Below, one piece after another: positions 1 through 37,053 of a DNA stretch of 37,053 nucleotides. Position 1 is the stretch's first letter; each line of letters opens with the position of its first letter. The stretch is from IMG/VR virus record IMGVR_UViG_3300027721_000038, positions 1 through 37,053 of that record. One strand, written 5' to 3'. The notes under the pieces were generated by a model, which saw only the letters and a program-made list of their open reading frames with translations, was not told where the DNA came from and ran no database searches. A program made the position numbers and the translations under genes. The DNA comes from a virus.

Positions 1-335
1 TTCCGATCTTCGAGCTTCGCGCGCTCCGCTAGCTCTTGCCCGGAGGACATTTCAAAGTAGACGATCGCGCCGGTGGTGTACGACGCGAAGCTGATGAGGA
101 AGTAATTCCAATATGACTCCACATCGAACAGCAGCTTGTCCCGGCGCAGGCGTGCTTCCGCGAGCTCGGGGTCGCTCATCACATGCACGTTGAAGCGCAG
201 CGCGTCTTCCAAGCCGGGCAGGTAGTCCGAGCGTAACCACACGGGTTCCGGTGGCGTGCGCTTGGGTGCAGCCTCCTTGACCGCTTTGACGATTGGTTCG
301 TCGCGCCACCACAAGCCTAGAGCGTCTGCTCTCAC
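1..335 (-). CDS. Family A DNA polymerase, N-terminal part (gene runs off the left edge)
   Basis: The first 111 codons of a leftward gene are visible. It starts at GTG (335-333), overlapping the TGA of the clamp gene, with an AGGA ribosome-binding site upstream. Around residues 72-80 it reads LLFDVESYW, which fits the DxE motif I of a 3'-5' proofreading exonuclease of the DNA polymerase I class. Before it is a short Pro-rich linker (KRTPPEPVW). Phage Pol I-like enzymes have exonuclease then palm/fingers domains, and the latter would lie outside the window. Being next to a clamp-like gene supports a replicative role. The product call is inferred from one motif plus context; another DEDD-type exonuclease is possible. 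Confidence 0.6.
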   Translation of the reverse strand, partial: MRADALGLWWRDEPIVKAVKEAAPKRTPPEPVWLRSDYLPGLEDALRFNVHVMSDPELAEARLRRDKLLFDVESYWNYFLISFASYTTGAIVYFEMSSGQELAERAKLEDR

Positions 336-1315
336 ATCCGCATTCCTACAAGCGCACCACGCAAGCGCTCCCCGTAGAACACGCTTGGGGCAGGGTACGT
401 GCTGAAGTCGATGTGCGTTGCGACGTTGCGCAGTAGCATGAGCATTTCGATATTATAGATGCCTTCACACTCGAGGCCTGGTATCTCGAAGCGTGCGCCT
501 TCATCCTCTTTTTCGCCGGGTGCAGTGCGTAGCGTACCACTTCCAATAAACACGCGCCCTGCCTTGTCTACGAACCGCTTCAGCTTTTCCAGCCCGTCGA
601 ATATGCGCTTGTCGATCGCGGTAGCGTTGTCGCTGTTGGCAAACAGCTTGCCGATGTCCGGCCACTCCAGACCGAGAAGCTGGCTGCGAATCCAGCGCTT
701 GTCGGTGTAGTGGAACGTCACCGAGTTTTCGGTGACTTGTGCATGCGTCGGAGGCTCGTTGATGCGCAGCATCTCCGCAACCGCTGCGCGAGGGATGTTA
801 ATCTCGACTGGCATGGTTGCTTCGGTCCAGTATTCGACCGCGACAACGTTGTTCGTTGCGAACACGCTTTGACCGCGCATCAGCACACCGTTGCACCACT
901 GGCGCGAAGCGTCGTCGCCGATGAACGGCTGCACCACTTTCAGCGCACGGAGCACAGTCTCCCCGTCGAAGTCCACACGCTCACCCTCGGGTTGTACGTG
1001 CGGGGTTTCCTCGGCAATGCAGTCGACAAACGCTTTGAACTGACCGCAAGCAATGCGCAAGCGACCTGCTGGCGTCATTGCGAGTTGGATGGGGTAGTCG
1101 TGCCCGTTCTCGTCGGTGTCCGTGCATTGCGCGATCGCGTTGACCAGTGCGGCGGCCTTGGGTTTGCAGTCAATGTTGAAAGCAATCGGCGCGCACAGGG
1201 CGAGCGAACCGTTGTACGCTCGCACAGCACCGTCCTCGATAACGAAGTGCGTCATTGCAGGCATGAAGTCTTTCTTGGCGACTGCACCCTGTACGAACCG
1301 CAATTCCTTCAGCAT
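332..1315 (-). CDS. DNA polymerase sliding clamp-like (beta/DnaN-like) processivity factor
   Basis: 327 aa from ATG 1315, forming TAATG with the dpdA stop; an in-frame upstream extension into dpdA was rejected. The protein resembles the beta clamp: repeated alpha/beta domains, a central segment (NGVLMRGQSVFATNNVVAVE) like the clamp word for masking-domain strands, and a C-terminus GALVGMRM matching the ...MPMRL ending of DnaN. Beta clamps are about 370 aa with three domains, so this one is slightly short. It would tether the adjacent Pol I-like polymerase to DNA. Overlapping start and stop codons on both sides indicate translational coupling with dpdA upstream and the polymerase downstream. 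The family call is by pattern, not alignment. Confidence 0.65.
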   Translation of the reverse strand: MLKELRFVQGAVAKKDFMPAMTHFVIEDGAVRAYNGSLALCAPIAFNIDCKPKAAALVNAIAQCTDTDENGHDYPIQLAMTPAGRLRIACGQFKAFVDCIAEETPHVQPEGERVDFDGETVLRALKVVQPFIGDDASRQWCNGVLMRGQSVFATNNVVAVEYWTEATMPVEINIPRAAVAEMLRINEPPTHAQVTENSVTFHYTDKRWIRSQLLGLEWPDIGKLFANSDNATAIDKRIFDGLEKLKRFVDKAGRVFIGSGTLRTAPGEKEDEGARFEIPGLECEGIYNIEMLMLLRNVATHIDFSTYPAPSVFYGERLRGALVGMRM

Positions 1316-2250
1316 TAGAAAAGCTCCTGCACGCGCGCACGAAAGACTTCGCTGTGCGATGCGTTGATCATTGTGTTTATCACGCCGAATGCCCACAGGT
1401 TGTAAGCTGCCCGGGCCTCGTAGACAGTGCTCAGCCGTTCATACGTGAAGCCTTGCTTCTCAAGCATGCGGAACAGGTATTCAGTCTCGAGCGGCGTCAG
1501 TGTGGTTATGTGCTGTCCGGCGTCGTGCCTGCTTGGGCTTGAGCTCGACACCTTGATGGGTCCGTGCTCTGGTGTCATGACGCTACCGAACGCAGCAGCT
1601 TGAATCCACGACGACGAGTCGCACGAATACCACGGGTAAGCTTCCATGAGCGGCACGGACGTCATACCGAACCCGTGTACCTTGACGCGCGCACGACCGC
1701 TGCCGTCCGTTAGATACTTCTCCCATATACGGTCGAGCCACACTTCCAGCTGAGCAGCGCTTGTGCCGACCATGCCACCGAGTGTGATGTAGTCGTAGTT
1801 CGCGACGTAGTATTCGAGCGCAGCTTCGGGTTCACCCTTGTGGAAGCAAGGCAGAGGGCGCACGCCACGCTCCTCCATCTCGAGTTGGTTGCGGTACGTT
1901 CCCTCCGCGGACGCTGCGTTGCCACCGATGCTGTCCAGCACCGACGCCATAAGCGCACCGTCCTCAACGCGCAGGATGTCCATGTTGCGCTTGATATACT
2001 CGCAGTAATCATACACGGTGAGCTTGACGCCCAACGTCCACGCAGAGAACGCGCCGGAGTCCAGAAAGATTTGCGCCTGCTCGCGGCGCATGTCGTCAAC
2101 GTACTTCTGCTTCCCGACGTAGTGCCATGATTCAAGGAGGTGCGGCAACTCGTGGACGATGTTTTTCTCGTGGTCGTTCAGCTTCTCGTAACGGCTACCC
2201 TGCCCTCGCATGTAACCGTTCGAGTAAACCGCAGCGGTGTAGATGTGCAT
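1315..2250 (-). CDS. dpdA: DpdA-type 7-deazaguanine DNA transglycosylase (TGT-like)
   Basis: 311 aa. The start ATG 2250 is chosen because a strong GGGAGG lies 5-10 nt upstream and it clears the folE stop; a longer in-frame start lacks this. DpdA enzymes are tRNA-guanine transglycosylase relatives that exchange guanine in DNA for preQ0 or a derivative. Supporting words are FLDSGAFSAW (D64, the TGT active-site Asp region), VLDSIGG (D106), TLGGMVG (158-162, base-binding glycine loop) and HGFGMT...YSCDSSSW (192-215, with D211 in the position of the nucleophilic Asp). It sits directly after folE/queD/queC/queE, the expected precursor pathway, and is the committed step of DNA modification. A non-DNA TGT role is unlikely in this context. 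Confidence 0.85.
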   Translation of the reverse strand: MHIYTAAVYSNGYMRGQGSRYEKLNDHEKNIVHELPHLLESWHYVGKQKYVDDMRREQAQIFLDSGAFSAWTLGVKLTVYDYCEYIKRNMDILRVEDGALMASVLDSIGGNAASAEGTYRNQLEMEERGVRPLPCFHKGEPEAALEYYVANYDYITLGGMVGTSAAQLEVWLDRIWEKYLTDGSGRARVKVHGFGMTSVPLMEAYPWYSCDSSSWIQAAAFGSVMTPEHGPIKVSSSSPSRHDAGQHITTLTPLETEYLFRMLEKQGFTYERLSTVYEARAAYNLWAFGVINTMINASHSEVFRARVQELF

Positions 2251-2272
2251 CAGCGGCCTCCCTGCTGCTAGT

Positions 2273-3169
2273 TTACACCAAGCGCAGGAACTCCGCACGA
2301 GCACTTGCGTCCGTCTTAATGACGCCGCGGACCGCTGTGGTTATCGTGTGGTGCCCCTGTTGGCACACGCCACGCGACTCCATGCACAGGTGACGCGCCT
2401 TCATGATGACACCGACACCGAGCGGGTTCAGGTGCTCATGCAGCGCGTCTGCGATCTGGTCCGTCATGCGCTCCTGCACTTGCAAGCGACGTGCGAACAC
2501 GTCCGCAAGGCGCGAGAGCTTGCTGAGCCCGACAATCTTACCGTTCGGGATGTAGCTGATGGTGACCGTGCCGAAAATGGGTGCGAGGTGGTGCTCGCAG
2601 TGCGAGTAGACCGGGATGTCCTTCACGGTGATCATCTGGTCGTGCTTCTCCGCACCGTCCTCGAATACCTTGAGGATGGTAGCAGGGTCGACGCTGTACC
2701 CGCTGCACCAATGCTTCCAGGCTTTCGCCACTCGCGTCGGTGTTTCGTGCAAGCCACCGCGCGTCGGATCTTCGCCGACAAACTGGAGGAGCCTGACCAC
2801 ATTGTCCTCGAAGGAACTGAACTCGTTGCCCTCCCACGGGAACACGATCCAACGCTTGTGGAACTGCCCGGGCTTGCGCTTGTCGAGCAGAGCGTGGAAG
2901 GGTACGTGCGGGTATTCCTTGGTCCACTTCCGTTCGGTGGAGCCGCTGTCAATCAAGTCATCGATGATGACTTGCGCTTGCGCGGGATCGTCCACCATTT
3001 GCAGTTCGCAGTATTGCCCAACCGCAAGCGCTGCGGAGATGCCACCGCGCGGCACACCGAAAGCACGGAGTGAGGTGTAACCAGACTCATCCATCTGGTC
3101 CACGAGCTTGTGAGCAAGCGCAAATGCAAGCTCGCTCAGCGTCTGCTGAGTAATGTGTAACTTCGACAC
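2273..3169 (-). CDS. folE: Fusion protein: phosphoribosyltransferase domain + GTP cyclohydrolase I
   Basis: 298 aa, GTG start at 3169 with GAGGTGA upstream, 3 nt after queD. Residues 1-115 look like a type I phosphoribosyltransferase: FGVPRGGISAALAVG (37-51), then the PRPP-binding loop VIIDDLIDSGST (67-78). Residues 119-298 are GTP cyclohydrolase I: GEDPTRGGLHETPTRVAKAW, zinc ligands C191, H194 (SHCEHHL) and C262 (ARHLCMESRGV), and GLSKLSRLAD. FolE converts GTP to dihydroneopterin triphosphate, the first step to preQ0. Bacterial FolE is about 220 aa, so the N-terminal domain is an addition. That domain could salvage the guanine released by DpdA to GMP, feeding GTP back to FolE; this is inference. 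No frameshift lies between the domains. Confidence 0.88.
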   Translation of the reverse strand: MSKLHITQQTLSELAFALAHKLVDQMDESGYTSLRAFGVPRGGISAALAVGQYCELQMVDDPAQAQVIIDDLIDSGSTERKWTKEYPHVPFHALLDKRKPGQFHKRWIVFPWEGNEFSSFEDNVVRLLQFVGEDPTRGGLHETPTRVAKAWKHWCSGYSVDPATILKVFEDGAEKHDQMITVKDIPVYSHCEHHLAPIFGTVTISYIPNGKIVGLSKLSRLADVFARRLQVQERMTDQIADALHEHLNPLGVGVIMKARHLCMESRGVCQQGHHTITTAVRGVIKTDASARAEFLRLV

Positions 3170-3172
3170 GGG

Positions 3173-3607
3173 TCACCTCGAGTACGATGCGGAGCACTTG
3201 CGCGTCTCTTCGATCACGCAAGAAATAAGACGGATGCCTGTACCTTGGAGTTGACCCGGGCCAACGACGTTGACCAGATACTCCGCCATGTTTTCGGCAG
3301 TGGGGTTGAACGGTACGCCGACAACACCCGCTGCGTCAATTTTCATGAGCCCGTGGAGCATAGGGTCATGCATCCAGATGAGCATCTTGTGGTCCCACTC
3401 GTGCTCGACCCACATGCAGAGCAGTTCCTTGATCGCAGTGAAATCGATAACGCGACCGATGTTGTCGAGCGCGTTACTGCCCGGGACCGCTTCGCATACG
3501 AAGTGGATGCGGTAGTTATGTCCGTGCAGGTGAGCACACTTGCTCTCGTGACCGTGGACACGGTGACCGCAGCTGATGTCGTGATACCGTTGTGCGCGGT
3601 GAGCCAT
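3173..3607 (-). CDS. queD: 6-carboxy-tetrahydropterin synthase (QueD)
   Basis: 144 aa, ATG 3607 in a TAATG overlap with the queC stop. QueD turns dihydroneopterin triphosphate into 6-carboxytetrahydropterin, the second step of 7-deazaguanine synthesis. Zinc-binding His residues are visible at H15 (CGHRV) and in LHGHNY (H28, H30), the catalytic Cys is C24 (SKCAH), the EWDHKM segment supplies the catalytic His, NPTAEN is the usual substrate-side word, and VIEETRKCSASY near the C-terminus holds the pterin-binding Glu. The length is normal for the family (about 120-145 aa). It lies between queC and folE in one operon, so the pathway assignment is firm. Confidence 0.93.
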   Translation of the reverse strand: MAHRAQRYHDISCGHRVHGHESKCAHLHGHNYRIHFVCEAVPGSNALDNIGRVIDFTAIKELLCMWVEHEWDHKMLIWMHDPMLHGLMKIDAAGVVGVPFNPTAENMAEYLVNVVGPGQLQGTGIRLISCVIEETRKCSASYSR

Positions 3608-4359
3608 TACACGGCGCTCCGGACTTTGTCGTAATTCTTGGTCTTGGGCAGGCCCATGAGCCCTTCACTCACCGCACGTATAACAAGCGGGTCTGGCTCG
3701 CCAGCATCCAAGAAGCCTTGCGCGCGGAGCACGTTTGCGTGATTCTTGTCGGTCGGCGGATACTTGCCGTCATAGCTCGTGTGGCTGTACGCCAGCGCCT
3801 CCCAACAGCCCGGAAGGGTTTTGGCCAGCTTCACCGTGTCCGCCTTGCTCTTGTACATGAGCGGGGCGCGGAGGTGCAGCTCGTAGTTCCCGAGCGACAG
3901 GGTGAATGCTTCCTCTATCGCACGCCGGTATTCCTCGGTGCAATCCGGATAATTCGCATTGTCTTCCTGACAGATACCTGTTACGAGGTCGTGGCATTCA
4001 AGCGCGACCGCACGGTTGGCAGCAATGGTGAAGAACAACGTATTGCGCATCGGCACGAACGTGAGCTCGACACGGTTGCCGATAACCTTGTCCATCTGCT
4101 GGAACGTGTCGTATCGCTCGAGGTCGTTGCTGCTCGTCAGCGGGGACGTGCTGCGCAGGCAGTCCGGGACACGAACAACCTCGTGAGTCAGCACGCCTGC
4201 CATCGCAGCGACTTTACGCGCGGCGTCCAACTCTAGCACATGACGCTGACCATAGTCAAACGTAATGGCGTGCAGGTTGGGAGTCAGGTTGTGCTTAGCC
4301 CAGAACAAGCACGTTGTCGAGTCCTGTCCGCCTGACAGAACCACTAGAGCTTTTTTCAT
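3607..4359 (-). CDS. queC: 7-cyano-7-deazaguanine synthase-like (QueC), zinc-site cysteines missing
   Basis: 250 aa, ATG 4359 overlapping the queE stop (TAATG); an upstream in-frame extension inside queE was rejected. QueC uses ATP and ammonia to convert 7-carboxy-7-deazaguanine first to the amide (ADG) and then to the nitrile preQ0. The PP-loop motif SGGQDST (9-15), TFDYGQRH (33-40) and NTLFF (106-110) are intact. The C-terminal zinc motif that normally reads T-C-Y-E-G ... C-G-x-C-x-x-C is replaced by HTSYDGKYPPTDKNHAN (193-209), with no cysteines; R212 and the RAQGF end of the motif remain. This is unlike canonical QueC and may change stability or product. Otherwise the length and context are normal. 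Confidence 0.88.
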   Translation of the reverse strand: MKKALVVLSGGQDSTTCLFWAKHNLTPNLHAITFDYGQRHVLELDAARKVAAMAGVLTHEVVRVPDCLRSTSPLTSSNDLERYDTFQQMDKVIGNRVELTFVPMRNTLFFTIAANRAVALECHDLVTGICQEDNANYPDCTEEYRRAIEEAFTLSLGNYELHLRAPLMYKSKADTVKLAKTLPGCWEALAYSHTSYDGKYPPTDKNHANVLRAQGFLDAGEPDPLVIRAVSEGLMGLPKTKNYDKVRSAV

Positions 4360-5081
4360 TACAGCACCCCGAGAAGCTTGTGAAGTTGGATTTGAAGAAT
4401 GTATCCGTGCTCCATACACGAATCCATGCATGCGCGCAAGTGCCTTGCATTGTCTTCCACGTTCTGCTCGTCCATCGGTTGCAGGTACACGGGACGACGA
4501 AAAGCAACGGGCGGACGCGCTACACGAGGCGCCGCACTGTGGTCAAGAGCCAGCACGGGCAACCCGTCGCGCGGGTCTACGCTGTCCGCGCTCATGACGT
4601 ACTTGTAACAGCACGCGGCGTCTATGGTCGCGGGGTGGACTGCCCCGGTCTTGGGGCTACATACCACAAACGCACCCCGACGGCTCGAAGTATTCGTGTG
4701 GATGTACTGCATCGCGTTGATGGGCGGGGGAAGCGTGCCGTTCGTCTCAATCTGGACATAGTACGCTTCAGCGCACAGAGCACCGATTAGCGCGCCGATG
4801 TCCTGCCGGAAGGGTTCGCCCCCGGTTATGACCACAAGTCCCGGTACACGGTTCGACGCGAGCTTTACGAGGTTGACAACGTGCTCCACTGTGCAGTCGG
4901 TTCGACCGGACGTGTAGTCGGTGTCACAGGCCGGGCATTGCAGGTTGCACCCGGCAAGACGGATAAATACAGCGGGGGTTCCGCAGAACGGGCCTTCGCC
5001 CTGAATGGTGTCAAATACTGAGTAGACGGAGAGGTGCGATTGGTGTACACGCTTCTCCGGTGCTTGCTGATTCAGCTGCAT
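4359..5081 (-). CDS. queE: 7-carboxy-7-deazaguanine synthase (QueE), radical SAM
   Basis: 240 aa, ATG 5081 with AGGGAG 5 nt upstream. QueE is a radical SAM enzyme that contracts 6-carboxytetrahydropterin to 7-carboxy-7-deazaguanine. The CX3CX2C cluster motif is CNLQCPAC (C45, C49, C52), preceded by the family word FDTIQGEGPFCGTPAVFIRL (23-42) and followed by the SAM-binding ITGGEP (85-90) and YVQIETNGT. It is first in the modification operon and lies 21 nt downstream of a strong terminator for the preceding gene, with no separate promoter visible, so its expression may depend on terminator read-through or antitermination. Confidence 0.93.
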   Translation of the reverse strand: MQLNQQAPEKRVHQSHLSVYSVFDTIQGEGPFCGTPAVFIRLAGCNLQCPACDTDYTSGRTDCTVEHVVNLVKLASNRVPGLVVITGGEPFRQDIGALIGALCAEAYYVQIETNGTLPPPINAMQYIHTNTSSRRGAFVVCSPKTGAVHPATIDAACCYKYVMSADSVDPRDGLPVLALDHSAAPRVARPPVAFRRPVYLQPMDEQNVEDNARHLRACMDSCMEHGYILQIQLHKLLGVL

Positions 5082-5101
5082 CTAGACTCCCTGCATCGAA
5101 G

Positions 5102-5130
5102 AAAAACAGGGGGCGCCGAAGCGCCCCCTG
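5102..5130 (-). terminator. Rho-independent terminator between the Ala/Lys-rich gene and queE
   Basis: Perfect 10-bp stem (5107-5116 with 5121-5130), tetraloop cgaa (UUCG on the minus strand), then a run of five U on the minus strand (5106-5102). It ends the transcript of the gene at 5159-5593 just before the queE ribosome-binding site. Confidence 0.9.
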
Positions 5131-5158
5131 TACTGCCGCGCATTGTAGCGCGAAGCGC

Positions 5159-5593
5159 TTACGCTGCGCTCGCGGTTGCCGGCTTCTCCGAACGGCCCGT
5201 GACGCCGTTGAACTTCCGCCACTTGGCGTACTGCGTCCGCACGGTCGCTTCCGCCATGCCCGGGGCGCGCTTGATCGCGTCACCGATGACGGCAGGGGCG
5301 CCCGTCTCGCGGCTCAGGGCATCGAAGATGTCCCAGGCGTTGCCGGTCGTGGTGCCAGCCTTCGGGCGCGTCACGCCGTTCTGGGACGGCTGCTTCGCGC
5401 TTTCCTTCGCAGCTTCCTTGGCGGCCTTCGCGTCAGCCTTGGCCTGGACCTTCGCGTCGGCCTTCGCCTTGCGCTCCGCGTCCTTGGCTTCCTTCGCGGC
5501 AGCCTTCTCGGCAGCCTTCGCAGCCGCAGCCGCAGCCTTCGCGGCAGCTTTCTCTTCCGCCGTCGGTTCGGCGGCCTTGGTCTCTTCGGTCAT
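5159..5593 (-). CDS. Ala/Lys-rich protein with shared C-terminal (putative DNA-binding) domain, paralog 1
   Basis: 144 aa, ATG 5593 with GAGGAG-type RBS. Residues 10-68 are a low-complexity Ala/Lys/Glu helix (KAAAKAAAAAAKAAEKAAAK and similar), like histone H1 or TolA tails. Residues about 72-134 (NGVTRPKAG ... TVRTQYAKWRKFNGV) recur in the proteins at 6487-6969 and, more diverged, 5684-6415. The pattern of a short helix, then T-x-x-T-QY-x-KWR-x-FNGV, looks like a helix-turn-helix, but I do not recognise a named family. The basic tail suggests nucleic-acid binding or DNA compaction. It has its own promoter (5652-5680) and terminator (5102-5130), suggesting independent strong expression. Confidence 0.75.
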   Translation of the reverse strand: MTEETKAAEPTAEEKAAAKAAAAAAKAAEKAAAKEAKDAERKAKADAKVQAKADAKAAKEAAKESAKQPSQNGVTRPKAGTTTGNAWDIFDALSRETGAPAVIGDAIKRAPGMAEATVRTQYAKWRKFNGVTGRSEKPATASAA

Positions 5594-5651
5594 TTCGTCT
5601 CTCCTCGGTTAAAAAATCTGGATCACTAACCCATCATTCGGGCTCTGGAGC

Positions 5652-5680
5652 ATACTAGCCTGTCCTCTGCGTGTCCGCAA
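5652..5680 (-). promoter_or_regulatory. Leftward sigma70-type promoter
   Basis: On the minus strand TTGCGG (5680-5675), 17-nt spacer, TAGTAT (5657-5652). It lies 59 nt upstream of the 5159-5593 start codon and overlaps nothing coding. Confidence 0.65.
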
Positions 5681-5683
5681 TCC

Positions 5684-6415
5684 CTAGGACAAACTATTTG
5701 CCTTGCGCCACGCTGCACCCTGCACGCTCACCGTGTTGGGGTTCCATCCGTGCTGTACCGCGAGCTCTTTAATCCGGGCTCGGGACGGTGCGGCACCGTT
5801 GTTGATTGTTCGCTCCGCGTCGAGGGTTGCCCAGATTTGCTGGCATACCCCACTTTTCGGACGTGCTGCTGTCGCTGCCCTGCGCGGTGCGTGCGCTGCG
5901 CTGCGCTTGGGTGCGGCTTCGGTAGCGGCTGCGGCGGCTGCGTGCTGTTGCCCACGCTGTAGCGAGCGCGCAGTGTGCTTCTGCACCGTTGCCGCAACCT
6001 CGGCAGCAGTGGGGGCAGGTAGCGGGTCGCTGAACAGCGTCACCTCCTGCCACTTGGGAACGGACGACCCGGCAACGTACGAGTATCCAGGCTTCCCGTC
6101 GGCGCTCTTGCGCTCGAGCCACTCCGCTTGTGCTTCCGCTTCAGCGGGGTCCGCAGCGCTGACCGGGAACCGTTCAGTGAGGTCCGCCAGCACCATGCGC
6201 AGCGAGTGGCTGATTGCGGGGACGTGGTCCGCGTGCGTGGCGTGCTTGTACAGCAGCGCGAGCTCTTGGTCCGTGAAGTCCTTGAACAGCCCTGGATCAT
6301 CCGTCAGACCGAGCGTGGTCTGCTTGTGCGCGATGAAGTCCAAGTTCGCAACACACCGATAGTCGGCATGCTTGTGAAGGAACTGCATCTTGTCCATGTC
6401 GATTGAAATGTACAT
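5684..6415 (-). CDS. Unknown protein with shared C-terminal domain, paralog 2
   Basis: 243 aa, ATG 6415; the RBS is weak and a start at residue 7 is possible. The N-terminal ~120 residues (FKDFTDQELALLYKHAT...) resemble a small helical domain I cannot name. Residues 150-182 are Ala/Arg-rich low complexity. Residues about 186-240 (RPKSGVCQQIWATLDAE ... WNPNTVSVQGAAWRKAN) match the C-terminal domain of the neighbours at 5159-5593 and 6487-6969. The gene lies between these two paralogs, downstream of a GC-rich hairpin at 6457-6480. The three-gene cluster suggests duplication followed by N-terminal divergence. Confidence 0.75.
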   Translation of the reverse strand: MYISIDMDKMQFLHKHADYRCVANLDFIAHKQTTLGLTDDPGLFKDFTDQELALLYKHATHADHVPAISHSLRMVLADLTERFPVSAADPAEAEAQAEWLERKSADGKPGYSYVAGSSVPKWQEVTLFSDPLPAPTAAEVAATVQKHTARSLQRGQQHAAAAAATEAAPKRSAAHAPRRAATAARPKSGVCQQIWATLDAERTINNGAAPSRARIKELAVQHGWNPNTVSVQGAAWRKANSLS

Positions 6416-6456
6416 GGCGGAACTTTAGCCCATGGTTCGTTTAGAAGCAAGAGGGA

Positions 6457-6480
6457 GGGGAGGGTATTTCTACCCTCCCC
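6457..6480 (-). terminator. Terminator-like hairpin
   Basis: Perfect 10-bp stem (6457-6466 / 6471-6480) with a 4-nt loop right after the stop of the 6487-6969 gene. The minus-strand sequence that follows is pyrimidine-rich (TCCCTCTTGCTTC) rather than a true U-run, so termination may be partial. Confidence 0.55.
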
Positions 6481-6486
6481 GGCAGG

Positions 6487-6969
6487 TCACTCCGCACCTT
6501 CCTCGTCGGCTTCCGGGGCGGCGACGACCACACCGTTGAACTGCTTCCAGCGCTGATACTGCGTGTAAGCCGTGTTCCGCTGCCAGCTGTTGGCGCGCAT
6601 GAGGTCGCGGACCACTTCGAACGTCGGGACCGACTTGCTGCTGACCCGGACCGCATCGAGCGCGTCCCAGATTTCGCGGCAGATCGAACCGAGCGACGGC
6701 TTGGTGACGCCGTTCTGCTTGGGGCGACCCTTTTCGATCTTGAGCGACTTCTGCACCACCACTTCGCCGGCCGTCTTGGCGCGGATGCTGTGGGTCGGCT
6801 TCGGCTGCGGGGCCGGTGCGGGCTCCGACTTGACTGCGGGGGTCTGCACCACTTCGAGGGCGGCCAGCGCAGCGCGCATGCCGTCGTTGTTGAGGTTGCC
6901 GTACTTGACGCCAGCGGCCTTGCAGGCAGCGCGGAGTTCGACCTTACCCATTTCGTTGAAGTTCGTCAT
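6487..6969 (-). CDS. SAP/HeH-like protein with shared C-terminal domain, paralog 3
   Basis: 160 aa, ATG 6969 with AGGAG upstream; longer in-frame starts were rejected. Residues 7-38 (MGKVELRAACKAAGV...NNDGMRAALAAL) have the helix-extended loop-helix pattern of SAP/HeH DNA-binding domains. A Pro/Ala linker follows (about 45-62), then KRP-type basic residues, then the C-terminal domain (QNGVTKPSLGSICREIWDAL ... TAYTQYQRWKQFNGV) shared with the two downstream genes, and an acidic tail (EADEEGAE). Together these point to a DNA-binding or chromatin-like phage protein. The promoter is at 7025-7053. The function is inferred only. Confidence 0.75.
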   Translation of the reverse strand: MTNFNEMGKVELRAACKAAGVKYGNLNNDGMRAALAALEVVQTPAVKSEPAPAPQPKPTHSIRAKTAGEVVVQKSLKIEKGRPKQNGVTKPSLGSICREIWDALDAVRVSSKSVPTFEVVRDLMRANSWQRNTAYTQYQRWKQFNGVVVAAPEADEEGAE

Positions 6970-7024
6970 GTTCCTAATCTCCTGTTTCTGCGTTGGTGGA
7001 CCGCAATGCGCTGTCCATGTGTGA

Positions 7025-7053
7025 ATACTAGACGCCTCCCGATCCTGCGTCAA
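7025..7053 (-). promoter_or_regulatory. Leftward sigma70-type promoter with A/T-rich upstream element
   Basis: Minus strand TTGACG (7053-7048), 17-nt spacer, TAGTAT (7030-7025). An A-rich stretch (AAAATAGTTGAAAAAGG) directly upstream resembles an UP element. It drives the 6487-6969 gene. Confidence 0.75.
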
Positions 7054-7118
7054 CACCTTTTTCAACTATTTTAGGCGGATTGAGCTAAGTGGCTGATTTT
7101 ATTCAGATTATAGTTGGT

Positions 7119-8885
7119 TCAGAAGGGGATATCGTCGTCGTAAAAGTTCCCTTCCGTGGGTGTTTTGGCGCCCGGACGGGGTGCTCGCACCTCAATTGTC
7201 GGGGGTTCCATGCTGTCGGAAGCTTCCTGCACCCCAAAAGCGCTCCCATCAAAGCACTGACCGAGGATTTCTGGGTATTTCTTATTGACCCAGACCCTCA
7301 AATGTGTTGGGGCTTTGAGCATTCCTGATAACTCGATGCCAGCGTTGGTCGACAGCGGAGGCAAGCTTTCACTTCGCTCACGCCACCAGATGCGCGCCTT
7401 GCGACCTGCATACCCGCTGTGCTCGAAGCAAACGAATTCATTGAAGTGTTGCAGACCGCAATAGTACGTCACGCGCATGGACGGAGGTGCGCCGAGCTTG
7501 GTGTGGAGGCTGAAGGTAATGTGGTCAACCTTGAAGACGTCGACCTGCGGCATCTCTCCGGTGATTAGTTCTTCGCTGCTCGCACCTTGCTTCAGCTTCG
7601 TGCTAATGGGGAACTCGTAACCACAGCCTGCGCAGATGCGAGCGCTCGCGTGATTGTACGTGCCGCAGCAGTCACAAATCTTAATGGGCGCATCGCCCGT
7701 CTTTTCGCCGCGTCGCTTGGGGATGACGGGGTCGTTGATTGGTCCGAGCCTGCGAGTGTTCCCCGCGTAGTCGAGCACCATGCAATTCCGCTTGCCGCCT
7801 AGGCGGATTGCTTCCATGCGCTCGTCATAGTCGGAGATGTTGAAGCCTGGTGCATACAGCGGACGTGTACCGCGCCCGAGCATCTGCACCCACAGCGGGG
7901 TCGACGTAGTGGGACGCAGCATGAGGATGAGGTCGATGCCCGGGAAGTCGATGCCAGTGGTCAGGATGTTATTGCTGACCGCGCATTGGAAGCGACCGTT
8001 CTTCCAGTCCTGAATCGCGCGATCGCGTCCGTCCATTTTATTGTGGATAGCGATAGCGCTGACACCGAGCGAGTTCAAGATATCTGCGGTGTGCATCGCG
8101 TGCTCGACGCCTGCACAGAAGCCAAGCCAGTGGTGTCGCTCCCCTGCTGAGGCTTCAATTGCTTCCCTGCATGCGCGCTCCGTTAGCTCGTCGCGGTCAA
8201 CTGCGTTCTGCAATTCAGCAGGAATGAAGTCACCGCCGCGGATGTGTACACCGTCAACGTCCAGGATTGTTTGCGTGCGCCTGGGGATAAGCGGACACAG
8301 GTAACCTTCATGAATGAGGCGGTTGAACGCTTCCATGTGTGTAATGTCGAAGCAAAAGTCCGTGAACAGCCCACCCTCCGTGAGCTTGCCGAGCCCCATG
8401 CGCCACGGGGTTGCAGTGAACCCTATTACCTTGAGGTGTGGGTTCACCGAACGCAGGTCGTCTAGGAACGTGCGGTACATGGTGTCATCGCTTGGGCTGA
8501 CGAGGTGTGCTTCATCGATAAGCACAAGGTCCACATGCCCGAACTGCGGTGCGTACTTCGCCACCGACCCGATGCCTGCGAAGATGATAGGATTCACCGT
8601 GTCGCGCTGCCGGAGTCCCGCGCTGTTCACGCCAGCGGGTGCGTGCGGCCACAGGTGTATGAGCTTCGCGTAGTTCTGCTGAATAAGTTCCTTGACGTGC
8701 GTGAGGCACAGGATTTTCTGTCGCGGGTATTGCTTGAATACCGTCTCTAGGAACAGCGCAATGACAACAGACTTGCCCGTACCAGTGGGCATCGCGATAA
8801 GAGGGTTGCCCGTCTTACCGGATGCGAAGTAGCTGAATACGGATTCGCTTGCTTCAACTTGGTATTGGTGCGGGACTAGACGCAT
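7119..8885 (-). CDS. SF2 DEAH-box DNA helicase with zinc finger and SSB-like acidic tip
   Basis: 588 aa, ATG 8885 overlapping the nuclease stop (TGATG). Superfamily 2 motifs are clear: Q-motif-like HQYQVEA, Walker A MPTGTGKS (32-39), DEAH (124-127), TATP (157-160), TTGIDFPGIDL (309-319) and motif VI QMLGRGTRP (334-342). A Cys cluster (C404, C406, C407, C418, C421) forms a zinc finger, a common insertion in phage RecQ/UvsW/RadD-like helicases. The last residues NFYDDDIPF match the C-terminal tip of bacterial SSB. It is coupled to a Cas4/RecB-like nuclease, suggesting a helicase-nuclease pair for recombination or replication restart. The exact subfamily (RadD-like versus other) is not settled. 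Confidence 0.88.
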   Translation of the reverse strand: MRLVPHQYQVEASESVFSYFASGKTGNPLIAMPTGTGKSVVIALFLETVFKQYPRQKILCLTHVKELIQQNYAKLIHLWPHAPAGVNSAGLRQRDTVNPIIFAGIGSVAKYAPQFGHVDLVLIDEAHLVSPSDDTMYRTFLDDLRSVNPHLKVIGFTATPWRMGLGKLTEGGLFTDFCFDITHMEAFNRLIHEGYLCPLIPRRTQTILDVDGVHIRGGDFIPAELQNAVDRDELTERACREAIEASAGERHHWLGFCAGVEHAMHTADILNSLGVSAIAIHNKMDGRDRAIQDWKNGRFQCAVSNNILTTGIDFPGIDLILMLRPTTSTPLWVQMLGRGTRPLYAPGFNISDYDERMEAIRLGGKRNCMVLDYAGNTRRLGPINDPVIPKRRGEKTGDAPIKICDCCGTYNHASARICAGCGYEFPISTKLKQGASSEELITGEMPQVDVFKVDHITFSLHTKLGAPPSMRVTYYCGLQHFNEFVCFEHSGYAGRKARIWWRERSESLPPLSTNAGIELSGMLKAPTHLRVWVNKKYPEILGQCFDGSAFGVQEASDSMEPPTIEVRAPRPGAKTPTEGNFYDDDIPF

Positions 8886-9865
8886 CAGATCCCCGGCTTG
8901 GTTGCGTAGTGCTCGCAGCCCGTCAGCTGCGTCGCTTTGTCCAACTCGATCTCACGCAAGCTGCAATGCCACTTGGCGCCCGGAACGCCCAACACAGGTC
9001 GGCTGAACGCGCACGTTCGGCAGTTGACTTCGGGTTGCTTGTTGAGGTGGCAGACTGGCATGTGGTCACAGAACTTGCACTTCCAAAAGCCGGGCGACTC
9101 GCTGAGTCGCTTCGGGGGTTGGTCGAGCGCGATGAGTTGCGCACCCCTGTCAAGAAACTGGTCAGCGAAGCGCGTGTCAAGCGGCACGAGCTCACAGTAT
9201 ATATCGTCCGTGTTCTTATTCACAGCGACGTACAAGCAAACCGCAAGACCCATCTTGCGCATGTACACTTGCATCTGGACGTAGTGGTCGGGCTTCGCTT
9301 CCTTGACGCCTTCACCGTCGAACTGCACGTTGGCTGACTTGAAGCCGAACTTATAGTCTAGATGCTTGCGCCAACTTTCGCCGGCAAGCTTGGTGAATGA
9401 CTTTTCGTTGTGCGTCTTGAACTCACCGAGCACGGGTGTCCCGGGCTGCACGTCAGGCAAGCGCATGACCACACCGTCGCCGCTGCCACCCATGTGACCG
9501 TCCGCGTGCGTGATGCGGAACTGTTTACCGTGTTCGTCCTGCTGATACATTTCGCAGCCCATCGTCAGGAGCAGCGCAATGAAGCGTCCCTCCTCGATGT
9601 GACCGCGATTAAACAAACGCAGCATCTGTCCGCTGAAACTGGACTGCGTAGTCCAGCGGAAGTCATACCAGATAGCGCGAGCACAGTCCTTGCCGACAAT
9701 GCTTGCGCCTAGATGCGTGCGAAAGCCTTCCTCATCGCTGCGGTATGCGTCGCTGATGTGCGGCAGCACCTCACGCAGCTTCGCGCGGTAAGCATTGCCT
9801 TGATCAACGCGGATGCAGCGGTCCATCTCGCGTAGCGTTTCGTATGGGAGAATAACGGAGGCCAT
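8885..9865 (-). CDS. Cas4/RecB-like PD-(D/E)XK exonuclease with Fe-S cysteines
   Basis: 326 aa, ATG 9865 with GGAG upstream. The nuclease core is HMGGSGDG (D130), GEFK (E148, K150) and YVQMQVYM (195-202, the QxxxY motif of RecB-family nucleases). C61 (KDCARAIWYDF) with C263, C266 and C272 matches the split four-cysteine Fe-S cluster of Cas4 and AddB. Four more cysteines (C282, C285, C301, C317) at the C-terminus may bind a second metal. It probably resects DNA ends to feed the Sak4-like/DUF669 annealing genes just upstream. It is coupled to the helicase. The terminator at 9879-9908 precedes it, and no own promoter is seen. Confidence 0.85.
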   Translation of the reverse strand: MASVILPYETLREMDRCIRVDQGNAYRAKLREVLPHISDAYRSDEEGFRTHLGASIVGKDCARAIWYDFRWTTQSSFSGQMLRLFNRGHIEEGRFIALLLTMGCEMYQQDEHGKQFRITHADGHMGGSGDGVVMRLPDVQPGTPVLGEFKTHNEKSFTKLAGESWRKHLDYKFGFKSANVQFDGEGVKEAKPDHYVQMQVYMRKMGLAVCLYVAVNKNTDDIYCELVPLDTRFADQFLDRGAQLIALDQPPKRLSESPGFWKCKFCDHMPVCHLNKQPEVNCRTCAFSRPVLGVPGAKWHCSLREIELDKATQLTGCEHYATKPGI

Positions 9866-9878
9866 GCTTACTCCAGAT

Positions 9879-9908
9879 AAAAAGGGGCACGCTGTTTAGG
9901 CGTGCCCC
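9879..9908 (-). terminator. Rho-independent terminator after the DUF669 gene
   Basis: Perfect 9-bp stem (9884-9892 / 9900-9908), 7-nt loop, then five U on the minus strand (9883-9879). It lies between the DUF669 gene and the nuclease and would lower expression of the nuclease and helicase. Confidence 0.88.
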
Positions 9909-9931
9909 TGTCGACCGCAACGCTCAGTCAG

Positions 9932-10729
9932 TTACGAGCGCGGCTGCTGCCACGGAGGAACTGCGCCCTGCGCCGGGTGTGCCGGCTGCGGAGGCGTCGG
10001 TGCGGCAGCGGGTGCGGCACCCTGCTGCGGGGGCTGCGCCTGCCAGGCTTGACCACCGTTCGGCGGCGTCCACGGACCGGGAGCGGGTCCAGGGCCTGCC
10101 TCGGGTGCTGCGGGTGCTGCGGCCCACGGCTGAGCGGCTGCCGGAGGTGCCCAAGCACCCTGTGGCGGCTGCTGCGGTGCTGCCTGCGGTGCAGGAGGAG
10201 CACCCCACTGCTGAGCAGGGGCAACCGGCGGCGGCGCACCCCAACCCGCAGGCGCTGCGGCAGGGGGAGGCGGATACGCGCCCGGCTGCGGGTACGCAGC
10301 GGGAGCAGCGGCGACCGCGGAACTGCCAACGACCTCGTTGACGTTCTTGTACGAGGTGACCTCATTGTTGTCCTCGTACTCGCCGTCACCCTTCCGCAGC
10401 TTGACCTTCAGCTGGAGCGGGATGCCGTGGAGCTGCGAGCTGTCCGCGACCTGCAACACGCCGACAGCGTGGGCAATCGCGCTGAGCTGCTTGAACCCGA
10501 TCTCCTGCGCGACAGCGTTCGCGTTGCGCAGGTTGAGGCGCGTGAACAGCTTCCGTCCCATGTAGGGACCGTCGATGATGGTGAAGCGGCAGTTCAAGTA
10601 GGCGCCGTCGCCAGCCTTGGTGGGCTTCATTTCCGATTCGTCCATCACCGCCTTGTACCAACCTGCCGGCACGGGGTCGAACCCGATGTCGTGCGGGACG
10701 TTGGTTGCGTCGAAATTCAGCTGAGCCAT
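9932..10729 (-). CDS. DUF669-family ssDNA-binding-like protein with long Pro/Ala-rich tail
   Basis: 265 aa, ATG 10729 with AGGAG. Residues 1-130 carry the DUF669 signature: MAQLNFDATNV, DPVPAGWYKAVMDESEMKPT, YLNCRFTIIDGPYMGRKLF and SQLHGIPLQLKVK. DUF669 proteins are small OB-like proteins usually found beside phage annealases and are thought to bind ssDNA. Residues 140-265 are an unusually long, repetitive Pro/Ala/Gln/Gly/Trp tail that is likely disordered and ends PWQQPRS, without the acidic SSB tip. The first nine residues are identical to those of the UvrD-like helicase at 34729. It follows the Sak4-like gene by 12 nt and is bounded by a strong terminator. Confidence 0.85.
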   Translation of the reverse strand: MAQLNFDATNVPHDIGFDPVPAGWYKAVMDESEMKPTKAGDGAYLNCRFTIIDGPYMGRKLFTRLNLRNANAVAQEIGFKQLSAIAHAVGVLQVADSSQLHGIPLQLKVKLRKGDGEYEDNNEVTSYKNVNEVVGSSAVAAAPAAYPQPGAYPPPPAAAPAGWGAPPPVAPAQQWGAPPAPQAAPQQPPQGAWAPPAAAQPWAAAPAAPEAGPGPAPGPWTPPNGGQAWQAQPPQQGAAPAAAPTPPQPAHPAQGAVPPWQQPRS

Positions 10730-10741
10730 GTTGTCTCCTGT

Positions 10742-11578
10742 TTACCTTGTGAACACATCGATTCCGCTTGACTGATGCAGCACGCCTGCAAGCGTGTTCC
10801 AACCATTCGCCGGGGGCGCTGGAATCGTGTATTCCCCCGTGATGCCAAACCTGTTGCCTGCAATATAGCCCGGCGTCCGCGAGAAGCCAAGGACTCGTCC
10901 CTTGTTCTGCGAGACTGCCTTGACCATACCTTCCGCTTTGCTAACGAAGACGGGTTCGTACAGGAAGCCGACGATGTCCGCCCACTGCGTGATGCGTTCG
11001 CGCTTGCCGTACGTTTTCTGATTCTTGGGGGAGTGCAGCAGCAAGTCCCACGAGTCGTATTCACCGGACGTCGGGTCCATTACTTTGGACGCGAATACGT
11101 GGCACGTTATCACGATGTTGATGCCTGCATACACAGCGAGCGAGTCGCACATTTGCAGGAACTGGTCGAACTCCTCGTTGGCGAGGTTGTACGCTTTGCC
11201 GTAGCCACCGTGGGCGCTTTCCATGGTGATGACTTTCTTGCTGCCCGGACGGTACGCAGGGTCACGCCGAATTATAGCGTCGTGGATGGAGCGCTCGAGT
11301 GCAGTACCGCTGTCGAATATGATTGTGCGGTAGGCGAACTGACCGCGCTGTGCAGCCTGCGTCACCTCCGCCATGAACTGCAAGAGTTCTTCCCACGTCT
11401 GAAGCATCGGTGTCTTGGCGACGTTCACGCCACCGAACCCAACCTCGAGCGGGACAAGCAACGCGCCCGGAGCACCGGCGCACAGGGTTGTCTTGCCCAT
11501 TTTTTCTTGACCTGCGACGACGATGCGGAGGCCGCTACGTGTCACGCCAGTTGAAACCGATCCGAGGATGCTGCTCAT
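10742..11578 (-). CDS. Sak4-like RecA-fold ATPase (single-strand annealing / recombination)
   Basis: 278 aa, ATG 11578 with AAGGGA RBS. Walker A is GQEKMGKTTL (24-33), the Walker B-like strand is TIIFDSGTALE (84-94), and NIVITCHVFA is a RecA-core strand. This is the phage nucleotide-binding AAA_24/Sak4 class, a minimal RecA core used in phage recombination together with an SSB-like partner. Here the partner is the DUF669 gene directly downstream. Together with the nuclease and helicase it makes a complete recombination module. The promoter at 11603-11631 has a perfect TATAAT -10, so this operon is likely strongly expressed. Confidence 0.85.
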   Translation of the reverse strand: MSSILGSVSTGVTRSGLRIVVAGQEKMGKTTLCAGAPGALLVPLEVGFGGVNVAKTPMLQTWEELLQFMAEVTQAAQRGQFAYRTIIFDSGTALERSIHDAIIRRDPAYRPGSKKVITMESAHGGYGKAYNLANEEFDQFLQMCDSLAVYAGINIVITCHVFASKVMDPTSGEYDSWDLLLHSPKNQKTYGKRERITQWADIVGFLYEPVFVSKAEGMVKAVSQNKGRVLGFSRTPGYIAGNRFGITGEYTIPAPPANGWNTLAGVLHQSSGIDVFTR

Positions 11579-11602
11579 TGTTGTCCCTTAGTAGAGCGAA
11601 AC

Positions 11603-11631
11603 ATTATACGGTGTTCTCGTAGTTCCTGCAA
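11603..11631 (-). promoter_or_regulatory. Strong leftward sigma70 promoter of the recombination operon
   Basis: Minus strand TTGCAG (11631-11626), 17-nt spacer, perfect TATAAT (11608-11603), 25 nt upstream of the Sak4-like start codon. Confidence 0.8.
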
Positions 11632-11636
11632 TGCAA

Positions 11637-11867
11637 TCACGTTGCGAGCGTAGCTCCGCACTCCGGGCATTCTGCGGGGAAGGTTTCTATCTTGTCCTCC
11701 GCATCTTGAAGTTCTTCTTGCAGCGATAACTCCATTTCTCCGCGACGAGTCAACACTTCCTGCATGTGCGGACCCACACCTCGGATCAACCTGAGCTCCG
11801 CATAATGCTCGAACTCTTCAACGGAGAGGTGCTTCGCCTGTTCCTGCGTAAATTTGAACTGATGCAT
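11637..11867 (-). CDS. Small acidic protein with CPECG knuckle
   Basis: 76 aa, ATG 11867, one base after the ligase stop (TAACATG). It is mostly acidic and helical (VEEFEHYAELRL, LQEELQDAEDKIE) and ends with a CPECGATL Cys pair that could bind metal if it dimerises. The family is unknown. The order (12750-12953 gene, ligase, this gene) suggests co-translation with DNA ligase. Confidence 0.7.
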   Translation of the reverse strand: MHQFKFTQEQAKHLSVEEFEHYAELRLIRGVGPHMQEVLTRRGEMELSLQEELQDAEDKIETFPAECPECGATLAT

Positions 11868-11868
11868 G

Positions 11869-12753
11869 TTAGAGGTCCGCGCTGTCTCGGAAGCCTTTGA
11901 ACACGGGGAAGCGCGGCGCCACTTTGACACCGAGCTCGAACGACTTGTACGTCACGAGCATACCGATGAGCGCGTTCCCCATCGTCCACAACCGCTTGCG
12001 CAGCGCGTCGTCATAGCCCGTGCCGATGCTGAACTCAACCCCTGTCTTGATGTCCCTGACGCGCAGTGCGCCAAGCGTGTCCATCGGTACGAGGTTGGCC
12101 TTGTGCGAGCTACGCTCCGTGCGGCCGAGCGCGTTGATGGTGGCCTCGTTGCCGTTGTGCATGCGCTCCTCCAAGCCGATGACCACAGCTTCCGCGTCTG
12201 CGAATCGCTTGACCTTGAGCAGCGTTCCTTCGCGTGCGGTGCTGCGACCGTACTTGTATGGACCGTTTACGCTGCGCAGCATCACGCCTTCGAAACCCTG
12301 CCCCACGATGCTAGACTCGTAGACGGCCAGTTCTTCCGCGTTGTGGAGCAGCACTTGCGTGAGCAGTCGCACGCGCGGGTGACGCTCGAGGAACGCTGTG
12401 GTCAACCCCGTGTGCAGACCCTTCAGCCTGTAGCTGTAGGGCTGCGTCGGGTCGTTCCAGTAGTCGAACACCCAGAACACGAAGTCCGGCGCACCGTCGC
12501 GCGACATGACGCCGCTCGTGGTCGCTTGCATCACGTTGGGCGCGTTAGCGGGTCCAACCGTAAGCTCACCGTCGAGGCCTTCCAACGCTTCCAAGTCCAT
12601 CGAGTCCTGTACGAACCCGTTCGGTATCGGTTTGAGGGAGCGGGACAGGAGCAGCCCGTCCTTCACTACCGCACGAATCCCGTCAATCTTCGGACTCGCA
12701 TAAACAGGGAAGACTATTTGGGCAGGGGCCTCGACGGCAAGCATAGGTTTCAT
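11869..12753 (-). CDS. ATP-dependent DNA ligase
   Basis: 294 aa, ATG 12753 in an ATGA overlap with the gene upstream. Ligase motif I is ASPKIDGIRA with the adenylated Lys K22. Other motifs visible are ELTVG (motif III region, DGELTVG), FVFWVFDYW, GFEGVMLRS (motif IV, EGVMLR) and LLKVKRFADAE (motif V, LLKVK). The length fits compact phage ligases (nucleotidyltransferase plus OB domain, compare T7). It seals Okazaki fragments and recombination nicks. The position within the replication block fits. Confidence 0.93.
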   Translation of the reverse strand: MKPMLAVEAPAQIVFPVYASPKIDGIRAVVKDGLLLSRSLKPIPNGFVQDSMDLEALEGLDGELTVGPANAPNVMQATTSGVMSRDGAPDFVFWVFDYWNDPTQPYSYRLKGLHTGLTTAFLERHPRVRLLTQVLLHNAEELAVYESSIVGQGFEGVMLRSVNGPYKYGRSTAREGTLLKVKRFADAEAVVIGLEERMHNGNEATINALGRTERSSHKANLVPMDTLGALRVRDIKTGVEFSIGTGYDDALRKRLWTMGNALIGMLVTYKSFELGVKVAPRFPVFKGFRDSADL

Positions 12754-12953
12754 GCGATTCGCTCCATTCGGTACTGCATTGCACCGTTAGGCAGAGGATA
12801 GCAGAACAAAGCTGCAACGGGCAAGCCCAAAGTTCTACGCACAGCAATCGTAAGTGGCTTTGGGGGAATCACACTTACTTCTGAATCAGCTATGAACTGC
12901 TCCGTGCGCTTGCGAGCAACACGTTCGGCTTCTGCAACCTGCCATGACTTCAT
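12750..12953 (-). CDS. Small protein of unknown function upstream of ligase
   Basis: 67 aa, ATG 12953, RBS AAGGGG. Its stop overlaps the ligase start (ATGA), which supports real translation. It has a helical basic/acidic N-terminus (AEAERVARKRTEQF) and a beta-rich C-terminus. No family recognised. It lies just downstream of the terminator at 12970-12998. Confidence 0.65.
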   Translation of the reverse strand: MKSWQVAEAERVARKRTEQFIADSEVSVIPPKPLTIAVRRTLGLPVAALFCYPLPNGAMQYRMERIA

Positions 12954-12969
12954 TGTTCTAACCCCTTAG

Positions 12970-12998
12970 AAAAGTTCCCCCGCCGAAGCGGGGGAACT
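12970..12998 (-). terminator. Rho-independent terminator after the FN3-like genes
   Basis: Perfect 11-bp stem (12973-12983 / 12988-12998), UUCG-type loop, then a short U-run on the minus strand. It ends the MazG-to-FN3 transcript. Confidence 0.82.
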
Positions 12999-13073
12999 CT
13001 CATTCATCGATCGGCTGAACGTCGAACGTTAGGTCAACGCCGATCTTGAAACAGCCGATTGTGAGTCGGCCCT

Positions 13074-13400
13074 TTACTCGACCGCGCCATCCGTCGGGGC
13101 ATCCGGAGGGCTGATGTCGAAAGTCTGGTTGTCGACCTCGAGGAAACCGGACTCGTTGCCTGCGTCGTCCACCGCAGTGATGTGGATGTCGTACTGCCCG
13201 TCCAGGCCCTGCGCCTGCGGGATGTTCGAGAACGGGATGCGGCTGTAGCCGTCCGCGTCCACCACCGGCGGGGGCAGGTCATCGAACGGGGTGTCGTACA
13301 CCGCTTCCGTGTTCGCCGGGCGAATGCGGATGCGGTTCAGCACCACATCCGCAGCCGTCGACTGACGGAAGCGGAGGGTGAGTTCCTTGATCTTGGCCAT
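13074..13400 (-). CDS. FN3/Ig-like small protein
   Basis: 108 aa, ATG 13400 with AGGAG; longer in-frame starts were rejected. The sequence alternates beta strands and ends with YDIHITAVDDAGNESGFLEV, the typical last strands of a fibronectin type III domain, then SPPDAPTDGAVE. The upstream neighbour is also FN3-like and ends with two copies of a P(S/T)DG(A/T)IE word, so the two may be paralogs. FN3 domains in phages decorate virions or bind surfaces. A -1 shift at the stop would add a further protein-like segment (see findings). Confidence 0.75.
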   Translation of the reverse strand: MAKIKELTLRFRQSTAADVVLNRIRIRPANTEAVYDTPFDDLPPPVVDADGYSRIPFSNIPQAQGLDGQYDIHITAVDDAGNESGFLEVDNQTFDISPPDAPTDGAVE

Positions 13401-13416
13401 GTCGTCGTTTCTCCTG

Positions 13417-13872
13417 TTACGGGGTTTCGATTGCACCGTCCGATGGCGCCTCAATTGTGCCATCGGTTGGTCCGGGGAATCGGACAGTCGTACACGCGAC
13501 GCCCGAGTAATCTGATTCAGCGTTCTTAGCGTCCACCGCTGTGACTGCATAACACTGTTCGCCGCGCGGTTCGGTTACGAGCTTGAGCTCGAGCCCTGCT
13601 GTTTCTGCAAGCCGCGTAAAGCCGTCTGTGACCTTGCGATATACGCGGTACTTGACGGGCTTCTGGTCTGTCGCGATGACGGTGCTGTCTACGTTGTGCG
13701 TCGGTGCAGTCCACGACAAGCACACCTCATGCGACTTGCATGTCAGCGTCTGTGCGGGTGTGACCACAGCGTACAGCAACGCCGCGAGCCCGAGTATGAT
13801 AGCGTAGCGCAGCGGCATGCAGAAATACCCAACGGGCGGCGGGGACAACAGCTTGCGCGCAAAGCTGCGCAC
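13417..13872 (-). CDS. FN3-domain protein with N-terminal signal/TM segment
   Basis: 151 aa from GTG 13872, chosen because AGGG lies 6 nt upstream; TTG 13878 (overlapping the RNase H TGA) and ATG 13818 are alternatives. Residues 19-41 (MPLRYAIILGLAALLYAVVT) form a hydrophobic signal or anchor, then TLTCKSHEVCLSWTAPT...YRVYRK...CYAVTAVDAKNAESDYSG, a clear FN3 fold with likely disulfides (C43/C48, C105/C123 approx.). It is probably exported or membrane-anchored, so a role at the host envelope (for example superinfection exclusion) is possible but unproven. The C-terminal tail is PTDGTIEAPSDGAIETP. Confidence 0.7.
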   Translation of the reverse strand: MRSFARKLLSPPPVGYFCMPLRYAIILGLAALLYAVVTPAQTLTCKSHEVCLSWTAPTHNVDSTVIATDQKPVKYRVYRKVTDGFTRLAETAGLELKLVTEPRGEQCYAVTAVDAKNAESDYSGVACTTVRFPGPTDGTIEAPSDGAIETP

Positions 13873-13874
13873 GG

Positions 13875-14315
13875 TCAACCCTGTTCTGCTTTACGACGCG
13901 CACGCATTGCGGTCTTCGCACGTTGATCGCATGCACGGTTCGCAGCGAAGCGCGGCTCTGCATGTGCGGTGTGCCCCTTCACATGCTTGAAGCGGACGGT
14001 GATCTTGCCACGCTTGCACAGCGAGTGAAACACGTCCGTGACTGGACACTTGGGAGTGGCTTGCAGCAACTCGATGGCGCCCATGCAGTCCGTCTGGATT
14101 AGCACCTCGTCGCCTGCCTCGATTAGCTTGTGCTTGAATCCATCGAGCAGCGCGTTACAGACCGCCATCATCTCCGCAAGCATGGAGCTCGACACCTTGT
14201 CGCGCATCGGTCCTCCGCCCGGGAGCTTGCCGCGTTCGCAGGCTATCCAATAGCCGTAACCTGCGACGCGGTGCTCGGGGCAGAAAGAAGCGTCCGCTAT
14301 GATGGTGACGCGCAT
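13875..14315 (-). CDS. Ribonuclease HI
   Basis: 146 aa, ATG 14315, 4 nt after the preceding stop. Catalytic residues are visible: D8 (IIADASF), E48 (SMLAEMMAV), D76 (IQTDCMGA), D130 (NRACDQRAK) and the flexible-loop His H115 in HVKGHT. RNase HI removes RNA primers and R-loops, and here complements the primase-polymerase, Pol I-like polymerase and ligase. The length is normal (about 150 aa). A longer in-frame start lies in the neighbour and lacks an RBS. Confidence 0.88.
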   Translation of the reverse strand: MRVTIIADASFCPEHRVAGYGYWIACERGKLPGGGPMRDKVSSSMLAEMMAVCNALLDGFKHKLIEAGDEVLIQTDCMGAIELLQATPKCPVTDVFHSLCKRGKITVRFKHVKGHTAHAEPRFAANRACDQRAKTAMRARRKAEQG

Positions 14316-14319
14316 TCGC

Positions 14320-14742
14320 TCACGTCGCAGCTTTCGCCGGCAGCACAATCTCGAGCGACGGGGTTTCCGACGGCTTGACGATCAAGCACTGGTCGAACAA
14401 CCGCGTCTGTTCCGTCGTGAGCTTGCGGTACTCGCGCACAGCGAGCTCGGGCTTGCGCACGATGAGCGAGTCGACTGCAATGTGCTGCTCGCGGAACGAG
14501 GGCGCGAGTGTGGTCAACGCTGCCTCGTCCACCTTGCGTTCAATCTTGTACGTGGCCTTCAGCGCATACCCGTCCGGGAGCGTGAACGTGTTGGTGCCTT
14601 CGCTCGGTGTTGGGAAGTAGTGACCGAAAATCTTCTTCCGCAGCAGCACCTCGCTCGCTTTGAGCTTCGCCAAGTCCTCGTGCATCTTGTACCAGGCCAT
14701 CAGGTCGTTGATGGTGACGGGGTTGTCGGGGAGTTGGGTCAT
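14320..14742 (-). CDS. Phage protein of DUF7173 type
   Basis: 140 aa, ATG 14742 in an ATGA overlap with the MazG-like stop. It has the pattern MAWYK...EVLLRKKIFGHYFPTP, EGTNTFTLPDGYALKA, RKVDEAAL, RKPELAVREYRKLT and PSLEIVLPAK, which I recognise from conserved phage proteins next to recombination and replication genes (DUF7173). The function is not established. Its position between MazG and RNase HI suggests a DNA-metabolism role. Confidence 0.75.
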   Translation of the reverse strand: MTQLPDNPVTINDLMAWYKMHEDLAKLKASEVLLRKKIFGHYFPTPSEGTNTFTLPDGYALKATYKIERKVDEAALTTLAPSFREQHIAVDSLIVRKPELAVREYRKLTTEQTRLFDQCLIVKPSETPSLEIVLPAKAAT

Positions 14743-15353
14743 TTCGTTTTCTCCACCGTAACAGTGAAGCCTGGGAGGTGTATTACGATCGGGTCCATCG
14801 GCGCGTCTGATGACTGCGGACCTCCTTTTGCAATTGCTTCCAGGATTGCGGAAGCGGGGAGCGAGCCCACAACCTCGCGCTCGATGGGTTCAATTGGTTC
14901 GGGCTGTCCGAAGAACTTGCGCTCGATGCCCGGCGCCTTGTCCGCTTGTGCGTGCGCCTGTGCGTCGCTGTACTTGCCGTCAGCGTAGCGCTTGCGCAGC
15001 TTCAGCACGTTCTGCGCGACCACCTCGTCGTCGGTGATGTCCAGCATGTTGAGCAGCGCTTGGTAATAGAAGCGCAGGTCACCGAGCTCCTCGATGAGGT
15101 GCGCGATGTTCAGCGGCTTATTGTTTGCCCACACTTTCTTGGACAGGTCGAGCAGTTCGCCTGCTTCACCTGCGATGCCCGTGCAAGCGTGGTGCATTTC
15201 GTCCGCCACTGTGGGCATCTCTTTCATGAGGTGCATCACGAACTCGTGGTACTCGGGCAGCACTTCCTTCGCCATGGAGATACCGACGTCTTCAGCGTCG
15301 AGCTCCAAACGGTTATGCACTTCGGCCGGGACTTGGATCTTAAATTTCGCCAT
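14739..15353 (-). CDS. MazG-like nucleotide pyrophosphohydrolase
   Basis: 204 aa, ATG 15353 with GGGAG. The all-alpha NTP-PPase core is residues 45-130: ACTGIAGEAGELLDLSKK (the EExxE-type magnesium helix), IEELGDLRFYYQALLNML and RKRYADGKYSD. MazG-like phage enzymes hydrolyse (d)NTPs or (p)ppGpp. In a phage making a modified guanine, trimming of nucleotide pools is plausible. The C-terminal ~60 residues are unassigned. It leads an operon (MazG, DUF7173, RNase HI, two FN3 genes) with its own promoter. Confidence 0.85.
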   Translation of the reverse strand: MAKFKIQVPAEVHNRLELDAEDVGISMAKEVLPEYHEFVMHLMKEMPTVADEMHHACTGIAGEAGELLDLSKKVWANNKPLNIAHLIEELGDLRFYYQALLNMLDITDDEVVAQNVLKLRKRYADGKYSDAQAHAQADKAPGIERKFFGQPEPIEPIEREVVGSLPASAILEAIAKGGPQSSDAPMDPIVIHLPGFTVTVEKTK

Positions 15354-15380
15354 CTGCGGTCTCCCTGTTAACTGAAACGA

Positions 15381-15410
15381 ATTTTACGAGGTGCAACGGA
15401 ATCACTGCAA
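15381..15410 (-). promoter_or_regulatory. Leftward sigma70-type promoter of the MazG operon
   Basis: Minus strand TTGCAG (15410-15405), 18-nt spacer, TAAAAT (15386-15381), in the only gap between the primase gene and the MazG-like gene. Confidence 0.65.
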
Positions 15411-15413
15411 GCC

Positions 15414-17783
15414 CTATCCACCGTTGCTCGGGAACGCTTCGAGGATGCGGTAGCACTTACCGTGAAACCCGTAGGCGTCGACCATCTTGTCCTTCTGCAC
15501 TTCCATGACGTAACCGTTGTCGACCAAGCTGCGCATGACTTGCTTCGTTGCTTCCGTGCTGCCACCCTTGTGCGCTGTGAACGCAGGCAAGCGCTGGCAC
15601 TTTTTCTGGATGAGCGAGTGCGGGAAGATTGCATTGTCGCGCATGGCAGGCGGAACCTTGTACCCGGGCGGCACACCGTTCAAGAAGTAGTCGCGTATGA
15701 TGCTGACGACCTTGTTCTCGCGGCTCGTGTCGTCCGTACCGACGTCACCCTCGTCCAACTTGCGCTGCATGATACCGATGTCGCGGCGCACCACGAGCAG
15801 CGCCCACTCCAAATGCTCGAGGGTTATGCATGGGTGCGCGAAGTTGTCCCCGACCGCGAGCAACGCGCTGAGGCGCATTACCTTGAGCGACGCGCGGTTC
15901 CACATCTGCCGCCAGCTTTCGTCCTTGGTCTTGTTGATCTGCGTGTCGCACTCCTGCTCGAATGCCCACATGACTTGTGCAGCGTCCGCAGCAATGCTGA
16001 CGGGTACGCTTTGGTTCGTACCGATTTTGCCCTGTGCAGTGGATGCCATGGCGCCTAAGTATTCGCTTACGACCTGTGGCGGCTCGCGGAGTTGGTTGCG
16101 GTTCAGTGCAGGTCGTTCGCCCGTGTACTCCACAATGATGAAGCGCGACAGGAACCCGTCCTCCATCATGGACTCGGTCAGCGACGTGTAAAAGGTCTTC
16201 GGGGTCGTCTCGCCAATCATGCTGTACGCGACACCGCTCACGCTCTGGATGTTGCTGTCCTTGTTCGAGTACGTGATGCCACCGACGATCGCGCTCGGAC
16301 CGGACTTCTGGTACAGGTCCGTCATTGTCCTGCGCAGTGTGGACATCGAGGTGTCGCGTCCGTCGTCCACAGCAAGCCGACGCAGCTTGTGTCCCCACTC
16401 ACCGCACACGTTCACGAAGCATGTGTTCGCTGCGCACGCTTTAATGAGCGCAGGCCCGGAAGCGAAGTCGCTGAAGTCCACGAACATTTGGATTGCTGGC
16501 GAGCGTTGCGACGCTGCCTTGACTAGCGCGCTGACGCCGCTGTGCATTGCTTCCTTGCCGATAGCAGACTGCGCGACGAGGATCATGTAAATGTTCAAGC
16601 CGCTGTTCGGGATGTGCCACGCCTTAGCGCTCAACCCTGCAAGCAACCCCAGAGCACCAACGATTGCGACCTCCTTCACGGGGCGCGGTGCGCTGTCGTA
16701 TATGAACTGCGCTAGCACGCGCGTGAACCCGGGCGGCCATGGTAACCCCTGCTCCCCTGCGATCGCGCTCGCAGCGCTAGCGGGTGCGGCAAGCGCTGCT
16801 GCGACCGGGGGCGGCACTGGTGAGGGTTCGGCAATGGTCAGCTGAGTGCGGCGCATGTCGCCGAGCGCACGCACGCTGCTGTCGATGCCCTTGACTTCCG
16901 ACTTGTCCTCGTTGGCTTGGCGTGTGCGGATGGTAACGAGCGTGAGGTTGAGGTATCGGTCGTTCTTCTGCGACTTCTCCCGCTGCCCGAGCGCCGACTT
17001 GCGGAACAACCTGCGGCACTGTTCGTTCGACTTGCTGTAGAACGTGAACATGGACATGAGCGCAAGGTCCGCTTCCGACTGCGAAGGGTAGCCCAAGCGC
17101 TGCCACTCGCCGCGCCACAGCGCTTGGAAGTTCAGCGCGTTGTCTGCTGCCCAGGCGCGCTCCATTAGCACCTCGTCGGTGATGGTTGCTTCCACTTCCT
17201 CGAGCTTGATAGCGTCGACACGCTCACGCGCTGTGAGGTACATGGACGCGAACGCATTCACCCACTCGTTGCGCTCACGTATCGGACGGTCGAGCGCGAT
17301 GTTACCCGTGCAGATAATGTAGCGGCCCGACGTGTACGCTTCGACGTTGTCACGACGGTAACCCTTGCTCAGCGTTGCACGGGTCCAGATGTGCAACCCC
17401 TTGCCCGACTGCGAGGTCTCCGCATACGTGTCGAAGTTCTGCGCAATCTCCCATATCCAATTGAACTGGTCCGGGTGCGTCCACTTGGACTCGTCAATGG
17501 GTTCGCCTTTCTTGCGCTGCGACTCCGCGTCGCGCACGTCGAAGTCGATGCAGCAGTACGGGTCTGAGTCGCAGAGCACAAACCCCACACCATACCCCCG
17601 CTGCTGCGCGTGGTGAGCCGCAACCTCGAAGGGTAACCATTGCTCGGGGTTAACCGAGCTCGCTGCGTATAGCTGTCCGTGGGCGTCTACCGACAGAGGG
17701 GTCTTGTCCGGGGCTGCGATAACCCACTGCGGAAGACCTCGAAGCTCTGCGGGTATGCGGCCCCAATTGGCCGCTGATGTCAC
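15414..17783 (-). CDS. Primase-polymerase / DUF3987-type helicase fusion
   Basis: 789 aa, GTG 17783 in a GTGA overlap with the HTH gene. Residues 1-200 are an archaeo-eukaryotic-type prim-pol: YCCIDFDV (D80, D82 metal ligands), SGKGLHIW (catalytic His) and VEAYTSGRYIICTG. A PrCT/helical linker follows (about 230-330, with an Ala/Pro-rich stretch). Residues 360-789 resemble DUF3987, a RecA-like helicase domain in phage and plasmid primases: MILVAQSAIGKEAMHSG is a degenerate Walker A (GKE instead of GKS/T), and GETTPKTFYTSL and DGFLSRFIIVE are family words. It likely primes and unwinds at the phage origin. The altered Walker A may weaken ATPase activity. Confidence 0.85.
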   Translation of the reverse strand: MTSAANWGRIPAELRGLPQWVIAAPDKTPLSVDAHGQLYAASSVNPEQWLPFEVAAHHAQQRGYGVGFVLCDSDPYCCIDFDVRDAESQRKKGEPIDESKWTHPDQFNWIWEIAQNFDTYAETSQSGKGLHIWTRATLSKGYRRDNVEAYTSGRYIICTGNIALDRPIRERNEWVNAFASMYLTARERVDAIKLEEVEATITDEVLMERAWAADNALNFQALWRGEWQRLGYPSQSEADLALMSMFTFYSKSNEQCRRLFRKSALGQREKSQKNDRYLNLTLVTIRTRQANEDKSEVKGIDSSVRALGDMRRTQLTIAEPSPVPPPVAAALAAPASAASAIAGEQGLPWPPGFTRVLAQFIYDSAPRPVKEVAIVGALGLLAGLSAKAWHIPNSGLNIYMILVAQSAIGKEAMHSGVSALVKAASQRSPAIQMFVDFSDFASGPALIKACAANTCFVNVCGEWGHKLRRLAVDDGRDTSMSTLRRTMTDLYQKSGPSAIVGGITYSNKDSNIQSVSGVAYSMIGETTPKTFYTSLTESMMEDGFLSRFIIVEYTGERPALNRNQLREPPQVVSEYLGAMASTAQGKIGTNQSVPVSIAADAAQVMWAFEQECDTQINKTKDESWRQMWNRASLKVMRLSALLAVGDNFAHPCITLEHLEWALLVVRRDIGIMQRKLDEGDVGTDDTSRENKVVSIIRDYFLNGVPPGYKVPPAMRDNAIFPHSLIQKKCQRLPAFTAHKGGSTEATKQVMRSLVDNGYVMEVQKDKMVDAYGFHGKCYRILEAFPSNGG

Positions 17784-18025
17784 GCGCGTTTCTCCCGCCT
17801 AGCTTTGAGCTTGTGCTCCCACGCTTGCAGGCAGGGCTCCGCAGCCGCTCGCTCCCACACGTAAACCCCACCCCCGACGGTGATAGGGGCAGGCAGGTCG
17901 CCGCGCTGCTGCGCGAACGTCAGCGTGCAGTGCGCAACGTTTAAGCGCTTGCGTATCTCGAGCCCGGAGATGTACATGAGGTCGAAGCGATGCTGTGCAG
18001 CTTTATCAGGACTAGCCCCGGGCAT
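17780..18025 (-). CDS. Small AlpA/excisionase-like HTH protein
   Basis: 81 aa from ATG 18025; ATG 17977 is a possible shorter start, and neither has a clear RBS. MYISGLEIRKRLNVAHCTLT...LPAPITVGGGVYVWER is the winged HTH layout of AlpA/MerR-type excisionase-like regulators: a helix pair, then a hairpin with conserved P-x-P...G...W. It would bind DNA as a repressor or as a replication-initiation accessory. Its GTGA coupling to the primase gene favours the latter or autoregulation of the replication operon. Confidence 0.75.
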   Translation of the reverse strand: MPGASPDKAAQHRFDLMYISGLEIRKRLNVAHCTLTFAQQRGDLPAPITVGGGVYVWERAAAEPCLQAWEHKLKARREKRA

Positions 18026-18110
18026 GATTATTCTCGTTGCGACCGAATGGTGAGGGGGCACGCATTATGTGGGGTAGCACACACAAGCTGCAAGCGATTC
18101 CTTGCGGAAC

Positions 18111-18704
18111 TCAAGCGGGGCGAACAGGTCGCTCCGTCGCTTTCGCGCGTTTGAACTCGCTACGTGCTTCCTCGACGTAGCTGTCCCACTGCGCAAGCGC
18201 TTCCTTGCGCGCGGACACACGTCGACGCCACTCGATATTCCAGCCCTCAATCCACGCCTCCCGCGCTGCGCAGTCCTGCTCCCACGCCTCGAGCGCAGGG
18301 TTGCTGAGCACAGTCGGCGCAGGCTTGTCAACCTTTTTAGATTTGCGTCCAGGCTTGCGCTTGGTCTGGTCCTTGGTGTATCCTTCAGCATGGATTTGGA
18401 GCGCAGCCAAGGAGAGCACAACCTTCCCGCCGATGTACGGGGACGGGCGGTTCCAGCAATGTGGCCACCAACTGAGAATGAACTCCTGCTGATCCACGGG
18501 GAGCATCTTGATCTCAGCGTACTGCTCCGCGGTCGGCCCCTCGGAACCGCCGCCAAACACAAACGCTTCGGGCGTGCTTGTAACGGGCGGGAGCTCGTTG
18601 TGCGTGATTGCAGCCGGCGGCAGACCCGTCGTGCCTTCTGGTAAATCATTCGGAGGCGCTCCGAGATCAAACGGAACGCCGGGAGGCCTCATATCATTTG
18701 CCAT
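18111..18704 (-). CDS. Unknown protein at the edge of the iteron array
   Basis: 197 aa, ATG 18704. The only RBS-like bases (GGATC) lie inside the first direct repeat, so repeat binding could control translation or transcription of this gene. N-terminal 60 residues are Pro-rich, a central QYAEIKMLPVDQQEFILSWW segment follows, then a basic patch KRKPGRKSKK (about 115-124) like an AT-hook, and a charged helical C-terminus. No family recognised. The basic patch and its location next to seven direct repeats make an iteron-binding initiator or accessory plausible, as inference. Confidence 0.7.
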   Translation of the reverse strand: MANDMRPPGVPFDLGAPPNDLPEGTTGLPPAAITHNELPPVTSTPEAFVFGGGSEGPTAEQYAEIKMLPVDQQEFILSWWPHCWNRPSPYIGGKVVLSLAALQIHAEGYTKDQTKRKPGRKSKKVDKPAPTVLSNPALEAWEQDCAAREAWIEGWNIEWRRRVSARKEALAQWDSYVEEARSEFKRAKATERPVRPA

Positions 18705-18886
18705 TTTTGAGATCCAATCATGGTTTGAAAATTTTGAGATCTTATCAGACTTTTTGAAAATTTTGAGATCTTATCACCTTTTTTCAAAATTTTGAGATCT
18801 TACGGGGTTTTTGGATTTTTGAGATCTTACGGGGTTTTCCAAATTTTGAGATCTTATCACCTTTTTTGGAAAAGTTGAGATCTTAC
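18704..18886 (+). repeat. Seven direct repeats (iteron-like), core TTTTGAGATCTTA
   Basis: Copies start near 18705, 18732, 18761, 18790, 18817, 18844 and 18873, spaced 27-29 bp. The core TTTTGAGATCTTA contains the palindrome AGATCT. Flanks alternate between TATCACCTTTTTT-like and ACGGGGTTTT-like. The first copy (GATCC) and the last (gTTGAGATC) are diverged. The array is AT-rich within GC-rich coding DNA and fills the whole gap between two leftward genes. Regular spacing fits iterons of a replication origin or a multi-site operator. Confidence 0.9.
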
Positions 18887-18898
18887 GGGGTTCCCCGG

Positions 18899-19093
18899 TC
18901 AGTCGCTGCCCTCCTCGGCCGCCTCGGTCGCCCGGAGCGTGATGTCGTTGTGCCCTGCATCCTCGGCCTGCCGGCGCACCATGCGGTTCGCGTCCGTTTT
19001 GGACCGAGCACGTACCTGCACCACGTACCCGTCACGCTCGTCCCACGCAGGGTAACGGAACGTGACCTTGACGTTGTATTTAAGCCACGACAC
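18899..19093 (-). CDS. Small protein of unknown function
   Basis: 64 aa from GTG 19093 with AAGAG upstream, overlapping the next gene's end. It is beta-rich at the start (YNVKVTFRYPAWDERDGYVV) and then helical (ARSKTDANRMVRRQAEDAG), like a small double-psi or single-strand binding fold; no family recognised. It belongs to a chain of coupled small genes (19443, 19225, 19080, 18899). Confidence 0.6.
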   Translation of the reverse strand: MSWLKYNVKVTFRYPAWDERDGYVVQVRARSKTDANRMVRRQAEDAGHNDITLRATEAAEEGSD

Positions 19094-19223
19094 GGCAGTC
19101 ACTCTTGAGCGCACCAAAAGGGGCACCACCGCTGAAGCGGGACGCAAGCTTGTACAACCTGCTGTCCCCGATGTAGCGGTGCTCGAGCACAGTGTAAACC
19201 TGTCCACGGTACTTGACGCGCAT
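19080..19223 (-). CDS. Small protein of unknown function
   Basis: 47 aa, ATG 19223 in TAACATG with the preceding stop; GGGAGG lies 10 nt upstream. Basic, with MRVKYRGQVYTVLEHRYIG resembling a small SH3-like or KOW-like beta fold. Function unknown. Confidence 0.6.
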   Translation of the reverse strand: MRVKYRGQVYTVLEHRYIGDSRLYKLASRFSGGAPFGALKSDCRVVA

Positions 19224-19224
19224 G

Positions 19225-19440
19225 TTAGCAAACCTCCCGGGCGAACTGTTGCGCCAGCGCAACCCACTCGTCAACCGAGAGGTCGCGCACGTAGCACACC
19301 ATTTCGGAGCGCGTGTCATACAGCACCCCGTCATTGAACACAAAAAATTGATAACCCCTGCCACCCCGGAGGGTAACGTGGGGCAACCCCGCTGCGCGGA
19401 TTGCTTTGTTAATGCGTGCAGTGCTTGACGTGTGTGTCAT
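19225..19440 (-). CDS. Small protein of unknown function
   Basis: 71 aa, ATG 19440. INKAIRAAGLPHVTLRGGRG is a helix-turn resembling a HicA-type dsRNA-binding fold start (KAIRAAG...G), followed by a beta segment YQFFVFNDGVLYD and a helical end. No toxin catalytic His is seen, so I do not call it HicA. Part of the coupled small-gene chain. Confidence 0.62.
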   Translation of the reverse strand: MTHTSSTARINKAIRAAGLPHVTLRGGRGYQFFVFNDGVLYDTRSEMVCYVRDLSVDEWVALAQQFAREVC

Positions 19441-19442
19441 GG

Positions 19443-19709
19443 TTACATCCCGTTGAGCAAGCGTACCGCGTCGGCAAAGCTGTCCGCCTCACCCGTGTAC
19501 CCGCGACCCTCGACCCAAAAGTAGCCCCGGTCCTGCTGCTTGACCACATGGTCACCGCAGTTACGGTGCGTGACTACAAGGTAGTTCCCAAACAACCCAC
19601 CCGAGCGCACGAGGCGCACGTTGGTGAGGTTGCGCATGTGGGCAACACCAACGTAGATGCTGCGGTCACCGCAGTCGACGCTGAAAATGTTGCTGTAGAT
19701 GCGTGCCAT
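19443..19709 (-). CDS. Small protein of unknown function, first gene of a leftward operon
   Basis: 88 aa, ATG 19709 with AAGGAG 7 nt upstream; an upstream in-frame ATG was rejected. Beta-rich with two cysteines (VDCGDRSIYV, THRNCGDHVV). No family recognised. It follows the promoter at 19735-19763, which has the same spacer word (GTGCATCC) as promoters of the rightward array, so it is likely co-regulated with them. Confidence 0.7.
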   Translation of the reverse strand: MARIYSNIFSVDCGDRSIYVGVAHMRNLTNVRLVRSGGLFGNYLVVTHRNCGDHVVKQQDRGYFWVEGRGYTGEADSFADAVRLLNGM

Positions 19710-19734
19710 GTCGAACTCCTTACCTAGTGCAAGC

Positions 19735-19763
19735 ATAGTAAATCAGGATGCACGGTAGGTCAA
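19735..19763 (-). promoter_or_regulatory. Leftward promoter of the array type
   Basis: Minus strand TTGACC (19763-19758), 17-nt spacer containing GTGCATCCTGA, TACTAT (19740-19735). The initial transcribed word gcttgcac is shared with the promoter at 20023-20051. Confidence 0.78.
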
Positions 19764-19777
19764 GGGGTTTTCGAAAA

Positions 19778-19999
19778 TTATTCCGGCACCACGTCGACCC
19801 ACACGTTTTGAAACGTGCTGTGGATGCGCTTGGTGAAAGCTGAAACGCGGCTGCTGTCCGGGAATGCAACGAACACACCCTTGTCACTGCAACCGTCCAA
19901 CGTACCACCAAACTCCTTGACAATTGCTTCGAACTTGGTGCTCTCAGCTTTTGTGGGGAGGTTAGCGTGTTGGGTGTTGACGTGCGTGAGGGTTGTCAT
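19778..19999 (-). CDS. Small protein of unknown function, first leftward gene from the divergent region
   Basis: 73 aa, ATG 19999 with AAGGAG 6 nt upstream; a longer start was rejected. It reads like an alpha/beta fold (STKFEAIVKEFGGTLDGCSD, GVFVAFPDSSRVSAFTKRIH). Function unknown. It is transcribed from the promoter at 20023-20051, diverging from the rightward array. Confidence 0.7.
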   Translation of the reverse strand: MTTLTHVNTQHANLPTKAESTKFEAIVKEFGGTLDGCSDKGVFVAFPDSSRVSAFTKRIHSTFQNVWVDVVPE

Positions 20000-20022
20000 G
20001 TGCATCTCCTTACTGTGCAAGC

Positions 20023-20051
20023 ATGGTAACGCAACCCAACCGGACGGGCAA
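20023..20051 (-). promoter_or_regulatory. Leftward promoter with AT-rich UP element
   Basis: Minus strand TTGCCC (20051-20046), 17-nt spacer, TACCAT (20028-20023). A/T-only stretches at 20054-20080 lie just upstream in the UP-element position. Confidence 0.7.
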
Positions 20052-20414
20052 GCTTTTTATTAAAGTTTTTATTTTATTTTGTGCTTGACGTAGCAGCACA
20101 ATTCAGCTAATGCAGTTTTTTATTTTTTGGTGGTGCTAAAAATAGCCATTAGCACTGTTTTGCGATTACCCCCGGCTATATGCCGCGCACGCTTTTAGAA
20201 AAAGATTTATGGCGCGGCATATACAAACAGGGTGTCCCTACTATTTTATTTAATTACTATTATTGTGTATAAGTGCTTGCTTTCATTGGGAGTTCTGTGT
20301 TATCCGCTGGATTTAACGCTGCTAATTGTAGGTCAAGCGGTCCACGGCACGCGCTAGCATGTGGTTATCCATACGTCAAGCGCTTTGCAATTAAAAATAA
20401 TTCGTCCAAACCCC
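20040..20414. other. AT-rich non-coding divergent region (candidate origin / control region)
   Basis: No gene fits here. It contains A/T-rich tracts (20054-20080, 20114-20128, 20238-20262); a perfect 12-bp inverted repeat (20177-20188 / 20212-20223, 23-nt spacer); a 7-bp inverted repeat (20133-20139 / 20149-20155); a weak rightward promoter-like pair TTGACG-17-TAATGC (20085-20113); and a DnaA-box-like TTATCCATA (20365-20373), one mismatch from TTATCCACA. Transcription diverges from it in both directions. Origin function is inferred. Confidence 0.5.
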
Positions 20415-20443
20415 TTGCATCCGGATTAGGGGTGCGCTATAGT
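20415..20443 (+). promoter_or_regulatory. Rightward promoter of array unit 1
   Basis: TTGCAT, 17-nt spacer with ccggattagg, TATAGT. GCATCCGGA overlaps the -35. Preceded by an A/T-rich stretch (aaaaataattcg). Confidence 0.75.
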
Positions 20444-20479
20444 TTGTTCACGGTGGAGCTAGGGAACAGGGGAAGCAAC

Positions 20480-20506
20480 AGGGTGTAAGTCCTAAACGGC
20501 AACCCT
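20480..20506 (+). promoter_or_regulatory. Hairpin in a 110-nt 5' leader
   Basis: AGGGT (20480-20484) pairs with ACCCT (20502-20506) around a 17-nt loop, inside the long leader between the promoter and the 20554 start. The other array genes have leaders of roughly 25-50 nt. No known riboswitch class is recognised. Confidence 0.35.
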
Positions 20507-20553
20507 CCCCAACCTAGCAAAGCCGCTGGACTAACACGTAACCGGAGCAGCAC

Positions 20554-20787
20554 ATGAACAACGTCAAAGCACCCGCCCACCTCGACACACTGGTCGTTTT
20601 TGAAACGCGGGAAGAGGACTACGAAGGGAACCTGCACTGCGCACACGGTAGCGATGGAAAGTTCTACTTGTTTTACGAAGGGGGCACTTTTAACGACGGC
20701 AGCGACTACTTCCAGTTCAACACACTGCCCGAAGCGTTTAAGCGCGCAGCCGAGTTGACCGCCGAGCTTTTGGGTATTGACGACTGA
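20554..20787 (+). CDS. Small acidic protein, array unit 1
   Basis: 77 aa, ATG with CGGAG 8 nt upstream. Acidic (many D/E), beta strands YFLFYEGG-like in the middle and a helical end LPEAFKRAAELTAELLGIDD. Unknown function. Own promoter (20415-20443) and own terminator (20808-20834) make it a self-contained transcription unit. Confidence 0.75.
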   Translation: MNNVKAPAHLDTLVVFETREEDYEGNLHCAHGSDGKFYLFYEGGTFNDGSDYFQFNTLPEAFKRAAELTAELLGIDD

Positions 20788-20807
20788 ACCCTTGCAACAT
20801 CCGGACC

Positions 20808-20834
20808 AAAGGCGCCTGAGGGCGCCTTTTTTTT
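20808..20834 (+). terminator. Rho-independent terminator, array unit 1
   Basis: Stem AAAGGCGCC/GGCGCCTTT with TGAG loop and eight T. The preceding 15 nt (TGCAACATCCGGACCAA) are repeated before the other array terminators. Confidence 0.92.
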
Positions 20835-20839
20835 GCTTT

Positions 20840-20986
20840 GCTGCACTGCGCTGTGAATAAGTCTGTTCATAACTCGCAAGGCGCGTCGATCGGGACAGTA
20901 CCGGGGCGGACGTACAGGGTCACCCCTCAAAACGCACAGCGAGCTTTATAATGCGTTCTAGCGAGAATGCAAGATGTGGACCAACT
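20840..20986 (+). repeat. About 145-bp imperfect repeat, copy A
   Basis: Shares CTGTGAATAAGTCTGTTCAT, GCGTCGATCGG, GTACAGGGTC, GTTCTA and GAATGCAAG..TGGACCAACT in the same order with copy B at 24200-24346. Contains a DnaA-box-like TGTGAATAA and TGTTCATAA pair. Non-coding by inspection; a structured RNA or protein-binding region. Confidence 0.72.
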
Positions 20987-21024
20987 TTGGGTCCAAAAAT
21001 ATCGAAAATAAATGCGAAAAGGGG

Positions 21025-21053
21025 TTGACGCACCCCTAGTCTTGATGCACAAT
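21025..21053 (+). promoter_or_regulatory. Array promoter
   Basis: TTGACG, 17-nt spacer, CACAAT. An inverted repeat AGGGGT/ACCCCT straddles the -35, preceded by aaaataaa. Confidence 0.75.
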
Positions 21054-21100
21054 TGCGTCATGGTTCAGCAACGTGCTGCACCACCAAACGGAGACCGAAC

Positions 21101-21373
21101 ATGCGAACCTTCAACTACACCGGAACACTGGTCACGCGCTGCCGCACCACTGGTCACACCGATGCATTTAGCTTCAGCGGGTTCACCTCTTGGGACGGTG
21201 TGGTGCGGGAGCTCAAGTCGCGCGTGCGCAACCCGAACTGCGAGCTGCGCAGCATGGTCGGTGTGGTCATTGAGGACTGCAAGCACGTCGACACGTTTGC
21301 CTACAATGCGGACGAGCTGCTGGAGCTCACCGGCACGGGGTCGCTCGACGTTGCGCAGTTCCGCAAGCGCTAA
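21101..21373 (+). CDS. Small protein of unknown function, array unit 2
   Basis: 90 aa, ATG 21101 with CGGAG upstream; a longer in-frame start overlaps the promoter and was rejected. Alpha/beta sequence (FSFSGFTSWDGVVRELKSRV, MVGVVIEDCKHVD). No family recognised. Next promoter follows 20 nt after its stop. Confidence 0.72.
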   Translation: MRTFNYTGTLVTRCRTTGHTDAFSFSGFTSWDGVVRELKSRVRNPNCELRSMVGVVIEDCKHVDTFAYNADELLELTGTGSLDVAQFRKR

Positions 21374-21393
21374 AAATAAATGCGTCCGGGGGC

Positions 21394-21422
21394 TTGACCT
21401 GCGGACGCATCCGGATTACACT
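21394..21422 (+). promoter_or_regulatory. Array promoter with operator-like repeat
   Basis: TTGACC, 17-nt spacer ending GCATCCGGAT, TACACT. ATGCGTCC (left) and GGACGCAT (right) form an inverted repeat around the -35; aaaaataaa lies upstream. Confidence 0.82.
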
Positions 21423-21469
21423 GTATTCACGGTGGAGCAACGGGTTCCACCCAACCGGAGCAAAGCAAC

Positions 21470-21697
21470 ATGACCACCCAGACCCACGAACCGCACGGCA
21501 CGACGTTTATGCGCAAGCTCAAGGGCCGCAAGCTCCAGTTTGCAATCGGCGGACCAACGCTTGCCGAAATTCAGCGCATGTGCATCGCGGGTCACGAGGA
21601 CGTGTTTGTGTGGCAGGGTGACAACAGGCAGGAGGTAGTTTTCCGCAAGCTCGCGGACGGGTCCATCGAAACGCTCAGCGACCGCTTTATCCCCTAG
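21470..21697 (+). CDS. Small protein of unknown function, array unit 3
   Basis: 75 aa, ATG with CGGAG 10 nt upstream. Basic middle (RKLKGRKLQFAIGGPT) and acidic end. No family recognised. Bounded by its own promoter and the terminator at 21741-21768. Confidence 0.72.
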   Translation: MTTQTHEPHGTTFMRKLKGRKLQFAIGGPTLAEIQRMCIAGHEDVFVWQGDNRQEVVFRKLADGSIETLSDRFIP

Positions 21698-21740
21698 GAG
21701 GTGCAAGATCCAGACCAACCAAGCTCAATCCCGAGCGCAA

Positions 21741-21768
21741 AAGGGTCACTTCGGTGACCCTTTTTTTT
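21741..21768 (+). terminator. Rho-independent terminator, array unit 3
   Basis: Stem AAGGGTCAC/GTGACCCTT with TTCG tetraloop and eight T. Confidence 0.93.
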
Positions 21769-21779
21769 GCCTAAAATAC

Positions 21780-21809
21780 TTGCCTCTACCTGAACTTTCG
21801 TGGTACAAT
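21780..21809 (+). promoter_or_regulatory. Extended -10 promoter, copy 1
   Basis: TTGCCT, 18-nt spacer, TGG-TACAAT (TGn extended -10), directly followed by GGTCCAAA. Same layout at 22898-22927 and 24140-24169, each just after a terminator. Confidence 0.75.
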
Positions 21810-21880
21810 GGTCCAAATGCGTTTCGGACGCGCAAGGCCCCGGATGCTGTGGGGCAGCAAAAATAAATGCGTCAAACCCC

Positions 21881-21909
21881 TTGACGTGTGGATGCATCCG
21901 GATTATCCT
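21881..21909 (+). promoter_or_regulatory. Array promoter
   Basis: TTGACG, 17-nt spacer with the palindrome GGATGCATCC, TATCCT. Second promoter for the 21948 unit, about 70 nt downstream of the extended -10 promoter. Confidence 0.8.
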
Positions 21910-21947
21910 GTCTGCACTAGGTAAGCAGTTCAACAGGAAGTAACCAA

Positions 21948-22103
21948 ATGTCCACCCGCGCCATGACCCTCCGCAACGTCACCGCCCTGCGCAACAGCCT
22001 TGGCAGCAAGCTGTTCGACCGCACGTACCGCTTCCTGCGCGAGGAAGCAATGCGCTCCTCGGACGGTACGGTCCGCACGTTTGCCATTTTCGAGGTGCGC
22101 TAA
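21948..22103 (+). CDS. Very small basic protein, array unit 4a
   Basis: 51 aa, ATG with AGGAAG upstream. Strongly basic (many R/K: TRAMTLRNVTALRNSLGSKL). Too short for family assignment. One base separates its stop from the next start, so three genes here (21948, 22105, 22293) form a mini-operon. Confidence 0.65.
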   Translation: MSTRAMTLRNVTALRNSLGSKLFDRTYRFLREEAMRSSDGTVRTFAIFEVR

Positions 22104-22104
22104 A

Positions 22105-22296
22105 ATGTACGCACGCGACCTGAAGGCCGGTCAGCGCTTCCAGTTTGTCAACGCTTTTGGCAACGTCCCCGTGAGTGCCCCCGTGTACACGGTAACCCGT
22201 GACGCGCAGCGCGCAAGCGAGCCCGGGTACTGGATCGTCCACACCAACCTCGAGCGGTGGGCGGGTCGCGGTCGTTCCCCTGTGGTGCTGCTGTGA
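22105..22296 (+). CDS. Small basic protein, array unit 4b
   Basis: 63 aa, ATG directly after the preceding TAA. MYARDLKAGQRFQFVNAFGN with later APVYTVTRD resembles small SH3-like beta barrels common in phage accessory genes. Function unknown. Its TGA overlaps the next GTG start (GTGA). Confidence 0.68.
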   Translation: MYARDLKAGQRFQFVNAFGNVPVSAPVYTVTRDAQRASEPGYWIVHTNLERWAGRGRSPVVLL

Positions 22297-22499
22297 CCGC
22301 AAAGCGCGTCACGCTCAAGTCCAAGGGGTTCGACCGGGCATACCACGTCCTGCTGGACGGTGTCAAGGTCGGCGAGGTAACCCGGCAAATTGCTAGCACC
22401 ACGTACACCGGCAAGGTGAACGACGGTAAGCGGGACTGGCAGGTCTGGGGGTTGAACCAAAAGGAAGTCATTGCTGTGGTGGAAATGTACCTCACGTGA
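22293..22499 (+). CDS. Small protein, array unit 4c
   Basis: 68 aa from GTG 22293 (GTGA overlap); an upstream in-frame ATG lies inside the previous gene. Beta-rich, basic (RVTLKSKGFDRAYHVLLDGV, then KVGEV). Unknown function. Confidence 0.68.
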   Translation: MTAKRVTLKSKGFDRAYHVLLDGVKVGEVTRQIASTTYTGKVNDGKRDWQVWGLNQKEVIAVVEMYLT

Positions 22500-22525
22500 C
22501 CTTCCCAAATGGAATCACGAAACCC

Positions 22526-22554
22526 TTGACAACCGGATGCATCCGGACCATACT
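22526..22554 (+). promoter_or_regulatory. Array promoter with perfect 14-bp palindrome
   Basis: Consensus TTGACA, 17-nt spacer, CATACT. The spacer holds the perfect palindrome CCGGATGCATCCGG (22533-22546), a likely operator. Confidence 0.85.
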
Positions 22555-22579
22555 TGCGTCACCTACTAAGGAGACCGAC

Positions 22580-22837
22580 ATGCCCCAAGTCAAAATGACC
22601 GAACTCCCACGCACCGAGCTTGCACAGTTCGACTGGATAGTTGGTCCGGTTTATGCAGCGCACGTTGCGGACCTGTACGACATAGCGCTTGTGTATCAGG
22701 GTCCGGGAGCGTATGCAGTGGTCCGCCCCTCGCACCAGGCCTACGTCGCATGCTGCCCCAACGAGCGCAAAGCGCAGCAACTCATCGAGTCGCTTGCTGA
22801 CGCGCTGTCCGACGACGAGCGCACCCGACCCGTCTAA
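22580..22837 (+). CDS. Small acidic protein, array unit 5
   Basis: 85 aa, ATG with AAGGAG 7 nt upstream; a longer start through the promoter was rejected. Two cysteines (VACCPNERKAQQL). Alpha/beta, unknown. Terminator at 22861-22884. Confidence 0.72.
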   Translation: MPQVKMTELPRTELAQFDWIVGPVYAAHVADLYDIALVYQGPGAYAVVRPSHQAYVACCPNERKAQQLIESLADALSDDERTRPV

Positions 22838-22860
22838 CCCCTGCAACATCTGGACCAACT

Positions 22861-22884
22861 AAGGGCGCGGAGGCGCCCTTTTTT
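22861..22884 (+). terminator. Rho-independent terminator, array unit 5
   Basis: Stem AAGGGCGC/GCGCCCTT, GGAG loop, six T. Preceded by TGCAACATCTGGACCAAC. Confidence 0.9.
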
Positions 22885-22897
22885 GCGTCCAAAAGAC

Positions 22898-22927
22898 TTG
22901 CCCTCCCCGCGCGGTTCATGGTACAAT
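22898..22927 (+). promoter_or_regulatory. Extended -10 promoter, copy 2
   Basis: TTGCCC, 18-nt spacer, TGG-TACAAT, followed by GGTCCAAA. Confidence 0.75.
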
Positions 22928-22989
22928 GGTCCAAACGGGTTGCGCCCGGGTCGTGCTGCACGGCAGCGAAAATAAAGTGGACGCACCCC

Positions 22990-23018
22990 TTGCCTCCTGC
23001 ATCCGGATGACCCATACT
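22990..23018 (+). promoter_or_regulatory. Array promoter
   Basis: TTGCCT, 17-nt spacer with GCATCCGGA, CATACT; aaaataaa lies upstream. Confidence 0.75.
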
Positions 23019-23044
23019 ACCAACAGTTCAACAGGAGACCCGAC

Positions 23045-23323
23045 ATGCCCCAAGCCCACACCGCTCGCATCGTTACCTTCCACCGCTCGCAGGGTTGGAC
23101 CACAATAACGCTTGACCTCACGAAAAAGTCCGTGGCGGTTTGGGCGCGGTCGGTCGGGTACACGGTCACCGGCGTCAAGGAGCAAAGCTCCAACCCGCGC
23201 ATGCAGTTCCGCGCCGAAATGGTGGGTGAACCCATTATTGCGGAACTGGTCGGTCCCATGTACGACGGGGACGGGGTTGTGCGGTACGAAAGCACCGAAG
23301 CCTATGACGCGCTGTCAAGGTAA
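23045..23323 (+). CDS. Small protein of unknown function, array unit 6
   Basis: 92 aa, ATG with AGGAG. Alternating beta strands (ARIVTFHRSQGWTTITLDL, KKSVAVWARSVGYTVTGV), possibly a small beta-barrel. Starts MPQ like the gene at 22580 and has the same leader layout, but the rest is different. Unknown function. Confidence 0.72.
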   Translation: MPQAHTARIVTFHRSQGWTTITLDLTKKSVAVWARSVGYTVTGVKEQSSNPRMQFRAEMVGEPIIAELVGPMYDGDGVVRYESTEAYDALSR

Positions 23324-23341
23324 ATAAATCAGCGCGGGGGC

Positions 23342-23370
23342 TTGACCTCCCCCGTGCGTTGACCTAAGCT
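23342..23370 (+). promoter_or_regulatory. Array promoter with inverted repeat
   Basis: TTGACC, 17-nt spacer, TAAGCT. GCGGGGG and CCCCCGT flank the TTGAC as inverted repeat arms; aaataaa upstream. Confidence 0.72.
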
Positions 23371-23396
23371 GCTCACAGTTCAACAGGAGCCCCGCA

Positions 23397-23546
23397 ATGA
23401 CCTTCGACCTGCACATTGACGCAAGCATCCGCGACCTGCTGCTGCAAGCGCTCGCGCCCCTTGCCACGCCCGGTTCCGAAGCGGAAGCTGTAGCTGACAT
23501 GCTGCGCGACCTCGAACCCACTGGTCTCAACGACCTCACCGCCTAA
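23397..23546 (+). CDS. Very small acidic helical protein, array unit 7a
   Basis: 49 aa, ATG with AGGAG. Acidic amphipathic helices (IDASIRDLLLQALAPL, EAEAVADMLRDLEP). Unknown. First of three closely linked genes (23397, 23556, 23855). Confidence 0.62.
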   Translation: MTFDLHIDASIRDLLLQALAPLATPGSEAEAVADMLRDLEPTGLNDLTA

Positions 23547-23555
23547 GGAGTTGAC

Positions 23556-23858
23556 ATGCCCCTCCGCATCTGCTATCACCCGCTGCTCGCGCAACAGCAA
23601 GTCAACACGCGCATGCTCCCCTTCGCCATGTTCGGTATCACGGGAGGGTACGGTCGCACACGCGCTGCACTGGTCGACGCTGTGCGCAACGGGAACCATG
23701 TGGTCGCCCGGGGCTTGTTCGACAAGCTTGTGCTCGAGGGTGTACGGGACGACGTTAAGGAAAACGGAATCACCGAGCGGGAAGCGTACGACGGTCTAGC
23801 CCTTGCATGCAAGAACGAGACCATGTTCGCCGGGTTTGTGGTGGAGGGTGCGCTGTGA
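23556..23858 (+). CDS. Small protein of unknown function, array unit 7b
   Basis: 100 aa, ATG with AAGGAG. Alpha/beta (FGITGGYGRTRAALVDAVRN, VVARGLFDKLVLEGVRDDV). No catalytic motif recognised. TGA overlaps the next GTG. Confidence 0.7.
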   Translation: MPLRICYHPLLAQQQVNTRMLPFAMFGITGGYGRTRAALVDAVRNGNHVVARGLFDKLVLEGVRDDVKENGITEREAYDGLALACKNETMFAGFVVEGAL

Positions 23859-24076
23859 CCATCCTCATGACCATTAAGGTCCACGAAGGGGGAAACCCGA
23901 ACAACCCCGTTGTCAAGCTCCACGTCGAAAGCGACGGGACCGGCCACAGCTTCACCGTCCGAGCCGGCGGGAAGGCCCTGCTAGCGGATGGAAGCAAGAA
24001 TCGTTCGCATCCGGTGCTGAGCGCAGCGACTCAGGATGCACTGCGGGAGGCGACCGCTGTGGTCACCGACCTGTAG
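23855..24076 (+). CDS. Small protein of unknown function, array unit 7c
   Basis: 73 aa from GTG 23855 (GTGA overlap, GGAGGG upstream); ATG 23867 is an alternative. Beta-rich start (TIKVHEGGNPNNPVVKLHVE), helical end. Unknown. Terminator at 24097-24128. Confidence 0.68.
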   Translation: MTILMTIKVHEGGNPNNPVVKLHVESDGTGHSFTVRAGGKALLADGSKNRSHPVLSAATQDALREATAVVTDL

Positions 24077-24096
24077 AGGGTTGCAAGAATTGGACC

Positions 24097-24128
24097 AAAG
24101 GGAGCCTCCGGGCTCCCTTTTTATTTTT
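24097..24128 (+). terminator. Rho-independent terminator, array unit 7
   Basis: Stem AAAGGGAGCC/GGCTCCCTTT, TCCG loop, then T-rich tail. Preceded by TTGCAAGAATTGGACCAA. Confidence 0.92.
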
Positions 24129-24139
24129 CACGCAGGGGC

Positions 24140-24169
24140 TTGACGTGCATCCGCTAGATGTGGTACAAT
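24140..24169 (+). promoter_or_regulatory. Extended -10 promoter, copy 3
   Basis: TTGACG, 18-nt spacer with GCATCCG, TGG-TACAAT, followed by GGTCCAAA. It would transcribe repeat copy B. Confidence 0.78.
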
Positions 24170-24199
24170 GGTCCAAACGTCTGCGCGACGCGCCCGAAT

Positions 24200-24346
24200 T
24201 GCTGCGCTGCACTGTGGATAAATCTGTTCATAACTCTCACCATGCGTCGATCGGTCATGCCCCCTTGCGTCGGTACAGGGTCGGTCGAAAATCGCTTAAA
24301 TCGCGTTAGGCGCGGTTCTACGTGGAATGCAAGTCTTGGACCAACT
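24200..24346 (+). repeat. About 145-bp imperfect repeat, copy B
   Basis: Homologous in order to copy A (20840-20986). Contains TGTGGATAA, the exact complement of the DnaA box TTATCCACA, then TGTTCATAA 7 nt later, GCGTCGATCGG, GTACAGGGTC and GGAATGCAAGTCTTGGACCAA. Non-coding by inspection. Confidence 0.74.
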
Positions 24347-24373
24347 ATTTGCCGAAAATAGTTCGAAAAAGGG

Positions 24374-24402
24374 TTGACGTCTGGATGTAGTTGACGCATA
24401 CT
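24374..24402 (+). promoter_or_regulatory. Array promoter
   Basis: TTGACG, 17-nt spacer, CATACT; preceded by an A-rich tract (cgaaaatagttcgaaaaa). Confidence 0.72.
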
Positions 24403-24428
24403 TGCTTCAGGTTCAACGGGAGAGCGAC

Positions 24429-24791
24429 ATGACATTAGAAGTAGGCGTTCGAGGATGGCTCCGGGCAACGAGCAAGCGCACCGAAGACGGTGACGTGGTT
24501 GTGGTGGAGGACTTCAACGTCATCGCTCGGGACGCTACTGGTCGCCAGTGGGTCCATGAGGTCACCTTCGCGGGTCGCGTTGGTGAGACCGAGGAAGGTT
24601 TCGGTTACGGTGTGGACGGGGACGAAGCTGCTGCACAGCGCTTGGCGGACCGCGTCAACGCGCACCTCGCTCACGAGGGTACACTGGACGCGCGTCGCTG
24701 GACCGAAATCGAGGCGGCTTACGGTTCCGAGGCTTATGTCAACGGCGGGGGCGAGGAAGCGCTTATCGCTTGGGAGCGCTCGGTCCGCTGA
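24429..24791 (+). CDS. Acidic protein of unknown function, array unit 8
   Basis: 120 aa, ATG with GGGAG; longer in-frame start rejected. Beta-rich N-terminal half (VVVVEDFNVIARDATGRQW), helical Ala/Arg C-terminal half. No family recognised. Confidence 0.72.
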   Translation: MTLEVGVRGWLRATSKRTEDGDVVVVEDFNVIARDATGRQWVHEVTFAGRVGETEEGFGYGVDGDEAAAQRLADRVNAHLAHEGTLDARRWTEIEAAYGSEAYVNGGGEEALIAWERSVR

Positions 24792-24811
24792 AAATAAAGA
24801 TGCACGGGGGC

Positions 24812-24840
24812 TTGACTCCCCGTGCATCCTGACCCACACT
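24812..24840 (+). promoter_or_regulatory. Array promoter with perfect 11-bp inverted repeat
   Basis: TTGACT, 17-nt spacer, CACACT. Arms 24799-24809 and 24818-24828 are perfect complements with the -35 in the 8-nt loop. On the minus strand the hairpin is followed by TTTATTTT and could terminate leftward transcripts. Confidence 0.82.
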
Positions 24841-24866
24841 ACCTCCATCGACTACTGGAGCACGAC

Positions 24867-25157
24867 ATGAAACCCGAACTCATTGGACCGCCCGACCTCC
24901 GCAGCATGACGCAGCGGCAGCGCTTGAACCACCTCAAGGCGCAGGGCATCGAGCTGGACCTCGCTACCTCCCACGGGGGCGGGAACCGGGACCACGGGAC
25001 ATGGAGCGTCGAGTTCCGCGGACCGGGACTGCCCAACCGCTACACCCAAATTCAGGTCCGCTGCCGCACGTACAGCGGCAAGTTCGACGGGAAGCGCGCG
25101 TGCGAGCGGGAAGCCAAGGAGCTCGCGGTCGCTCGGATGCTCGGGTTGGACGACTGA
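24867..25157 (+). CDS. Basic protein of unknown function, array unit 9
   Basis: 96 aa, ATG with TGGAG. N-terminal helix-turn pattern (LRSMTQRQRLNHLKAQGIEL), basic beta part (YTQIQVRCRTYSGKFDGKRA) and a helical end AKELAVARMLGLDD. Possibly a small nucleic-acid-binding protein; no family recognised. Confidence 0.72.
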   Translation: MKPELIGPPDLRSMTQRQRLNHLKAQGIELDLATSHGGGNRDHGTWSVEFRGPGLPNRYTQIQVRCRTYSGKFDGKRACEREAKELAVARMLGLDD

Positions 25158-25176
25158 AAATAGTTCGCCCGGGGGC

Positions 25177-25205
25177 TTGAACTCCCGGGCGTGTCGACGT
25201 ACAAT
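25177..25205 (+). promoter_or_regulatory. Array promoter with inverted repeat
   Basis: TTGAAC, 17-nt spacer, TACAAT. CGCCCGGG (25166-25173) and CCCGGGCG (25184-25191) flank the -35. Confidence 0.8.
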
Positions 25206-25230
25206 GGGTCCACGTTAACAGGAGACTGAC

Positions 25231-25965
25231 ATGGCCGAACTCGAAGGTGTGCAGAGGGAGAAGGTGCTGGACCGCGTCCGCAAGATGCTGGCTCTGGCGA
25301 ACGACGACGGTGCAGCCGAGGGTGAGCGGGACAACGCGCTCCGCATGGCGCACAACACGCTCGCCAAGTACGAAATGACGCTCATCGAGCTCGACGCATT
25401 TGCGCGCGAGAAAGCGGACCCGCGCGGACGCTTCGACACCGAGGGTTGGAACCTGCTGTGGTGCAGGTACATCCGGCAGACGGTCGCCCGGCTGTTCGGT
25501 TGCGAGTACCTGCAAGGGGGCAAGATTAACGCCACGCGCGGTCGGCACATTTACATCGGTCGCACAAGCAACACCGCGACCGCTGCGTACATGAGCGACT
25601 TCATTATCCAGGGTGTCATCCGCGAAGCGGACAAGCGCTACGGCCACCGGCTCAACCCGGAAGGTCGCTCGTTCTGCACCGGCGTGAGCGACCGCTTGCG
25701 GGTCCGCGTGCGGGAGCTACAGGAAGCGAACCGCAAGGAACTCGAAGCCACCCCCGGCACAGCGCTTGTGCTTGCGGACTACTGGCGCACCGAGGCGGAA
25801 GCGAACGACGAGTGGATGACCGCCAACATGAAGGTCGGCAAGGCCCGGGCCGTTGCGCGCAGCAGCATCCACGCTGGCTCGTACCACGCTGGCAAAGCGC
25901 ACGCGGACAGCATTAACCTGTCCCGTCAGCTGAGCGCCGGCAAGGGTGCTCCCCGACTCAAGTAA
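25231..25965 (+). CDS. DUF2786-domain protein
   Basis: 244 aa, ATG with AGGAG. The N-terminus VLDRVRKMLALAND...EGERDNALRMAHNTLAKYEM (10-49) matches DUF2786, a helical domain common in phage and bacterial proteins that handle DNA or zinc. The rest, including a basic TSNTATAAYMSDFI and RLRVRVRELQEANRKELEA segment, resembles the DUF7168-type C-terminal domain. Function not established. Largest gene of the array and its last unit, with its own promoter. Confidence 0.78.
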   Translation: MAELEGVQREKVLDRVRKMLALANDDGAAEGERDNALRMAHNTLAKYEMTLIELDAFAREKADPRGRFDTEGWNLLWCRYIRQTVARLFGCEYLQGGKINATRGRHIYIGRTSNTATAAYMSDFIIQGVIREADKRYGHRLNPEGRSFCTGVSDRLRVRVRELQEANRKELEATPGTALVLADYWRTEAEANDEWMTANMKVGKARAVARSSIHAGSYHAGKAHADSINLSRQLSAGKGAPRLK

Positions 25966-25969
25966 CCGC

Positions 25970-25999
25970 TTGCGATCAAGCGCAGGAGCCGCCTACTAT
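25970..25999 (+). promoter_or_regulatory. Promoter of the csrA leader/operon
   Basis: TTGCGA, 18-nt spacer, TACTAT; it starts a ~290-nt leader ahead of csrA. Confidence 0.55.
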
Positions 26000-26292
26000 G
26001 CACACACCCCGGGCAGCGCGGGAAATCAGCTGCCGGGGGCAGGGTCGGTCCGGATGAGTACAGTAATGTGAAAACCGGATTCGCCCCTGTCCCATACTTT
26101 ACTGGACCTCAACGGGGTGCAGGACACCGGGCAACCGGAAACAAGTACCGTTGCGCGAAGTCCGACCGAGGGATGGGTCGCGCTATCCTTCGGGACGACA
26201 CCCGTAGGCGCGAACCCTGCGGTCACGGCGGACGGGTCGGGGACTGGTGCCTCGACCCGTCTTGCTCTAACAATAGACAAGGGAGTGGACGG
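26000..26292 (+). ncRNA. Structured GGA-rich leader, possible CsrA-binding (CsrB/Rsm-like) RNA
   Basis: Non-coding by inspection. At least four hairpins present GGA in the loop: 26007-26038 (loop GCGGGAAATCA), 26116-26128 (GGTG CAGGA CACC), 26163-26180 (loop GAGGGATG, matching the CsrA consensus ARGGAUG) and 26231-26261 (perfect 9-bp stem, loop starting GGGA). More unpaired GGA words and the csrA RBS (AGGGAGTGGACGG) follow. CsrA binds GGA in loops, so autoregulation or a sponge RNA is likely. A 60-codon GTG-started frame (26117-26299) runs through it and looks less convincing. Confidence 0.5.
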
Positions 26293-26472
26293 ATGCTGAT
26301 TTTGACTCGTAAGCCCGGCGAAACCATTTGCATCGGGGACGAAATCCAGATTACAATACTCGGTGTCTCGGGGCATCAAATACGCATCGGCATCGATGCA
26401 CCTCGGGACGTGCCGGTCGACCGCAAGGAAGTGTACTTGCGCAAACAAGCTGAAAAAGGGATTGACAAATGA
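26293..26472 (+). CDS. csrA: CsrA/RsmA carbon storage regulator homolog
   Basis: 59 aa, ATG with GGGAG 7 nt upstream; the in-frame upstream extension was rejected. [20 protein letters not shown], then [20 protein letters not shown] and [14 protein letters not shown], matches CsrA along its full length (about 61 aa). L4 and R6 and the R of VDRKE, the two RNA-contact regions, are kept. CsrA dimers bind GGA loops in mRNA leaders and block or activate translation. A phage copy may redirect host or phage translation. Its stop overlaps the next start (ATGA), and its leader is GGA-rich. Confidence 0.93.
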
Positions 26473-26789
26473 CCACACATGAGCTCAAGGTTTGGCCCGA
26501 GTTCTACGGACCTCTGCACACCGGCGACAAGCTGTTCGAGCTTCGCTATGATGACCGATACTACAAGGTCGGCGACGGTCTGGTGCTGCGTGAGTTCGCA
26601 CCGTGCCGCGCATGCCATGGCAAGGGCCAGCAGCCCATGCTCGGCGCAGGGATGGACCCGTTTGCGTGCGAGGAGTGCAAGGGAACCGGAGGTGCGTACA
26701 CCGGGCAGTCCATCCGGCGCGTCATAACGTACATCCTCAAAAAGCACGTCGCACTCCAGTCCGGTTACGTTGTGCTCGGCTTGACGTAG
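26469..26789 (+). CDS. DUF3850/ASCH-like protein with DnaJ-type zinc insertion
   Basis: 106 aa, ATG overlapping the csr[24 protein letters not shown] and [12 protein letters not shown] match the DUF3850 (ASCH/PUA-like) RNA-binding fold, and its last strands are [20 protein letters not shown]. Between them a [11 protein letters not shown]...CEECKGTGG segment with two CxxCxGxG motifs resembles the DnaJ zinc finger. ASCH domains bind modified RNA/nucleotides, and co-translation with CsrA suggests an RNA role. Insertion of a zinc finger into the fold is unusual. Confidence 0.8.
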
Positions 26790-26790
26790 C

Positions 26791-26985
26791 ATGTTCATCC
26801 CAAGCTGGCAAGAGAAAATGCTGGACCGTGCCGCAAGGCACGTCCTGCTGCCCGTTTGGGTTCGCGCTGACGGAGGAACCATTTGCACTCACCCCGGATG
26901 TGGGCTACCATATCGGGATCACCCGCAAGCGGTGCCGCACATCACGCTCACGCTGCTGTGTGACGGGAGGTACGTGAAGTTATGA
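26791..26985 (+). CDS. Small zinc-binding-like phage protein
   Basis: 64 aa, ATG one base after the previous stop. ICTHPGCGLPYRDHPQAVPH carries two Cys and two His in a likely zinc site, and the ending LCDGRYVKL is a common phage word. Unknown function. TGA overlaps the next ATG. Confidence 0.72.
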   Translation: MFIPSWQEKMLDRAARHVLLPVWVRADGGTICTHPGCGLPYRDHPQAVPHITLTLLCDGRYVKL

Positions 26986-27257
26986 CCATCAGTACACCGC
27001 TCGAAATGATTGCCATTTGGCGTCAAGGGTGCTCGGTGTCCGCAGAGCGCACGGACCCGGATGACTTGAAGCACGAGGGTCCGCAACCCGAGCTCTGCCC
27101 CGAATGCACACGGGGACTTGTCGACGGGCTGGAAGTGTGGTTACGCATGCCCCTCTGGAAGCGCGTGTGGCTTCAGTCGCGCGGTTATGTGTGGCTGCGC
27201 AAGTACGTGGCCTGGAAGATGAACCAACATCCTGACAAGCGAGGAAGCGAAAATTGA
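26982..27257 (+). CDS. Small Trp-rich protein with CPEC motif
   Basis: 91 aa, ATG in an ATGA overlap. CSVSAERT...CPECTRGL suggests a zinc ribbon half-site, followed by a Trp-rich basic helix (WLRMPLWKRVWLQSRGYVWL). Unknown. Last full gene of the csrA operon. Confidence 0.7.
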   Translation: MTISTPLEMIAIWRQGCSVSAERTDPDDLKHEGPQPELCPECTRGLVDGLEVWLRMPLWKRVWLQSRGYVWLRKYVAWKMNQHPDKRGSEN

Positions 27258-27343
27258 TTACCGTTCTCTGGGTTATGCTTGGTGTGGCTGTAGTCGCTGG
27301 AATAGTTGAAGCGGCTCTGACGGTGTGGCGTAACGAGGAGTAA
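27254..27343 (+). CDS. Very small membrane protein
   Basis: 29 aa from TTG 27254 in a TTGA overlap, AGGAAG upstream. It is one transmembrane helix (VLWVMLGVAVVAGIVEAALT) with a short charged tail. Could be a lysis or membrane accessory peptide; not assigned. Confidence 0.5.
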   Translation: MITVLWVMLGVAVVAGIVEAALTVWRNEE

Positions 27344-27382
27344 GCAATAGCTATTGCATGATGCATAGTCGGTGCGTATAGT
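27344..27382 (+). promoter_or_regulatory. Promoter of the virion gene block with 14-bp palindrome
   Basis: TTGCAT (27354-27359), 17-nt spacer, TATAGT (27377-27382). The perfect palindrome GCAATAGCTATTGC (27344-27357) overlaps the -35 and is a likely operator. Confidence 0.82.
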
Positions 27383-27413
27383 GTGCCAGTATTGATTTGA
27401 TTACGGAGCACAC

Positions 27414-27755
27414 ATGGCAGTCGCGGGTACACTTGGGGGCGAGCTCCACCTTGTAGCGCGGCACGGCCACACCGTTGGCGCGTTCACGGTAACGTGGACC
27501 GATGCGAATGGTGCAGTCGACTACACGGGCGCCACGTTCGACTCCGCAATCAAGCCCACATGGGACGACGCTGCGGTCGACAACTTCGACATCGCGCAGA
27601 CCAACGCTGCTGGCGGCGTGTTTGAATTCGAGCTCCCCTTCGGACGCTGTGCTGCGTTGACGGAGGGTGCGAAATACGTGTACCTGATCAGCGTTACCTT
27701 GGGCGGGAAAAAGATTCCCCTGCTCCAAGGCACGCTCGATCTTAGGGGCGCGTGA
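27414..27755 (+). CDS. Virion appendage-like beta protein
   Basis: 113 aa, ATG with CGGAG. Pattern of a BppU-like/Ig-like N-terminal domain: GAFTVTWTDANGAVDYTGAT, GGVFEFELPFGRCAALTEGA, then KYVYLISVTLGGKKIPLLQG. Such domains attach receptor-binding proteins to the baseplate. First gene of the structural block. The GTGA/TGATG overlap with the next gene supports translation. Confidence 0.7.
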   Translation: MAVAGTLGGELHLVARHGHTVGAFTVTWTDANGAVDYTGATFDSAIKPTWDDAAVDNFDIAQTNAAGGVFEFELPFGRCAALTEGAKYVYLISVTLGGKKIPLLQGTLDLRGA

Positions 27756-27982
27756 TGCTGACGGTTGTCCCACAGTGGGGGCAGCTACAGGTTAACGGCG
27801 GCTCGGCGCAGGCTTTGCAAGTTACCGCGCCGAACGGTGTGCTTCTCGACGTTGGAATGTCCAGCGTTACGAACATTGACGTTGGACTCCCCGCAACCAT
27901 CAATCTAGATATCGGCGTGCAAGGCCCTCCGGGCTCTGGCGGCGCAGGTACAGGCAACTCCTATTTCCCGAGCGGTTGGTAA
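27755..27982 (+). CDS. Collagen-like short tail protein
   Basis: 75 aa from ATG 27755 (TGATG with the previous stop; GTG 27752 possible). Beta-rich N-terminus (QLQVNGGSAQALQVTAPNGV) then a collagen-like GVQGPPGSGGAGTG ending SYFPSGW. Short collagen-like linkers occur in phage fibres; likely a virion linker or tail-tip piece. Confidence 0.7.
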   Translation: MLTVVPQWGQLQVNGGSAQALQVTAPNGVLLDVGMSSVTNIDVGLPATINLDIGVQGPPGSGGAGTGNSYFPSGW

Positions 27983-28018
27983 CGCCGCGCTCATCCAAAT
28001 TTTTTATCGAGGTTCGCC

Positions 28019-29719
28019 ATGACAATTGTAGCAGCAGACTGGAGCGTTGACCGCACCACCAAGAACGTCCGGTACATCGGTGACGACCATGTGCGCTTCG
28101 GCGGCACGACCCCGAGTTATGCGACGGTCATCGAATTTCACCGTTGGTTGCAGGACTTGGCGGATGACGCCAGCTACGCAGGCAACGACGAGCTCGACAT
28201 CACGGACGTTACCCCGTCCGAGCGTGCAACGGACAACTTCGTCACGCTCATCAACGGGTACAACATCGACGCCACCACGGCGGAGCACTTGTACGACGGC
28301 TCCATTGTGCAGGGCGGCGGCACCGACATCTGGGACGGCATCGTCAACTTCGGTAACTCCGACGTCCAGATCCAGCTCATCCAGAACGGCGCGGTGCTGG
28401 CGGACGATTGGTGGAACACTGCGAGCGGCGGTCTGAACTCCGACGCCACTGCGGGTATCTCGCACCGCTTCATGCTCAAGACGCGCACGTCGGGCACGGA
28501 CATCGACTTGCGCAAGATCCTCGGCACAGCGCGTCGCTTCGGCAAGACGTACAGCGAGTTCAACATCAACGGCACCTCGCGCGGTAACAACGTCCTCGCG
28601 TTGGCAGACGCCACCGACTTGAACAACGCGACGGTCATCGGTACGGTCGCGGGTTGGGCCACGATTGCCAATATCACGGAAGGGTACAACCCCATCGACA
28701 TCGACAACGATGGCGACAACGAGTTCCTGTACAGCGAATGGAACCGCGACATCTACTCGATCAACCAGTTCTACGAGCGCATGAAGTGGCTCACGCGCGA
28801 CGGTTCAACGGAGACCCTGTACGGCCTGAGCGGTGAACTGTTCCGCGGTATCACCCACGAACTCACGATGACCACGCCGCGCAGCGGCACGTTCAGCGCG
28901 TTCGAGGCAGTCAGTTGGTCGGGCGGCACGGGCCAGATGCTTGCGGTGAACGTCGCAGCAGCGGCCACCAAAATCTGGATTCAGCTGCTGACGGGTACTG
29001 CCCCGGGAACGGGTGTGCTCATCACGGGTGGCTCGTCCGGCGCAACCGGCACGACCAGTGGCTCCGCGCTCGAGCGGCCTGTGTCGAAGCCCTTCTGCGG
29101 TGTCAGCACGGGTTCAGCGCTCATCGGTGCGTTCGGCTTCTCGCTCGAGTACGCTGACCTTTCGAACACCGACCTCATCACAGCCCTGGACGGTGTGACG
29201 TACAGCCCACCGAACAACGTCACGTTCAGCGTCGGCGGCCTGGTCGTAGGCGAGGACCGTGTGCTCGTGGGACCGGAGCTCGCAGGCGGCTTGAACTACG
29301 GGCAGTTCGCGCTCAACGGTGCGCTGACAGGTGCAGCGGTGACCGCTGTGGTCATCACCGGCCCCATCCCTGCGGACACGCCGAGCAGCGGCACCATCCG
29401 TATCGAGCGCGCGGACGGAGCATACACGCTGCATCCGTACAGCTCGTGGACCGGCAGCACGTTCACGATCACCTCGCACAACTTCAGCACGAACAATGCT
29501 GCCAACGCTGCGGACGTGTTCATCAGCTACATCGACAAGCTCGCAGCGAGCACGACCGAGTCTTTCACGGTTGTGTATGCAGGCTCGCCTCGAGCGCTGT
29601 TCATTCGTGTGCGCGACGGTGGCACGGTTGGCGCCAGCCCCATCAAGACCTTCGAAACGACGGGTTCGCTCGGTGCAGCAGGCGGCAGCACGACAGCGAT
29701 CCGCACGCCCGACTTGTAA
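28019..29719 (+). CDS. Large virion structural (fibre/appendage) protein
   Basis: 566 aa, ATG with GAGG upstream. It is Ser/Thr/Gly/Ala-rich with few charged stretches and many beta strands (IQLIQNGAVLADDWWN, TFTITSHNFSTNN, SFTVVYAGSPRALFIRV). I recognise it only as a phage virion-type protein, with no lytic or catalytic motif. It is followed 3 nt later by the related-style 29723 gene. Confidence 0.7.
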   Translation: MTIVAADWSVDRTTKNVRYIGDDHVRFGGTTPSYATVIEFHRWLQDLADDASYAGNDELDITDVTPSERATDNFVTLINGYNIDATTAEHLYDGSIVQGGGTDIWDGIVNFGNSDVQIQLIQNGAVLADDWWNTASGGLNSDATAGISHRFMLKTRTSGTDIDLRKILGTARRFGKTYSEFNINGTSRGNNVLALADATDLNNATVIGTVAGWATIANITEGYNPIDIDNDGDNEFLYSEWNRDIYSINQFYERMKWLTRDGSTETLYGLSGELFRGITHELTMTTPRSGTFSAFEAVSWSGGTGQMLAVNVAAAATKIWIQLLTGTAPGTGVLITGGSSGATGTTSGSALERPVSKPFCGVSTGSALIGAFGFSLEYADLSNTDLITALDGVTYSPPNNVTFSVGGLVVGEDRVLVGPELAGGLNYGQFALNGALTGAAVTAVVITGPIPADTPSSGTIRIERADGAYTLHPYSSWTGSTFTITSHNFSTNNAANAADVFISYIDKLAASTTESFTVVYAGSPRALFIRVRDGGTVGASPIKTFETTGSLGAAGGSTTAIRTPDL

Positions 29720-29722
29720 TAA

Positions 29723-31300
29723 ATGGCAGCGGCAGCCTACACCACAGACCTGACCGATATTGATACGGCTGAAACGAACGGCACGTACACCAATATCGGG
29801 ACAGGTGCGGACGCGCAGGAGACGGACTACTTCATCCAAGGAAGTGCGTGCGTCTCCAAGCCGTTCAACATTACTGCGGGTGGCATCTACCACAACGAAG
29901 GCGCGGCAATCACGTTTGCCACGGACGAGTGCTACTGGCTGTGGACATACTTCGGCGCACCGAACGCGCTGCTGTCTGAGACCGCAGGCGGGATGCAGGC
30001 GTTCGTGGGCTCGAGCGGTACAGCTTACCGTCTGTGGGACTTGTACGGCTCCGATAACTACACGTATGGCGGTTGGCGTTGCTACCCCGTTGACGTTGTC
30101 AACGTTGCAGCAGACGACACGGTAGGCGCTCCGACAGGAACGCGCCAATACTTCGGGTGCTATGCGCGAACCTCCGTTGGCATCGGCAAGGGCAACCCGC
30201 TCGGCTTGGACGTTATGCGTAAGGGGCGCGGAGAGCACCGCTACGCGAACGGCGACCTCGCCAACGGTTACGCCACGTTCGCAGGCTTCGAGGCTGTTAA
30301 CAGCGCGCAGAGCGCTCGTTGGGGCTTGTGCCAATTCGAGGATGGCAGCTACCGCATACAGGGAATGATCGTGCTCGGGTACGTGAACCCCGTGGACTTC
30401 CGCGACTCGAACAAGAACCTCGTCTGGAACAACACGAAGAAGGTCACCTCGGGCTTCAACCGGATTGAAGTGCGGCAGGCCGGTTCGCGCGTGGACTGGA
30501 CGAACATCAATATCACCGCGCTTGGCACGGTAGCGCGCGGGAACTTCGAGTGCATTGCCAATGCGGACGTGAACCTCGATACGTGCGTGTTCACCGACAT
30601 GGGTACGTTTATATTCCAGTCCGCTTCAACGATTGATACATGCACCTTCCGCCGCTGCGATCAGGTGACAGCAGGCGGCGCAGCGTTCACGGACTGCACG
30701 TTCTCGCGCACGACAGCAGCTTCAGCTGTGTCCGCGACAACGCTCAACATCTTCGACAACTGCCAGTTCACTTCGGACGGCAGCAGTCACGCTGTGAACC
30801 TCGGCACCATTGCTGCGACCACGGCAATGAACTGGAACAACTTTGCGTCTGGGTACGCAGCGACCAACGGCAGCACCGGCAACGAAACGATCCTCGTCAA
30901 CGTGGCATCGGGGCAGACGCTTACAATCAACGTTGGCGCAGGGTACACGACGCCCACGTATTACAACACGGGTGCAGGAACCGTGACGGTTGTGTCCGGG
31001 CAAGTTACGACGGAAATCACCGTCATCGACGTCGTGACAGGTTTGCCGCTACAGAATGCGCGCGTGTACCTCACTGCGACGGGTGGCGGACCGCTGTCGG
31101 ATGGTACGGTTATCTTCAACACGCTGACCGACGTGAACGGGCAGGTGAGCGACATCCGCTCGCTTGCTGCGAACCAACAGGTGACCGGATGGGTGCGCAA
31201 GTCTACGAGCGCACCGTTCTATAAGAACTCACCCATCACCGGCACAATCAGCAACGCGACCGGGCTGTCGCTCACCGTGCAGATGATCCCTGATGAATGA
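29723..31300 (+). CDS. Beta-helix-type tail fibre/appendage protein
   Basis: 525 aa, ATG 29723. Residues about 240-350 repeat short strands with cysteines (ANADVNLDTCVFTDMGTFIF, ASTIDTCTFRRC, AAFTDCTFS, LNIFDNCQFTSD), the signature of a right-handed beta-helix. A C-terminal VIDVVTGLPLQNARVYLTAT resembles the carboxypeptidase regulatory-like fold. Likely a receptor-binding or decorating fibre. Its stop overlaps the 31293 start. Confidence 0.72.
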   Translation: MAAAAYTTDLTDIDTAETNGTYTNIGTGADAQETDYFIQGSACVSKPFNITAGGIYHNEGAAITFATDECYWLWTYFGAPNALLSETAGGMQAFVGSSGTAYRLWDLYGSDNYTYGGWRCYPVDVVNVAADDTVGAPTGTRQYFGCYARTSVGIGKGNPLGLDVMRKGRGEHRYANGDLANGYATFAGFEAVNSAQSARWGLCQFEDGSYRIQGMIVLGYVNPVDFRDSNKNLVWNNTKKVTSGFNRIEVRQAGSRVDWTNINITALGTVARGNFECIANADVNLDTCVFTDMGTFIFQSASTIDTCTFRRCDQVTAGGAAFTDCTFSRTTAASAVSATTLNIFDNCQFTSDGSSHAVNLGTIAATTAMNWNNFASGYAATNGSTGNETILVNVASGQTLTINVGAGYTTPTYYNTGAGTVTVVSGQVTTEITVIDVVTGLPLQNARVYLTATGGGPLSDGTVIFNTLTDVNGQVSDIRSLAANQQVTGWVRKSTSAPFYKNSPITGTISNATGLSLTVQMIPDE

Positions 31301-31502
31301 TTCCGTACACCTCCGCAACGCGAAAGCACTGAACGAGCGCAATAAGCAAGACCGTGTGCGGCACGACGAATTGCTTCAGCGCGTCCAGCATCTCGAGAAT
31401 CAGGTGACCATGCTGCGCTCGGAAAACGAGCAACTCAGACAGCAGGTTTACGGTATCCTAGCCGCACGCGGCACAGGGCCGACCTCTAGGAGTAGCGGGT
31501 GA
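31293..31502 (+). CDS. Small coiled-coil protein
   Basis: 69 aa, ATG overlapping the end of the fibre gene. Heptad coiled coil (HDELLQRVQHLENQVTMLRS, then ENEQLRQQVYGIL). May be a chaperone or trimerisation partner of the fibres. Overlaps the next GTG start. Confidence 0.72.
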   Translation: MNDSVHLRNAKALNERNKQDRVRHDELLQRVQHLENQVTMLRSENEQLRQQVYGILAARGTGPTSRSSG

Positions 31503-32080
31503 TCACAATTAACTGGAGCACGCGCGAAATTTTTGTGCCAACAGCGGACCTCACGTTGGTGCAGTCTGTCCCGTCGTTCATTTACGAGCTTGACCTTAAT
31601 ACATTTCGGCTCGTTCTGAAAGACTTGGAAGACAACGTCGAGGGCATGCCCTACCCGACAACGCATAACCACAACACTGAGGTCAGCGTCGCTGGTGTGA
31701 CGCTGGCGCGCGTTATTGAAATGATCAACGGGTACACCGTCACCTTCGAAGACGGGCAGTACGCTGTGAACCTTATCAACGCGAACTCCAACGTCGGTGA
31801 CGTTGTGAACGTGAACCAAGTGTCTGTGCGCGTAGCCAACTCCGCTGGCTTGATTACTGTGGGTGGCGCGAGCCCGTGGACGGAAGTCATTGAGAACGGC
31901 GTTACCGCTGCCGGCATCCTACGTCTGCTCGCAGCGGTTGCAGCAGGCAAGACAAGCATCGTCAATCTTGGCAACGGGTTTGCGACGGTCACGTTCCGCA
32001 GCTTGGCAGACGACAAGGACCGCATCGTGGCAGACATGACGGGCAGCGAGCGCAGTGTGGTCACGCGAGACGTAACATGA
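31499..32080 (+). CDS. Virion-type protein of unknown function
   Basis: 193 aa from GTG 31499 (GTGA overlap). Beta-rich with a helix pair (SFIYELDLNTFRLVLKDLED), a VAGVTLARVIEMING segment and a C-terminal beta part. Resembles short tail appendage/baseplate proteins seen after fibre genes; unassigned. Confidence 0.68.
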   Translation: MITINWSTREIFVPTADLTLVQSVPSFIYELDLNTFRLVLKDLEDNVEGMPYPTTHNHNTEVSVAGVTLARVIEMINGYTVTFEDGQYAVNLINANSNVGDVVNVNQVSVRVANSAGLITVGGASPWTEVIENGVTAAGILRLLAAVAAGKTSIVNLGNGFATVTFRSLADDKDRIVADMTGSERSVVTRDVT

Positions 32081-32184
32081 AACGACCGGACCCGATTCGT
32101 CTGTTGAAAATTCTTGTCTTGGCAGGCGTCGTCGGGTACGTCGTTTGGAACTTCCCGCAGCTCGGATGGCTAGGCGGAGGCTGA
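32077..32184 (+). CDS. Very small membrane protein
   Basis: 35 aa, ATG in an ATGA overlap. Basic start (MKRPDPIRLLK) then one TM helix ILVLAGVVGYVVWNF and a Gly-rich tail. Possibly lysis-related; unassigned. Confidence 0.55.
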   Translation: MKRPDPIRLLKILVLAGVVGYVVWNFPQLGWLGGG

Positions 32185-32351
32185 CGCCGCTCGAGGAGCA
32201 TCTTGCATGGATCTTTCAGCATGGGGGATGGCGACGCGCCATTCACGCATCTAAAGAAGATTCAAAAAAGGATTTCAGCGAAGCACCGATCAAAGCCTGG
32301 TGCGACGCACGCGAGAAAAAGCCCCGCCGCCGGAAGGTCGATGCACGCTGA
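32166..32351 (+). CDS. Small basic protein
   Basis: 61 aa from ATG 32166, overlapping the previous gene in another frame. Arg/Lys-rich (MARRRLTPLEEHLAWIFQHG, ending KKPRRRKVDAR). A competing frame in 32203-32628 is less likely. Real-gene status uncertain. Confidence 0.45.
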   Translation: MARRRLTPLEEHLAWIFQHGGWRRAIHASKEDSKKDFSEAPIKAWCDAREKKPRRRKVDAR

Positions 32352-32441
32352 TTTGCCCCCTCGAGTCTTAGCGTGGAAATTTCCGGCGGTGGGCACCTTA
32401 GAGCCTGTGGTGACATGCTGCGGAGTGCGGTATAACGTAGC

Positions 32442-32951
32442 ATGGCAACACCAATCACCCCCGAGTACCTTGCTCGCAGCGGCACCGAGCACGGCGAGCA
32501 GGCTGCCGTCTTCTGTTGGGCTGCACAGAACCGAACCGAGTTCCCAGAGCTTCGCTGGCTGCACGCTATCCCGAACGGTGGCGGACGCAGCATGGCGCAA
32601 GGTGCAGCACTCAAAGCTGAAGGCGTGAAGGGTGGCGTGGCAGACGTTTGCCTACCTGTGGTTAGACCGGGGCGCGGCAACACGCAGTTCGTCGGGCTTT
32701 ATATCGAGATGAAAAAGCGGGACGGCGTCCCTTCAAACGTGTCGGCTGAACAGCTCGACTTCGGCGCGTTTGTGCTTGCTCAGAGCTATGCTTGGGTTCC
32801 GTGTTTCGGTTGGCAGCAAGCGACACGGCTGATTCAATCGTACCTGCGAGCCGAGCTGTATGTCCACTCCGAGCACCAACAAACCGTTCTGAAAAAAGCA
32901 TGGGAGCTATCGCGTGCCACGTATACCGAAATCTGCCCAACGTCACATTGA
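32442..32951 (+). CDS. VRR-NUC domain nuclease
   Basis: 169 aa, ATG 32442 with a weak RBS. PEYLARSGTEHGEQAAVFCW (E/Q motif), HAIPNGG, GVKGGVADVCLP (catalytic Asp), GLYIEMKKRDG (E-x-K) and VSAEQLDFGAF match stand-alone VRR-NUC enzymes, structure-specific nucleases (Holliday-junction or flap cleavage) common in phages. It is separate from the main replication block and could resolve recombination intermediates. Confidence 0.88.
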   Translation: MATPITPEYLARSGTEHGEQAAVFCWAAQNRTEFPELRWLHAIPNGGGRSMAQGAALKAEGVKGGVADVCLPVVRPGRGNTQFVGLYIEMKKRDGVPSNVSAEQLDFGAFVLAQSYAWVPCFGWQQATRLIQSYLRAELYVHSEHQQTVLKKAWELSRATYTEICPTSH

Positions 32952-33276
32952 CGCTCTGAACCGTATCCGTCGCGAGGGTATGGCCAAGCTGAACAAAGCA
33001 ATCGAGATGAAGGTTGCTGCATACGACGGTCCGGTCCCTCGCCGCATGGCAGTGGACGAGACACCGAGCGGCATGCACGCTGCTCACGACGTGTACCTCA
33101 ACGGCGTGAAGCAACGCTTGTGCATCGTTGCAGACATGGACAAGGGTTACGTCAAGCGCTACGTGTCCGGGGTCGGTAACATCCCGCTCCGTAACCGCAA
33201 GGGCAACACAGACACCGAGCTCCTGTTCGGTGACGTGCAGATTGTGCGGAAGGGAACGAAGCTTGGATCGCAGTAA
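32914..33276 (+). CDS. Phage protein of unknown function
   Basis: 120 aa from GTG 32914 with GGGAG 9 nt upstream, overlapping the nuclease end by 38 nt; ATG at residue 23 is an alternative. Basic helical N-terminus (SAQRHIDALNRIRREGMAKL) then a beta-rich part. Unknown. Confidence 0.65.
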   Translation: MPRIPKSAQRHIDALNRIRREGMAKLNKAIEMKVAAYDGPVPRRMAVDETPSGMHAAHDVYLNGVKQRLCIVADMDKGYVKRYVSGVGNIPLRNRKGNTDTELLFGDVQIVRKGTKLGSQ

Positions 33277-33487
33277 CATCGAGCAGAAGCTGCGCGACGC
33301 ACTGGTGAAGCAAGTAGCGGTCCAGCACCAGATGGACGGGCTGCGCAAACTGCATGACGCAGCGATGGTCATGGACAACCGTTCGCTCGTTGCAGTGTAC
33401 CGTCAGCAGATGCACGACCTGCTCGACTTGCAGCTTGACACGCAGTCTGAAATCTGCTCGCTCACCCGTAACATAGTCAACTTCTAA
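33263..33487 (+). CDS. Small helical protein
   Basis: 74 aa from TTG 33263 with AGGGA upstream. Two long helices (NIEQKLRDALVKQVAVQHQM, SLVAVYRQQMHDLLDLQLDT). Unknown, perhaps a coiled-coil accessory protein. Stop overlaps the next ATG (TAATG). Confidence 0.65.
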   Translation: MDRSNIEQKLRDALVKQVAVQHQMDGLRKLHDAAMVMDNRSLVAVYRQQMHDLLDLQLDTQSEICSLTRNIVNF

Positions 33488-33795
33488 TGAAGAGCTGTTA
33501 CACGCTGCGCATGCCCGACGGGCATAGCATCGCAATCCTGGACCTGTCAAAAGTCCGGGGGCGCGTGTACGAGATAAACCGGATTAACGTACCAGAGCGC
33601 CACAGGGGTCGCAGGTACGGTGCAGCCCTGCTGCGCGAGGTGTGTACCGAGGCTGACCGCTGCGGCGTGCTGCTGCGCTTGGTGGCGATGGCAAGCGGTG
33701 GTATGAGCGCAGCGGAGCTCGAAGCGTGGTACACCCGTCACGGTTTTGTGCAGCGCAGCAACGGGTATTCCTATCGGGAACCTCTAGGGGCTTGA
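33487..33795 (+). CDS. GNAT-family N-acetyltransferase
   Basis: 102 aa, TAATG overlap. GNAT core: YEINRINVPERHRGRRYGAA (acetyl-CoA loop R-x-x-G-x-G/A type, RGRRYG), LLREVCTEADRCG, AWYTRHGFVQ (motif B). Shorter than typical (about 140 aa), lacking the first strand(s). Target unknown. Confidence 0.82.
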   Translation: MKSCYTLRMPDGHSIAILDLSKVRGRVYEINRINVPERHRGRRYGAALLREVCTEADRCGVLLRLVAMASGGMSAAELEAWYTRHGFVQRSNGYSYREPLGA

Positions 33796-33820
33796 CCCAT
33801 GCTTGCGCCCTTGCTATGCT
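33792..33820 (+). promoter_or_regulatory. Rightward promoter
   Basis: TTGACC, 17-nt spacer, TATGCT; AAGGAG ribosome site follows before the 33847 gene. Confidence 0.75.
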
Positions 33821-33846
33821 TGGGTCACTTAGATAAGGAGATTGAC

Positions 33847-33927
33847 ATGGAACTCGTGATTCTTGCCCTTTGCGCCATCCCCGCTCGCTTCATCGGGCAC
33901 TTGATTGCTCGCATGCTTGGTCTCTGA
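33847..33927 (+). CDS. Very small membrane protein
   Basis: 26 aa, ATG with AAGGAG. Hydrophobic single helix (MELVILALCAIPARFIGHLI). Possible lysis or membrane peptide; unassigned. Confidence 0.5.
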   Translation: MELVILALCAIPARFIGHLIARMLGL

Positions 33928-33929
33928 CC

Positions 33930-34106
33930 GTGCGCAAGGTTCTAATCGCTTTCGTGCTGTTGTGCGTTGCTGTCGTGCTCACAGGGCTGAGCTACCGCGA
34001 CACGCTAGGCCTCAAGCGCTCCGAGTGGCGCTGCATTGCCCGGGACGTTGGGTCCGGCCAGTGCGACGTGTACGAGCGCTTGGCGCGCGACCGGGGAACG
34101 GACTGA
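33930..34106 (+). CDS. Small membrane/exported protein
   Basis: 58 aa from GTG 33930. N-terminal hydrophobic segment (MRKVLIAFVLLCVAVVLTGL) like a signal anchor, then an exposed region with two Cys (RCIARDVGSGQCDVYERL). A spanin role cannot be shown. Overlaps the next gene by one base (TGATG). Confidence 0.58.
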   Translation: MRKVLIAFVLLCVAVVLTGLSYRDTLGLKRSEWRCIARDVGSGQCDVYERLARDRGTD

Positions 34107-34537
34107 TGGCTAAGCTCGTCTGGCGTGTGCAACCGGCGCCGACCGGGAAGTACCGCTCGTTCCAGAAACGCGGTTGGCCGACTGCATGCTACAAGGGGAC
34201 GGAAACCCCTGCTGCGTTCCTGTGGTGTGAGGACGATTACCATCCGGCACGGGTACGGGAAGGGCAGCACAGGGAAATCACGATTACTGTGCTGCACCAC
34301 AACCATCCGGAGAACCCCCGGTCGTGGAAGCAATTCGCACTCAAAGCGAAGTCGGAGACCCTTGAGGGTGCAAAAATGCTGGCACAGCAGTTCTTGGATG
34401 TCCATCCCACATTCCATCCTAGAAAGCCAGTCCCGCTGTGTGATATTTGCAACAAACACCCGGCAGTCACGCTCACGCAGGTCCATGGGATCGATACACA
34501 GGTTTGCGCTTCGTGTCAAGGAGGGGATGCACCATGA
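34106..34537 (+). CDS. Phage protein with C-terminal zinc ribbon
   Basis: 143 aa, ATG 34106. Domain of about 100 residues of unknown type (FQKRGWPTACYKGTETPAAF...), then CDICNKHPAVTLTQVHGIDT and QVCASCQ, a CxxC...CxxC zinc ribbon. ATGA-coupled to the next gene. Confidence 0.72.
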   Translation: MAKLVWRVQPAPTGKYRSFQKRGWPTACYKGTETPAAFLWCEDDYHPARVREGQHREITITVLHHNHPENPRSWKQFALKAKSETLEGAKMLAQQFLDVHPTFHPRKPVPLCDICNKHPAVTLTQVHGIDTQVCASCQGGDAP

Positions 34538-34644
34538 TCAAGAAATGGGTTGGCCGGCTGCTGTGCAGCATAGGTTGGCACGACTGGAGGGAGTATTATG
34601 GAGCGGAAGGGTGCTCCCGCTGTCCAGCGTTCCGGAGACCCTAA
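34534..34644 (+). CDS. Very small zinc-ribbon-like protein
   Basis: 36 aa, ATG in an ATGA overlap. LLCSIGWHDWREYYGAEGCS and RCPAFRRP place CxxxxWH and CxxC together as a tiny zinc motif, a type seen often in phage small ORFs. Unknown function. Confidence 0.6.
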   Translation: MIKKWVGRLLCSIGWHDWREYYGAEGCSRCPAFRRP

Positions 34645-34663
34645 AAATAGTTTGAAAGGGGGC

Positions 34664-34692
34664 TTGCCATGTAGTTCCGGTGGAGGTACAGT
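34664..34692 (+). promoter_or_regulatory. Rightward promoter of the UvrD-like helicase
   Basis: TTGCCA, 17-nt spacer, TACAGT; preceded by aaaaatagtttgaaaggggg, the array-type A-rich upstream element. Confidence 0.75.
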
Positions 34693-34728
34693 ACACCCAT
34701 CGAACAACACGTGACTTGGAGAACTCAG

Positions 34729-36222
34729 ATGGCACAGCTTAACTTCGACGCGACGACCCGCCCGGTACACATCGAGCCGACCCGCACATGGTCAGTGCAT
34801 CAGGAGCGAGTGTTCAATTTCGTTGAGCACGGCGTCGGGAACGCCATCGTCGTCGCGGTCGCCGGCAGCGGCAAGACCACCACGATCGTTGAAGCGCTGA
34901 ACCGCGTCCAGGGCTCAAGCATCTTCCTCGCGTTCAACAAGTCCATCGCCGACGAGCTGAAGGCCCGTGGTGTCAACGCTCGCACGTTCCACTCGCTCAC
35001 GTACGGCCCGGTCATGAAGGCTCGTGGTCAGCACACCGTCGAGTCGAACAAGCTGCGCAAGCTGTGCGACCAGTACATGACCGGCGAAGACAAGGAACTG
35101 TACGGCGCGTTCGCCACCCGTCTGGTCGGCCTTGCCCGTCAGCAGGGTGTTGGCTTCCTCGTCGCCGACGTCGAGCAGACGTGGATCGACCTGTGCGACC
35201 ACCACAACATCGAGCTCGACAGCGAGTTCGCGGACATCGGTCGCGGCATCGAGCTCGCCAGCAAGCTGCTCGATGCTTCGAACGCTTCCAACATGGTTGA
35301 CTTCGATGACATGCTGTACTTTGCCGTCCGTGACGGCCTGGTGCTTCCGAAGTACGACTTCATCTTCGTGGACGAAGCGCAGGACACCAATGCAATTCAG
35401 CGCGCTATCCTGCGCAAGCTGATGAACGCTGGCACCCGCATCATCGCGGTCGGCGACCCGGCGCAGGCCATCTACGGCTTCCGCGGTGCGGACAGCGACT
35501 CGCTCGACCTGATTGCAACCGAGTTCAACTGCACGCGCCTGCCCCTGTCGATCAGCTACCGCTGTCCGCAGGCTGTGGTCAACTTCGCGCGCCAGTGGGT
35601 CTCGCACATCGAACCCGCTGCGACCGCCCCGGAGGGTTCGGTTGAAATGCTCGGAACCAAGTGGGACTCGAGTGTGTTCCAGGCGAACGACCTCGTTGTC
35701 TGCCGCACGACCGCCCCGGTCATCACGCTGGCGTACAGCCTGCTGAAGGCTCGCGTGCCGGTGCGCGTGATGGGTCGCGAAATTGGTCAGGGCCTCAAGA
35801 ACCTGATCAACAAGCAGAACGCCCACACGATCGACGCACTGGTCGAAAAGCTGGAAGTGTACCGCACGCGCGAAGTCGAAAAAGCGACCGCCAAAATGGA
35901 AGACGCGAAGGCCGAAGCAATCAACGACAAGGTTGACGCGGTGCTGTGCCTCATCGACGGCTTGGACGAGGGCGACCGCAGCATCAACTCCCTGATGTCG
36001 GTTATCGACACCCTGTTTGCCGACGGTGTGAACAAGACGGTGCTCGCGACCATCCACAAGGCGAAGGGCTTGGAAGCCGACCGCGTGTTCTGGCTCAACA
36101 GCAGCGCTTGCCCCGCCAAGTGGGCACGTCAGGATTGGCAGAAGCAGCAGGAACTGAACCTGTGCTACGTCGCCACCACCCGCGCCAAGTCGGCGCTCAT
36201 TCTGATCGAGGCAGGTAAGTGA
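34729..36222 (+). CDS. UvrD/Rep-like SF1 DNA helicase
   Basis: 497 aa, ATG 34729 with TTGGAG upstream; a longer start 18 nt upstream was rejected. SF1A motifs: Q-motif HQERVFNFV, Walker A VAGSGKTTT (44-52), Ia FLAFNKSIA, FVDEAQD (motif II), VGDPAQAIYGFRGAD (motif III), SYRCPQAVVNFA (motif IV), ATIHKAKGLEADRVF (V) and NLCYVATTRAKSAL (VI). Helicase for replication restart or recombination. The first nine residues MAQLNFDAT are identical to the DUF669 protein at 9932. Confidence 0.92.
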   Translation: MAQLNFDATTRPVHIEPTRTWSVHQERVFNFVEHGVGNAIVVAVAGSGKTTTIVEALNRVQGSSIFLAFNKSIADELKARGVNARTFHSLTYGPVMKARGQHTVESNKLRKLCDQYMTGEDKELYGAFATRLVGLARQQGVGFLVADVEQTWIDLCDHHNIELDSEFADIGRGIELASKLLDASNASNMVDFDDMLYFAVRDGLVLPKYDFIFVDEAQDTNAIQRAILRKLMNAGTRIIAVGDPAQAIYGFRGADSDSLDLIATEFNCTRLPLSISYRCPQAVVNFARQWVSHIEPAATAPEGSVEMLGTKWDSSVFQANDLVVCRTTAPVITLAYSLLKARVPVRVMGREIGQGLKNLINKQNAHTIDALVEKLEVYRTREVEKATAKMEDAKAEAINDKVDAVLCLIDGLDEGDRSINSLMSVIDTLFADGVNKTVLATIHKAKGLEADRVFWLNSSACPAKWARQDWQKQQELNLCYVATTRAKSALILIEAGK

Positions 36223-36392
36223 TGGACGAGTACGAAATCAAGGGCAAGCGCACGGAGGGAACCTTGTTGAAGGTTCCCGTCCCTCGCCTTACCAAGAAGT
36301 CGGCGTTCCTGCGCAAGCTGGAACGCATGCAGAACCCTCCCGTGCCGAAGGGTAACGTTACCCCGCTGAAGCGCACCAAGCGCTCGCTATAG
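36222..36392 (+). CDS. Small basic protein downstream of helicase
   Basis: 56 aa, ATG overlapping the helicase TGA (TGATG). Lys/Arg-rich (KGKRTEGTLLKVPVPRLTKK, ending LKRTKRSL), likely disordered and nucleic-acid binding. Possibly a helicase accessory protein. Unknown family. Confidence 0.68.
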   Translation: MDEYEIKGKRTEGTLLKVPVPRLTKKSAFLRKLERMQNPPVPKGNVTPLKRTKRSL

Positions 36393-36621
36393 CGCGATCG
36401 GTTGCGAGGTGCTACCCTTGCCCCGAGTCGTGCTTGCGGCGTGCTTACGCAGCGGCCAACGGCCAGCTAGCGTTCTAAACTGTGCGCTAGAACACGGAGT
36501 CGGGTCTTGCATCTGCTCAAGGCCCATCCTACACTGCCTCATGTGCAGGGGTCGCCAGCGTTAGGCGATAACGGGTTAGATCGAAGCAACCCTTCCCCTG
36601 CTACCTTTTTCACAGGAGAAC
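36393..36621 (+). promoter_or_regulatory. Non-coding interval with promoter and structured leader
   Basis: No gene seen. Contains the promoter TTGCAT-17-TACACT (36507-36535), an inverted repeat CTAGCG/CGCTAG around 36468-36490, and leader hairpins TCGCC/GGCGA and GGGTT/AACCC before the AGGAG ribosome site of 36622. Confidence 0.6.
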
Positions 36622-36852
36622 ATGATGAGCAGTGCCGACACCACTCCCCGCATTTCGGGCTTGACTTTTGAGCAATGGGCAACCCTAGCTGCCCAGATGC
36701 CCGACAGCTATGAGCCAACGTATGCCGACGCCATGCGCCTCCGGATAGACTGGCTTAAAAGCGAGAACATCCTTGACATCCGCCTCCGGAACGTAGACTA
36801 CGCTCACCGGCTCTTTTCTAACGTGAGAGCAAATACGTTGACAAGCTTGTGA
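36622..36852 (+). CDS. Small protein of unknown function
   Basis: 76 aa, ATG with AGGAG. Helical (MSSADTTPRISGLTFEQWAT, YADAMRLRIDWLKSENILDI). The ISGLTFEQWATLA word is a common start of small phage proteins. Unknown. Confidence 0.68.
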   Translation: MMSSADTTPRISGLTFEQWATLAAQMPDSYEPTYADAMRLRIDWLKSENILDIRLRNVDYAHRLFSNVRANTLTSL

Positions 36853-36902
36853 TTATTTGTTAGTCAGCGCTATGCTATGCGGTAGGGGCCTAGGAGCTTA
36901 CC

Positions 36903-37053
36903 ATGGCGGATAAAATGACTCATTGCTTTGCCCATCCGGAACAGTGTAAGCCTGAAGTATTTCACTGCCGCAATTGCATTGTCGTTCGTCAGGCAGCTCG
37001 TGTGGCAGCTTTCGTAGGCTTCGCTGTGTTCCTCTATTTGTATTGGGGCCACG
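36903..37053 (+). CDS. Partial ORF, Cys-rich with membrane helix (right edge)
   Basis: ATG 36903 with AGGAG; 50 codons before the window ends, so the C-terminus is unknown. HCFAHPEQCKPEVFHCRNCI holds four Cys and three His in a zinc-site pattern, then AARVAAFVGFAVFLYLYW is a TM helix. Unassigned. Confidence 0.55.
   Translation, partial: MADKMTHCFAHPEQCKPEVFHCRNCIVVRQAARVAAFVGFAVFLYLYWGH

Follow-up and report, generated by a model that had tools for sequence, protein, structure and literature searches.

A putative early accessory-gene array with copied promoter/stem-loop linkers in a predicted Nipunavirus-like phage

The plug-in design for accessory genes is itself already known from two virus groups other than the one studied here. 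In the T4-type phages RB49 and phi1, work by Arbiol in 2010 reportedly described the promoter-early stem-loop (PeSL), said to pair a strong sigma70 promoter with a stem-loop that is an effective terminator, among small nonessential genes of a variable region. Cluster K mycobacteriophages carry extended start-associated sequences (ESAS), repeated intergenic SigA-like promoters of about 46 bp with a 17-18-bp spacer and an inverted repeat (PMC3203893; PMC11373665). They precede non-structural genes and their consensus differs between subclusters (Pope 2011, PMC3203893; Adephagia, PMC11373665); the inverted repeats are conserved in sequence, and at most sites a 13-bp SAS accompanies the ESAS at the start codon (PMC3203893; PMC11373665). 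T4 early promoters have UP, -35 and -10 elements and compete for the host polymerase (PMC2988021). SPO1 has a host-takeover module of 26 small, mostly uncharacterised genes clustered in one region (PMC6873191).

We analysed 37,053 nucleotides of IMG/VR record IMGVR_UViG_3300027721_000038 (the window). The genome has a Nipunavirus-type primase/helicase and leftward replication module, its primase is 53-55% identical to those of JG054, NP1, PaMx25 and VPv62, and its gene order is the same as that of VPv62 along 17-1 kb. We regard it as a Queuovirinae-like, Nipunavirus-like siphophage; its closest relatives share 53-57% primase identity and none closer was found. The array occupies a variable slot with replication genes on one side and a DUF2786 gene on the other. 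In the window this slot, bounded by the conserved genes m3/m4 and the DUF2786 gene, spans ~6.5 kb and holds 13 ORFs, whereas in L020 and L038, the distant relatives to which the comparison of slot size and content is confined, it spans ~2 kb and holds unrelated small ORFs. These differences agree with the original prediction of a modular accessory array behind copied promoters. Cassette exchange between close relatives was not observed, because no close relative was found.

A consensus scan of 19.0-27.0 kb returned 13 sigma70-like sites, whereas dinucleotide shuffles gave 2.4 +/- 1.5. Where at least nine promoters with 17-nt spacing had been predicted, we identified ten sigma70-type promoters of one family within 20415-25205, and every spacer is 17 nt (Table 1). 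A weight matrix built from these ten and scanned over 37 kb recovered two untrained sites, at 34664(+) with 30.3 bits and at 19763(-) with 31.7, the next best score in the 37 kb being 11.8. Leave-one-out scores were 19.7-37.1 for eight of the ten; 23342 scored 12.4, about the best background score, and 20415 scored 8.4, below it, so we regard both as weaker family members. Weaker copies also occur outside the array, at 33792(+) and 20051(-).

Table 1. Array features and related sites in the window
Feature	Position	Strand	-35 start	Remarks
Outlying family promoter	19735..19783	-		before leftward ORF 19443-19736; outside training set
Weaker leftward family member	20023..20073	-		resembles Nipunavirus promoter
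Promoter P1 (TTGCAT-17-TATAGT)	20393..20443	+	20415	precedes ORF 20554-20787; weak member, leave-one-out 8.4 bits
Small ORF o1, 77 aa	20554..20787	+		no family match
Intrinsic terminator T1	20808..20829	+		preceded by word TGCAACATCCGGACCAA
Noncoding repeat D2 copy 1	20838..20998	.		paired DnaA-box-like 9-mers at 20852, 20864
Promoter P2 (TTGACG-17-CACAAT)	21005..21053	+	21025	
Small ORF o2, 90 aa	21101..21373	+		
Promoter P3	21372..21422	+	21394	9-bp arms; UP-like A-tract overlaps o2 stop codon
Small ORF o3, 75 aa	21470..21697	+		
Intrinsic terminator T2	21739..21764	+		
Second-type promoter A1 (TTGCCT-18-TACAAT, TGGTACAATGGTCCAAA)	21780..21809	+		
Promoter P4	21859..21909	+	21881	spacer holds GGATGCATCCGGAT
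Small ORFs o4-o6	21948..22499	+		21948-22103, 22105-22296, 22257-22499 (probable start GTG 22297)
Promoter P5 (TTGACA-17-CATACT)	22505..22554	+	22526	holds palindrome CCGGATGCATCCGG at 22533-22546
Small ORF o7, 85 aa	22580..22837	+		no relative in phage records
Intrinsic terminator T3	22861..22880	+		
Second-type promoter A2	22898..22927	+		
Promoter P6 (TTGCCT-17-CATACT)	22968..23018	+	22990	
Small ORF o8, 92 aa	23045..23323	+		
Promoter P7 (TTGACC-17-TAAGCT)	23321..23370	+	23342	73-nt linker from stop to ATG; stem strong; scores lower with the matrix
Small ORFs o9-o11	23397..24076	+		23397-23546, 23556-23858, 23855-24076
Intrinsic terminator T4	24097..24120	+		
Second-type promoter A3	24140..24169	+		
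Noncoding repeat D2 copy 2	24199..24358	.		paired DnaA-box-like 9-mers at 24213 (exact TGTGGATAA), 24225
Promoter P8 (TTGACG-17-CATACT)	24355..24402	+	24374	
ORF o12, 120 aa	24429..24791	+		relatives in Pseudomonas phage Astolliot and Caulobacter phage terminal repeats
Promoter P9	24789..24840	+	24812	11-bp perfect arms; o12 stop within A-tract
Small ORF o13, 96 aa	24867..25157	+		no relative found
Promoter P10 (TTGAAC-17-TACAAT)	25155..25205	+	25177	8-bp arms; o13 stop within A-tract
DUF2786/DUF7168 gene	25231..25965	+		conserved right edge of variable slot
Weaker family member	33792..33820	+		immediately 3' of a stop codon
Outlying family promoter	34642..34692	+		before UvrD-like helicase gene (34711-36222); outside training set

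The predicted upstream A/T-rich element is present as an A-tract from -20 to -15 in which two positions are 100% A. It fits the UP-element consensus of RNA polymerase in the correct register: the fit peaks 20-21 nt before the -35 box (101 and 105 of 168 matches), compared with 38-62 matches at 25-38 nt and a drop to 56 at 17. The UP element and -35 boxes are good and the -10 boxes mediocre (CATACT, CACACT, TAAGCT), so that the promoters may not be strong without an activator. Distances are tightly kept, with 54-55 nt from -35 to ATG at P5-P10, a gap of 18-20 nt from stop codon to -35 at P3, P7, P9, P10 and 34664, where the stop codon lies inside the A-tract, and a linker of 73-75 nt at P7, P9 and P10.

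The ORFs between the promoters, as had been predicted, are unrelated: blastp gave no convincing mutual similarity, the best match covering 20 residues of 21948-22103 and 22257-22499 (E 6e-4, from a very small search). Nearly all are without database relatives, and these putative accessory genes may serve to take over the host early or to counter its defences. Four rightward terminators divide the array. Whole intergenic modules (M1-M4) are duplicated, with D2 copies ~75% identical, and a TGn before the -10 box occurs only in A1-A3. An Rfam search of the array gave nothing credible and a search for tandem repeats found none. Binding of CsrA to the leaders was set aside, since a ribosome site of the AGGAG type resembles the motif that CsrA recognises.

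Inverted arms around the -35 box had been predicted for most promoters. The pairing is real, since the two arms of one promoter pair better with each other than with arms taken from other promoters (p about 0.001; p=0.0012 for the longest Watson-Crick run and about 0.0006 by energy), but only four of 12 sites (21394, 23342, 24812 and 25177) have strong stems, with energies of -19 to -25 kcal/mol. Stems are moderate at 20415, 21025 and 21881, and the remaining sites have none. The predicted 11-bp perfect arms at 24799-24828 are correct; here GATGCACGGGG and CCCCGTGCATC flank TTGACT, and the full stem has 13 pairs (24797-24830). Arm positions have low information content although own-arm pairing is kept, and the pairing was replicated independently in L038, NP1 and Me-ZS1 (p 0.0081/0.0015). 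The association of strong stems with an adjacent stop codon is marginal (Fisher p 0.045, on a reading of the data chosen post hoc). The arms had also been proposed as leftward terminators. On the minus strand the four strong stems are indeed followed by a TTTATTTT-like sequence, but the terminator scan passes only 24812 and the short stem at 21881, and the corresponding stems of NP1 and two of L038 have no T-run. In the gene direction the simple-linker stems also lack a T-run.

Conservation of the motif in related phages, which the original prediction had made a point of comparison, holds for the design and fails for the exact sequence. A promoter-anchored search revealed own within-genome promoter families in Nipunaviruses, phage Me-ZS1, the IMG/VR contig L038 and L085, whereas reversed controls gave no cluster of three or more; L147, L154 and L156-L158 have their own families near DUF2786 genes. 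The cultured Variovorax phage VPv62 is among the relatives with a family of its own. Family promoters are uniform within a genome and different between genomes. With the window's own matrix, window sites score 30-51; scores in 75 primase-linked contig stretches were at background level or isolated, with a maximum of 20.6. Promoter-core DNA patterns had no match in IMG/VR, and a single core match in an Omnitrophota bin looked like chance. A repeat-family search of relatives without the promoter anchor returned mostly coding repeats only and missed families later found with the anchor. Promoter density in relatives mostly equalled that of shuffles, and the DUF2786 neighbours vB_Ade_ART, ctfzr933, S0112, Polewnik and BcepGomr have no promoter family. 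Counted generically, promoters with a stem numbered 22 in relatives and 18 in the reversed control, so stems are not generally enriched and only the within-family arm-swap test is informative. Since distant relatives keep the design but build it from sequences of their own, the array resembles a site into which accessory genes can be plugged.

With moderate confidence, we interpret the locus as a rightward early accessory array in which unrelated small genes are separated by copied promoter/stem-loop linkers read by the host polymerase. The simplest linker (P7, P9, P10) has first the stop codon of the previous gene within the A-rich UP element, then a stem holding the -35 box in its loop, the 17-nt spacer and the -10 box, and last a leader of ~20 nt carrying a GGAG ribosome site before the next ATG. 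Four longer linkers add a rightward terminator, three of them a second promoter type and two an origin-like repeat. Every linker would be a start site for the host's sigma70 RNA polymerase; each gene or gene pair would therefore be expressed independently of its neighbours, and the array could gain, lose or exchange genes while the others stay unaffected. We infer that the array is transcribed early and that exchange proceeds by recombination between linkers. The stem probably shields or ends transcripts at the junction: it would protect the upstream mRNA at its 3' end and, in the window phage, perhaps halt leftward antisense RNA.

The original prediction had placed the array under a shared repressor or activator. 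Such a phage DNA-binding protein would act through a shared operator, either GCATCCGGA/GGATGCATCC in the spacer or the A/T element, and we consider this rather unlikely. The + strand of the window carries the word GCATCCGGA six times where 0.21 would be expected, and five of the six lie inside array promoters, an enrichment that hints at a sequence-specific regulator; its position varies (+2, +9 or +13 from the -35 start), which resembles an independent binding site more than a sigma contact. The mediocre -10 boxes also favour a regulator, and the likeness of promoters within but not between genomes is as expected if they co-evolve with one. Of the predicted spacer words, the P5 palindrome stands as claimed. 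However, half of the promoters lack GCATCCGGA, the A/T element already fits an ordinary UP element, the arms of the palindromes differ in sequence as those of a dimer site would not, and no window regulator is tied to the site.

It is improbable that the linkers are kept mainly as short recombination homologies, that is, as mobile regulatory cassettes made alike by repeated copying, with a secondary promoter role. The duplication of whole intergenic modules and the unrelated ORFs of the variable slot would suit this, but the 17-nt spacers, hexamers and -35-to-ATG distance are strictly kept while the rest varies, and promoter function is therefore under selection. We find it quite doubtful that the -35 box lies in the loop of a stem selected for pairing, not sequence, with promoter use depending on supercoiling or upstream transcription; if so, the stem would be a self-insulating, sequence-free switch, and any gene could be plugged into the early region. 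Least credible, and very improbable, is an active DNA-level switch extruded under supercoiling or in single-stranded DNA, like the N4 hairpin promoters, whose stems are short, whose loop is 3 nt long and which require the N4 virion polymerase. Four lineages have arms that vary in sequence but still pair around a loop containing the -35 box, which points this way; yet most family promoters have no strong stem, they carry ordinary sigma70 hexamers spaced by 17 nt, and no N4-type virion polymerase was identified among the scanned proteins of this incomplete window.

If the locus is an accessory array of host-read linkers, as we favour, it bears on phage early accessory genes, a main source of uncharacterised proteins for host takeover and counter-defence. 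Because the distances from stop to -35 and from -35 to ATG are fixed, the linker would allow such slots to be found from sequence only, and the lineage-specific promoter versions suggest, in a form that can be tested, how phage arrays stay receptive to new genes.

Compared with the described systems, the array clusters many small uncharacterised genes as the SPO1 module does, but the gene content is unrelated, and takeover is shown for SPO1 proteins whereas in the window it would be a possible role. Like T4 early promoters, the family has UP, -35 and -10 elements aimed at the host sigma70 polymerase, but its hexamers are further from consensus and the main family has no TGn before the -10 box. 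It shares with ESAS the repeated intergenic promoters with -35 and -10 boxes 17 bp apart; in contrast to ESAS, the arms vary in sequence while pairing is kept and are centred on the -35 box, and the phage lineage and host are not those of cluster K. The SAS 13-mer GGGATAGGAGCCC has zero matches in the window allowing up to 2 mismatches. As in the PeSL, promoter and stem-loop lie between small genes of a variable region, but the simple-linker stem is not followed by a T-run when read in the gene direction, separate canonical rightward terminators are found in only four linkers, and the phage is not T4-type. On our best reading, the array works like the PeSLs of T4-type phages and the ESASs of cluster K and belongs to neither.

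We identified ten promoters of a single family in the interval 20415-25205, all with 17-nt spacers, in line with the nine or more near-identical promoters of this spacing originally noted. Sigma70-like sites are enriched between 19 and 27 kb (13 versus 2.4 expected), and a matrix of the family picks up two sites beyond its training set at 30-32 bits, the next match scoring 11.8. On leave-one-out scoring eight members are strong and two (P1 and P7) are weak. Information peaks at the A-tract (-20 to -15), at TTGAC, at a G-A pair some 3 nt ahead of the -10 box, and at the A and T of that box. A second promoter family, TGGTACAATGGTCCAAA, has three members (A1-A3), each immediately past a terminator. 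The complementary words GGACCAA, which precedes terminators, and GGTCCAA, just past A-type -10 boxes, are array-enriched.

The window is a 37,053-base IMG/VR virus record, a single metagenomic contig, and incomplete. Its primase/helicase shares 53-55% identity with primases of Nipunavirus (JG054, NP1 and PaMx25) and of Variovorax phage VPv62, whose DNA is similar to much of the leftward half, which also encodes a helicase, a Cas4-like exonuclease, SSB and ligase. Hosts of the named relatives are Variovorax, Pseudomonas and Xanthomonas. The rightward part begins at ~20.4 kb with the array, followed by genes for a DUF2786/DUF7168 protein, a CsrA-like protein and a UvrD-like helicase. The CsrA-like protein (59 residues; Pfam CsrA, 1.2e-24; PHROG 'CsrA-like regulator') is a predicted phage-encoded post-transcriptional regulator. 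Two large ORFs have no match in PHROG or Pfam; relatives of the second occur in several IMG/VR contigs.

Features of the window (array promoters P1-P10 by -35 start)
Feature	Position	Strand
Primase/helicase	15414-17783	-
P1-P10	20415, 21025, 21394, 21881, 22526, 22990, 23342, 24374, 24812, 25177	
P1 leader	20444-20553	+
GGACCAA	20803, 20978, 22852, 24092, 24338	
D2 copies	20838-20998, 24199-24358	
GGTCCAA	20990, 21810, 22928, 24170	
A1-A3	21780, 22898, 24140	
DUF2786/DUF7168 gene	25231-25965	
CsrA-like gene	26293-26472	+
Large ORFs (566 and 525 aa)	28019-31300	+
UvrD-like helicase gene	34711-36222	

For the UP consensus AAAWWTWTTTTNNNAAA, the best fit comes with a start 20-21 nt ahead of the -35 (101 and 105 matches out of 168), with a smooth fall at flanking offsets to 56 at 17 nt, and 38-62 matches at offsets of 25-38 nt. 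This register agrees with the -40 to -60 placement of known UP elements (PMC2988021); the element concerned is the A/T-rich upstream one originally noted. At P3, P7, P9, P10 and the outlying promoter 34664 (upstream ORF taken to end at TAA 34642-34644), the upstream ORF's stop codon falls within the A-tract, 18-20 nt before the -35. The -35 lies 54-55 nt from the ATG in P5 through P10, and the stop-to-ATG linkers of P7, P9 and P10 measure 73-75 nt. Four longer linkers (M1-M4) all have a terminator and a TGCAANATNNGGACCAA-like word; an A-type promoter is also present in three, and the noncoding repeat D2 in two. The 160-nt D2 copies contain paired DnaA-box-like 9-mers (TGTGAATAA/TGTGGATAA-N3-TGTTCATAA) and are candidate origin elements. 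The P1 leader, ~110 nt, GC-rich and with possible long pairings, is possibly structured; the leaders of P5-P10 are ~20 nt.

The inverted-repeat arms noted around the -35 pair specifically with their own partners: against swapped halves (12 promoters per test), the longest paired run gives p=0.0012 and energy ~0.0006 in the window, with 0.0081 and 0.0015, respectively, for L038, NP1 and Me-ZS1 pooled. A generic count of stem-bearing promoters across all relatives gave no excess over control, and thus the stem belongs to these families rather than to promoters at large. Strong stems (-19 to -25 kcal/mol) occur at P3, P7, P9 and P10, each directly past a stop codon with no terminator between; P5 and 34664 are so placed yet lack a strong stem, and the association with stop-adjacency (4/6 versus 0/5, p=0.045) is post hoc and weak. 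Because the A-tract sits there, U-rich sequence follows the stems on the minus strand, so leftward termination is possible. As to the proposal that the arms are leftward terminators, a terminator scan flagged P9 and the short P4 stem and left the other stems unflagged.

Conservation of the motifs in related phages held in part: sequence searches of relatives and databases found no match to the exact window promoter, but several relatives have families of their own. Clustering promoter-anchored sites by their surrounding sequence recovered families of at least three in the window, VPv62 (five clustered sites, one, 22698, doubtful), NP1, DoCa3, L012, Me-ZS1, L038 and L085 (a distant relative only, whose members lie on both strands); reversed sequence yielded none. 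In a set of 61 loci surrounding DUF2786 genes, L147, L154, L156-L158 (one lineage) and L116 (the same contig as L038) have families, and the reversed control again had none. AAATAGTTCG upstream of promoters is common to L038 and the window. L154 (161-2237) and L157 (6026-15256), from phages with weak similarity only to the window phage, have distinct families around DUF2786 genes (AATACTTG...TGGATGGGGNTATGGTATAAT; TTGACA...CGTGGTATACT).

The array occupies a variable slot, whose borders, m3/m4 (left) and DUF2786 (right), are both kept in L020, the closest relative by primase; L038 keeps an m4 relative and DUF2786. The slot spans 6.5 kb with 13 ORFs in the window and ~2 kb with different small ORFs in L020 and L038, a comparison resting on relatives none of which closely matches the window across the array. 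Within the loci searched, array ORFs had no convincing relative; a phage-record search with four of them found relatives for o12 only (Pseudomonas Astolliot and the terminal repeats of Caulobacter CcrSC and CcrBL9) and none for the other three. In Me-ZS1, a row of small ORFs that has a promoter family of its own lies between DUF2786 and a DnaA-box-like region (14 9-mers at 48.3-48.95 kb). The L020 slot also includes ~600 nt (7640-8250, minus) with long inverted repeats and no obvious genes, and no Rfam match.

We infer transcription, timing, stem function and gene exchange in the array, and the most economical account is that host sigma70 polymerase would start at every linker. Terminators and stems would hold the units apart, so that genes would be exchangeable one by one. 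Alternatively, a shared regulator, as originally proposed, may govern the array promoters, consistent with the enrichment of GCATCCGGA (6 on the + strand versus 0.21 expected); however, this word is present in only 5 of the 10 promoters, and its spacing to the -35 takes three different values.

The nearest described systems are the ESAS of cluster K mycobacteriophages, in which a SigA-like promoter with an inverted repeat recurs, and the PeSLs of T4-type phages, cited in PMC4177764. The SAS word is absent from the window, the arm sequence, unlike that of ESAS, is not conserved, and the phage, unlike PeSL carriers, is not T4-type. For these reasons the array belongs to neither system, but it would work like both.
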